Assembly (NCBI RefSeq): GCF_000003815.2
Contig: NC_049983.1
Location: 11,728,283 to 11,792,282, forward strand
DNA length: 64,000 bases
Origin: Branchiostoma floridae
Taxonomy: Eukaryota; Chordata; Leptocardii; Amphioxiformes; Branchiostomatidae
Direction of reading: 5' to 3'
Shown: piece after piece, positions 1 to 64,000 of the stretch
Numbering within the stretch: position 1 is the first letter of the stretch
Layout: each line of letters starts with the position of its first letter
The notes under the pieces: generated by a model
Database searches by the model: none
Told to the model about the DNA's origin: nothing
What the model saw: only the letters and a program-made list of their open reading frames with translations
Made by a program: the position numbers and the translations under genes

Positions 1-96
1 CCAACCAGCAGATGAATGAATTGTAAACTGGGCTGGTTTTAAAATAGCATGTTTAAATCCAATAAATATTGGATAGGTTTGAGGGAAAATGCTGTC

Positions 97-102
97 TTTA
101 TT
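97..102 (-). promoter_or_regulatory. LTA4H: Candidate LTA4H poly(A) signal
   Basis: On the minus strand this reads AATAAA, about 170 nt past the LTA4H stop codon (269-271). It is the best hexamer between the stop and the window edge, so the LTA4H 3'UTR probably ends near 75-85. No downstream GU-rich element was assessed. Confidence 0.5.
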
Positions 103-197
103 CATGAAACCTTTTAGTATTCTGAATGATGAGCTGCTGGTATATTTAACAGACAAACTTGGATCTGCCAAGATAAAGAGAACTCTACAGGACTGAA

Positions 198-263
198 TCA
201 TCCAAGGATTTTCAGGTCCTTGACCATGAGGCTGGCCATGGTACTGTGAATGAAATGCCTGAA
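198..263 (-). repeat. Degenerate copy of the LTA4H C-terminal coding end
   Basis: On the minus strand, just after the LTA4H stop, this segment reads FRHFIHSTMASLMVKDLK and then ILG and a TGA (198-200). It resembles the true C-terminus ([17 protein letters not shown]). At the DNA level 213-260 matches 281-328 at about 40 of 48 positions with a constant offset of 68 bp. It is out of frame with the real end, so it is a local tandem duplication inside the 3'UTR, not extra protein. Confidence 0.75.
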
Positions 264-268
264 GTTCA

Positions 269-3200
269 CTACTGGATGTGCAGGTCCTTGGCCACCAGGC
301 TGGCCGTGGTGCTGTGCATGAAGGGCCTGTTTTGTTTGAAGGTTTCCAGCGTCTTTTCTCTGGCCTTTTCAAACCCGTACAGGTCCCTGAAATAGGCAAA
401 CAAATACCTGGTGTTGTTAAGTATTTTGAAATTCTTTGAAACTTGACCAAAACACACATTGTTGTATATGCCTTTTGAGACAGTAGCCCTGCAACATATT
501 GCAATCTATACATGGACGAAATGCAGGAAAATAAAGAAAGCAACTAGTGCAGGGAAAAGAGTGTGCCTAAACTTATTTTGACATATAAAGATCTTTAGTA
601 TCAGTGGAGCCTTTAGAGTGAATATTTGCTCTGTTGTAGAACTAGTGTATCTGGTATATAAACAACAGAGTCTGAAATAATCATGTTGCAATTTCTTCCC
701 AATACATTAGTCATTACCTGTAAAGTGGTCGAACAAACTTCATCCTCCCCTGTACAGTAACCATCTCGAGGGCAGGGTCCACAGCACCCTCCCACTGTGC
801 CCTGATCCCCAACCTCAGCCATCTGGGGAGGGGGAGGGAATAGTAGTGAGAAACATAATATTATAATATGTGGCCTTTGGTGCAACAAAATGTTACTGTA
901 GCCGTGGAGATATATTACATGGCATTGTTTTCATCATCAGGTTATCAGGAATGCACTGTTTCCATATCTTTCCAATTCCTTTTTTATTTCTATAGTGCAT
1001 ATGCATGAATGGAGGATGTTTCCATGATGAAGGTATAACATCACAAATTCTATAAGCTTCCAATATATGTCCAAAATAAACTTTTTAAGCAGCTACTCAC
1101 CTGAACTTGATCTCTGAGTTGTTGTTGGCACTCATGCCATAAAGTTGGTCCATCTTTTCAATATGCTGGATTGACAGTGGGGCCTGAAATGGGAACATTG
1201 CCAAAGTCAGGACAGGGACAGGATTTGGCAATACTTTGACAAAGGTACATGTACCTTGATCCTGGAGAGTTGACCTTAGAAAAGTCCATATTTCAATGAA
1301 GCTGATCAGAGTGACAAAGATCACTACTAGATAATAAAAGCTATGTTAATTTCTGTACCTCCAGTAGCAGCTGTGCCAGAAACTCAGTCTTCTGTCCTGG
1401 GGACATGCCCTCCAGGTCCTGTGCAGAAAACTGGTCTAGGTTGTCGGGTGTCGCCTGACTCCATCGCTGGCACAGTGCTGAACAGGCATCTGCCAGGGTC
1501 GTGTCATAGCTGGGGCAGAAGGTGATTCGTACAAATGTTTATGATTTTCAAAGACTTTCATCGTCTCAAAATTGGTCAAACTGAATGCGGCAAGACATTC
1601 TTTGGAAAGAGTACAGCCAAATACAGCCCTTATCAAACTCCAGAGCCATGGGGTCCTTCAAAGTCTGCTCTCTTGAGAACACACTCTGACACTGGTTCCT
1701 GCTAGATTGTGCTCTCAAAATGGTGCTAGAGTTTGGAAAGGGGTCTATGAGTCAAATATGAACAAGATAGGAGACACACTGGCAATATGTGCACTACTGA
1801 CCTGGGCTTTACTGGTGGCATACCAGGCGTGTGTAGCCAGGCCTTCCAGTCCACCTTGTCAAATAGCCCTTCAGAAACCTGGTTGAACAGTATTTGGTAC
1901 TTCATTAGGTTTACGTAATATACATGACATCTGTAGACAGCAATAAAAAAAGGAAGATAGTAAAATCCTACTTCACCTCTTTCTTGAAGTAGTCTAGAAG
2001 GAAGGCTTTCCATTCCTCAGTGTCCAGGCACTTGTACTTGAAGGTCTCAATGTATTTCCTCAGGAATGGTTCAAACTTCTCTATAAGGACAGAAACATTT
2101 CTTTTAATACACGGCTGATAAAATCCAACCATTCAGTGCTGAATGTTATACCGGTACAATTATAACTACCAACTAAACAAGTAAATCTTTGATATGAACA
2201 ACTTTTTAAACTTATAAACCAATGGTGGAAGAACAATAGTTGACATCTCAAAAAGGGAACCACCCCTGAGGTGTTGCCAAAAAGAAGACATGAGAGACCT
2301 GGCCCTCCCACCAGCTCCTCCAGGTAGTAGAGCAGAGTGAATCCCTTCTCATAGGGGACGGAGGAGAAGGCATCATCAGGGTCAACGCCCTCCAGTCTGG
2401 GGACCAGGTCAGTCAGTCGGTTTGTCTCGCCAAAGGTTTGTACCTGGAACAAGTTTGGATAGTAATATTTGTAGAAACAAAACCTGGCTAACATAACTGT
2501 TGATCATAACATGCAAAATATATTCATTATGGTTTACTTACCATTGCAGTCTATACATGTTCATCATCTCAATACTTAGTGTCATCATGTATGCAAGTAT
2601 CAATTCAAGTGTAAAACAACAATGAAGACTCACCGAGTGATACAGGTCTTTCCATCCACCTAAAGACAAAGGTAATAAAAGATGTTTTAAGTGTCATACA
2701 CAAAGGGTAAATGTACAGTCAAACCTTTCTATAGCGACCACACAAGGGACTGGTCAAAATTGGCCACTATAGAGAGGTGGCCACTATGGAAAATATGCTA
2801 ATTAATTGACCACAAGCAATAAGTTAAACATGGTTTTAGTACCCACTGATCTTTATTCACATAATACAGTACTGTACATGTACTGCAATGATTTTTACAC
2901 TATATGTATTAAGAAAACAAAAGCTATAAAAAGTTTTAAATGTTCTACAGTTGATATTGTCTGAAGAGACCGGTATCGTCATATTTCTTTGATCTTTCGT
3001 CTTGTATCCTTTGATGGTCTTTGATACTTCGCTCGCGTTCAGTCAGATTCGCCCATTATGCTAATGTGGTACCCACAAGAAAAGTCTCGTCATTTTAGAC
3101 TTATCTCTTAATAAATGTAAGAATAAAATCCACCATAGTCTGAAGTTCATATCATTTTGTCTTTGTAACAATTTATTTAGAAAGTTTTAGTGATGTAAAT

Positions 3201-6200
3201 TAACCTAAGCGATAGTGTATTAGAACGTAACTTTAGCACAATTTACCTCCGTAATATTGGTGTCGTCTATTGACCTTATATGACCTCGTTTGTCAGCGGG
3301 TATGGGTAGCGCCAGTTTACGAAGTTTTGTTTTGAAAATAAATCAAAGAGGTTTTAAATCCGGCGTAGGGTGACGATACGGCCGCTGTACAAGGCTGAAC
3401 GCGTGCCGAAATATAGATCAGCGGTCCGCGTGGCCGTAATCGGCAGTGTTTTTGTACCTGCGGGACCGGAAATCGTGTGGCCGTGGCCGCGTTGGACAGG
3501 TGGCCGCTAAGCCTATTTCTTAATCATTACGAATCCAAGGGACCGACAAAAAGTGGACACATTGGGCAGTGGCCGGTATGCAAAGGTGGCCGCTAATACA
3601 GGTTTGACTGTATATGTAAAACAATGATACAAGTGATACAAATATGTGGATAACGATGAATCCTTGTTCTATCCATAACAGGTAGGCTTAATTCTAACAT
3701 CAGTATTCAGATGGCCGATTGCATAGGTATTATCCTCTGTCAACTTAGCTTGATAATCCGGCAAGAATTTGTAACTGCTCTCTATTGTGATTTACGTAAT
3801 GTGGTAACCTTCTCAATGTCATTACAGTGTCAATGCTAGACTCTCCATTCTTTGTTCATGAGTTTTCTCACTATGCCAGCAAGGGTACTGTACCTAAAGC
3901 TCCAAACTGTCTGGTTTGCTCCCCATGCATCCTGCCTGCAATCTTTCTCTCCACAAACACTGTGTGACCCTCATTCAACCTGAAAGTCAGAGAAAATAAA
4001 TTGTTTAGAACTAATTTAGAACCATATCATCTTTATCTTATGGAATATTTCATGCCTCTAATGTTTGTTAGAAATTTAAGGTGTGCATATAAAGTTAGAC
4101 AGCAGCACAGACTGTTTTCCAGCTTGGACTATTTTTTTAAATCTAATGTTTAATCTGTCCCATTCATTGCTTGGGAATCAACGCATTTTTGCTGTTAAAT
4201 CAGTCATTTTGAGCTTACAAAATACATTTCCATCAATTTCATGTCATGAAGTTCAGATTTTTGGGACGGATGGAGCAAATTTTCTTTACCAAGGACAGAA
4301 GGATGGGTCCTGATAGCCCAGCAGCAGTATTGCCACAACTTTGACTTGGTTCATGAAAGGAAAGACTGACATCATTAGCTAACACGAAACATTTGATTTT
4401 CAATAGTTTGGAACATACTGCACAGAGTGAAATTACCCAGAAGCAGTTTTGGTTCACAGGTACACATTGATAGCCTTGACACCAAGTAGTATCAGAATAT
4501 TCATGTACAGGGAAAGGATTACTACTAAGTGTCATGTTACCCACCAGAAGTGCTCCCATGTCTTGTTGGTGACCAGGTTGCCTGTCCAACTGTGAGAGAT
4601 CTCATGAGCCACCACCTGTGACACAGACATTAACATTGGTCAGTCTTACATATTTGCAGTTTGAAAGATGTAGCTGAAGCATCAAAAGCACTATGACTTT
4701 CTTGCTCAAAAGGTTGGGAAAAAAGAGTAATACTGATAAAGACATTACGAATTAAGGTACAAGTGAAGTCATTGTATTAAGTTTGATGGATATCATGGTT
4801 TACTTACACTTGCAAGTGACCTATCTCCAGCCTGTAAAAACAATGAATATTAAAAGTTATCAAGCTATCATTGATACATGTATGAGCATGTTATAACAAA
4901 CAATAAACAAATAAGTGTTTGTTAAGTCAGAATTCCTTTAAACTTCAATGAAGACATTATAGAAAAACATTCACAATGCATAAACTACACATACATTGTA
5001 AGGTCACAATTGTGCAAGTATGTTAGCCATAGCCTTAGAACACTTGCTTGCATGTCATCTTAACTGATATGATATACACAAGAGCCACCCACTAGTAGAG
5101 TTGGAGTGACGAAGGTGAGACAGGGGTTCTCCATGCCTCCATACGGGAAGGATGGAGGCAGCACCAGCAGGTCGTACTGTCCCCACACGTACGGGCCCAA
5201 CAGGTCCTCTGCTGTCTTCAGCATGGTCTCTGTCTGAAATCACAGTCAACAACAGCAAATCAAAAAAAATCTCATACCTCTGATAAATGTTTGTAGCTTT
5301 GAGAATTTATTTTGCATTCAATGATGCAAATTTCTTGCTGATTTTGGCATCACTCTGACTTATTTTGATAATAGTATTAATAGAACAATCATTATGGTAT
5401 TGCCAGGTAAGTATCTGACTAACCTCTGCAAACTCGTGGGCACACTTGTCCACCAACTCCTTCTCTGACCAGACCTTAGTACGATGATCAATGTCCCTGT
5501 CGCATATGGAAGTTCCAATATGATGGCAGGAAGAGTTATAGAGCTTTGTCATTAACTGTTTATTCTAATTTGGAAAAGGTAGTTTAGGCAATAATAGTTT
5601 CCTTTCAATGTTTCAATCATCTAAACATCAAAACTCTTGAACTCTCTTAATACCTGGTTCCAACCTTCAAATGATCAGAGTTAACAAAACAAGTTAACAG
5701 AATTCAACAAAATATTGATCTAAACTGTCAATATGCATTACAAGTACTAGTAAATAAAACAACATAACTTTGTATAATTAATGTTAATAGTTAAATTCTA
5801 AGAAAAAAATATTGTTCTATGCACTTTTTTAATTTGCACAAACAAATTGCATGATCAATGCAAAGTCATGTTTTACCTGCTCTCCAAAGCTCCAGCCACT
5901 ATAGCAATCAGGTAGGTAGGCATAGCTACCTGGAGAAGAAAAAGAGATGCTTCAAAACGGGAAATTTCTTACCAGCTTCTCAATGTGAAGACTTGCCAAG
6001 GACAGCTGATGAAGGTCCTAGCCCAGCCAAATCACATCATATTACATCAATGAAAAATAAGCTGCCAGACTGCTTAGTCCTGAAGCAATAGTAAATCAGC
6101 AACAACAACAGAAAGGTGTTTGTACTGTTTTCTAGACACAAAATTATGCTGTTATTTCAGCAAAATGTCCACCTTTTGATCAAACTTGTAAAGAGTTCTG

Positions 6201-9200
6201 GTCTGGTCTGCTGGGTCTGGTTCTTCACCACACCTCTGTGCAGACATCAGAGCCACCAGGGGTTTGGGGACAGAAACCTGATATGAGGGGAAAAGAAAAC
6301 CTAATATTAAGGAGTCTAGTTCAGTACAGAAATAGACTGTAGGTCTATGTCAAGTATGTATCAAACCGTAACCACAAGGCTTATGATTTCACCTTCTGTA
6401 TCTATCTTTGAGTAGCCAGTATAACAGGCCTTTAGCATAACACATCAGCTTTACAGGCATATGGTGCAGCATCTTTATGATGAATGATCTGTCACACCTA
6501 ACCTTGGCACATCTAGCTGTAAGCATTGTTTTCAGCTATCTAATGAGAATGATCCTACAGTTTTTGGTGGCAATTAGTTAGACTCAAAGATAGTTGTATG
6601 GAATAACAACTCAATCTTGGGTTGATAAAGAGTACTTGAAGACATGATTATTTCTTGTTCTTCTCTGGGCAACTGGTGTTCTGAACAAAGGCCTGAACAC
6701 TTACCAGAGCTTGATACGTTATCTTGGTGGATGGGGTGTCCTGGCATGGAAGCATGCTGCGGGCATGGATGGCCTGCGGATGACAAAATGAACAGAAGTC
6801 TTCTATTTAGTAACAGTACTTCTAAATAATGAGATTATGTGAATGCGTGTGAATGCGTGCAAATGCACTGATCCCCATGTGTCCCAGGCACAGGCACAGG
6901 CATTTATGTCACACAGCACCTCATCTGTGGACATTTACAAAGATTAAGACAAGAACACATGTTCAGACCTCACCCACCTGACACTGGCTGAACAGGTAAG
7001 GATGCTGTTTCCCAGCTGTCTGCTGTGGGGACAGCCACTGCAGCGCTGAGGAGGAGGGTGCTGTCTCATAGCTCACTTTCACTTGGCACTTGCTCCCTCT
7101 GTATGAAGAAAAAGGACATTTACATGTAGTTTAAAAGTTGATAACAATCACTACTAGTACAGGTTTCTTGATGTAATAAGGATCGGATACAAAGTGCATT
7201 TCAACTTAATGCTAGGAAGTTTGTCAATACCAACAATGTTTTCAACAACCATCTCTCAATTATTTCTGGAACTTAAGCCTAATAATACTGATCAGCGAAT
7301 GAAAGTTAGACATCTAGGCAATAAAGGGAAGATACATGATACATGAAGACTTTTTTCGGGAGATGGACAGCTTTTGAAAAACAGCCATATGTTTCAGATA
7401 GAATCATCAGTGAATAAAAGATAGTCACTCACAAAATATACAGTGGATGCTATCTAAAAAGGTCTGACCGTCCATAAAATCTATAACAATTGCTTGAATA
7501 GCTTAGTACTGCACATGATACTGATCAGCATCTACAAATGTTTTTACTTTGCTTGGCAGTTGGCTGGAAGGCTGATTTGCAGAGGTGATCCAAAAGGCGC
7601 CACCTGGTCCTTCAGTAGGAACTGCAGTGGCTGACCTGTGCTGGTATCCTCCACACCATGGATGGTCAGGTCACGTGTATCCAGAACCTTTGTATAGGAA
7701 GAGAGGAAGAAATGACAAAAACTCCTGATTAAATGTCTGATTAAATGTCTATCAACAGTACATAATAACTTACTGTTGTGAATCATATGGAAGGGAATGG
7801 GGTTTTTCCAAAGTAAAGGTGAGGGGTTAGTGTTTCTGAAACAAATTTTGAGTAGAAGGGGTGTTTACCATATCCTCTCCCTACTTGTTCTTGTTCAGTA
7901 GCACACAATTTTATTCACATAGAATGATAATGATATGCACCAGGTATTCAATGCAACGTTTATAACAAATTTTCCCATTTAAGACTTCATAATAACCAGC
8001 TGATGAAACAACAAAAAGTAACTCTAATCTATGCATATTTACGAGCAAAAGACCTCAAGTACAGTTTGATTGTAAAGGTAACTGATTGAGCAAATATAAC
8101 TAAAGCCTGTTTTATTATTTCTTGAAATTCCCAAAGTATCTACAGTAGTTAGGCCCTAATACACTAAATGTACCAGTGCTGGGATTTGCCAGATGGTCCT
8201 TATCAGCCACACGGCACCTGTACATACATAATGGTACTACAGGTTTATATACTCCACTCTTCAGGAATGTTGCTATAACAGTATGACCTGCAGCATGCTT
8301 TGGCTGTAATATTGAGCAGAAATAGCGAGTAACATTGCCTGTAATGGGTAAATTTTCTTTCTCTGGGAACGCAAAATTAGTCCATCTTTAGTCGTGCCCA
8401 TGTCAATAAAGCAAAAAGCTGGATTTGGAGGGTAGCTGTTAAAGATTAATGGTTTAACTTTACACACCGAGTCTGCCAACGAAGCAACAAAGGGCTGTTT
8501 GTACCAGTGTTTGTCAGTAGGGGTGTTACATTTTCACTGTTGATTTTAGGGCTGTGTAATTCACTTAAGGTTGAACATTAAACACACTAGTGTTACAGCT
8601 GAAAGCCAGATTCCCCACCATTATTGTGCCACGTATACATAAAATCTTCAGATAGCAATGACCGGAAATTGATATGTTAGATACTTATCATTATCACAGG
8701 CAGGGACTATCGACCAGTACTGTCACATATCAGTTCTTTGTTTGAAAACTATATGGAAAAGCATATCTTGTAAATAATACCATTTGCAAAGGAGCTTAAC
8801 TGGACTAAATGATACACTATTGACATGATGATCCTGTCAATAGTAGAAAAATTGCACTATTGACAATGCTGGGAAAATTTGACCTACTGACTGACGATCC
8901 TGTCAATAGCAGAGGTCTGTACTATTGACAGGATCACATCTGCTATTGACAGGATCATGCTGTTAACAGGGCAAACACTTAATATCATGTTCCTGACAGA
9001 GTGATCCTGTCAATAACCTCTTCCAATACATAAATCTGTAGCACTCATGGTCCATTAAGTGTTTGTGAATTATGATAGTCATCATCAGATGACTATCACA
9101 ATTCAAGACACATAAACGTGTAACGTAATGCTTAGTAACCTGATGCAAAGATCATCGACTTATCCTGAAAATAATGAATGAGTGAGGTTTTACTTTCTTG

Positions 9201-12200
9201 CAAATTACCTTTCCCATTGTCTAATGAGTTTCAAGATAGCAAAATTCAATCAGGTGTAATTAACAGGTTTAATTAACTTATTCAACTTATAATTAAACCT
9301 ACAACACTAGGTTGTAGGTTTAATTATAAGTTAAAATCTAACTTTAAGATTAGAGTCTTATACACCAACATTGACTGCCTAACTAACAAGAAAGCAGAAT
9401 ACCTTGCGGTGATAGATAATGAGGCACCTGATGTTATAGTTACAACAGAAACAAACCCGAAAAACTCAAGATTCAAAATGTCACCAGCAGATCTACAAAT
9501 AGCAGGTTATACGGTGCACACAAATGCAATGAAGGATGGAGTACGTGGTGTTGCAGTACATGTCAGAAGTAACCTAGTTGCTGGGGAACCGGACATGCCT
9601 GAGGAAGTTAGAGCTATGGAGGCAGTTACGGTAGAGGTAAAGCTCCATCAGAATGATAAATTACTAATCATGGCAATATACAGAAGCCCTAACTCAACTG
9701 TGGAAAACAATGAGAAACTGTACAATATGCTAAAGAATTGCAACAGGGGGAAATAAACCCATGTGTTACTTCTAGGAGATTTCAACTACCCAGACATAGC
9801 CTGGAGAGAAGGCGAGGGGTTGACACGCTCGGCCAAAAGTGAAGGGAATAAGTTTCTCGAAGCCACGAGAGACGCCTATTTATTCCAACACGTGTCATTT
9901 CCTACAAGGCATAGGCCGAGTCAAGAAAGCAACATACTTGATCTGATATTCACCAATGAAGGACACATGGTTGAAGACATAAAGACAAGTCCACCTATTG
10001 GGAAGAGTGATCATGTTGTACTGTCTTTCGTGTATAAGTGCTATGCTGAGAGGTCTCAGACTAGACCAGAGTACTTCAAGTACAATAAGGGGGACTATCA
10101 ACAGATGGCGCAAGAACTTGATACGGACTGGGAAGAACTCCTACTAGGCAAATCGGTAGAAGAAAGTTGGCTACTTTTTGCTGACAGGGTAAAAGACGCC
10201 ACAGAGAAATGCATACCAAAAGCGACTCTAAAAATGAACGAGGTCTACCATGGAGAAACAGGGACCTCAAAAGTAAGCTGAACAAAAAACAAAAAGCCTG
10301 GAAGAAATATCAAGAATCAAAAAAAGACAAAGATTACAAAAGCTATACAAAGGCAAGGAACCAAGCTCGCTGGGCAGCCAGAAAAGCAGCAAAAAACTAC
10401 GAGAAAGAAATGGCATACAACATTAAGGGCAACCCAAAACTGTTTTGGAAATATGTAAATAGTAAATCCAAGACAAGAGAGAGCATCCCAGAATCGGTTT
10501 TTCTGACCACGATGCTGTGATTTTCACGCGCAAGTCCAAAATCCACATAAAGGGACCGAGAACAGTACACAAGAGGTCATACAAATTGTTCAAGGAGGAG
10601 GATTTTCTGTCTGACATACGTGAGGCGCCGTGGCACCTGGTCTACAACTTTGATGACGTCAATGAGGCAACGGACATGTTCACAGACATCTTACAAGGCA
10701 TATGTGATAACCATGCCCCTATCAGGAAATTTACAGTCAGATCCAACGCAGCCCCTTGGCTAACCCCGGACATACAGGAAGTGATGAAGCTAAGGGACGA
10801 GGCAAAGAGAGGAGCAAAAGCAACTGGTCTTGAATCTGACTGGGCAGTTTTCCGAAAGCTGAGGAACAGGGTTGTGTCATTGTGCCGCAAAGCAAAAACA
10901 CGTTTTTACAGAGAAACCTTTGAATCGTGCTCGGGAAATGCGAGACAAACATGGAATACCATCAACTCTCTTTTAGGGAGAAAACACACAGTGAGTCCAA
11001 CTAGCATTGTGGCATATGGGAAGCTCCTGACCAAACCCATGGATATAGCAGACCACTTTGCTGGCTACTATGAGGATAAGGTCGCCAACCTTCGTTCTTG
11101 CATGGACCGCACGGATGCCCATGGATCACCTGAAAACTCACAATCGTCAAACTCACATGTGTTGTCTGGTCAACCAGATAACTTGAATGTGCTGTCTGGA
11201 CTATTATCTGATAACTCACATGTGTTACCTGGACTTTCATCTGATAACTCACATGCGTTGCCTGTACTATCAACATCTGACAGCTTACATGTGTTGCCTA
11301 GTCAGTCATCTTTCACATTCGATCCTGTAACCGACAAGGACGTGCACAAGATCCTCTTACAACTTCAGGACTGCAAAGCACCAGGTCAAGATGGAATCGA
11401 CAATAAACTGTTAAGGATTAGTTCAGATACCATAGCTGGACCAATGGCATACATTATTAACCTTTCATTTACTACAAGAACCTTTCCCACGAGATGGAAA
11501 CATGCTAAAATCATCCCAATTCCTAAGGATAATAGGCAGTCACTATCTGGACCAAACTCGCGACCTGTGAGTCTACTTCCGGCTTGTGGGAAGATATGTG
11601 AGAGAATCGCTGCTGAGCAGATTGCATCCTACCTACTTCGGTCAAACTGTCAATCTGAGGCACAACATGCCTACAGAAAACTGCACTCAACTGAAACGGC
11701 TTTACTGAAGATGACAGACGACTGGCTGGACAACATGGATAATGGGCTCATGACAGCGGTAGTCCTACTAGACTACAGCGCAGCATTTGATCTAGTAGAC
11801 CACGCTCTTCTTCTAAAGAAGCTGACGACGAACGGGTTTACTGAAGATGCGTTGTCCTGGACTGAATCGTACCTGACGAACCGCAAATGGCAGGTATATA
11901 CAAATGGGGCCTACAGCAAGCAGAGAACCTTGCACTGTGGGGTACCACAGGGCAGCTGCCTAGGACCACAGCTGTATAACATATATGTAAATGATACGCC
12001 GGAGGTGGTACAGAATGGATTATTAGACCAATATGCGGATGATAGCACGATTCACACGCGAGGACACACATTGGATGATATAAGAACAGAAACCAAAATA
12101 GACCTAGAAAGGGTGGCAACATGGTCAGATGAAAACATGCTAAAACTGAATAATGGAAAAACCAAAGTGATGCTTGTGGGAACAGCACAGAAAACCAGGA

Positions 12201-15077
12201 AAGCGCCACCTTTGGAGCTGGAACTTAGGGGGCAACGTTTGGAACAATGCCCCACAGTAAAGCTACTCGGACTGCACCTTGACCAAAACCTCACATGGGA
12301 CAGCCACGTAACTCAAATAGTTAAGAAGTGCAACAGAAGCTTGGCACAGGTGGGGAGAGTTAAGGACTTATTACCACGTCAGCAGAGAATAGCCGTAGTT
12401 AACGCCTTGATAATTCCACATATAGACTACTGCTGCTCCGTTTGGGGGAACACAACACAGAACAACATAAGAAGACTACAGGTGGTTCAGAACAGGGCCG
12501 CAAGACTTGCTCTTGGTTGCGATCGTTACACACATGTGGACTCTATGCTGAAGACCTTAGGCTGGCTAACTGTAAGGGACAGAATTCAACAGAAAAGCCT
12601 TGCCACTTTCGAAAGAATAATGCTCACCAAACAACCAAAAGCTCTGCACGACAAAATCACTTTTCAGTCTCAGATTCACAACTACCGAACACGCTCAATG
12701 AACACGATTAGACTACCAAAACCAAAATCCAACTCTCAGAAAAGACGCTTCCTGTACAGAATGTCACAGTTATGGAACAGCAACTAGCAAGTATTGGACT
12801 GCAAAATTGGACTGTAAATATCGACGATGAGAAATTGTGTTACAACTGCTATGTATATTACTTTGTATGTTTTTAACTGTATGTAATGTGTAAATATGTA
12901 TGTGACCATGACCACAGGAAGAATAGCCTCTGAGGAGGCTAAATGTGGATCATAATAAACTCAACTCAACAGAACTAAATGATGGAAACGAAATTGCAAA
13001 AACGGACAGAGAAAAAGCAGAAACTTTAAATAAATTCTTTGTGAGCACGTTCACTGAGGAAAGAACTGGCACCATACCACAAGCAAAAAAACAAAATGTG
13101 AATGCACTGCTGTCTATGGTTGAACTGTCAGTGGAGGACATTGGCAAGAGACTGAAAGAGGTAAACCAGAATAAAACCATGGGCCCAGACGGGATTCATC
13201 CGAGAATTCTGAAGGAACTGGCAGAAATCCTGGCAAAGCCACTGTACATTATTTTTAATAAATCACTAGAAGAGGGGAGGTTACCGAATGACTGCAAAGT
13301 CGGGCATATCACGCCAATATTCAAGAAAGGAAGTAAAAAACTACCGAGTAATTATAGACCAGTAAGCTTAACATCAGTAACAGGAAAGATACTGGAAAGT
13401 ATCATCAGAGACGAGATCGTAGATCATATGCGAGCTCACAGTCTGTTTACAGAGAACCAGTACAGCTTCCTACCGGGAAGATCCACGACGACACAAATAC
13501 TAGAATGTCTTGATGACTGGACGAATTGGATTGAGCAAGGCTGGCCAGTGGACGTAATATATCTCGATTTCCAAAAAGCTTTTGACTCGGTACCAATTGA
13601 GAGACTACTGAGAAAGGTCGAAAACTACGGGATATGTGGTAACTTGCTCCAATGGGTGAGGTCTTTCCTGACGGAACGCAAGCAGCGAGTTTGCGTGAAC
13701 GGAGCACGCTCAAGTTGGGCAAATGTCACTAGCGGAGTACCGCAGGGTAGCGTTCTCGGTCCGGTTCTATTTACACTTTTCATCAACGACATGCCAGAAG
13801 TAGTACAGAGCAAATCAAAACTTTTTGCAGACGACACGAAAGTTTATCGAAGTGTATGTAACATCAAGGACTGTGAATACCTACAGAAAGACCTTAACAG
13901 CTTGCAAGAATGGGCAAACAAGTGGCAATTAAGGTTCCACCCCAGCAAATGTATTGTTCTGAGGGTGGGCTCTAAGCACCCAGAGTTTACATACCACATG
14001 ATTGACCAGTCTGCGGCGAAGGTGAACCTGACCTTCAACAAAGAGGAAAAAGATCTGGGAATTACTATAGATCAAGACTTGATGTTTGAAAATCACATCT
14101 TATCCATAGCATCAAAGGCCAATCAAATGGCGGGTATCATGTGGCGAACATTCCACCATGTGGATAAGGAAATCTTCACTCTGTTATATAAGTCACTAAT
14201 AAGACCCCACATTGAGTATGGTGGCCCGATATGGTCCCCAAGTACGTGGAGATTGACTGACCTCTTAGAAAATGTGCAAAGGAGAGCGACGAAAAGGGTT
14301 CCCGGTCTGAAGGACCTATCATATGAAGAAAGACTCCGAGCCTTGAAATTGCCAACACTACTGTATCGACGGCTGAGGGGAGACCTCATCAATACGTACA
14401 AATATGTGCATGGACTGTATGACACAAAGCCTTGCTTAACAGAAAAAATAAGGGACAGCAGAACTAGGGGTCACAGTCTACGCCTAACAAGATGTGCATC
14501 AAACAACAGCAGAAGACAGGCTTTCTTCAGTAGTAGAGTGGTACCTTGGTGGAATGGGTTGACAGAGGAGGTGGTAACAGCACCGTCAGTAAACAGTGTG
14601 GCCCGATAAGACTTGATAGACTGATGGAGAACCACCCAGTAGTGTACAACTACAGGGCCTTGGATAATCCCCACAAACCAAACATCACAGTCAGCTGGTT
14701 GCAGAGAGGAAGAAGCAGTTGATCAGGAGCGGTTCCATGGAGTGCGAACTCCTACTCAACCGAAGGACGTCTACTCTACTCTACTCAACACTAGAAAACA
14801 CACATTCAAGTAGACAGTAGCCACATTCACTTTTACAATTTACCTTTGAATAAGTTTGAGATCAGTTAAGTCCTATTATGAAATGCAATGCAATGCAATT
14901 TCTGACTCGATTATATTGCACACCACCCACCACATGCTCGACTCTCTCTTCCAACACTTCAACATCAAGAGTCGCCGATCCACGCAGAACTTTCTTGTCG
15001 AAGTCTACGACCAGGTGCAGGGAGATGTTGGTAGTCTTGCAAGCTTGGGAGTTGCTGAGAGAGCAGGGATCAGCCAT
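269..15077 (-). CDS. LTA4H: Leukotriene A4 hydrolase / aminopeptidase (M1 family), 19 exons
   Basis: Zinc metalloenzyme that opens LTA4 to LTB4 and trims peptides; cytosolic in known animals. Coding exons (minus): 15077-14931, 7687-7548, 7098-6978, 6773-6705, 6277-6173, 5929-5877, 5496-5424, 5233-5093, 4831-4808, 4615-4545, 3979-3894, 2659-2634, 2443-2299, 2080-1977, 1878-1802, 1509-1359, 1183-1101, 822-718, 386-269. All have GT-AG borders and compatible phases; total 1839 nt, 612 aa (human 611). By counting, Gln136, the GGMEN exopeptidase motif (Glu271), HEISH zinc ligands 295-299, Glu318, Asp375 and Tyr383 fall at human numbering; the C-terminal Arg/Lys carboxylate pocket is kept (GRMKF). 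Residue 378 is Phe instead of human Tyr. Two micro-exons (24 and 26 nt). The start ATG (15075-15077) is the only ATG before the conserved region. Intron 1 (7.2 kb) carries nested LINEs. Which substrates it prefers cannot be read from the sequence. Confidence 0.95.
2716..3610. mobile_element. TIR element (TA target site), 895 bp, in LTA4H intron 12
   Basis: Ends are inverted: left CAGTCAAACCTTTCTATAGC, right the complement of CAGTCAAACCTGTATTAGCG. TA dinucleotides flank both sides (2714-2715, 3611-3612), as in Tc1/mariner-type insertions. Inside, 'ggtggccactat' and 'ggtggccgcta' type blocks recur near both ends. No transposase reading frame is visible, so it is non-autonomous. The same terminus occurs at 34147 and 37737. 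Confidence 0.75.
7688..9283. other. LTA4H intron 1, part next to exon 2
   Basis: AT-rich non-coding sequence. Apart from the inverted 14-mer cluster at 8817-9015 I see no exon, RNA gene or complete mobile element here. Confidence 0.5.
8817..9015. repeat. Cluster of inverted and direct 14-bp repeats
   Basis: The word GATCCTGTCAATAG occurs on the plus strand at 8830-8843, 8896-8909 and (13 of 14 bases) 9003-9015, and its complement CTATTGACAGGATC at 8922-8935 and 8943-8956. A further partial arm (CTATTGACA) starts at about 8817. The arms could form alternative hairpins. It may be a decayed foldback element. Confidence 0.7.
9284..9332. repeat. Perfect 22-bp inverted repeat at the 5' junction of LINE A
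   Basis: Left arm 9284-9305 and right arm 9311-9332 are exact reverse complements separated by 5 nt. The left arm is target DNA. The right arm lies after the 9-bp target duplication CAACACTAG (9302-9310; second copy 14786-14794) and just before the retrotransposon body. Confidence 0.85.
9333..10493 (+). mobile_element. LINE A (CR1-like), 5'-truncated, left part
   Basis: First part of a non-LTR retrotransposon inserted antisense to LTA4H in its intron 1. It begins inside the apurinic-endonuclease domain (so it is 5'-truncated) and runs until LINE B interrupts it at 10494. Its right part resumes after 12974. The 9-bp direct repeat CAACACTAG flanks the whole element (9302-9310 and 14786-14794). 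Confidence 0.85.
9355..10493 (+). pseudogene. LINE A ORF2 remnant: endonuclease and linker
   Basis: Reads from [16 protein letters not shown] through the exonuclease-endonuclease-phosphatase fold: E of [24 protein letters not shown], and the SDHVV motif near 10007. Broken by an in-frame TAA at 9754-9756 and by a frameshift near 10235, after which the frame continues with a lysine-rich segment ([20 protein letters not shown]) typical of the region between endonuclease and reverse transcriptase. It stops where LINE B enters. Not functional. Confidence 0.85.
10494..12969 (+). mobile_element. LINE B (CR1/L2-like), 5'-truncated, nested in LINE A
   Basis: 2476-bp insertion inside LINE A. A 5-bp duplication CAGAA sits at 10489-10493 and 12970-12974, and joining LINE A across it keeps LINE A's frame, which fixes the borders. 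It starts in the last part of its endonuclease domain (SDHDAV at 10502-10519) and ends with a short 3' tail (AATAAACTCAACTCAA) rather than poly(A). Confidence 0.85.
10496..12787 (+). CDS. LINE B ORF2: endonuclease end plus reverse transcriptase
   Basis: One uninterrupted frame of more than 750 codons with no ATG of its own at the 5' end because the element is truncated. Visible parts: endonuclease end (SDHDAV), linker, then reverse transcriptase with [29 protein letters not shown] (catalytic Asp), [10 protein letters not shown] and the active-site QYADD at about 12030, followed by the thumb and a C-terminal region ending LWNSN, the usual end of CR1/L2 proteins. It contains a small degenerate repeat near 11150-11300 (SHVLPGL, LHVLPS type units). 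The intact RT frame suggests a recent insertion. It is not a host gene. Confidence 0.85.
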   Translation, partial: GFSDHDAVIFTRKSKIHIKGPRTVHKRSYKLFKEEDFLSDIREAPWHLVYNFDDVNEATDMFTDILQGICDNHAPIRKFTVRSNAAPWLTPDIQEVMKLRDEAKRGAKATGLESDWAVFRKLRNRVVSLCRKAKTRFYRETFESCSGNARQTWNTINSLLGRKHTVSPTSIVAYGKLLTKPMDIADHFAGYYEDKVANLRSCMDRTDAHGSPENSQSSNSHVLSGQPDNLNVLSGLLSDNSHVLPGLSSDNSHALPVLSTSDSLHVLPSQSSFTFDPVTDKDVHKILLQLQDCKAPGQDGIDNKLLRISSDTIAGPMAYIINLSFTTRTFPTRWKHAKIIPIPKDNRQSLSGPNSRPVSLLPACGKICERIAAEQIASYLLRSNCQSEAQHAYRKLHSTETALLKMTDDWLDNMDNGLMTAVVLLDYSAAFDLVDHALLLKKLTTNGFTEDALSWTESYLTNRKWQVYTNGAYSKQRTLHCGVPQGSCLGPQLYNIYVNDTPEVVQNGLLDQYADDSTIHTRGHTLDDIRTETKIDLERVATWSDENMLKLNNGKTKVMLVGTAQKTRKAPPLELELRGQRLEQCPTVKLLGLHLDQNLTWDSHVTQIVKKCNRSLAQVGRVKDLLPRQQRIAVVNALIIPHIDYCCSVWGNTTQNNIRRLQVVQNRAARLALGCDRYTHVDSMLKTLGWLTVRDRIQQKSLATFERIMLTKQPKALHDKITFQSQIHNYRTRSMNTIRLPKPKSNSQKRRFLYRMSQLWNSN
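12975..14722 (+). pseudogene. LINE A ORF2 remnant: reverse transcriptase
   Basis: Reverse transcriptase with [26 protein letters not shown] (catalytic Asp), [10 protein letters not shown] and the active-site LFADD at about 13830, then the C-terminal domain. The frame stays open to a TAA at 14607-14609; the true C-terminus ([15 protein letters not shown] to a TGA at 14720-14722) follows in another frame, so there is a small indel near 14605. Together with the upstream stop and frameshift this copy is dead. Confidence 0.85.
12975..14785 (+). mobile_element. LINE A (CR1-like), right part
   Basis: Continuation of LINE A after the nested element. It ends in a CTACT microsatellite tail (about 14770-14785), typical of CR1-like elements which use short 3' repeats instead of poly(A), and is followed by the second copy of the 9-bp target duplication (14786-14794). 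Confidence 0.85.
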
Positions 15078-16279
15078 GGCGAAAGCACAAGTTACTGTTT
15101 CACTCACACCGGCAAACACCACAACTGTAGGCTAACGCGGAAGTGAGGGAGGGCAACATGAGTTACCGCAAAACGGTAAGGTGTCGTTACACCGCAATGG
15201 GGGCACCTAGCAGCTTCCTCTCAAACTGCAGTTTTATTTCCCAATCGTGTCGTGTGTGATAAAGCATGAAAATCACACTGTCAGATAATATGCTAGGGTG
15301 AGGATGAAGTCACTCTTGGCGAAAATATTATGAGACATATTGCATAGTTGATAACTTCATTGTGTTACATCATGCTTCAAATGATTAAGCTTATGGAATA
15401 TTGCCAATACGTGAACAATGTAATAAATCTCTAATGTTGAAGTAGTGTTGTAGTCTAGCGATGGTACGGGAGGAGGTAACGTTAACGTTAGATGGGTGAA
15501 ACTTTGCCAACGTTATGAATTCTCTTTCTGAGTACAAATATAGAACGGGGCCCTATTAAAGATAAATAGAGAGGGTATTACATTGATGCAGTGTTTGTTT
15601 GACCTAATGTTACAATGTAAGCGAGCTGAAACAAAATCAATATGTTATATTGGAAATACATTGACACGAAGTTTAGAAGACGACAATGTAAATACACTCT
15701 CCCCCTATACTACCATCTGCTCTACCGATACCTTATAGGATAATCAGGTCTATCATCTTGACCTTTTGACCCATGACGTAATTGTTCGGTGTCTGGAGCT
15801 GAGAGCTGAGCCGCTGCGCTTCACCGAGGTTTTTATACCGCCGTATTTTACCCTACTGGATCTAGAATGGCGTAGAATGTACCAGTTTGTCGGCAGGGTT
15901 TGAAAACAGGACATTTGTCACGAAAAGTGGAGACTGGATCGCGGTTCACTATGCGGTAATCGAGGTGTAAGGAGTCGATTTATTTCACCTTGCCCCCCTC
16001 CCCCACATCTTGGCCCCTGATTATCTTCGTGACGTTGTTTGCTTTCTAAATAAGCGCCGTGCCGTCATCTTGCATCGGTATTGCTGTCCTGTCATCTCCC
16101 AAACATCAGAAGACATGATGATCATGCCATGTTGATAGTTATTCCTTCACGTACCATGAATAATTTGAGTTGAACGAGAACAGTTCAAAGGGGCCCCGCC
16201 CCCAAAACTAGGGCGTGTGTCAAAAGTCTGTCCGGTCCATAATGCCGGAAAGAAACAACTATAAACCTACCCAGTAAGC
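15078..16279. promoter_or_regulatory. Head-to-head intergenic region between LTA4H and RBSN
   Basis: 1.2 kb separating divergent start codons, so it should hold both promoters. No TATA box stands out. A palindromic run TAACGTTAACGTTA lies at about 15478-15491, and a pyrimidine-rich stretch at about 15987-16010. Transcription starts cannot be placed from sequence alone. Confidence 0.5.
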
Positions 16280-16282
16280 ATG

Positions 16283-19200
16283 ATGGCGACCAGTGACTCG
16301 GGGGACATACGAGAGGGCTTCCTGTGCCCGATCTGCATGAAAGACTTACAGACAGTGCAGCAGCTTCAGAACCATTTTGAGGAAGCTCACAACACAGAGG
16401 CAGATAAACAAGTGTTCCAGCATCTCAAGGGCTTGTTTGGGAGGGCCAAGAGTAAGCTGTTACGGCACGGGAGGGACCAGGATGGAGTCAGGGTGGACCG
16501 CGGGATGGCGGCCAGCCGGTCGGACAGCAGCAACCAGGTGGCTGTGCTCAGCACAGCGTACTATGTCGGTGGTGTGGATCCGACAATGTGGGAGCCACAA
16601 GACTTTGGTAAGAATGGGAACATCAGATGTGTACGTTAGTTTTTGGTTAGATGATGAAGGTATTTCAAGTGTGTACTGGAACTTTAGGTGGGGCACTGAT
16701 GCCATTATTATTGTAATTGCTTATCCAATGATAATGCAAACACATGCAAGAAAAAGGTGATAGACTGTCATGAAATGGCCATTCTCATTTGAGTGGTCAT
16801 TAATCTCACAAAGGAAGTAATTTTGCTGAATTAGTATTGTCTTGCATATGATTCTACTGAATCAAGATTCATTCAAGTCCTTCTCAATTGTTTACATAAT
16901 GACTCATACCAGATTGTCCCTTCTATGCTGAGTCATACTCATAGGTACATTAATCGTATATATTACTAGAAGCATGTTAAACTACGTCTGACATTCTTTC
17001 TCTCCCACTGACATTTCTATGCATGATTAGACATCTGTGTGCCTTCGAAGTTCCCCTCCCATCTACTGTATGGATGGTTGGTCTCTCCTGCCTTGATAAC
17101 CCTTATCTATATTCACATCCTGCTCTATCTCCTGGCTGCACTGCAGAGCCATCTACCTCTTAGTATGTGTACTACATCAAAGTAGCCCTATATAAGGTTA
17201 TAAGGACATCTAAAGAAATCCATGTTTTGTTGTTAGTAGTAATCTATGCAAACCACACTCGAAAATACTTCCTCAGTATCTTCCAATTTAATGTTATGAT
17301 GGGTTCAAGTACATGTAGGTCCTGTCGTAACATGAAGTTCAATGATCAGGAGTCAGTATGGCTACTGTATGGGAAAAGTTACATTGTACAATATAACTGG
17401 TGCTTGTGAAATTTGCTAAACGATTGTTCCAGCTTGGTAGTGTCAAAATGATATTGATAGAAAAGATTTAAGTTTACACTAGGATAGTTGTAAGTTACAA
17501 GAGTACAGGGTGACTACAGGCTAGGCTAGCCTGTCACATGTAAATGCCCTAGGGATATTATATCCATGTCCATGCTTGATTAGCATAATTTGCTGGCTTA
17601 CCCAGTTCTCATACAATTTTTCATCCAGTGACATGTCACATGGCATGTAATGGGAAATCGTGATTGGAAAATCTGCTTGCATACTACTTAGGTTTAGGCT
17701 ACACCATTTTGAATGTTTTTGGAGAACAGAAAAGTTTTCCTTGTCAAGTAAGTAGGCAAGTAACTTCATGAAGTGGCAAGGTAGCTTGCCTTGTCTCTCA
17801 GGGCATGTACCATATGCCATTCTGTTGTGAAGCTTCTTCTGTCTGATGCTATACATTTGTATTTGTAACACTTCTTCTCTTCCACCATGTTATAATCCAA
17901 TTGCTTTTTGCTATTGGCTCTTGAGAGATAGAGAGTAAGAAAGAAAAGTTTTGGTCATCCATCAGCCCAAGTGAATTAATTAATTGAATGACAATAAAAT
18001 GGAAAAGATTACAAGTCCTGCAGAACAAAACTGAAATGACAGAATATTCTATCATTGATCATTAGTAGCCAATTGTTTTGTCATGGTAACTGAAACATAG
18101 GAAATTAGAAAGGCAACATTTTTTGTCAAGCTTCTCGCACACAAAACTACCCAGTATATCATTAGGATCACTCTAAACAAGGATGTTGAAAAAAGGGACA
18201 TCAACCTCCTTGCTCCAAAGGATTTTGTGTGAGCATGAAATAACAACCTAGTTGTTTTTTGGACCAGGCCATTAACATAATTACACTATACATGTACCAT
18301 CAGGTTTGCCCTAGGCTATAGTATGGTGTGAGAGTAAGAAATTTCAGGTTTTGCTAGTGCAAACACAGTTCTAACCTCTGATTGGTTCCTTACACAAGAA
18401 GAAGAAGAAATATAAAATAATACACCAGCAAAAATAATGTGTATTTCACTTTTGGGTAAAATGTAAAAACATATTATTACACTTGGATGTCATAAAGCTC
18501 AAAAGCACTTTTAAACCAAAAATCCTTATCTATAACTAAGTATAAGTCTTATGAATTGTTAATGTCATATGAAAGGGGCAAAGTTTTTGCTGTTCTCTTC
18601 CATTTCCGATTGGTCTAAGTTAAGCCCACTGTCCTTGGCTATGATTGATATGGAAACAATTAATCAATCACAAAATTGCATGATACATTTCTCACCTCCA
18701 TTCTGTAATGGATTTGTGTGAGAATCACTTTTGTTCTCCAAATGAGCAGCAGAATGGACCAGAATCAGTGTCATTACAACCACTTACCCCTGAAAGGGTG
18801 TACAAATTGGCAATCATGGTGACAATCATGTCCTGATTTGTATTTCCATACTGGTACACGTCTGTCCCACCTGCCAGGACTTTGGGAAGGTCTGTCCCAG
18901 GGGACTTGCTTTGACTTTAGATCTGATCTACTGGCAGCTGATCTTGTACTTGTATGGTTGTACTTTTACTGTAGTTCTCAGATAATAGAAACTTAGATGG
19001 CAAATATCTTCTGGTAATAACCAACTGGATACCATGTACACTATTGGCTGTAATTTTTACTAGTTCTATACTTTCAGAACTCCAGTTAAGAGTGAAGGGT
19101 TTTCAGAAGTGGGTTCTCAAAGTTTCATTCTGAAGCACGAGACAATTCTGGCTAAGCCACTTAGATATAATTATATAAGTTATAAGGTCTCTACCAAAGA

Positions 19201-22200
19201 TTTGCATTCCACAGCAGTGTCTCTTGTGTGAGGATGTCTCTTGGAGAACATTACTGTACATCTTATTATCCAACATAACTTAGCTTCAATATCAGCATGT
19301 GTTTCAGTGATGTTTGCAAGTTGTACCAAGGCTCTCTTTCCTTGACAGTAAATGATCATTATGTGCCTGACTGTGTCAAGAAAGAAAGAAAGAAAGAAAG
19401 TGTAGAATTGAATACCTAGATACTTGTGTCTGACTTTTTGTGAGAACACAGAGAGAAGCTACATTTTTTTACCCTTGAAGTTCATTAGGATTTAAAAACT
19501 TTTTCACCTGTAATCCATAATTCTGATGGGGCTAATCAGCTTGCCAATATACATGATGTATGTAATGCATACCATTATCACATCACTTTGTACAGTTTAG
19601 CACAGGTGTAGCAGTAATCTGGACAAATGAATAGGACCTTGCACTTTGCTGATCTTCTATTCTCCAGGCCTTTTCAACACTGTAGGGATGCCTGCCATTA
19701 AAAACTCGTCAGTTTGGAGGTCTCATTTCCATTTACCATAATGACAGGAAGCACTTGTGTTTCATGTAATTGATAGATGTCATTTGGGTACTCACTAGAG
19801 AGTTTGACCAGGGATATAAGGGGTTGGCTGGAGAGGTGTTGTAGTCAGTGTGCGCTGGGTGCCGCCCAGGACAGTCGGGCTGCTGGTCGGTAGCAGTAAG
19901 CAGTATCCATGTGGAAGAGGCAGTGCAGGAGACAGAGAAGACTGACCACTATGAAGTCTGTAGGCTTCTCCAGCTTATGGCCTCATCCTGCCAGTGTACG
20001 GACGGTTTCAGATAAGTCAGTTGTCTTGTTTCTTCTTACCGTAACAGCCTTGCTTGCTGAAGTTCAAGTTGATTTTTGTTTCTTAGTGTTATGAGAAAGG
20101 GTTGTTACTGAGCTATTCTTCTTAGGCATTTGTTGTAAAAGACATTGTGGCAGGATTGCTAGTGTTTTTGTAGATGGTCAACACTCTAGCAAGAAAAGCC
20201 GCTTCTGTTTGAAATGACGAGAACCACAGTTGACATGTTGTAATGTAAAGCTTTGATCCAAGGGCTAAACAGAAGTGGTTGAAATCGTACCACCATAGGC
20301 AATGTTCCACCCATTAGGAAAAGGATGGTAACTGTTAGCACAGTGTCATCTTTTACTAGTTTTAGCAACTGTATGTTGGCCTAAATCTCAAATAGAAAGG
20401 CTTAAGTGAAAGTCCTGCTGTTTCCAGTGGTTTAGGGATTCTATAATTGCACCCTCTGTCATGCACTATGAAGAGTGGCTTGTGAACTTTGTGTGCCTGC
20501 TGGCTTGTCACTTCCAATACATGCTGTGGTCCCACCATCCCGTCCATGTAGAGAGAGTGACAGGTTGTCGGGCCTCAGACTTGTCTCCCAGTTATTTAGC
20601 TCTGGTAGGATCTGGTTGTAGTTGTACTAATAGTTAATACTGCGATGGTCTAGATCTGATGATATGGGAAAAGTTTCAACTGTTTTAAGTCTCTGTATAT
20701 ATGTACAGGCGTGTCTAACCCTCGAGTCATGATAAAGTAGGTAGTGAGTGAGTGATTTTTCTATCATGTGTGCATCTGGTCAACACAAGTCATACATAGC
20801 TCTGTTTGCATGTGTATTGTTTCACTTTTAGTGAGTAATTTGGCTATGTCTCTCCTAACGTGCAGACTTATACTAGTTATAGATATTGTAAATCCCCAAC
20901 AAAGGCATTTGCTTTTTAACATTAACGTCAAAGAGTTTGAGGGAAGCACAAACTCTCCAGAATGGAAAAACAAGATCTGCATCAAAACCAGGGGTGTCTC
21001 CAGAAATTTGCTCGTAACTAGGATGGACAAACGTTTTTTATCCCATCTGTTCAAAAACTTGACATATTGGCAAAATCTGCAAGCTTGAAATGACAGATTT
21101 AGAACCAAAAGTTTAAAACATGGCAACCAACCAAACAATGAGTGAGACAGAGAAAAAACTCAAAGCTGGAGACAGCACCAACCATTACACTAACAAATGC
21201 ACCATCTGTTAGTGATAGTATTACTGGTATACAGTTTAAAACAATCTGCATACATCTAACTGTCTTCCAAAGAAAGCTTTACTCTGATCTGTTTGCTCAA
21301 GCCAAGCTCTGGACCTGTCCTGAGGACTGGTTGGTTCTGTCTGTGCCTCCTCCCCTGCTGCTGACTGGGTGGGACTCTCTGCCTGTCAACGTCTCTGTAC
21401 AGTGAACATGAGGCATGTGTAGAGATTGTGTGACGGGTAGTGAGCCCCCAGCCCTTCTCCTCATCTCATCTGCTGCTTCTACTCATCTCACTACTGGTAA
21501 CAATGATACAAGGGGCGCTCGGATAACTCAGTACTGTTCTGTTTAACACTGACCACCTATGCTCTGATTATAACATTCTGAAACATTCTACAGCTGCTAA
21601 TCCATCCATACTGTCTCAAGTTAAGATCAAGTTTTGCATATACTGAGTAGTGCTACGCATTACTCTCAATGTAGTAGAAGAAGTGTGATCAAATTGAATG
21701 ATATTGCACATGTATAGACAGACAGTTGTTGTGACAATTCAAAAATGCTAGATAGTTAGATTAATGCAGAAGGTGTCATTTGTTCAATTGTTTAATACTC
21801 ATGAGGAAACTTGACAGGATAGTCACATAATCTACAAATACATGTCACATTTATAAATATAGGCTGTTATGGGCAGCTTACAACTTTTAACTATGCAATG
21901 TACGGCTCAATACATTTACTAGTACTATAAAACAAACAGTAAGAGTGTAAAGAAGGATTTTTCATGTCTGATGCGTAAGGACAATTTGTACATGTCTTTC
22001 TCATTTGAAGGTACCAGTCGCAGCCATATGGATAGCTTCAAGAAGATCCGCGATGCCAGAATCGACTTCTATGTCATCGAGATGAACAAACTGCTGATCA
22101 GACTGGAGAAGGTGGGAAACATTTCACAATGACTCACAACCACATAGCCTGATTAAATCTCGCTTTTAGCAGCCCGCCAAACATTTGCCGGCCCCCTAGA

Positions 22201-25200
22201 AGGAGAGGAAGGGCCAGTTACAGCCCTGGACAGCGGAGTTTGTGTTACACAGACTAACAATCACAGTTTTCACAGAATCAATTTTAGTTGTTTACACACA
22301 GGTGTGGACTTACCTGGAAAAGAGATGCATTGTCCTTTTGAAGAGGGACGTAAAGCTGGCAGTCCCCTGTGTGAGGGATTAAGTGATGAGGCTAAAATGT
22401 TACACCTCTACTATAAAAGAACCCAACACACTTATTGAGAAGAGTAAGAGTGATCTGGCAATGGCTGGCATGCCTGGGCAAAGCTGCAAACGAACAGTGC
22501 ACTGCACTGTTTTACCTGTACCTTATGACAGCAAAGTGTGGCCAGTCATGCTATGGCTGAACCCTACAAACTTCAGCTGGCAATGTCTGCTGGTATTTTC
22601 CTCAGGGAAGTCTCAGTGACTGAACCTTAATTGAAACAGATACATGTAATAACATGTTGAAACTGAATGACAAACTGATTACATTAGAATCAATTGCCAC
22701 TTTCCTGTACTGCAAAAGAAGGCATGACAAAGTTACCTCATTTTCTTTCTAATGAATTACTTTTCTTTCCCCTACAGTTGATAGCATTTGATAGGACAAA
22801 TCCAGATCCTGTCAAGAAAAAAGGTATGAAAGTGGATTAGTATCAAATTGAACAATTATATATTTTGTCATCTTATAATTGAATGCTGACAGGGCTATTA
22901 GACTACCAGTAATAGCCTGTACTACCAGTCATTATGTTATGCTGATAGCGTTTTTGGTGGTAAAACCCAAAGGAGATACGCAGTACAATAAAACTGGGAG
23001 AATTTGGTCAATTTGCCAGGGACAGGGTGGCATTCACAATGTGGGATGGCACATCTGCTCTTGGTATTTAAAAAATATCTTCTTGGTGATTGAAAAAGCT
23101 CTAGTAAGAACTGTTGTGTTTACATTGAATGTGTTCAGCTAGGAATAACTGTTTATGCTTCCCCATGCTCTTTATTCAAATTATTATAAATGTCAAAGAT
23201 AGCTTTCTGATTTTTATCAGTCATGTTGAAATCTAGTTATGACGATAATGTTTGTCCTAGCAAAGAACATAGCCCCAGCATTGATAAGTCACAGATCTGC
23301 AGAATATAACAAAAGTCGCTCTTATGTTTATGAAGGTTAGACATCCAGGTAAACAATATTCTGATACAATTCAATCTCTACAACTGGATAAAAACAGAGA
23401 TTTACATGTACTTCCAGACTTTTTGAGTTTCAAAAGTTGCACTTCTTCCCCTTCCCCTAGAGTTTGAGATTGGTCTGGTCCCCTGGGCGCCTGATGACGC
23501 TGTGCCGTACTGCCCCACCTGTGGGGAGAAGTTTAACCTGTCCCGTCGGCGGCACCACTGTCGGCTGTGTGGGGGCATCATGTGTAACAGGTGCTCCCAG
23601 TTCCTCACACCTGACTTCACAGGTTAGACATACCTGTCTATTCTTTATTGTTATTCATTAATCCGGCTGACAGACAGCCAAGTTTCTGTCTAACTAGCCA
23701 ATGACTTGACAGGTTACCGTGTTACACCATTCTTCATTATCTTTTATTCCATTCTATCATTTCAGCAATCATAGATTCATACAACCAAGGTTGATTAAGT
23801 CTACTGTTAAATGAGATATCTTTTGGCCATGTGAAACTGATGTATGTTTTTTTGCTGTGCCCTAGGCCTTTTCTCATGAACAAATGACTATGTGGTGGGT
23901 TCTTTACATACTTAAGGCTTTACTGTACATATTCAAATGCTCTCCACTGGACCACAATTCAACGCTCTCTGAAAAGGCTCTATACTGAATATGTTGATAT
24001 GTTGATGTTAAACAAGCCATGCTAAACATGATAGCTGTTTAGCATGGTCTTAGTCATTAAAGTCAACGTTTCCCCTGCTGTTTTCCCCCAAAGCAAAGCT
24101 GGTGAACAAGGCTGGTAACCTACCGGTACAGACCATCCGGGGGGAGGAGAAGGGCCACCGGCGTCAGGGCAGCGCAGGAACACGTGCCATGGAGAGCCTG
24201 CGCTCGCTGGTGGGCGAGGTTGTTGGGGAGGAGCCGCGGGAGGACGGCACCAGGACATGTCAGGACTGCATGGCCGTGATGGGGCGCAGGGAGAGACAGA
24301 TTCAGGAGAAAACTACCAAACCCATCATTGTACAGCTGTATGAGGTGAGTGTGGTTTGAGATCTGTTGTTCCATTTGTAGTTAAGCCTGCTAAGAACACT
24401 TGGGACAGATAAAATGGTCTATTTGGCCAGGTGGATACTATATAGACAGGATTCTTAATTCTTGTGTAGTCATAAGGGACTTGTTCAAAGGATGGGTAAG
24501 ACACTATTACTTATAGTTCACAGTTGAAAAAAGTGTTTTTCTTACCAACTCTTTTGTTTTGTGGTAGAAACTACGCATGCTGATGGATAAAGTGGAGGCC
24601 ATGTGTCCAGAGTACATCAAAATGGCTGAATCTCTCAAGTAAGTGTGAACAGCAGTGCTAGTCTTAGTACTTAGATTTGTGCACTTTTGATATTGCATAT
24701 ACATGTATAAAAAAGCTGTTCATACCAAGATTTGCAAATCCCGATTCAGCCAGTCATAGGATTGATACCGATACTAATTGCCAAATCAACTCTTGAGGTG
24801 GATTTGAAATGCAAGTAGATTCAGACTGATCATACCAGGGTTCACCAGTTATCCTGTATAATCCTGGGTCGCCACATTAGTGGTGAAAGTGTACTGAAAC
24901 ATTGGTAGTGGAATAATGATTGCTGACTTTCCGCTTTCTCGCCTTAGTGCTGGTGAGACCAGCTACAACCTAGAACATGCCAACAACGTTCGCAGTCAGC
25001 TGATGAGATGTTACGAGGCCATTGACACCATTGGGTAGGTGTTCTGTAGTGTTGCACTGGAGGGAGAGGTGAGGTTAGGGTACCAATCTGATTCATTGCT
25101 TCTTGGATTAAAAAACAATGCTTGATGGAAAAATGAGCATCAAAAGAGAGTCTGAGTAGAAAGTTTGTAATGTAGAACATGCAGTACCAGGAACGATTTG

Positions 25201-25973
25201 TTTGATCCTTTTGATTCTTTCATGAAAAACTTAAATTGGCCAGTAGTTGAGGTCAGAAAAGAAGTAACGATCAGACAAAACATATCAAAGATACAGGTTA
25301 CATGATTGAAGTCAATTATGGTTATTATAGTCAAGCTTCCTTCTATCCCTCTATCTCAACCTCTTGCTGACATCATATCATATGGCCACACGTTCACCTC
25401 TTAAATATGCCGTATTCCTTCAGGAAGAAGATAGCCACTATGGGGGCGAGTGGTGCAGAACAACAGCTGAGTCCCCAGGCCATCCGTCTCCAGCAGGGCA
25501 TCCGGAAACACTGCACCCTGTTCATCCAGGATAACGTCTTCGGCCTGCCCTCCCTCCCCAGCGAGGACCAGCTCCGCAAGCTTCAGGAGCAGCGGCGGTT
25601 AGAGATCGAGCAGCGGCTGGCGTTAGAGCGTCAGGCTGCACTAGAAGCCGAGGAGAGACGGAGAAGCGAAGAGCAGAGAAAACGGTCTTCCCCGGAGAAG
25701 GACAGAAAAGGAGCGGCGGCGGCAACTGTAGATACAACAAACAGAGATCGGACAGAAAGTATAGGAAAGGGTTGGACCCCCGCAGTAGATTCCAGTAGTG
25801 TAGCCACGACAGAGACAGACCCGATGCTGCAGCAGATGGACATCATCAGGAGTTTTGTAGACCAGGCCAGGGCAGCGGGGCGGCTGGACGAGGTGGAAAT
25901 GTTAGAGGCTAACCTGAGAGAGCTTCAGCAGGAGTACTGGAGACAACACAGGAGACAGGCCTATCAGGAGTAG
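16283..25973 (+). CDS. RBSN: Rabenosyn-5 (FYVE-finger Rab4/Rab5 effector), short form
   Basis: Endosomal PI3P-binding protein that tethers and recycles early endosomes. Coding exons: 16283-16607, 22011-22111, 22778-22823, 23461-23622, 24094-24344, 24568-24638, 24948-25034, 25424-25973; total 1593 nt, 530 aa, phases consistent. N-terminal C2H2 finger (Cys15, Cys18, His31, His36), VDPTMWEPQDFG, then a FYVE finger (about residues 160-250) with the PI3P-binding RRRHHCR motif and the last Cys pair CQDC in exon 5. Exon 8 gives a charged coiled coil (about 440-470) and one Rab-binding hairpin (DPMLQQMDIIRSFVDQA). The protein stops right after it. Human rabenosyn (784 aa) continues with NPF repeats and a second Rab-binding helix, absent here. 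ATG 16283 matches the human start; ATG 16280 just before it would add one Met. A longer isoform cannot be excluded. Confidence 0.92.
16608..22010 (+). other. RBSN intron 1 (5.4 kb)
   Basis: Long first intron with no convincing exon. Short open frames on both strands are not supported by splice sites or recognisable similarity. A GC-richer stretch near 19800-20000 could be an alternative first exon, but nothing proves it. Confidence 0.5.
19378..19400. repeat. (GAAA)n microsatellite
   Basis: Five to six uninterrupted GAAA units in RBSN intron 1. Confidence 0.9.
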
Positions 25974-26512
25974 GATAGGACACAATCAGTGATGCAAACA
26001 TGCTTTCTTATCACCCACCTGAGTTGTGTTAGGGAGAGGGACTAAGACTGGACACAGTTGTTTGCTACAGCAATGTAGCATCAATTGTATCGCAAACTCT
26101 GCACAATTCCTTCTGCTGAGACCATGATTTAATTAACCTACTTATTGTCATGTTAACCTACTTCTGAGATCCTTGTAACCCTACGAATACGTACAGAAAG
26201 CCATATGGTACATAGAAGTAGCTAGGACTTCAGGGAATGCTTTATTGAGTTGCATGGCACAACCTTTTTTTACACTATGCATTCAATGCATTTGCTGTTT
26301 TTCAGTTTTAATATGTCTTTCAGCAATTTTTGTTTTAAGTGTAAATGTATTAATAGCTGTATCTGCATACCAGCAATTTTGAAACTTACTTTCATAAGTT
26401 GGAATTCTCAAGTCACAAAGGTTGAGGTGCTCTGAAGATGTAATATTTTCAAGGAGAGGCACACTTTTTTTTACCGATAAAAGCTTGGAGTGCGCTTGCA
26501 GAGGCTTAAAGG

Positions 26513-26957
26513 TGCATGCTGGTACATGTATTAGCAGAACTGCATGATGGTAGAAAGAGATGCATGATGGTAGATTATTTGCATGAGTTATAACGTAAAG
26601 TACAGAGTTTGCATGGTGCATGTAATAGGTGCATGCTGTAAGGTAAGAGGAACTGCATGTTGGATATTGGACAGGAGCATGACCAAGGGAAGCAGGCTAA
26701 ATACATTTTTGTAGGAGACGTGCATGCTAGATAATGATTTGTGGAAAGAAGTGCATGGTTGATAGTCTGTTTTGGAAGATGCATGCTGGAATAGCAGGAC
26801 AAGTGCATGCTGGAATCATGAATAGCCCGTAGTTAGGAAATTGCATGATGGGAAATTTTGTCGCATGCTGCATGAATATATGCTAGTTGACAATGTATGT
26901 TCAGAATCACTGCATGACTTTGCATGTTTTATAAGAATGCATGTACTGATATGCATG
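26513..26957 (+). promoter_or_regulatory. Cluster of 18 TGCATG motifs in presumed RBSN 3'UTR
   Basis: TGCATG starts at 26513, 26541, 26561, 26580, 26610, 26617, 26630, 26654, 26721, 26752, 26780, 26804, 26842, 26869, 26911, 26921, 26939 and 26952, with one more at 26251 and near-matches at 26678 and 26863. The complement CATGCA does not occur in the cluster. (U)GCAUG is the binding word of RBFOX RNA-binding proteins. The segment lies 540 nt past the RBSN stop and ahead of the AATAAA at 28073, so it is probably transcribed in the sense orientation. Spacing is irregular (7-67 nt), which speaks against a simple tandem repeat, although some units share a TGCATGCTGG or TGCATGATGG extension. Confidence 0.7.
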
Positions 26958-28072
26958 AAGTTAGCAAGTCAAAATTTAGGAATTTGGTTAAAGCTATGTA
27001 CAATGTACGATGTACAAGCACTGCATTGTGGGATAGAGTTGCTATCTGAGAAATCACCGCACTACTAAAAATGACAACCAGAGTTTCTGATATGATAGTA
27101 GGTTCAAAGCTCACCTTTTGTCAATCATAACTGGTATTGTTAGACCCACGTGCTTGTATCATTGAAACCGAAGACAATCCTATCTAAATGCTGTGCCTAT
27201 CCACATCTTCAGAGCATCTCTTGCCAGCAGAAGAAGAATTTCAAGTCATGAAGTGAAAACGACTTATATTCTTCTGGTAACTATACATATTACCTTTCCT
27301 TTACGTAAACGAAAAACTACTGAACAAGTAAGCTAGAAGAAAAATGTAACAAGGAGGTAAAGATGAATGATGAATTTTAAATGTCTTGAGGTAATAATTC
27401 AATGTTTTCCAAGCCTTTAATATGCGAATAAGCAAATGCCATATACTGACTAGGTTGCCTCCTGGTGTACAAAAGTATTTGATCACAATATTACACACAT
27501 CTGTTGACAACAGAGTTGCAAATATGAGAGATATGGAGTATTCGGTTCAGTAGCCTGGCAGACATGCGGAAGATGTATCATTCCAATTAAAAAGTTGTTC
27601 CTGATCATGTAAGAATCCATGTTTTTATGCTTTATATGGTCCTTGGCTGAAGGACTTACTTTTATCTAGAGAACATGTATACTTCAGTACATTTCGTACA
27701 GTTGCCTGGATCATAAGTCATCCTGTCTTTGTGGGCACCTAAGTCAGCAGAGGAAATATCTTTGATGTAACCTTACACCAATTCTTCATGTGGAAACAAC
27801 TCATTAAACTGCAAGGAATTGTACATTGTGTGTTTTAAGATTATTTTCTGTGTCTAAATATTTTACTACATTACTCATGTTTCTTGTAGTCAAAGAGGTT
27901 AAACTATTACCTATAACTTAGTTTTGTTAAGAAAGTGATCGAGGGGAACTGGCTTTAATACCTAACATGACCTTACATGTACCTTTAAACCTTTAAGTTG
28001 CACCTAGCACCTGTCCATTTCAAGGAGGTTCAACCTCCTTGCCCATTCCTATTCTGCCTCTTTCTTTGACGC

Positions 28073-28078
28073 AATAAA
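28073..28078 (+). promoter_or_regulatory. RBSN: Candidate RBSN poly(A) signal
   Basis: AATAAA 2.1 kb after the RBSN stop; I noticed none earlier. If used, the 3'UTR is long and includes the TGCATG cluster. A short perfect palindrome (AAGGAGGTT, one-base gap, AACCTCCTT; 28022-28040) lies just before it. Confidence 0.4.
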
Positions 28079-29986
28079 ATTCATGACATACAACGGTAAA
28101 AATGAGTGTAGTCATATCAAATCAGTTGCCGTCAATGTCCATCATCACTGCAGATCTGTAGAACCTCCGACAGCTGACTCTTCACATGTTAAGGCAGTGA
28201 CGATTACAACACGTGTCTGTGGGGACACCTGGCGACCAACGTAGCTCGTGCAGTAACATTGGTATTTTATTTGCTGCAGTAATAGCATTGGCTGCTAGGA
28301 AGCGCTTTTGAACCGTTGAACATTTGACCATATTATGCCAAGCTTAAACTTTGCCAAGATGGAGGTGTATTACACACCAGTTATAACTCATAACTTGCTC
28401 AGTACTACAAGGCTCACACGGGGGATTAGGCATTTGACCAATTTAGATATATCGTTGAAGAAACTAATGATAAACGAAATAAATTTCGTGTGCGCGCATG
28501 AATTTTCACAGAAAGTAATGTCAGTTTGTTACATCATCTCCTGAAACATGCAAAAGCCATGCCAACCCTCTGGTAGCAAAAATCCCCTGGCAAAACATTT
28601 TCGCTATAATATATTTCCAGCGTAGTCAGTTTGCTAGAGACTACACGTCACATACCCTCAGAGAGCCTAATTTGACGCTCCCTAGACTTAAAGTGGCCAA
28701 CCACAAATCTAGCGTTATCTACCAAAGGAGCGGCTTTTATTCCCGAAACTAGGCTTTTCGCAAATGTTAAAAAAGAGGAATTCTCGTAAGGGGTTAACAA
28801 AGTCTGAAATAAATTTATTTGTAGTAAGTTATACTTCATGTTACGGCTACCAAAGACATTGTTCTTATGGAAGAAAATCCGCGCCAATAATGTATTTTTT
28901 CCATTTCTCTAAGCGATGAAACTATAACGCTATTGAAAATTTTAAGCGATTTTCCTTACGATTCAGCTCTGTGTAACTGACATATGTTAAGATATCAGGA
29001 GTCAAGACATACGTCCGTTTGTCCAAAATCCACTCTAGTTCTGGCGGCTGGTGGCATATGCGCATGGTGTAACTCACGGGCCAATGACATGTGGTTCTAC
29101 ACGTGCCTTATGATGAAATACTCTGTTCAAATACAAAATTTGAATGTGTCAGTATGCAGTTTTTACCATCGAGCATTGTATCCGAGCACTGTTATATACA
29201 ATCCAAATGTCATTTCCGGGGATGGCAAACAAACGGGGTTTGAACCGAACCTGCATCATATTTGCGTTTATCTTCAGAGGCTATAGCTAATGTCCCATAT
29301 GCTGACTGATAATGTTAAAGTATGCCCCGATTATATACTATAACTAGAAGGAAGGCTTTTCATTTGGGAGTAAACATTAGATGAAATTGAGCGTTTTGTT
29401 AACTGTACTGGCAACTAACACCTTGGACGTTTATCACAAATGGACGAGTAAATCGTTCACACACTGTTAGTACAACTACAAATGTACCCGCACAACATAT
29501 GTCTCATTAACCACTGTTGCAAACATGTGAATACGGCATAAGCGGATACTACTGTCAATAATTGTACTGGATTAGGCTGGAGATAAAAGTAGTATCACAG
29601 GACGAGGCTAGGTTAAAGCAAATGTTTGCTATTTCAATAACCACCAGATGCAGACTCTCTCACACCGGTCATCCGTACTCTGCGATATGTTTGAGTAAAA
29701 AAGTATATTTTCATGGCAAAATCGTTAATAAAATCATGAAATTCATTCGTACATCTTCATTTCACAATTGGTATTTGCTATCAAATTCAAGAGGCTTGAA
29801 CAAGAAATTGTTGTGTTCCCAACCATTAGCCTTATTGTTATCTAATATCAACAAGCAAATGACTGACTAATATGTATCGTTTATGCAAAATAGGCAGGAG
29901 TATTGCATAATGATTAAGCTATAAATAGCACGTATCGGTCTCGTCTTCGCCGAATTAGCCTTCTGTTCTCCATTAGTCCTGTAACG
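28079..29986. other. Intergenic region, RBSN to hydrolase gene
   Basis: 1.9 kb with only short open frames lacking start context, splice support or recognisable similarity. It presumably contains the promoter of the downstream hydrolase gene; I could not place one. Confidence 0.4.
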
Positions 29987-32900
29987 ATGAAGCTCCCCTC
30001 CCCAGCCCTGGTGCTCCTCCTGTGCGGCCTGCCCCACGCCCTGGGGACGTCCTGCAAACTGCTCCGGCCCACCAACACGGACGGGACGGAGGTCGGCCTC
30101 ATCATCGTGCCTGGAGCCTACATCAAAGGCACGGCCTACCAGCCACTGGCGCAGACCATCCAGGACCTCTCCCCACACAAGTGAGTACGCTCTAGCAGTA
30201 ACATATGTTCTCTTTTATTTGTTAACGTTATACCCCTGTCACATTTGGCGAGCTTGAAATCGATCGGACGACGATTCTGCGGCAATCGCCCGAGCCTCGC
30301 TTATAATAATAACTTTATTACACAACAATTGTACAAGGTACAAAGTATGGCTAAATATGTGACAGGGACAGTTTTCAGGTGAAAATACGCACAACCCATT
30401 GTCGATCTTAAATATGGCCGATCTTCCATCGATACGCCCGAAGATCATGGATAATGTGACAGGGGTATTAACAAACTAACAAAATCATCCCCTCCCTCAC
30501 CCCGTAGGCTGTGGGTCGGTTTGACGGACGGGTACGTGACAGATCTGCCCAACCCGCTGGAACTGTCGTCCGCCATCCAGTCTTGTAAACAGGCCATGGT
30601 GCAGGGTGGGATGAAAACAGACGTCTTCTTCATCGGCGCCCATTCGCTTGGAGGTACATTTGTATAACATATTTGATATCAGTCAGGTTTTCTGTCAGGG
30701 GAGGTAAGTACAGTCGACACCAGTGATTTTCAATGCAGCGCTGAGAAGCGATATTGTTCGACTGCCCAGTGTCACTTGTGTACAATAAGGTAGCGCTGGT
30801 GAACGTTTGGTTTTGAACTCTGAAAATAATGTACGGTTAGATGATGAAAGAAAGTCGGGTGTTGAGAAAACGGATGAAAGAGATGACAAAGAATTTGAGT
30901 TATTGACTGAATGCTTATTAGTGCCTTTGAATCAGTAATACTAGGAAGTTTTCCCTGTAAAGTCTCATTAGTAAAGTTTTGAAGCCTAAGTGTATTTTTA
31001 GGTGAGCGCGGTTTAATTTTAAGTCGATATATTTCCCCGCAGGTACCTTCCTGCAGATGTACCTGTCTGACAACCCCCGCCAGGCGAAGGGGATGCTGCT
31101 GTGGGGGTCCTACCTGACCAACTCCTACCCCATGGCTACCTTCTCCGTACCCGTCCTCACTCTGAACGGGGATCTAGACGGTCTGGTCAGACTGGGTTAC
31201 TCCTGGAAAAAGTACAGGTCAGTGACCCTAACTAAAAGCGACATTAGACAAAACGACCCCGTGCAACAATGGAGTCCTCAGGCACAACGAGCTAGCTCAT
31301 TGGCTGGTCACTTGATTGAATCAGTCAGGTACACCTGGGAGACCTAACAATGCCAGGTGGCTAAAAGTGACTGTCGCATTAGTCCGCCGGGGTAGCTGGA
31401 TAATCACATCAATTGTGCAGATTTGTCTAAAGATAAAAAAAATGTACATTTTTGCTCAAAGAATTGCATAAATGTCCAAATTAGTGATGTTCATTATTAG
31501 CATATGCCGAAAATGTGAATGAGTTCCTATGGGCGTTATTATAAGCTTCTCCATTCCATAGATAAGGTATTTTGTTTTAATACCAGAGCATAGACGCCCA
31601 AAATATACATGTTTGGTCTTGAAATGGCAAAAAACCGAGGTGCCTCCGCAGCTATACGTGATTAGAAAACATTCAACTATTCAAATTTCACAATATTCCA
31701 TCTATGACGGCGGACAATACCTAATCCCTCCCTGTATTGTCAAATTGTGTCAAAGTCATGTTCTCAAATTGACCGTTTGCTTCCCTGCCACACGTCCCAC
31801 CCTATTCACTCACAGGGAGTTCGTTGCAATAGACGCGAACTTCTCCAGCCCCGCTGTGTACCAGAAACCGGTAGTTGTTGTGCCTGGACTTAACCACGGA
31901 CACGTGAGTACGACCGATATATTGCATTAATTCGTGGGGGCCATTACTGAGTAAATACTATTAACGTTATATAAAGTATGATATAAAAGACATCAAACAA
32001 CACAAGACGTAAAGAGGATGAAGTCCTGCGCATTATTTGTGAAAGCTCCTTGGTATATATTTCTATTTTTCGTTTCCACAAACAGTCCTGCCGGGCCCCG
32101 ATTTGGAAATGTGACGTTAGCCTAAACAGTGCCTACCTAAGGGTGCTGCACTAGAGATCTCTCAAACACTATCAGTCTGTTTTCAATGTGAAAGATGGAT
32201 ACATGTTACTGGAACCCACAGATTTTACACCTATTGCTTTCGCCATATATCTAAGCCACGAAATACCTATTCCTTGTGGAACTATGACAGTCTGAGATGT
32301 CTTCACGCCCTTGACTCCAGATCGCGTCCGGAGCCATGCCGTCCAACGTGCTGAACATGGACCTGCCAGCCGAGATGACCATGGAGCAGGCGCACAGACT
32401 GATAGCCAACTCCTCTGTAAACTTCATGGTAGCCAACAGTCCCAACAACACCGCATTCAGACAGATGGAGGCGGTTAAACAGCTACGGACTCAAATGTAA
32501 ACAATACCGTTACTTTAGTATAAGACCCAAGTTCACTGATCTTCCGATTGTATCAAATCTTAAGTCCGTGTGTCTCAAGCCCTGCATCTCCAGAGTCAAT
32601 CACAAGTGTGCTTAGCTTGGAAAACACCTCAATCTCGATCTTCTCAACTCTAAAGTGCCTTTACTCCCGCATAACTTATTCCGATTTGGCCGCTTTGTCA
32701 TCTTCGTTCCCGGAAGGAATATGGCACAATATGCTTTGCCTCGTCGTTCCTCTTCACCTCTGCTGCAAATCCGCTTGGTCTCCGCCTTTCTGCCCTCATG
32801 AAAGCAAGTCCGGAGAAATTAACTTCAGCGCTCTGATTATCCATTGACGTTATTTGTGTTCTCTTTTGGGTACAGGAATGTCACAGGCAGGATCCTGGCT

Positions 32901-34590
32901 CCTTTCGACATCGTCTCCGCACTTGACTTTGACGGCCAGACGTCTCCCTGGGTCACCACCGCTCAGGAGAGCATCATCGGAGCCCCGGCCGAGCTGCAGA
33001 ACAAGCTCACTGTCAAGACGGAAGTCATGGACAACATCCTAGATCTGGGGGACCACAAACCGTTCGTCGAGAAGGACGGCGACATGGTTACTGTCCAGAC
33101 CTACACCAAGTTCGACTATCCGCTGAACCCCATCGACAACTCGGAGCCGTACGTCTCCACAAACATGTTGTCCACTAAGATGAAGAGGCAGTCTGCGGTT
33201 ACCAAGGAGCTGGGACCGGGACACTACAACAGTCCCATCACGTGTAAGGACTTGAACCAGGTGCGTGTGTGTTCTTCAGACAGTGACGACCAAAGTGAAC
33301 GTGTCTTAAAAGGACTTTAATAGCCACTCTCAAAAAGTACGAACAAACCAATCACCGTAATATTACAAAGTTTCCAGATGTCTTCTCAAATATTATTAAA
33401 GGACAGAACATACTTTTCACTGCAACACATAGCCCCCACCAGGCCTATTCTTATAAGGGTATGGACTGTAGAATTCGGCAAAAAAAGGAATAATAGGGCA
33501 GGACATTCAGTCCGTGATAGCCAACCCTATCACAGATGTGAGTCTAGTTAGTCACTAGACTAGTCAACCACACACTTTGTAGGATGATTAACGAACTGAT
33601 GTAACGTTACGTTTGCCAAATAGCGATAACTCAAGCGTCTGGATATGGTTTGGGAAACGGTCAAACGTTTCAGATAACATCCGTTATTGTTTGTCAGTGA
33701 TCATGACACTGACGTGATGTCCTTTTGTTTCCAGATGGCTTTCCAGATTGCCTCCACCGCCGCGTCCACCGTTGCCATGGCCAGGTATCAGCAGAAAGGT
33801 CACCAGCTGACGTTCGCTGATGACGAGATGAAGAGTACGGGAAGTGGCTGGCTGTCGGGAGCGCTTACGTTCGAGGACCAGGGCGATGGAACGGTTAAGG
33901 TGGGTGTTGCTCAGTATAAAATATTTTCAGTACACTGAATTACTTCCACAGGTTGGTAAGTCATCTGAAAATAAAATAAAAGTTCTTTTTCTCGCAGCCA
34001 CACTTTACTCTCTTGGCAGAGTTCAATATGCCTTAATGAGGAAGATAACAAGTCTTCAAAGTGAAAAGAATTGGTTGTAAGAAAAACTACAATTTCAGAT
34101 GTTCTCAACAGCTGTAGCTTTTATTGTCAGTAATCACAACAAAATGCAGTCAAACCTGTATATACACAAGAACCACCTGGCCAATGTGAGCACTGATTGG
34201 TGATATGATAGTTTTACCATTTACACAAGCAAAAGAAGTCTATTTAGTGACCACCTGTTAACATGACAAGATTTTATCAGTCCGTAGTGGTCTTCTGGGG
34301 CAGTTTTTTTTCAGATTCAATGCATCTGAAAAGCTGTAGAAAGGGAGAGCTATATATTTTGTCAGTCCTTAGTGGTCTTTTTGGGCAGCTTTTTTTCTCA
34401 GATTCAATGCATCTACCACAAAGCGAGAGCTATAACGTATCGTACCAATGCCCTACAGGTGACTAGCCCTGCCCTGGTGACCAGTCTGGACGCGTGGTTC
34501 GGGTTTGACGGGATGCACTACTGCAAGCTGCTCTCTCCGTTCCGTGCTCTGGAGTACATCTACACCGACAGCCTTCGCCATGTATCATAA
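29987..34590 (+). CDS. Secreted alpha/beta-hydrolase-like protein, function unknown
   Basis: Coding exons: 29987-30180, 30508-30653, 31043-31217, 31816-31903, 32321-32496, 32876-33260, 33735-33899, 34459-34590; total 1461 nt, 486 aa, phases consistent. N-terminus is a classic signal peptide (PALVLLLCGLPHALG). Residues about 30-210 look like an alpha/beta-hydrolase core: VGLIIVPGAYIKG (strand plus oxyanion-type turn), nucleophile elbow GAHSLGG with Ser111, acid in LNGDLDG (Asp157 or Asp159), and His199 in PGLNHGH. The C-terminal half (about 210-486) matches nothing I recognise; it has DFDGQTSPW, a KFDYPLNP stretch, and a dibasic MKRQ site near the middle. I cannot name the substrate. A lipase, esterase or amidase role is possible. 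Confidence 0.85.
30231..30467. mobile_element. 237-bp MITE with TTA target duplication
   Basis: Perfect 15-bp terminal inverted repeats TACCCCTGTCACATT (30231-30245, complement 30453-30467), flanked by TTA on both sides (30228-30230, 30468-30470). A 3-bp TWA duplication is characteristic of PIF/Harbinger elements. Non-coding; sits in intron 1 of the hydrolase gene. Confidence 0.8.
34147..34257. mobile_element. Partial copy of the CAGTCAAACCTGTA element
   Basis: Begins CAGTCAAACCTGTATA and has 'accacctg' blocks like the elements at 2716 and 37737. No matching right inverted end is seen and the left flank is TG rather than TA, so it is a decayed or truncated copy. In intron 7 of the hydrolase gene. 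Confidence 0.5.
34278..34437. repeat. Two-copy tandem duplication, 85-bp period
   Basis: Copies begin at 34278 and 34363 and share CAGTCC-TAGTGGTCTT, GGGCAG, a T run and CAGATTCAATGCATCT. It lies directly before the last hydrolase exon. Confidence 0.8.
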
Positions 34591-36435
34591 TGCCTCGTTC
34601 ACATACAAACATAAACATTGTACTGTTGCTGTCAGGAAAGTCGTAAACTTCATTTCATTTGATAATAACCAGGGTAGAAATCAAAATTGAAATACTATCC
34701 TCTTCACATTTTAACATCCCCATTTCCTTCCTACTATCCCTACTTTTCTCCCAACCACCTCTTGTTTTTTCTCCCCAAAGTCAAACTGTGCACCTTGTGT
34801 GATAATACATCCCCTTTTCATGCCCCTTCCCTCATTAGCATACGTACTCATTTGCATAACTCCTCTGATTGGTTATCCTCCAAAATTGAGTTAATTGACC
34901 ACCTGTCTGTGGCACGCAGGGACAGGTGTAGTGCTAGCGCTGTGATTAGTAAAAATGATTTTTGTTCGGCTATTGGTGAGAAGAAACACAGTTTGACTAC
35001 ATATAACGTTACTTCTCTGCACCAATTTGTTGAATATCAATGGTAGTACTATCGCATGACTGCATTCTGTTCATGTCAAGTTTGTACCCACCTTTTCATG
35101 ATTTCCTTCAGATTTAACGTTAACGTTACTCTTTTAGCACATCTGGAGTAATAATGTCAAACATTGTGAAATTATATTTACATCTCAATTTATATGTTTG
35201 TATGAGCTTCATTGAGCTGCTACATGAAAAGTCATTGCTCAATAAGGAAGAAAAACCTGCTATGTTCTTATATTGATACCAGTTTATTCCTCTCCGCTGT
35301 TGTTTCCTTTCTTAATGTTATCAAAATAACATCAAAGCATAGAGAAAAGATTAAATACATTTTGAAGATATAGCAGAACCTTTAAGTAAAACTACAAGAA
35401 TCAGTGTGTTTTTCTTTCTTTGAAAACACACGTTGCATAGTTGGAATTCATCCTTTCCATTTGAAGTGATTTGTCAATCATAGTACAGCAATTTACTGTA
35501 GTAGCATATTCTGTTAAACAAATCTATCAAAGCCATTTATAGCAACAGCAAAAGGCTTTGCACAATAATTACAATGAGTTCATAAATTCCATAAATTGAC
35601 ATTATATAGAGTACCATTTGTCCACTACTTTACAACATTGACTTTAAAAACATTTTTGCCTCCAAATTCTGATTTCAGAATAAAAACATTAGATGATGTG
35701 CATGCAATGCCTATGCTATAGACTAAAAGCTTTGCTGCTAAAATCATGACATTCCCATATAAATCCTTATTTGATGTTTAACATCTCTTGTTACTGTTAG
35801 TCAGCATTTTAGAATTCTATCATTTAGCCTAATTGTACCAGATAGGGGTACTAATAAAAGATTCCAATTCCAATTTATCTACCATGCAATATTTCTCAAA
35901 TACCTTTAGCAAATGTTTTGGGCAATATTTTTAAAACAACATATAGATCATGTACATGCATCATGTATATTCAACAACATATACCCAAAACTAAGTACAT
36001 GTACTTAGACATTAGCCAGATGAAAGGATTGAATAGTATTTGGATGGTTTCAGTATCCTCATCTTACAATTTACATGTACTTGGAAGCATGTCAATAAAT
36101 CATACCTACTTTAAGCATAGATACATGATTTAGTAATCATATAGCCAGTGGAGCACCCAAGTAAAGCTACAGAGAGCAGCAACAGTGCCCAAAAATTGCA
36201 CAAAGTGAAAACCCCATTAAGTCATTTTGCAATTTTTTCGTCACAACCCTCCTTTCTTCATCCCTAGACATATTATGTGTAATAAAATAGACAATACAAT
36301 TTTCATGCAGCATTGTATCAACTCGCTGTCACCACCTTTTCCAGGTATCGTCAAGAACCTTTTAAGGTTTAAAAAGTTATCCCAACGCCCTCTTCTGTCC
36401 TTAAATCAATGATGAGATGTCCTTCAGATGCTGTT
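34591..36435. other. Convergent intergenic region, hydrolase to RLR
   Basis: 1.8 kb between two genes that end towards each other. It holds AATAAA for the plus-strand hydrolase gene at 35679-35684 and 35853-35858 (the latter after a run ending GGGGTACT). No gene is visible. Confidence 0.5.
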
Positions 36436-39400
36436 TTATTCATAGAGTTCCTCAGTGATGTCAAAAGGAGCCTTGGACAACTTGGCGATACCCCTGAGCT
36501 CTCCATCACCAAAGTCAAACAGGAAGCTCTTCACATTCATCCCATAGGCAGTCTCCTCCTGGAATGGGAAACAAATCGGTCAATTTCTCTCTGTTCAGAT
36601 TTAGCATATACCTTTGATCATTTTGCAAACTTAAAGGTATCTCTTATAAATTGATTCTTTCTTATGACATTTTAGGAGTAGCAATGACCATCCCTTAATT
36701 TCCTTTCCTTCTTGAAGTATTAGAACCAGGAATGTAAACCATTTTCCAACTACTTTGCAAAATTGGTGCCAGAAGGCAGCCCCAGAATGAAGCAGAACTT
36801 ACCTGGCCTTTCTTGTACTTGATGATTGGACCATACTGGTTTCTGCAGGTTGGGTTGCCGCAGAAGAGAAGACCTATTGCATGAAAAGAATCCTTTTGTT
36901 TGAAATTTGAAACCTTTATACAATTCAACCAGCATACAAAAATTGATTTGATGATGAGACAAACTAAAAACTGCTATGTGGTCATGAAGACATAGTTTGA
37001 TGAAGGTCTGTGTACATTTCCTGAATAGCGACAATATGTTTTAAAGTTAGATCAGATTAAATGAAATGAACAGAATCAAAGTCTTCATTTGACTTACCAA
37101 TATTGTCTGTTGTCCGATACACTTGCGGTTTCTTGCATACTATTTCACATTTGTCAGGAAGGGAGGGTTCCCTACAAATGTAGTTGGAGCCCTTATGTAC
37201 AATGTGAGTGCCATCACAGACAGCACGGTTACATTGTCTGCAGTACACCTTCACATCTTTGGCTTCAAATAGGCTTCTTCTGGTGGACTTGTTCTTCTGC
37301 TTTACTTTCCAATTTTCCAATTGCTTAGCCTGTGGAAAAATTGTATTTGATAGTTGCAATGAAATCATATCAATATAACATGTACGCGATGTGACCGCTA
37401 GTTGTTTTTAAAAACAGGGCACTTAGGAACATCAAGTTGACTGATGGTGCAATATTTTGAAAACAACTGCAAAAAATGGGGAAAAAATGCACAACAGTTT
37501 CAAATAACTTCAACTTAGGGCAGTAAGCTTTGAAGTACCTGTTCTGCCTTGACTCTGGAGTCAAAGTCCACCTGAGTTAGTTGGTCCATCTCGTTAAGTG
37601 CCTCTATCATGAATGCCTCCTTTTCCTGGTTCTCTAGTTCTCTCCTTTCATTGGTGGAACCACTGCATTCGGTACAGAAGTCTTTAGTATGTTTGTTTTT
37701 CTTAACTTGTTTTTGTATTATGATGATATAAATGTACAGTCAAACCTGTACCTGTACCTGTACAGGAGAACCTGAGCAGTGTGACCGCCTATCGGTTTCC
37801 CTTTGGATAATTTTCCCAATGGGCACAAACATTAAGAATCATGTTGATAATGAGCACCTGGCCTTAAAAATTTTTTTAGCAGTCCCCTCAGTGTTCTTCT
37901 TGGACAGGTTTGACTGTACTTGAGGTTTTGAACACAAATTGTTAACAAAACTGTTACAAGGGTGTTTCAATTAATTATCACTAATCACTGAATTGGCTTT
38001 AGTTTTAGTATTTCTGATTTGACATTTGATAGGTGATTTTGTTCCACTTACGCAGTTACCAGGAGGTAGCACTCTGCGTCCTTTGCGCGTGCCCTGCCTC
38101 GGGCCTGCACAGACCCAATCTCGTTGGACACAAAGTCATAGCGGATGACAAAGTTACACTTTGGCATGTCCAAACCCTCTTGGGCTACGTCAGTGGCAAC
38201 TAGCAGATTGCAGCCATCCTCAGATGAAAGTCCTAAGAAAGAGATTTAAAAAAGCATTATACAATAGTCCTATTTTTTACTTTTAGGACATGGAGAGGAC
38301 ATCCAAAAATTATACAGTAGAAGATCAGACTAATCATATAATCAAGTCAGTTCAAGAAGCATTGAAGTAGCTAGATAAAGTGCAATAGACTATCTGATGT
38401 CATCAATTTGGACTATCAAATAGACTGAAAACAAAAGACACTTCTCCAGCAAATAAACTGTTGTAGCACTGTCAAATGTCCCTTTTCATTTACTTATGTT
38501 CACTTCTTGCCCTGATTATTCAATAAGCAAAGTACAAAAAAAAACACAACAAATCCAATGCACCAAATGGAAAGATAGATGTCACCTTACCCTTCCTAAA
38601 ACTCTTCAACACTGCCATCTGCTGGGCATCAGTGATGGCCTTATCCTCTAGCTTGCCCTGCCCCACGAGGCGCTTGGCACGCATCTTCCCCTGTAGCACA
38701 TCCTGTTCCTCCACATACTGGACAATAGCCTCGGTCTCCCTGCGCTGCTGTGTTAGCACAATACCTGTAGGAGCAAGCCGGCTAAAATCAAATTTTGCTT
38801 TTTGAATTAGGGAACATCACATTTATATCAAAATTGTACCAAGATGATATTATATACATTGATTATAGATAGGACATTTATGAAATGACAAGTTTTTTTC
38901 TGTGGTCAAACATTCATATTGACTAGTTCAGTTCAATAGCAAATTAAAGCAGCTAACAGTACTCTGCACTCTAATGTAATATCTTGAAGAGCTTGGAGTC
39001 TAAAATCAAATCAGAAATTTTTGGCTTTGAAAACATGTTCTAAAATATATTCATGACATTAAGACCAAACTAACCATAGGATTCTGGCTCATTGAACTTC
39101 TGGATGAGCAGACTCCTGAGTTGCTGCAGCATGGGGTTGGGGAACTGGGTTTCCTCCTCCTCTGCATACACACAAAGTTCCTCTCTGATCTGGTCAAACT
39201 GCTGGTAGCAGAACTTGTCTATTGGCAGTTTGGGAGGCCCCTTCAGTTCTGCACGGGACTGGTACATCTTCTCATCCAGGAAGGCGATCGCATCCGCAGC
39301 CCGCAGTTTGGTGAACAGCCTCAGTGCCCTGGAGAAGGAAATAGAGGGAAACATATGATAACATATAGTACATGTTTTCCGACAAAATGATAAAAGAAAT

Positions 39401-42400
39401 CTACATAACAATAGTTGCCTTTAAAATCTGATCAGTGATCACCTATTCTATCTTGTATTAAATCTATCAATCTGCATATATTGGGTACGATATTCCATGC
39501 TTTGAAAAATCACAATGCTGTAACATCTAGCATACACATACATGTACAAAATGGCAACACTACATATCAAACGATGGAAATGAGAATAACTTTCAAAGTT
39601 TCAGACATGTCTGTTTTAGCATAACCCATGGAATATTTTTGAGAGGAGATACCTTAATACATTAGAGATGATAAAATTAGCAAAGTTTAAGTATATACCT
39701 CACCTGTTAAAGTCAAAGAGGTACTGGGCCACGATCAATTCGTTTCTCATGGTCTTAGCTTCAGCCTCCTTTACCCTCTCCACTATCCAGTTCTCACACT
39801 GTTGGGTGCCACGGTCGTACGGACAGGTGTCTGGGAACACCTTACTCTCCAGCCTCTGCATCAGGCTGTCCAGCGCCGTGCTGAACGGGTCGTGTGGCTT
39901 GCGAGGCTGCCCCGACAGAATGTGTATGGCATCTGGGGTGAACACGTGCCTTCTCAGTTCATCTTTGTTCTCCTTCACGTGGTCAACGCGAGAAGCGTCG
40001 AGGCTGGCGGACAGCTCGATCAGGTGCTGTAGAGCATTCCCCGACCCGCCCACACCAAGGGATGCTGTCAAGCCGATAACCTGGGGTAAACTCTTCTGGT
40101 GGGGATTGGCCAGTGCAAGCTCAGCCTTCTTCAGGAGATAGTAGCGCATGATCTGGTTGTACGGATGGTCGAGTGTTGTGTGATGACATTCGTCAAGGAT
40201 GAGCTGATCGAGGTCAGTGAGATCGAGACTTCCTGCCTTCAGCGAGTTGACCACAATCTGTGCAGTCAGCATCACTATGTCTCTTTTCTTCAGTGTTTCA
40301 CTGAGCTCTTCGGTGTCTCCGATTTCTTGAACAACGCCCAGAGGGAAGAGCATCTCAAACTGGTCCTTCTGCTGCTTGGTGAGGTTTCTGATGGGCACGA
40401 TGAACAAGGCCTTGAAGGGGAGATCTTTTCTCTTTGCCTCACTCCAGGCTCTCTCGGCTACTAATGCACTGACCAGGGTCTTACCGCTGCCTGTAGCACA
40501 GGTGATGATGGCATTCTTCCCCAGGAGAGCAGATCTGGCCAACTCCTTCTGGTATTCTCTCAATGCTACTTTTCCAGAATACTGTCCTTCCGGCATGTCT
40601 TCTTGTGCCACATCTTGTTGGATTGGACTTGCTCTCCTAGCAGTATCAGAGTGAGGAGAAGATGTGGGCCTTACTTTGGGTCTGACTGCTGGGCCTGTCT
40701 CCAGTTCTTCAGGCTTGGTGGGCGAGTCAACTTCCAGGTCTTCTGACTTGCCACTGCTGAGGATAGGAGATTGGCCAATGTTGGTACTGATGCTGCTTGG
40801 GCTCTGGTAAGTGATATTGTGGACTGTCCTATACCCCTGGGGAGATGCAGCTTCATTGACATCCTGTAGGTTGCTCGGGGAATCTTCTACTACATCTTCA
40901 TCTAGGTGTCGACTAGGGGAAGACTTGGTGGGGGTGCTGCTTTTGTTGTTGTTAGAGTGTTGTTGTGGTGGTGTTCTTAGCAGTATTCCAGCCTGTTTTG
41001 GTGAGGTCATGGCTTGTCCCTGTTCCCACTGTTTGTTCACCTCCATCAGGTACTGATCGTCTCCTTCATTTGGCGCTGCCCCCTGGTGGATTCTAGCAGG
41101 AGCTGCAGATACCTGTGCTGCCTGGAGCTGTTGCTGTAACTCCATGTGACTGGTGGTCTTGTCCATGCTGCCTACTGTGTCTGGAAGGTGGTGCTGATCT
41201 AACTGCTCTTGAATCTCTGCTACACTTGTCATCTTTTCTTCATTCTGGATCTCTTCCTGTTCATGCTTCATCCTGTGTAAAGCATTTGTAGCATCGTGAG
41301 CATGCTGATGGAGCTCGGTTAATGTGGGGGCTTTGTCAAGACTACCCACGGTGTCAGGGCTATGGAACTGTTTGGGAGATGTGGGGATACCAGGTGTACC
41401 TACAGGCTTGCTTCTTGGGGTTTCAGCAGTAAGCTCCCACTGCTGTCTCATTTCCTGCATGGTTGTCTGCTTACCTTCCTCTTGCGACTGCGCTTCCCCA
41501 TGGCATCGGGGATGCTTTGGAGGGGTTTGGTAAGATGCAGGAAAGTTGGGAGCACACTTTGGGATGGTGCTGTCTGGTGGAGTGGGAGGGCTGGCAGTGA
41601 GACCATGATGTGGGGCACTCCTTCCTGGGGCTGACAGGCCGGTATTTTGTTGAGGACTCGGTGGCGAATCAGCATGCTGGGGTGATGATATTGGTGGCAG
41701 TGCTACAGGTGGGACATTTCCTAGATTTTGGAAAGGTGCCAATTTCTGACCAGCAGCATTTGGGGCATTACGATTTGTTGTGAGGTTTGCCGAAGCTTGT
41801 TGTGTTTGCTGTCCTGTTGAAGCATCAGGAACCTGTTGAAACTGGTTTGCTGAGGAGGGCTGAACTGGTGGTGTTTGCTGTTGTATGTTTTGCTCTGTTA
41901 CAATAGAGAATAAAAGTTAGTTGGGTCTGCCTAAACACCTCAAATGACCTCAAACAACCTCAAATTGCTTTAATATGTAATGCACATGATAATGAAGCAA
42001 TGACATTGTGCGGCACTCTGGATACATTGTTTATGCATCTATGAATAATAAAAACGCAGTGGATACATTGTTTATGCATTTATGAATATAATAAAAATGC
42101 AGCAAGTCTGAAGTATTTACCAGTTATTTGGAGATAATGTCAGTCGGTTTCAAGATCAAAGCCATTTGAGAAAAAAACACTTAGCTTACAAGCATTTTAA
42201 ATTGACAATTACAATGAATTGTGCTATGCTATATCTAAATGTATGAGCCAATAGCATCCACAGTTTATTGTACTGTCATCTGTGGGCTGAAGAACTTGTA
42301 TCGAGAACTATCCCATGAAGACTTCTTACACAGATGATCTAACATGGCGACGACCAAAGTTAGTCTTTCTCTCCTAGGCCCACTTTTTGTAACATTTACC

Positions 42401-43566
42401 AGTTTGCTGACTTAAAACATGACCAAGCCAGAAATTCTTTTAAAATTCATTCATGTCATTTGTTTATAAACCAAAGATTATCTTTACAAACTTTTGTAAG
42501 GTTTGAAAAAATGTGATACTATTTTATCTCTCTGCTTTATTGGCAAAATAATAACAAAATAAATTTACGCACTATTACCGCATAGTTCAAGCCTATAACT
42601 ACGCACACACACACAAACACACACACATGCTCCCCAGCAGACACAGGCAAGTGCAATCAGATAAACACACATGCACACAAGCAGACACACAGGTCCACAG
42701 ACACATAAACACATACATGTAGGCACAAACACATGATCATACACACATAGGTACACACACAGAAATAGTAGAGCAGTACCATGGCACACTGTTTGTATAT
42801 ATACACACATGTTAACACACACACACGCATATCGTACATACATAACTCACATAGATAAATAGATTTTAAAAATTGGTTACTGTACACAAATCAATATTTC
42901 ATCCAGGGGACAGCTGTATGCATTAACTTTGGTGACGATTTTATTCAGCACTGTGGATAAAAACCAACATGACTCATTTGTGCAAAATGAGACAATTATC
43001 ATTCATCCGCAGTTACTGCACCCCGTGTTAGATTTTAAAACACACATGAACATAATTTTACACTTGGAAACATGGAAAAGATGCACCAGATCAAAAAAGG
43101 ACTCATCCGATATCCCCATACTAGGCCATAGGTCCTCATACTGAACTTACAGGGTTTTTTTGGGGGTGGGGTGGGGGGGGGGTTGGGGTGGGCAGATCAT
43201 GTCTTGCTGTTTTAAGGGAATTCTGACATGACGTCGTTACACTCTGTTTACCATAGTAATCTTACCTAGATAAAGCTTACCATTTCGCAGCGTTGTGAGT
43301 AGAGTCAAGAGGTCTTGGCGACCTATTCCCTCCTTTTCGCCCAGAAGGACTTCAAGGAAGCTGAAGTCAGTTTCTGTAATCCTGCCCACTTTGTTGAGCT
43401 CTGTGAATAGCTTTAGCGGCTTGTCAATATGTTCCTTTGCTGAGGCAGTGATTATGCCAGTACACAGAAACTTCAGCTCTTCCAACTCGTCGTTTCCAAG
43501 TTCTTTGGCAATTTTATACAAAATCCTGTACAGCCGTAGCGGCCCATTTTGGCCAGTGTCCGCCAT
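36436..43566 (-). CDS. RIG-I-like receptor with N-terminal death-effector domain
   Basis: Cytosolic double-stranded RNA sensor family. Coding exons (minus): 43566-43266, 41894-39704, 39328-39075, 38764-38591, 38232-38052, 37662-37539, 37329-37098, 36873-36803, 36558-36436; total 3651 nt, 1216 aa, phases consistent. Exon 1 is a DED (residues about 8-95, [12 protein letters not shown] and [13 protein letters not shown]). Exon 2 gives a linker of about 430 residues rich in Gln, Pro, Ser and Thr, then the helicase from about residue 540: ATGSGKT (motif I), DECHH (II), LTASLG (III). Exons 3-5 give the insertion and second RecA domain with [25 protein letters not shown] (V) and QARGRARA (VI). Exons 7-8 give the C-terminal regulatory domain with two Cys pairs (YCRQC, FCGNPTC). 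Vertebrate RIG-I and MDA5 have two CARDs where this has one DED, so signalling probably goes to a DED adaptor. DECHH is the MDA5-type motif II. Exon 1 has two usable donors 15 nt apart. Confidence 0.93.
37737..37916. mobile_element. 180-bp MITE, CAGTCAAACCTGTA termini
   Basis: Left end CAGTCAAACCTGTA, right end is the complement of CAGTCAAACCTGT; TA on both sides (37735-37736, 37917-37918). A small internal CTGTAC repeat follows the left end. Lies in the RLR intron between exons 5 and 6. Same terminal family as 2716-3610. Confidence 0.8.
42020..42103. repeat. Two-copy tandem repeat, 41-bp period
   Basis: GGATACATTGTTTATGCAT starts at 42020 and again at 42061, each followed by a TATGAATA and AATAAAAA(C/T)GCAG segment. 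Confidence 0.85.
42601..42840. repeat. Degenerate CA-rich simple repeat
   Basis: About 240 bp dominated by ACAC/CACA with interruptions; produces spurious Cys/Val-rich frames on the minus strand. Confidence 0.9.
43162..43192 (+). repeat. G-run with quadruplex potential
   Basis: Runs of 5, 4, 11, 4 and 3 G separated by single or double T. It is on the RLR template strand, about 75 bp inside intron 1 from the exon 1 donor. Confidence 0.8.
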
Positions 43567-45282
43567 CTTGCTCCTGGTTTCGGGAGACTACCCGAGGGGG
43601 ATTCCCCGCACTAGGGAAAGTCCAGAATGATGTAATTGACAGCATGAAATTTCAATCGCCCAATTTCACGCGTTGTCACTCTACACACCACTGGATCGGT
43701 GTACAGAAATTTTCATCGTCGCACAGCACAAAATTGAAAATCTAACTAGTTTAATGTCAATACAGTGGACTTTGCTATAACCTCATTGATCAACCGCACT
43801 TTGACTTTGAGTGTAACGTTAGGGTCTTTAAAAGCCCTCCCCCATCCCATTCTAAACTATTTTTCCATTTAACAGTTCCCATTTGCTGGCATACACACCC
43901 TGTGCCTGACTCGAACATTTGTTTTCGAAAAACAGTTAGCAAATTTCATGGATAGACGATCTAAGTTTAATAGATGTGGCGTGTAATGTGTGCACCAAAC
44001 CCCCATACATGCTCCTTGGACTGTGATGTGGGTCATACGAAAGTTCGCGACCTACAGGCACTAGCGTATTAACTAGCCTTGGGTTTTGGGGCAGCACGTA
44101 TTTCGATATATTTTGGGAGGAGATGCATTTACACGCATTACACGGTCGATTAACTCTAGGGCGCGGGCGGACCAGCTTGGGTTAATTATCACCGCTATAG
44201 CTAGGAGTTAGCGAATCCTCGCGAGTTTTTTAAAACGCTCTTCTAGGGTGTAGGAAATACACGATTGTGTAATCCAGACCTTTGACACATGTCACACGGT
44301 AAAATCGTTATTCAAGCGACCGTGGCAGGAGTGTCGTGTGTAAGTTTAAGAGCTTCTGTTAGTGTTATAACGTTAGGTAACGTTATGTGCGACTAGATGA
44401 ACTCAGGTATAATGCATCAAAATTAAAATGCTTGATTTCTGTCTTTCAAGTCGAATGACTTTTCCAACAGTAGATATGTGACCTCACTTTGACTTCGCCT
44501 TATACAGTTATAGGAATCGATCCTTTGATCACGCATGCACATCCGCGACTCGTAACAAGCCTCCCTGCAATTTTAGGTATGATCGTACAGTGTCGCTTCA
44601 TTACCTGCACCGTTGGCAGGTGCGTTGGGAGGACCTTGCAAGTGACCATCCCAGCTGGTGATGCATGCTGTCCAGGCAGTTAAAATCAGGAAGAAATACG
44701 GATCCGCAGAAAAGACATTCGCCATATTCCAATAGAACTGAGTCAGCTTACATATATGACTGTCATGCTCAAATAGGGCTGTAGTGTAGGGCTGATATTG
44801 ATCAGCATTTGATAATGGCCATGTAGGCAGGTGTGCCCAGACGGCTTGAAACTTTACTTACTTCAGCAATTTTGTTTACCCGTGATAGTAATGGCAACGC
44901 TAACCCGGTAATATTAAACACACCTTAGTGATGGGTCCGTATACATTAGTCGTGACATTTTCTTCGATACGTGTGGTCACGGCATCACAATCAGGAGAGC
45001 AACTCAAGACATCGATCTCCGGCTCGCTCACATTCAAGTAGTTCCCCTTCAACTCTAACCGTTGTATGTGAAGCACACAATCTATAGTTGGCTACATCTG
45101 TACGTTAAAAGAATATTTGTCATAATCATTCTTGTTCTTGGAACACAACCATCATCATTTGGACGCACAAACCAAATAACACGTCGTCGGAAAAAAAATA
45201 TCATCGAGCAATGGAAAACGTACATGCTAGTCATGTGTTTTAATTTGTAGTTATGTACTTGAACTTTATGATGATAAGGTAA
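43567..45282. other. Upstream region of RLR gene
   Basis: 1.7 kb without a gene. The RLR start codon lies in a YY1-like context (AAGATGGCGGAC on the minus strand). Further out there are TAACGTTA palindromic words near 44370-44385. Confidence 0.45.
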
Positions 45283-45970
45283 ACATTCGTTGTTTCCCCT
45301 TCGACGGAGAAATATATCATTGTCAACCAACTACGCCTCCGGCTACAAGATACATATATACAAAAGTGGTTTAATTCTATTGAAAACAATTCAAAGCTGT
45401 CTTTTCTTAGCAAGTCAAAAGAATGTTATGAACAAGAAACATACCTTTATGATATAAATAATTTTGAAATTCGAAAAGCGATTACTCAGTTAAGAATCAG
45501 CAGCCATAAATTGAATATTGAAACAGGTAGATATTACAATGTAGCCCCTGACCAAAGGTTCTGTCCTTTCTGTCCAAAGCATATTGAAGATGAATTTCAC
45601 TTTTTAATGGAATGCTCTAGATACGCTATTTTACGTAATGAGCTATTTACATTTCTCGAATACAGTACAGCAGATTTCAAGAGACTCGATGCTACAGACA
45701 GATTTGTATATATCTTTGGATGCCACGACTCCCATTATGCAAGGATAGGCAAATATATCAAAGACTGCTTTGCTATTAGAAAGAGTAATGAATCTCATGT
45801 ATAGCCCAACTCGATTGTAACACTATTTCAAAGACTAATGTGTCAGCCCTTCTTGATACGTTAATTAGGATATCAAGTCTTATTCTCTACACCTATTTTG
45901 TACTTTGTGTAACAGTCATTGCCATACTTTGTACCATGTACAAATGTCGAGCAATAAAGTTCTATATATC
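45283..45970 (+). pseudogene. C-terminal fragment of a non-LTR retrotransposon
   Basis: An open frame from 45283 to the stop at 45802-45804 has no proper start and reads as the end of a reverse-transcriptase polyprotein: LRLRLQDTYIQKWF, QLRISSHKLNIETGRY, then a zinc-knuckle-like FCPFC with EDEFHFLMECSRY (Cys-X2-Cys and His-X4-Cys). An AATAAA at 45953 lies near its 3' end. It is a 5'-truncated insertion with no RT domain left. I infer the retroelement origin from the C-terminal pattern. Confidence 0.6.
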
Positions 45971-46665
45971 AAGAAGACACACGGGTGTGTATTTTCCTCA
46001 ATAGTGTTGGTTTATAAGCCTCATAAACAGTCGTTTTATTACCTTCATGTATGTCAAGTGTTCACCGTATGTTTATTTGGTGTCTGTGTTTATTCGCTTT
46101 GGGAAAGTCACTGAAACGCTGGTGGCTGTGTACTCTGAAGTTTTACTACAGATACGGCTGATAAATTCAATTGAAATACATTAGTTTCAAAGCTATACAT
46201 TAGTTCCTTGGCGCTCACGCCTATATAGTATATGAGAAATTTCAATACCACACCCTAGTCTGATGAATTATTTCGTCCAGCGAAAACATTACAAGACCTT
46301 TTTCTTCTGAGGAGGACTGGAGTTTCAACAAATACATGGCTGTTGTTGACCGTGTATTTACTTTGACTCAAGTGTGCCAATATTTTCGACTGAGTAAACC
46401 GCAGTTGACAAAGCACCCGGGCCGATCAATGTTGAAGTATGTTACCCAGAAAGCAGTATGTTCCAAACTCCGGGAGGCCTAAAACTTGACAAACAAGACA
46501 GGAAAGGCACCCGAGTTTTTGTCCCAGGTCGTTTTGGGTCGAAGTGTTTTGAGAACTGAAGAATCTGCTCTTGAAGTGAGCTGTGTTGTGTTTCTTGGCT
46601 CAGGTGTCAAAGGTGTTACCTGGAACAAAGGGACCGAGGGGGTGTGTGTGACCCTCATTTGCATA

Positions 46666-46699
46666 GCGTCCATAGCGACCCCGCCACGTTCCTAGCAAC
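46666..46699 (+). promoter_or_regulatory. Two X-box-like (RFX) motifs upstream of TTLL3
   Basis: GCGTCCATAGCGAC (46666-46679) and GTTCCTAGCAAC (46688-46699) both show the imperfect inverted half-sites of X-boxes bound by RFX factors, which switch on ciliary genes. They lie 115-150 bp before the TTLL3 start codon. Confidence 0.5.
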
Positions 46700-46712
46700 C
46701 ACAGAGAACAAT

Positions 46713-46733
46713 ATGGCGGCCATAGTAGGTTAG
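46713..46733 (+). promoter_or_regulatory. YY1-like site and 6-codon upstream frame
   Basis: AATATGGCGGCCAT fits the YY1 consensus, and its ATG opens a 6-codon frame (MAAIVG, stop TAG at 46731-46733) 82 nt before the TTLL3 ATG. It is a leader frame only if transcription starts upstream of it. Confidence 0.45.
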
Positions 46734-46814
46734 TCACAGAACTTGAGAAAAGATTTGCTTCGCGCAATGCAGCAGTAATATGCAGTCTTCCAGGGACAAA
46801 ACGGCCTTACAGCC

Positions 46815-49800
46815 ATGACGGAGGATGAACAGTTTCACTTCACGTTTTCTCCTAAGATTAATGAGGCGAGCAAGGTTCTCGCGGAGCAGAAGAGAGCGCG
46901 GGAGAGACTCGCAGTTAGTCGCATGGAGACCATGATGGCCGAGGAAAGACAGAAACAACAACAACAACAAGAACAGCAATCCCAGCAAAAGGAAATTAAA
47001 GATGACAACGGGATTCTTCAGGCCTCAGGTAGTACGTCTCTGCCTCAAGACGCGCCTCCGTCTAAGCCACCAGGGCCCATCAAGACTTTTCAGAGGTATA
47101 GTTTCGAGAGCGAGCTGACCTTCGCTCCCAGACTGAACGCCACGAGCATGAGATTAGCGCGCGAACGGGAGAGACAGGGGAACGTGGCTTCATCTACGGT
47201 CAAGCAGACGTCCGAGGAGGAGTACATGTTCACCTTCCAGCCCAGAGTTAGCTCCAGCAGTCGGAGAATCGCGCAGAACCTCGGCACCACCTTTATGGCG
47301 CGGCAACAGATGCATTTGGAGAGACAACGAAAATTGGTAAGTCTCAATATGACGGTTCAAGGCTAAAGTAACGTTTATAAATCTAAACATACCCATTCAT
47401 TATTCAATGTGGTTTACTCAAAAGCTGATTTAGAAATCTCTCCGTTTGATTTGGAATGTGATATACGCTGGTTATAGAAAAAAATTGGCCATGTAATTAT
47501 TATAATTACATTAGGGCGTGATTCTGTCTCCCTTTGGAATTGTATAATCTGTTTAGTTTTGCAAATGCAAAAGGGGAAAGTGGTGCCTACTAATACTACA
47601 GGCCATGTAGCAACAGAATTGTGGAAAATCGTTTCTAAATTCCTTTTTGTTTTTTTACTACCAGTCTTTCCAGTCCCCCTGTTTGCTTGAGGGCAGCATT
47701 AGCTAAGGCCTGATGTATTCACAATCAGAGGATTTAGAATTTAGGTCAGCCAGAAGGCATGATAAGCTGCTCTTAAAGTGTTGTCACTTTCGCCCGGCTA
47801 GACGTCTCAATCAAATCACTCTACCATTCCAATAGAATTACTTCACCTTGAACTGTGTGTAACATGAATATTGGTTTCAGCATTTAAGCGACGTAATACC
47901 AAATTTCTCACTTGCTTCTATGACTTCGATGGTAAGAAAGGGGATTTTCATATTGTTTAGACAAGGGAAATGTTGCATTGGAATTAGCATACTGAGGTCA
48001 CTATTTCTGTTTGGGGAACCTCATTGAAATTTACCTAGGCTGCATCAGGATTCCATGAATATGCAAAAAGCGGCTTAATTTCAATAAAAAGATAGTTCTT
48101 TATTCACTTTTGATGATATTAGAAATTATCTTGATGATGTTATTTTCTTGTAATCCAAGCCACACAATTTAAAAAAAGAGAGATCTTCCCTATGGTAATT
48201 CAAAGATGATAAGGCCTGAATTCATATTCATTGCGACTGTGACAGGGAGACCATATTCTTGTCATTTTACATTGCACAGGTAGGTAAGATTATGCATTTC
48301 CAGCTAGAAAAATAGGTTGGCTTCCAAGGGTAATTATGTTTTATAAAGGTGACTGAAGGAAAATATTTGCACGCCTTAAAGGTCTGAAAATGGGTTAGCT
48401 AAATGAACCCTTTGAAAATGATGGCTTGAAACACAACCTCGTGTAACACTAACAACCATTTTTTCATATAGGTGGGGCAAAGTGCTTGAATGAAAAAAAG
48501 CATTTTGATTTTTGAGTAAGAGTATGTGTTATCCCCACCTTTAATAGGGTGAATTTTGATAGGATTTGCTCATTGTATGTTTTGAATTTGAAAATATTGT
48601 ACATAAATCTCAATAAAATTATGTAGACTTGCATACATTTATGTCGTTACTACCATGTAAACAATTATGCCGTTGCTGCCATGTATAGAATATGTCGAGC
48701 AAATGACTTGTTTTATTCATTCCATGACGTCTTTATTTGACAGGACTGTAGCATGTAAAAACATGCATATTTCCACCTTGAAATAACAGGATTGTTTGGT
48801 ATTCAGTCATGTTAGAGAGCAGTTTTACCCTTGAGGATTTAGCAAATCTGAGATCTGATGTTATTAGTCCTACCACATCCATCTCAGTCGAGTGGCCGTG
48901 TTCCAACTAATTGGATTTGACGTGTTACTGTTGTCGCTTCCTCGCAGCTGGAGAAGGGGCAGCTCCCGTCGTTCAAAGAACCGATGCAGTCCCGACCCAA
49001 GAGATTACGCCATCAAAAGGTGCGCCATGCATTTATGCATGATTTGTCGTGGCAGCACTCTTGTTATTACCGCTATCATGTAGCTGGGGTTAGATCACGC
49101 TCTGGGAAAAGCATAATAAATATGTTTTCTGAATAATTTAAGGAAACACTGATTTCAAATAATATCAATCATTGTCTTAGCAACAACACACCAGGTGATA
49201 TGCACCAGGGACAGTAGGAGCGACATCTTAAATGCCGATATTCCCAATTGTTTTTCTTCTTTATTCCTGACTTAAGTAACATGTTTCGTCAATTGTAATG
49301 CCAAGTTTATGTACAGTTTACGATGTTGATTAAAAAAGCCACAAAGTTGTGATAGCGTTATGTGAATCAGTATACTCACAAAAGGCTTTGCGTACATAGG
49401 GATTAAATGCCCGTGTCCGAGGTCATTTTGACAGGGTGATTAAAGGTGATTTATTATTTGTGACGTTTCCACTTCCATAACAACCAAAGTTTGCCCAAGC
49501 AGCACATGTCAATTTGTCTCAATTATCTTGGACAATGAAAGTATTGAAATGTCAAGGGGAACGTACCATATTAGATATCCAGGTAGAAAACACCTGTGCG
49601 TACAGCAAAAAGGGAAAGGCTAAGTCTTTAAAGCTCTTTTTTTGTATTAATGGTGTGTTGAAGACTGTGAAGTGTATTGTACCTTTGAAAAGCCGACAAA
49701 TTCCATGAATGCTGGGCTTCTCGTGGCTGCAGGCAGTTAAAGCTTCTTATACAAAGGATAAGTGAGAATGAATTTGATTTGATGTTATTCTTTATAGTTG

Positions 49801-52800
49801 CTGGGGGAGGCCAAAGCCAACCTACCATCCCTTCCTGGCAACACCAGCGGAGAGGAAGGGGGGCAACAGGACTCATCTTCTGATGGGGGTGAGTTCCAAA
49901 TGGGGTGAACCATTGTTGATCTTGTGAGGGTGGGGCAGCTCTGGTGCATTTTTGGGTTGCCTGGAGCTTGCTACTATAAGCGTTGAATAGCTTCTGCCAA
50001 GTTATATTTTAACAATCATGTTTAAAAATTGGAATTATTACTAAATGTCAGTTATTTTGCCAATGTTGGTTACTGCTTATGCAGTTATGATCATTATTAC
50101 AAGGCAACAACAGCAAGTTTGTTATTCATCAATAAATATTTGGGGATAAGTTTTATTTTTTATGGGTTACCGGTAACTTCTTTTTTTTTTTTAGAAACGA
50201 AATTGAAAATTCTCTCAGCTTTGTAGATCATAGTCTAATGTTAAACATTTTGTTTTGAAGAAGCCAGTGAATGATATATACATCACAAAAGTGTCTGTGA
50301 CAGTACAGGTGTAGTGAAAATGGACCGTCTAAGTTGGCATAATACAAAAATGTAATCCTCAGACATCTGCAGGGGTAAGACCCTGTGCCTGGGCTGTTTT
50401 GAAAACACCGCTGGTCATGCATGCATGGCTCCTGATAGCAGGCTGAGTCATCATGGGATCAGATGTACCAGCATGACATTTCCAAACTACTCCAGTTTAA
50501 ACAACCTGCAATTACAGTACCATACACAATGTATGAGGGACAGACCACTCTTGCTAAAGGGAGTTTCTGTAAAAAAGGTGGTAAAATCTTGTAGTTTTGC
50601 TAGAAAATCCAAGTAAAGGAAATGTGAATGAATTCATTTAAGAGTAGGATGTTGTCAATCCTCCAAATGTTTGATTAGAATATTCTTAATCAATCTATGA
50701 AGCTAATTACCTTGCTGTTGAATCTACAACCTAGTATTATATTCAATATTACTAGTTTTTTCCTGCAATATTAGTATCAAATTTTGCCTTTTGTTTCATC
50801 ATATTGACATGACCGTTCCCCTTTGACCCAGGTTCAGACAGTGGCCTGACCCCTCGTAAGCGACCAACGAGAGGCGGAGAAGTCAGCAAATCACACCCGG
50901 TCTCTTCGCTCGGTGCGTCATCTAACGGTGAGATTGACCACAGAATATATTAGATACTAGTACTTGATTGTTGTGATAAACTATGTAATTCTTTAATTTG
51001 TTTATTTGCTGTTGATGTAGAGATAAAAGCAATAGCTTCATGTAGTGTTTGGCAAATAAAATTCCCAAAAGAAATTGTTTGCATTGATGACTCTAAAATG
51101 CACTAACTTGCAGTTTGTTTTATTTGTTATTGAATATTTCAATGTTTCAAGTATTAGTTTGATACGTTATATCCTATTGATAAAAAATATGTTGCCAACT
51201 TCATTGATTCAGATGAATTAACCTTGTGGACAATAATAGTTGGAGGAAAATTTCTGAAGAAATTATTGGATTAGGGCTATTTAATTCAATCGCTCGACAC
51301 TCCAGGTTACATGAACGTTGCACGTTTTGTTTGTGCCATGGTAACAACTTGTAACTGTGTCTATGTTTGTGACATATAGGGCTACATGGTTCCAGAAGGA
51401 AAACGTTGCCTCCCAAATATCTGCCTGGCCTCCCAGGTTATTGTTTTGTATAATCTTACATTGGTGATGGCATCTTTGTTCACCTTTGTCAGGTGTTACA
51501 TGGGTATTGGTGCTCAATGTAAGGTGAGGGTTGTGGTGTTCTGTTGCGTCAATATAGTGTTTGAAGGGGGAAGGTCTCAGGTGAAAAACTCAGAGAGAGT
51601 TGAAAAGTTATATTTCAGTTACAATCCAATGACGATTGCTCATTCAATTAAAAAGGTCAATTTTGTACTGGATAATACAGACTATTAACATGGTTGAAAA
51701 TGGAGTACTATTTTTTTGTCCAACCCATTCTAGAACGCATGCTTCACAGTGTTTCAGTTTAAAATAAAAACTTTCCATCTTGCGCATCATTCTCACTCTG
51801 GTTTGTTGATAACCTTAAATGTGTTTTTGCATGGTATTGCATGAATGTGGTCTTCGGCACTGGTATGTGACTGTCATACAGACAGCCAATTCAACACTGT
51901 GGCATGAAAAATAAACAACAGAACCAGACACAAAACCTATGCATGTTTATGTGTTTTGAACACAACAATGACATGGAGACACAAAACATGTTCTAGAATG
52001 TCACTGCTTCATTGTTCTCTTTATGACTCTCACTGGTGACTGTGATTTTGCAGATATCAGCAACCCACCAGCCACAGCCCCTCCCTCACACCAACGTTCG
52101 CAAACACTACCTCCCACCACCGCAACGTCAACCTCTCCCCGGCGCAGGGTTAACACAGCAAAAATCTACGCCAATGTGACACGGGTCAAAAATGCAAAGC
52201 TTGCAGCAGAAAGGGCTATGAGGGTAGGTGGTTACTTCTACCAAACTGAGATTTCTAGCTACAGTACAGAGTTGTTTGATTCACAGTGAAACAGCAGATA
52301 TTGGTTTTTGCAAAATTTGAGAATCGTCTTTGGGTCTTAAAATGTATCCAGAAACATAACTGTGGATTTTATTATCTACAAAATTGGTATTTTCATCAAG
52401 CTTATTTAGATATTCCCGCACAATATATGAATAACTGGTAGTTTTTAAACATGCATTATTGATATCCGGAATATTGTATGTTTTGTTTTTCCACAGATGA
52501 AAAGAGTCTTTACCATTCATGGTCCCTACCCATTTGTAAGGAAGGCTCTGCGAGAAAGAGGCTGGGTGGAGCGCTTTATCAAACCTGAAGTGAAAAAAAG
52601 GGAACGCTCCAGCAAAGAGGAGGATAGTGATGATGATAATGGTAAGATGTTTACAATAACTTTTAACTGTGCTCCTAAATCTTGGTGTGAAATCCCATAT
52701 CAGTTTCCATAGTATGTTATCTGCTTCCTTTTCAATGTGCTTATGGTATTGGAAAAGACTTTCTGATCAGCATTGTTAGCCATTGTAACATTTGTTATTC

Positions 52801-55800
52801 TTTACCATTGAACGGAAAACAACAGAAAATTCAGCACTATGGACAGCAATCGTTCTAACTCTTTCAGCCCTTATCATTTTTGTACAATAACTGGTGCTTA
52901 TAAAGTGACTTGCACTTCCATGAAGTGACTGTTACTGAAGAGATGACTACCCTCTTACCACAGACAATGGAAACAGCAGTGACAGTGACGATGACGGTGT
53001 CTGTGATGCGGTTTGTCAGGATAGCACGACGGAGGCAGACAGCGGTGATGGTGACACTGACAATGTGTATGGCATCATGGTGGGTAATCAAGAGATGCTC
53101 GTGGTACGTGTGTTGTCTTTTTTTTCTTTTGCTATTCTTTAATGTTGCATGAAGAGGTGGCACGTGTGTTGTAAGTATGGTAAAAACACAAAGGATAATA
53201 CCGGTCCTGAAAATGGCACTTCTATGAAGAACTTGTTCTTGCATGAAAAATATAAGGGTGCAAGAGTTTTGCATAGGGGAGCATGTTTTCTGGACTGGAG
53301 TAATGCATGCTTTACTATCTGTTGCACTATGCTAACTTGAATATATGCTAACTTAAAAGCATTAAGCACTTTCATATTTGTTTGCGTTTGCTCATTGTAA
53401 AGCATATGTGTGTTAACTCTAGTAATCATTTGTTTTGCATGTTTCTAACAGTAGATTTTCTTGCAGCATAAGTTACATTTATGTTGCTATTTCAATTTTG
53501 TATTTTCCTCATATGCAAACATCTTCTCAAATATTCTTTCTATTCATATACGTCAAAGGCTATCTAACACATTGCCAGCCTTGCTATGTCTAGGCTATGC
53601 TCTTCTCCAACATACAAGAACTTTCTAAAATTCTTTTCAATTTCGTTTCTTCCTGGGATCCTAAAGATGAGGCAATTACACAAAATGGGAGTGTTTTGGA
53701 TGAAAACATTTTCAGTTTGGCAGTCTTTGATACTATGAAAAATGTTAACAAATTCTTCAAACTTAAAACAGCCCTTCTCCCATTAGAAAGAAAGGAAACG
53801 GAACACTTCAAGACCCACCATATTGTTTTGTACTTTCTCATTAGTGACCATAGTTGTTTTCTGTTCCAGTCACGGATGTTGAGGAATGCAAACCCCTCCT
53901 TCATCTGGACTTGCCGGGCCAACACGTTTGACAGCAGGATGTTGAGGAAGGACCAGATCTACAACCATTATACAAAAGCCAACTTCACTACTAAGGTCTT
54001 GTCTACATTTTGATGTCATATAATCTAAGATATATATCAAGTCTTACATTTTGACTTGAGGTACTTTGGGATATCCCAAGTGCTTGAAGTAGATACCAGT
54101 ATGTGAGTTTCGCTTTGAGTTGTTTGAAGTTGTTTAATGACCAGACAAAAATAGTGGTTTTAGTAGCATTCAAAAGCTTTTGGTTTTGAATATGATTTAT
54201 TTTATTTTCAGGTGGGGCTATTAATGAACCTACGGCAGCTACCCTGGTACGAAGACACAGATGCCAACTGGTTCTACCCTCGCTGCTACCGTCTAAGTGT
54301 TGATGAAGAAAAGTTTGATTTTATTGGTAAGTACGTCCTCAGAAATTTGAAAATCTTTCACCTGATGTTTGGAAAGGGATGAAGAATTCAAACCACTTTA
54401 AGAGAATGGTAAAAAAGAGACCGTGTGGCGCAGCAGCAGCACATTTGCCTTGGGACCGAGAGGTCTTGAGTTTGAATCTGGCTGCCATGTCACCAATCTT
54501 GTGCCCTTGGGAAAGGCACTTTACACGTATTTCCTCACTTTACTCAGGTGAGAATGAGTACCTAGTTTCGGCTACGGCCGTTAAAGAACCTCACATGTGC
54601 GATGGTGCGGTGTGAGTGGATCCAAAACTTACAGACTTGTGTACGTCTTACATACTGTGCTTGCAGTCCTCAGCCTAATGAGCTTAAGCATGTATAAAGA
54701 AGAAAAAGAAGAAAAATAAGAAAAATACACAATAATTATTATGATTTTTTCCTTCCAACCCAGATGACTACAGACTGACGGCAGCAGCCAGTGTGCTGAA
54801 GGTGACACTCCAACAGCTCCGACCTGAGGTGGACACCCCCAGCCAATCAGATGAGGAGGATGAAGGGGAGGAGGAGCAGGAGGGTGAGGATGAGGAGAAT
54901 GTACCGTCAGACATGGACACCCCCCGCAGTACCAGCAGTCAGAAAACCAACACAACTACTACCTGCAGTCCCAGAGGTTTGTCTGCATTACATGATGATC
55001 TGATATTAACCAACACTGTGCGAAAGGGTGTGATTTCCGGACAAAGTCGGAGTTGACATATTTTTGGACATGCTAAATATTCGGACTGTGTCCGGGCACG
55101 ATGTTCAATATTTCCCATATCTGGAAATATCATGAGTCAGGAATTGTCTTGTTATGTATCCGGACAAATAAGACTTTCCTGCTTTTCAAGATACGCGCCA
55201 TTGACGTTTCTTGCCTCCGAATACGTGATATGTTCTACATTCTTTACATATCCAAGGTCCATATATTTCGATAAGGAATACCCGGACAAATTAGGAGTTT
55301 GCACGAAGCATGATGTGCATTATTTCTGGGCCATTGTCAGATGACATTTTCAATTCATTATGTCTCAGAATATCATGAGTCATGAAATGTTTCAGCACAT
55401 GCCCGGACGGATAGAATTTCCCGTTCTTCCGAATACGTGTCAGGGACGTTTCATGTTTTCGAATTCATACTATTTTCTTTTCTTTCCATTTACGAGACAT
55501 ATCCGCGACAGATATTCCATGGATTAGTTTTAGGACAGATTCGAAGTTAGCATATTCTGACCGTTACCGATAAAGGTATTCTATACGTGAATTGTGAATC
55601 GGTGATTGTTTTATTGCGCATCTGAACAAATAAGACTGCATTTTTTTGCCGAAATTTTCGCTCCTTCCGAATTCATATTCCGTTCCATTTACGACAGATG
55701 TCCAAAACAGAAACATTCCAGAGATCAGTTTTCGGACAACTTAATGGTTAACAAATTACTTTTCTTGTCATACATGAATCTGAGATTGTTTTGTTGGGTA

Positions 55801-58800
55801 TCCTTAAAAAGGTTTCCTATCTTGTCAAATACACGTCATTAACGTTTTTGCTTCTGTATATTATTCTACAACGAGTATGCCCGATGTCAATGTATGTTTA
55901 CTCCTTAATTTTCTGGTAATTGAAGCTTAAGCTTCCATATACTGACAATAAGCAAATATACTGACATCGACATTTACAATCAAATGACACAGAAAGCAAT
56001 CTTTGCGATGGTAACAATTATGAGTCAAGTATTATTGTTTCTTTGCATATCCGGGCAATATCTTGAACAAAGTTCAGTCAAAACACTCCACCCCAGCGGT
56101 GCAGTTTGGGATAGGTCCATATCCGGACAATATCTTGAACAAAGTTCAGTCAAAACACTCCACCCCAGCGGTGCAGTTTGGGATAGGTCCATATCCGGAC
56201 AACATCTTGAACAAAGTTCAGTCAAAACACTCCACCCCAGCGGTGCAGTTTGGGATAGGTCCATATCCGGACAATATCTTGAACAAAGTTCAGTCAAAAC
56301 ACTCCACCCCAGCGGTGCAGTTTGGGATAGGTCCATATCCGGACAATATCTTGAACAAAGTTCAGTCAAAACACTCCACCCCAGCGGTGCAGTTTGGGAT
56401 AGGTCCATATCCGGACAATATCTTGAACAAAGTTAAGTCAAAACACTCCACCCCAGCGGTGCAGTTTGGGATAGGTCCATATCCGGACAATATCTTGAAC
56501 AAAGTTCAGTCAAAACACTCCACCCCAGCGGTGCAGTTTGGGATAGGTCCATATCCGGACAACATCTTGAACAAAGTTCAGTCAAAACACTCCACCCCAG
56601 CGGTGCAGTTTGGGATAGGTCCATATCCGGACAATATCTTGAACAAAGTTCAGTCAAAACACTCCACCCCAGCGGTGCAGTTTGGGATAGGTCCATATCC
56701 GGACAATATCTTGAACAAAGTTCAGTCAAAACACTCCACCCCAGCGGTGCAGTTTGGGATAGGTCCATATCCGGACAATATCTTGAACAAAGTTAAGTCA
56801 AAACACTCCACCCCAGCGGTGCAGTTTGGGATAGGTCCATATCCGGACAATATCTTGAACAAAGTTCAGTCAAAACAGTCCACCCCAGCGGTGCAGTTTG
56901 GGATAGGTCCATATCCGGACAATATCTTGAAAAAGTTCAGTCAAAACACTCCACACCAGCGGTGCAGTTTGGGATAGGTCCATATCCGGACAATATCATG
57001 ACAAAAAGTCACTCATGATATTGAATACCAGCGTTGCTGTGAGGGAATGGTCCATATCCGGACAATATCACGAGGCAACTTTACTCGTAAAGCGGTTATG
57101 CAAGCTGTGCAAAGTGCCGAGCAGACCAGTACGTTGGCATGTCAACGGTGCGCCTACTGGGGCAGTCGTTGCAGATAACAGCCTACACCGCGCCGCAGCG
57201 TTTGCTGCTGTGTACAACTTTGAAACTGGTAAGTACATGATGCATTTATTCACAAAAAATAATGCACAATGCCATGTGTTTCCGTGAAACAGGCATGACG
57301 GATGACACTAACTTGCTTGGAACCATCTGGAGGAGTCCTTAGGTAACAAGACTATATTAGGAAGTCACATGACTTGACTAGACCAATAGTAGACCAGCTG
57401 GTGACAGCAGTTAGGTTTGAAACTAGATTTGAATCCCAGTTGCCGCTGCCGCTAGCCGCTACCGGGCCAAGAAGTGAGTAGTGTAGCTCTCTAGTACATA
57501 TATTGTATATACATAGCAGTTACCGTTCTTAGTTCCGTATATGTCTGTCAGCAATGTCTGTTATCCCTTCCTAGTGTTTTGTGTATTGAATAATTAGTAG
57601 TGTGATCTTTTTGTAAAGATTGTTGTATGATAGATCACTTCTCTTTCAGTTGGAACCCCCGCGTGTCATCCCCGGCTTGTCTACAAATTGCCCGTTCCAT
57701 AGTTAGTTAAATTCTCATATTATTTTGTGCTGTATGTGCCGTAACGGCTGCTTCTAAACTTTGCTGTCCTGTTGTTTTGGCTGGCTAAATCTTTAATAGA
57801 ACCAAGGAGAAACTGTAATCTCCTCACTAGGACCAATGTGATTGTGTGCATATAAAATTCCATTCGTTCTCAGGGGGTCCTTATCTGTGCCATCTGTGTG
57901 GCCCGCGCCCTTTGATGATAGCCGACTCCAGATTCCTGCCTTTGTCCCCGTCTTGTCCTGCTGTGATTTTTATGGCCGTGTTGTTTGAATAATTTTACAT
58001 GTACCGTTCAGGGGTTCGGGGCAGTTACTAGCCGTTTTTTTTTTCCATTCCAGCCGCTGAGCCTCTGTTTCCCAATCGCCTGTCCTGCCATGCCGACGAC
58101 CGAGGCCTACCTCCTGGTAACACTTACGACAGTCTGTGCCCGGTGCCGTTGTTTCCTGCCAGAACTGAAGACGGACGGTGCCTGGACTATGCAATGGAGC
58201 GGACTGTCCTCGAGACGTGCCGTCGATATTGCGGGGTCTTGCCAGAGCATCTTCCGTCGCCAATGATCGTCCAAAGACGCAGAAGAGGGCGCCCCGGACG
58301 ATGATTCCACAGTCAACAAGATACGGACTTATAGAGGACTTGAAAGTGGACTGTCGTACTGATTTCGTAATGACATTTTTATCCTACGAATATTGATTGT
58401 ATGGTTTATAACGTTAGACTTGTGTCGGATACTGTACATTTGATATTGTACATTTAAACTGATCAGTTTTGTTATGATGTTATTGACTTGGGCTTGATAT
58501 TATTGGATCTGACAGTGAACTGTTTAACTTTGGCTTCACTCGAGCTTCACTTTTTGTGAAGACCAATGAGGTTGTAGTGAGCTAAAACTTCCTTGGTAAG
58601 ACTAAGAGACAAATGCATATTGATTTGCCCCTTGACGTTAACATGATCTGTTCCTCCACATAATGTATTTGTTGTGATACTTGTGTCATCTGATTTATAC
58701 AGGAAAGTCTTTGAAAAGCTTTCACAAAATGTAGCCTTACCGAGTTAGCATTTTCGGGGTTAAAACGGACAGGAAACGTTAAATATTAGGTATTTAGCAT

Positions 58801-61800
58801 GATCGTAAAGTTACTGGAATGTGTTGTATTGTTCCTATGATGTTTCAGTATATCTTAAGTTTATGCAACCTTTCCGGGGCGTAATAGCCCCGAACGCGCT
58901 CAGAAAATACTGTAAATGCATTTAATTTCGCGGGGATTTAATTTCGCGGTAGCGGCAAAATGGACATTTCGCGGTGGATTTAATTTCGCGGTAGCGCCAT
59001 CCCGCGAAATTCAATGCATTTTCAGCACTGCACTGTAGTCACGAACTGCCGTGTAAAACCCGGCGCCTCTACAAACCGCCAGTCGGAAAACACTTGCTGG
59101 TTACCCGGTAAGGGTCCTATACAGACGGATAGAACAGTTTCCATGCTTTTGACTTGTTCTTGCGTGAGCCACTGTTACTGATCTAATCGTATCTACCCTC
59201 TCAATACGTAATAGTATACAGTAGTACGACCTTTGTATCATGGTGAACATACTGTACAGTACTGTAATACAGTTGGTCGTATGAAAAAAATTACATGCGT
59301 GTCTTCAGTCAAGACTTCACCGTAGTAAGTATGTCAAACATTTCATTATACAGTGACAAAGACAGTAGTAGTATGTACATGGAGTGGAAAAGGGGCACCT
59401 TAGGCGGCGCCAGCAGACGAAATATTCGCGGTGGATTTAATTTCGCGGTGAAGCGGCCGCCGCGAAAACCGCGAATATTAATCCACCGCGAATATTTCTG
59501 CATTTACAGTATGAAATATTCGGAACGTGTTTTGTCTCCAAAGAGTCCTAGAACGTTCCATTACTTGAAATCCGGATATGCGACATGATTATATGGTCCC
59601 ATTCTTGACTCCTGAAATTATCCGGATTAATACGAAATATTCGGAACGTGATTTGTATCCAAAGAGTCCGAACACGTTCCATTACTGGAAATCCGGATAT
59701 GGACGTAATTATTTGGTCCCGTTCCGGACTTCTGAAATTATCCGGATATATACGAAATATTCGGAACGTGGTTTGTCTCCAAAGAGTCCGAAAACGTTCC
59801 ATTACTGGAAATCCGGATATGAGGCAGGAATTAAATGGTCCCGTTCCGGACTCCTGAAATTTTCCGAAAACGCAGGGGAGTCATGTCAGATTTCGTCCGG
59901 ATATTGTCCGGATATATCAAGAAACGGTCCCGATCCGGATGTATACAAACATAGAAACGTCCGGAAATGACACCCTTTCGCACAGTGCAAGATTTAAATG
60001 GTTTTAACCTTATTCAACCTAGAAGGCATTGCATTGTAGTAGCAGTTGTATTTATGTTGTGGAAGTTTATGATATTGTAGAACATGATTTTTCAGTTCCA
60101 TTGTTACTTAATATGCATCTATGGAAGATGTATTTGTGATGTATGTAATGTGTTTCTTTTAACAGTAACAGGTAGAAAATTGTAGAACATGATTCTTTCA
60201 GTTCCATTGTTACTCAGGCAACTGTAGAATATATATTTGTGATCTAAGTAATGTATGTTTCTTTTAACAGTAACAGGTAGAAAACAAAAGAAAGGGGGAG
60301 TTGTACCAACACAAGTTGTGCAGACATCCCTGACTATCCTGGACAGTTTCTTGAGCTGTCTGGAGCATGATGACATTGAAGATGGCAAGGAGGTAGGTTT
60401 TATCTTCTCTTTCTCGTAACCATATGTTTTCTCTTTATATATTATATTTGAACTAAATCATATATAACTACACAAATGGTAAAAATACACTTCTGTCACA
60501 GTGGTGGCAATCGATTTTCCTGTTTAGAATTGTATGATTTTACATAGAACTCCCTTATGATAAGAGCAAGTGATTTAATAATATTCATTTTCCACATACA
60601 GCACTTTCCTCCTAACCTACCTGACGATACATGGAATACCTTTATCCAGCAGTACTACACTTTGGTTCAGTAAGTTGGTCTTGTATGTTTTATAGTAGCA
60701 GATTTTTTCATTCAAGATTCAATTCATGGACTTTGTATGCAACTAGTATAATGAAATCCATGGTATTTACTCCAATTACTTCTTTTAACATTTCTGTCTC
60801 CCTTTCTGCAGTGATTGTGGCACCCTGAGTACAGACAGTGATGTGGACATTGATCGGTGCATCGACACACTGGAGCAGTTCAAGGAGGCGTGGCCACAGT
60901 GTCAGATCGACGGCACCACCAACATGTGGATTGTCAAACCTGGGGCCAAGTCCAGGGGCAGAGGTGGGTTGGTTTTCCTACAAGCTTCCTGCACCCATCA
61001 TAATTTCATCTCTGTACAGTGACAACAGACACAAGTGATCCCCTCTGATCCCCTGCCGAATCTGGTCACCTGCCGGATCCAGTTACCAGCTTCTATTCTA
61101 AACTGTCATACAACTCATTGATCAGCATGATGCAAATTTACAGTTCACTGATGATTTTGTGAACATAAAGCCTGCAGCATCGTTTAGTATGTTTTGTTTC
61201 ATTTGTCAAAAACAAAGATGATGCAGTCTGTATTTCAGTTGACATATTCTCTCTCTGAATACAGGTTAAAGCATTCAATTTGATATATCTTTTGATTTTC
61301 CTTTTTTTAGAAATTAAAGTGATGAACAAACTTGAGGACATCTGCAAGCTGGTGGAAAGTACAGTAGTGAAGAAGGAGGGGAAGTGGGTTGTGCAGAAAT
61401 ACATTGAGGTATGTCAAAATATATCTCTACATATAAGACACATTAATATGTTTTGTGGTAAATTGATATACATGCAGGGTAATTTTTCATTGCTATCAAT
61501 GATTTTTGCATATTTCATGTTTTTATTTACATAAAATTATATACACTTAGGTACAATTATATATGTATAGATTCTAAAACTTTATTACATGTACTTTATT
61601 GCAGGACCCATTGCTGATTCACAACACCAAGTTTGACATCCGGCAGTGGTTCCTTGTGACTGACTGGAACCCCCTGACTATCTGGTTCTATAAGGACAGC
61701 TACCTGAGATTCTGTTCACAGGAATTCTCCCTGGAGAACTTCCATGAGTAAGTGTCCCAATAACTGTGGTCACATGTTTTTTTGTGGGAAAAACGGCTGT

Positions 61801-63886
61801 TTACATTGGTAGAAAAATCTGGTTTTAGATTAATGCCACCAACTAGAGTAGCAGTATCAAGTTGTCCTCCTTATATGCTTTACTTCAGTACTATAGTGGC
61901 ACTGAATTCCAGCATTTTTGTGTGTATTATCAAGAGTAAGAAGTTAGAAAGTTATGATTAGAAGATGCATTTCTGACTATAATAACAATGCACTTACTGT
62001 TCTTTTGTTTCTTTCAGAGCCATCCACTTGTCGAACAACTCAGTGCAAAAGAACTACAATAGCCCTCGGTCAAGTAACATCCCAGCCAACCTCATGTGGC
62101 ACAGCAAGACCTTCAAGGAGTACCTTAGGTCAGACTTGTCTTGGATTACAACCATTAAGACACAGAAGACTTTAGGATACCTGATAGCCATTGTGCATCA
62201 TAGGAAAATATATTCATTTACAAAAATATGGGTCCAATAACAAAACTAAGTGTCTTCTTTTTTATGTGTCTTTAGATCTGATGGCAATGGCCATATGTGG
62301 GAGTCCTTAGTGTATTCAGGAATGAAGCAGGCTGTCATCTATGCAATGGAAGCTTCTCAAGATATGATCGAGGGCAGAAAGGTACATGTAGGCTTAACTT
62401 CATCTGTATACTTGCAGCTTACATTGTATATGATTCTACTTGGATATCCATGAGACAGGTTTCCTTAAACAAATTTACACTCCCTTTCAACTAGAGGCAG
62501 AGACCGCTCAGCCACTGTTGAGTGACGAAGATTTGATGGATCTCTCAATGTGTGTGTTTTGTTGTCTTTTACATCACACTTTTACATCATATTGAATTAT
62601 GAGATCAAGGGATGCACAAATCCAGTGTTGGTCATTGTGATTGCTATCTAGTGGAAAGGTAACCTAGGTGATGTGGTGTTCTGTTCTATGATTTTTAGCA
62701 TTACAGTATGTCACAGAATCTGTACCTGGTTTGTAATGTCACAAATCTAAATGTTTTTGCCTATCACAGGGTTCTTTTGAGCTGTATGGAGCAGACTTCA
62801 TGTTAGATACAGACCTGAACCCGTGGCTGATTGAGATCAACTCCAGCCCCTGTATGTCCCCCTCCACCACCATCACAGCAGAGATGTGTGCCTCTGTGCT
62901 GGAAGATACCATGAAAGGTCAGTAACTCTAGATGTTAACCATCATTGCTGCTCATATTTGCATAGCTTTCTGTGTAGCTTTCTTTCATAAGTTTTGGAAG
63001 AAAAATATTGCTTTTGAAAGTTTCAAAATGTAACCTCAACTCAGTTGCCTTCAACTAACACAAATTCCTTGTTAGCTCTGTGGTTAAATTTTACAAATGG
63101 TTTCTTTTCCCTTTGCAGTTGTTCTGGACAGAAGATCAGACAAAAATTGTGACACAGGGAGGTTTGAATTGGCATTCAAACAGGTAAGGTTTGTAATGGA
63201 TTAAAGTGAAAACCATAGAGGTTCAATGTGAAATTTTGCCTTTAACATTTGCTCACCTAATTTCATAGCAGACTTGTAACATTTAGTTTGAAATATTTGT
63301 CTCCTGTTCAAAAAAGGTATGTAGCATCTTATAAAGTACAATAATGTGTTTCACTTTTCTGTGTTTCAACAGAGCACAATCCACATTCCACCTTACATTG
63401 GCATCAGCCTGTCCGTTGAGGGGCAGGCCATCCATAGACCTGTAGAAAGACGGCAGTCACAGGCCAACCAGTCACAGGCCAACCAGTCACAGGCCAACAA
63501 CAATGGGACAAGTAGCAATGACTCAGGAAACTCCAACAACCCTCCAACAAACAAAACAAACTCTACTGTAAACTCTTCACAAAATGGTTCAAGTAGAGCT
63601 GCAGCTGGAAATTCTTCACAGCAATCAAATCCTCCTCCGAAAATCACATACTCATCACAGGGAAATAGTAAGGACTCAAATGTAGTAGAGCCTGGGAAAA
63701 ATGGTGGCCCTCCTCTACCTCAAGGGTATCACAGAGCCAAGGCAAAAAGTGCACTCATCCAGTCCAGTAGGAAAACAGCCGTGCCAGCCATCAGACTGTA
63801 CAACAACAGGTCTCCCAACAGACAGAGCATGCCACTGAACCGTGTGGAGGGTTCAGACTTCAGTAATGTGGAACAGGAGGAAACAG
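46815..63886 (+). CDS. TTLL3: TTLL3-like tubulin monoglycylase (3' end outside window)
   Basis: Adds glycine to tubulin in cilia and flagella. Exons: 46815-47336, 48948-49019, 49798-49888, 50832-50927, 52054-52223, 52497-52641, 52964-53079, 53870-53995, 54212-54326, 54764-54976, 60271-60392, 60602-60669, 60812-60963, 61311-61408, 61605-61747, 62018-62128, 62276-62381, 62770-62917, 63119-63183, 63373-63886; 3193 nt so far (1064 aa), all phases consistent. Exon 1 has three FTFSPKIN / LTFAPRLN / FTFQPRVS repeats. The TTL domain starts in exon 6 ([15 protein letters not shown]), with [29 protein letters not shown], the ATP-grasp motif [13 protein letters not shown] and [10 protein letters not shown] (metal and ATP binding). 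Exons 5-7 and 10 carry acidic and Ser-rich linkers. Exon 20 has QSQAN repeats and Asn/Ser-rich tail. TTLL8 is the main alternative name. Exon 14 begins EIKVM where relatives have GI after the RGR. Confidence 0.92.
47337..48947 (+). other. TTLL3 intron 1
   Basis: 1.6 kb, AT-rich. I see no exon, RNA gene or repeat in it. Confidence 0.5.
54416..54726 (+). mobile_element. tRNA-derived SINE
   Basis: In TTLL3 intron 9. The 5' part has an A-box-like GTGGCGCAGCAGC (from about 54424) and a B-box-like GAGTTTGAATCTG (54468-54480). It is followed by the conserved SINE/LINE word TGTGCCCTTGGGAAAGGCAC (54500-54519), and the element ends in an A-rich GAAGAAA tail. RNA polymerase III promoter spacing is right for a tRNA head. 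Confidence 0.7.
56057..56995. repeat. 72-bp satellite, about 13 copies, with 360-bp higher-order unit
   Basis: Units start with CAATATCTTGAACAAAG and end with GGTCCATATCCGGA. Copies 3 and 8 share a CAACATC variant and copies 6 and 11 a GTTAAG variant. The blocks 56101-56460 and 56461-56820 are identical as printed, so five-unit blocks were copied together recently. Because 72 is a multiple of 3, open frames run through in both directions; they are not genes. The last copies degrade (a 3-bp loss at about 56930). Confidence 0.95.
57075..58304 (+). CDS. Possible three-exon cargo gene in the CACTA-like element
   Basis: Candidate exons: about 57075-57228 ([18 protein letters not shown] then [11 protein letters not shown], donor gtaagt), 57411-57473 ([19 protein letters not shown], donor gtgagt) and 58054-58304 ([17 protein letters not shown] to a basic [10 protein letters not shown] end and TGA), the last after a strong pyrimidine tract and CAG. 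All joins keep phase 1, and the middle exon (63 nt) can be skipped. A Cys-X2-Cys pair and four later Cys hint at zinc binding. I do not recognise a family. It could be part of the transposon's own protein or a captured host piece. The start codon is not defined. Confidence 0.35.
58910..59509. mobile_element. 600-bp MITE nested in the CACTA-like element
   Basis: Ends CTGTAAATGCA and its complement, TA on both sides (58908-58909, 59510-59511). Subterminal blocks repeat ATTTCGCGG / CCGCGAA several times on both sides. No coding potential. Confidence 0.7.
59514..59873. repeat. 120-bp tandem repeat, three copies
   Basis: GAAATATTCGGAACGTG starts at 59514, 59634 and 59754. Each unit holds GAACACGTTCCATTACTGG-like and ATCCGGATAT words. 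It forms the right subterminal zone of the CACTA-like element. Confidence 0.9.
60074..60283 (+). repeat. 105-bp tandem duplication copying TTLL3 exon 11 acceptor
   Basis: Copy 1 starts at 60074 and copy 2 at 60179 (ATTGTAGAACATGATT in both). Each contains CTTTTAACAG then TAACAGGTAGAAAA, that is, the polypyrimidine tract, the AG and the first exon bases. Only copy 2 leads into the exon 11 frame; using the AG at 60164-60165 would reach a TAG after five more codons. Confidence 0.85.
63454..63498 (+). repeat. 15-bp coding minisatellite (QSQAN x3)
   Basis: CAGTCACAGGCCAAC repeated three times inside TTLL3 exon 20; encodes Gln-Ser-Gln-Ala-Asn repeats in a disordered tail. Confidence 0.95.
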
Positions 63887-64000
63887 GTATGTTACTTCTT
63901 CAAGACTACAATGTACTATCGAGTGTAGCACTCACGTTTCCCTTTCACTATAAAGAACTTGATGTACAGTACTGTTGATCAATTCGTAGATTTTATTTTC

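Follow-up and report, generated by a model that had tools for sequence, protein, structure and literature searches.

The RBSN locus and its predicted 3' untranslated region

The window, meaning the whole 64,000-nucleotide stretch of lancelet DNA analyzed here (G000:C5:11728283-11792282 of a 513-Mb assembly), carries a rabenosyn gene, RBSN, on its + strand. The identity of this gene, named in the original prediction, was borne out by domain searches, which located a Pfam FYVE zinc finger (E 8.9e-17) in an open frame at 23427..23627 and a Pfam Rbsn domain (E 2.7e-16) in the frame at 25371..25973, apparently the last coding exon, although the exon start is not fixed. This C-terminal frame also matches the rabenosyn chains 1z0k, 1yzm, and 1z0j of the PDB; the five PDB matches that rank above 1z0k bear the names of engineered proteins. 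The frame closes with a TAG stop codon at 25971-25973. The C-terminal part of vertebrate rabenosyn features NPF tripeptides, and none is encoded in the + frames of 15000-34000, so nothing in that region points to an additional C-terminal portion of the protein; the TAG codon is therefore probably the true end of RBSN.

Downstream of the stop codon, neither AATAAA nor ATTAAA occurs before an ATTAAA at 27586..27591, the first candidate poly(A) signal on the + strand in a hexamer scan, which is followed by ATTAAA at 27803 and AATAAA at 28073. Weaker variants do occur in the interval (GATAAA at 26476 and AATACA at 26700). The putative RBSN 3' untranslated region (3'UTR) was accordingly drawn at 25974..27605, with an approximate end ~15–20 nt past the first of the AATAAA/ATTAAA signals. 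The cluster of TGCATG words that is the subject of this study begins 540 nt past the stop codon. Since the stop precedes it and no AATAAA or ATTAAA comes between, the cluster probably lies in the RBSN 3'UTR, where it had been placed originally; its position after the stop codon stood up, and its membership in the mRNA is putative.

Other features of the window are more remote. Upstream of the FYVE frame, the + strand encodes two microRNA hairpins of the lancelet families mir-4865 and mir-4860, at 20493-20576 and 21374-21447. They are the only two Rfam matches at the gathering threshold, so that the cluster was not assigned to any known RNA family, and a tRNA was likewise rejected; neither hairpin contains CATGCA, which eliminates them as readers of TGCATG. 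At 10466-14609, a pair of long frames that carry reverse transcriptase domains (Pfam RVT_1) probably represents a retroelement, and a frame of 737 residues at 39700-41916 on the - strand bears the helicase domains ResIII and DEAD. A 72-nt tandem repeat of 14.2 copies with 96% match spans 56046-57069; a 317-codon open frame at 56024-56977 overlaps it.

A one-stranded group of TGCATG words

A recount confirmed that the + strand of 26513-26957, a segment of 445 nt, holds 18 copies of TGCATG, beginning at 26513, 26541, 26561, 26580, 26610, 26617, 26630, 26654, and 26721 (words 1–9) and at 26752, 26780, 26804, 26842, 26869, 26911, 26921, 26938, and 26952 (words 10–18). Their spacing has a median of 24 nt and ranges from 7 to 67 nt. 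The segment contains 20 GCATG pentamers in all, and one additional TGCATG (26251..26256, + strand) precedes the cluster on the 3' side of the RBSN stop codon. Two smaller + strand groups, with five GCATG each, were seen elsewhere in the window, at 51737-51945 and 53147-53441.

The original estimate that ~0.1 copy would arise by chance proved to be of the right order. The rate of TGCATG on both strands of the remaining window predicts 0.15 copies in the segment, and Markov models of orders 1–4, trained on the window minus the segment, predict 0.18–0.20, with a maximum of 4 among 5000 simulated segments per order. These values rule out a chance origin. Even models trained on the segment itself fall short of the observed 18, with a mean of 1.8 and a maximum of 9 for order 1 and a mean of 6.6 and a maximum of 15 for order 2. 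The enrichment is confined to the cluster and is not window-wide: TGCATG occurs 62 times on both strands of the whole window, against 53.8 expected, and 16 of 100 shuffles gave counts as high. A scan of all hexamers found that, besides TGCATG, only the microsatellite word CACACA reaches 18 copies per 445 nt anywhere in the window. The strand specificity of the cluster had been argued from the absence of the complement CATGCA. That absence is real, but it means little by itself because just 0.12 copies are expected; the signal is the 18:0 orientation, which holds.

Copy number and genome-wide density

Whether the segment is one copy of a dispersed repeat element, with many similar copies at other loci, had been set beforehand as an observation that would count against the prediction. 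A genome similarity search, of a kind that passes over simple repeats and very common words, returned a single match at E <= 0.001 for window positions 26440-27050 in the 513-Mb genome, namely the segment itself. Further copies within the window were also sought by blastn, and no convincing match was obtained. The cluster is thus a real, single-copy, one-stranded group of 18 Rbfox words.

The genome-wide count of TGCATG density, which had been suggested as a check, qualified the observation. Sets of three TGCATG words separated by gaps of 1–30 nt occur at 958 + 1039 places in the genome, well above the 252 + 414 of a reversed control, and many of the triplet matches listed (C1 to ~24.3 Mb) are tandem or TG repeats by inspection. 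Twenty C1 stretches were sampled from these listed matches, chosen by eye to be mostly dispersed-looking, with L051 and L052 as repeat controls. Fourteen of them lack a Tandem Repeats Finder (TRF) row at score 40, and these hold 3–5 words per 445 nt. Ten or more words per 445 nt are found in four stretches (L034, 12; L036, 12; L051, 24; L052, 10), all of which contain a TRF array, while the remaining two, L042 and L045, hold 6 and 3. The 18-nt array of L051 thus surpasses the 18 words of the cluster. Raw TGCATG density is consequently not unique to the RBSN segment; what distinguishes it is density without a detectable tandem array, which is unusual within this small, hand-picked sample of 20 because the array-free stretches hold only 3–5 words. 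Tandem repeats rich in TGCATG abound in this genome, so that word density says little unless hidden arrays are tested for as well.

An Rbfox gene on C171

A search with the RNA recognition motif (RRM) of human RBFOX1 yielded 11 genome matches. Three are grouped on G000:C171 and are 96% (residues 3–25), 82% (residues 42–75), and 70% (residues 23–49, a match that overruns splice edges) identical to the human protein; the other eight show 26–39% identity. Translation of the C171 exons gave stretches of 40 and 31 residues. The animal thus appears to have an Rbfox protein with a closely similar RRM, whose sequence suggests the same binding specificity. A survey of titles and the opening lines of abstracts for amphioxus or Branchiostoma together with Rbfox or its word brought up nothing that looked relevant.

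The last RRM exon on C171 is 93 nt long and is surrounded by TGCATG. Five copies lie within 190 nt upstream of it on the + strand (C171 249874, 249977, 250008, 250027, and 250052), the fifth of which directly adjoins the acceptor AG, and a sixth, at 250155, overlies the donor. No other + strand copy occurs in 3.7 kb of C171; CATGCA is present four times there, two of these overlapping TGCATG. The exon presumably corresponds to the mammalian 93-nt exon. By analogy with vertebrates, it is likely to be a conserved autoregulatory exon (G000:C171:249874-250160). In mammals, the -93 Rbfox2 isoform, which arises by skipping of RRM exons, is probably promoted by RBFOX3, according to PMC5577181, where Damianov and Black (2010) is cited. 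The arrangement offers independent, circumstantial support for the view that the Rbfox of this animal reads TGCATG. The original identification of UGCAUG as an RBFOX binding word is thereby matched with a candidate reader in the same genome, one whose own RRM exon is ringed by the word.

A proposed multivalent Rbfox-binding region in the RBSN transcript

On balance, the cluster is best regarded as a multivalent (homotypic) Rbfox-binding region in the RBSN transcript that would change rabenosyn output. The Rbfox protein would bind simultaneously at numerous (U)GCAUG words near the 3' end of the RBSN transcript, and RBSN mRNA would carry several Rbfox molecules in cells that express Rbfox. The presence of multiple Rbfox molecules could then alter the amount of rabenosyn via mRNA stability, translation, or recruitment to granules. 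Cytoplasmic Rbfox1 in vertebrate neurons was reportedly described by Lee in 2016. The words, their single orientation, their retention compared with the flanks, the single genomic copy, and the Rbfox gene are observations; inclusion of the segment in the mRNA, Rbfox binding, and the change in expression are the inferred parts of this proposal. The sponge role and the neuron or muscle specificity suggested originally are hypothetical extensions of it. A bolder form of the proposal, in our estimate rather unlikely, holds that the cluster might belong to the densest class of non-tandem Rbfox arrays, with words held in place as the spacers turn over, and that it may act multivalently as a granule seed on an mRNA of endosomal traffic or by way of an Rbfox-dependent 3'UTR intron that turns RBSN off through nonsense-mediated decay (NMD). 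If the cluster is bound, it would be a naturally occurring example of a multivalent Rbfox target, in a species for which one well-matched RRM locus was found, would allow many sites to be tested against one (by dose response, granule formation, or titration), and would extend control by clustered (U)GCAUG outside vertebrates and outside introns.

Structure predictions count against this proposal. An accessible, single-stranded motif is helpful, without being strictly defining, for such a region, and the cluster words have a predicted mean unpaired probability of 0.02, compared with 0.096 for all cluster hexamers. Values as high were obtained in 29 of 60 controls with shuffled spacers and 23 of 60 with foreign spacers, while permuted hexamers were more open (51 of 60 as high). 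A structural role based on pairing was rejected, as CATGCA, with which the words could pair perfectly, does not occur in the segment and their predicted pairing does not exceed that seen with shuffled spacers. Among other short motifs, UAG is mildly raised in the cluster (12 vs. 5.9, a level reached by 3.5% of window segments), and YCAY is scarce (2 vs. 7.5).

Retention of the words and the minisatellite alternative

The main rival to the Rbfox reading is that the cluster is an old, degraded short-unit minisatellite with an TGCATGNTGG core, in which the words owe their persistence to chance or to recent duplication nearby and have no function. This explanation is somewhat unlikely in our judgment. 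It draws attention to an extension of the word: 7 of the 18 words continue as TGCATGNTGG (NTGG), and NTGG follows no other TGCATG on either strand of the window. The extension lies outside the Rbfox word. Moreover, TGCATGNTGG or TGCATGNTGGGA is common to minisatellites of this genome with units of 16, 19, 21, 28, 30, 38, and 40 nt, and pairs of TGCATGNTGG no more than 30 nt apart number 66 + 107 genome-wide, against 1 + 1 in the reversed control, with four of the pairs in this cluster. Many of the other pairs listed belong to minisatellites, most prominently one with a 40-nt unit at C5:28.25-28.98 Mb. The sampled stretch L034, with its 12 words, is an irregular array of the TGCATGNTGG type whose core can still be detected by TRF. 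The 40-nt minisatellite, which has the core TGCATGATGGGA, recurs in both orientations over ~0.7 Mb (G000:C5:28249848-28977029), and other unit types with the core TGCATGNTGGGA were observed on C3, C6, and C7.

Within the segment itself, when the words are aligned on GCATG, the flank at +5..+12 is more alike than chance allows (2.27 bits vs. 0.96, sd 0.28; 1 of 1000 permutations as high), which favors a degraded array, while the other three flanks tested show no excess likeness (406, 236, and 952 of 1000 permutations as high). Three two-word modules, A, B, and C, which were picked after inspection, align with one another better than they do once their spacers are shuffled (0, 0, and 3 of 500 as high). 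Alignments confined to the spacers are weak: the best of five pairs is equaled by 21 of 1000 shuffles, and the other four by 94, 158, 402, and 972. Some local duplication within the cluster is likely. TRF at score 30 detects no array inside 26513-26957, its one short row beginning past the cluster at 26996, and the segment shows no head-to-tail periodic copies by either TRF or spacer similarity. A clear long-period repeat was likewise rejected; the best of 252 autocorrelation lags, at 101 nt, reaches 0.37, an indecisive excess over the mean of 0.28 (sd 0.027), and the spacer alignments are weak.

Direct fits of the known minisatellite units to the cluster point both ways. Units of 19, 28, and 40 nt fit better than in almost every control with fully shuffled spacers (equaled in 0, 1, and 8 of 150), and wraparound alignment of the 40-, 28-, and 19-nt units gives a similar result (1, 0, and 0 of 40). 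When each word and its next eight bases are kept together, however, the 19- and 40-nt fits become ordinary (37 and 54 of 150) and the 28-nt fit borderline (5 of 150). With the tail of the unit permuted, 49, 13, and 75 of 150 are as high for the 19-, 28-, and 40-nt units, and units of 30, 38, 21, and 18 nt do not fit (10, 37, 17, and 17 of 40 shuffles as high). The core is the only part clearly common to the cluster and the arrays, with the 28-nt unit as a borderline case; the cluster may descend from such a core.

The degree to which the words have been retained also counts against simple decay of an array. Besides the 18 intact words, the cluster holds only four one-mismatch forms on its + strand, with 2.7 expected by chance. 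Two of these are first-base variants that keep GCATG (AGCATG at 26676..26681 and CGCATG at 26862..26867), and the other two do not (TACATG at 26523 and TGTATG at 26894). The consensus frequency of the +5..+12 flank is 0.51. The one-mismatch to intact ratio of 4:18 is 0.22 (0.07 after correction for chance), far below the 5.7 simulated at the retention nearest to the decay of the flank, a comparison to be read in light of the fact that the sites were ascertained via intact words. The words, in short, look maintained while the spacers are mostly unlike one another.

Splicing and DNA-level alternatives

A second alternative retains Rbfox as the reader and assigns it to splicing. A strong 5' splice-site match, AAG/GTAAGA, lies on the + strand at 26640..26648, and Rbfox bound past the donor at 26643 might promote a 3'UTR intron (e.g., 26643-27212) or an extra exon. 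NMD of the RBSN mRNA would be expected where Rbfox is high because the splice junction would lie so far past the stop codon. By approximate splice-site matrices, the donor ranks 15th of 3934 + strand GT sites and third within 22000-28500; a fair acceptor places the first exon base at 27213, and another places it at 26306. Eleven of the 18 words follow the donor, and a precedent is available in the promotion of NMD exons in Rbfox2 by Rbfox3 (PMC3126832). The remaining seven words precede the donor, however, and at 15 such sites per 64 kb, ~0.4 donors of this quality are expected by chance in a region of this size, so that the site is treated as a lead. Splicing control of this kind appears quite improbable.

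It is very unlikely that the cluster functions as DNA, that is, as a homotypic enhancer or promoter element of a neighboring gene bound by a factor that reads TGCATGNTGG, such as one related to ZNF143/Staf: the NTGG continuations noted above and the abundance of TGCATGATGGGA (519 in the genome vs. 17 in the reversed control, minisatellite copies included) would be in keeping with such a factor, but the ZNF143/Staf motif has TGGGA after its GCATG core, and NTGGGA follows just 1 of the 18 words, no clear longer motif is common to 20 sampled genomic TGCATGATGGGA sites, and all 18 words share a single orientation, which is unusual for DNA-level site clusters.

Comparison with known Rbfox systems

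The proposed multivalent Rbfox region of RBSN can be set beside several systems in which the word is known to act. In mammals, clusters with four or more (T)GCATG per 500 nt number 21,005 in mouse and 19,977 in human; they are mostly intronic and in part bound, and such (U)GCAUG clusters bind Rbfox1 and are active (PMC12435732). With 20 GCATG in 445 nt, the RBSN segment shares this crowding of many words into ~500 nt with the mammalian clusters, two of which, with 9 and 7 motifs, carry Rbfox1 eCLIP peaks (PMC12435732). The resemblance ends with their surroundings. More than 75% of the mammalian clusters are deep intronic, and they are rich in hnRNP M/H motifs and in TG/CA repeats (PMC12435732), whereas the RBSN cluster lies past a stop codon and displays no enrichment of the hnRNP M/H (LASR partner) motifs (hnRNP M pentamers, 7 vs. 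a window mean of 7.3; hnRNP H, 0 vs. 2.0), whose enrichment is typical of mammalian clusters without defining them. The same source describes four to six motifs as sufficient and clusters with more as rare and without added splicing activity (PMC12435732). By analogy, saturation at four to six sites would count against an Rbfox reading of 18 words.

The cluster also differs from the TGCATGNTGG minisatellites of its own genome, which have the same extended core and fixed, TRF-found periods; the cluster segment has none. A further caution comes from TrkB.T1, whose regulation by Rbfox1 appears to be independent of its six 3'UTR GCATG (from the review PMC10913846), and function is for this reason not to be assumed from motifs.

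The probably autoregulated 93-nt exon of the Rbfox gene offers a parallel within the animal itself, as its TGCATG words are also grouped on the sense strand; its six words are intronic and beside an exon, compared with the 18 of the cluster. Among invertebrates, the nematode RBFOX ortholog ASD-1 prefers UGCAUG (PMC12990809). Cytoplasmic control of mRNA through GCAUG in the 3'UTR, the arrangement proposed for RBSN, is described for worm and fly in PMC13286378: worm SPN-4 acts via 3'UTR GCAUG on targets that include lin-41 and chs-1, leading to mRNA clearance, and Drosophila Rbfox1 represses pumilio via GCAUG, as cited there. Because these published 3'UTR sites repress in one case and drive clearance in the other, the direction of any effect on rabenosyn cannot be told from them. 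The targets lin-41 and chs-1 carry a single GCAUG each (PMC13286378), compared with the 20 of the RBSN cluster in what is probably its 3'UTR.
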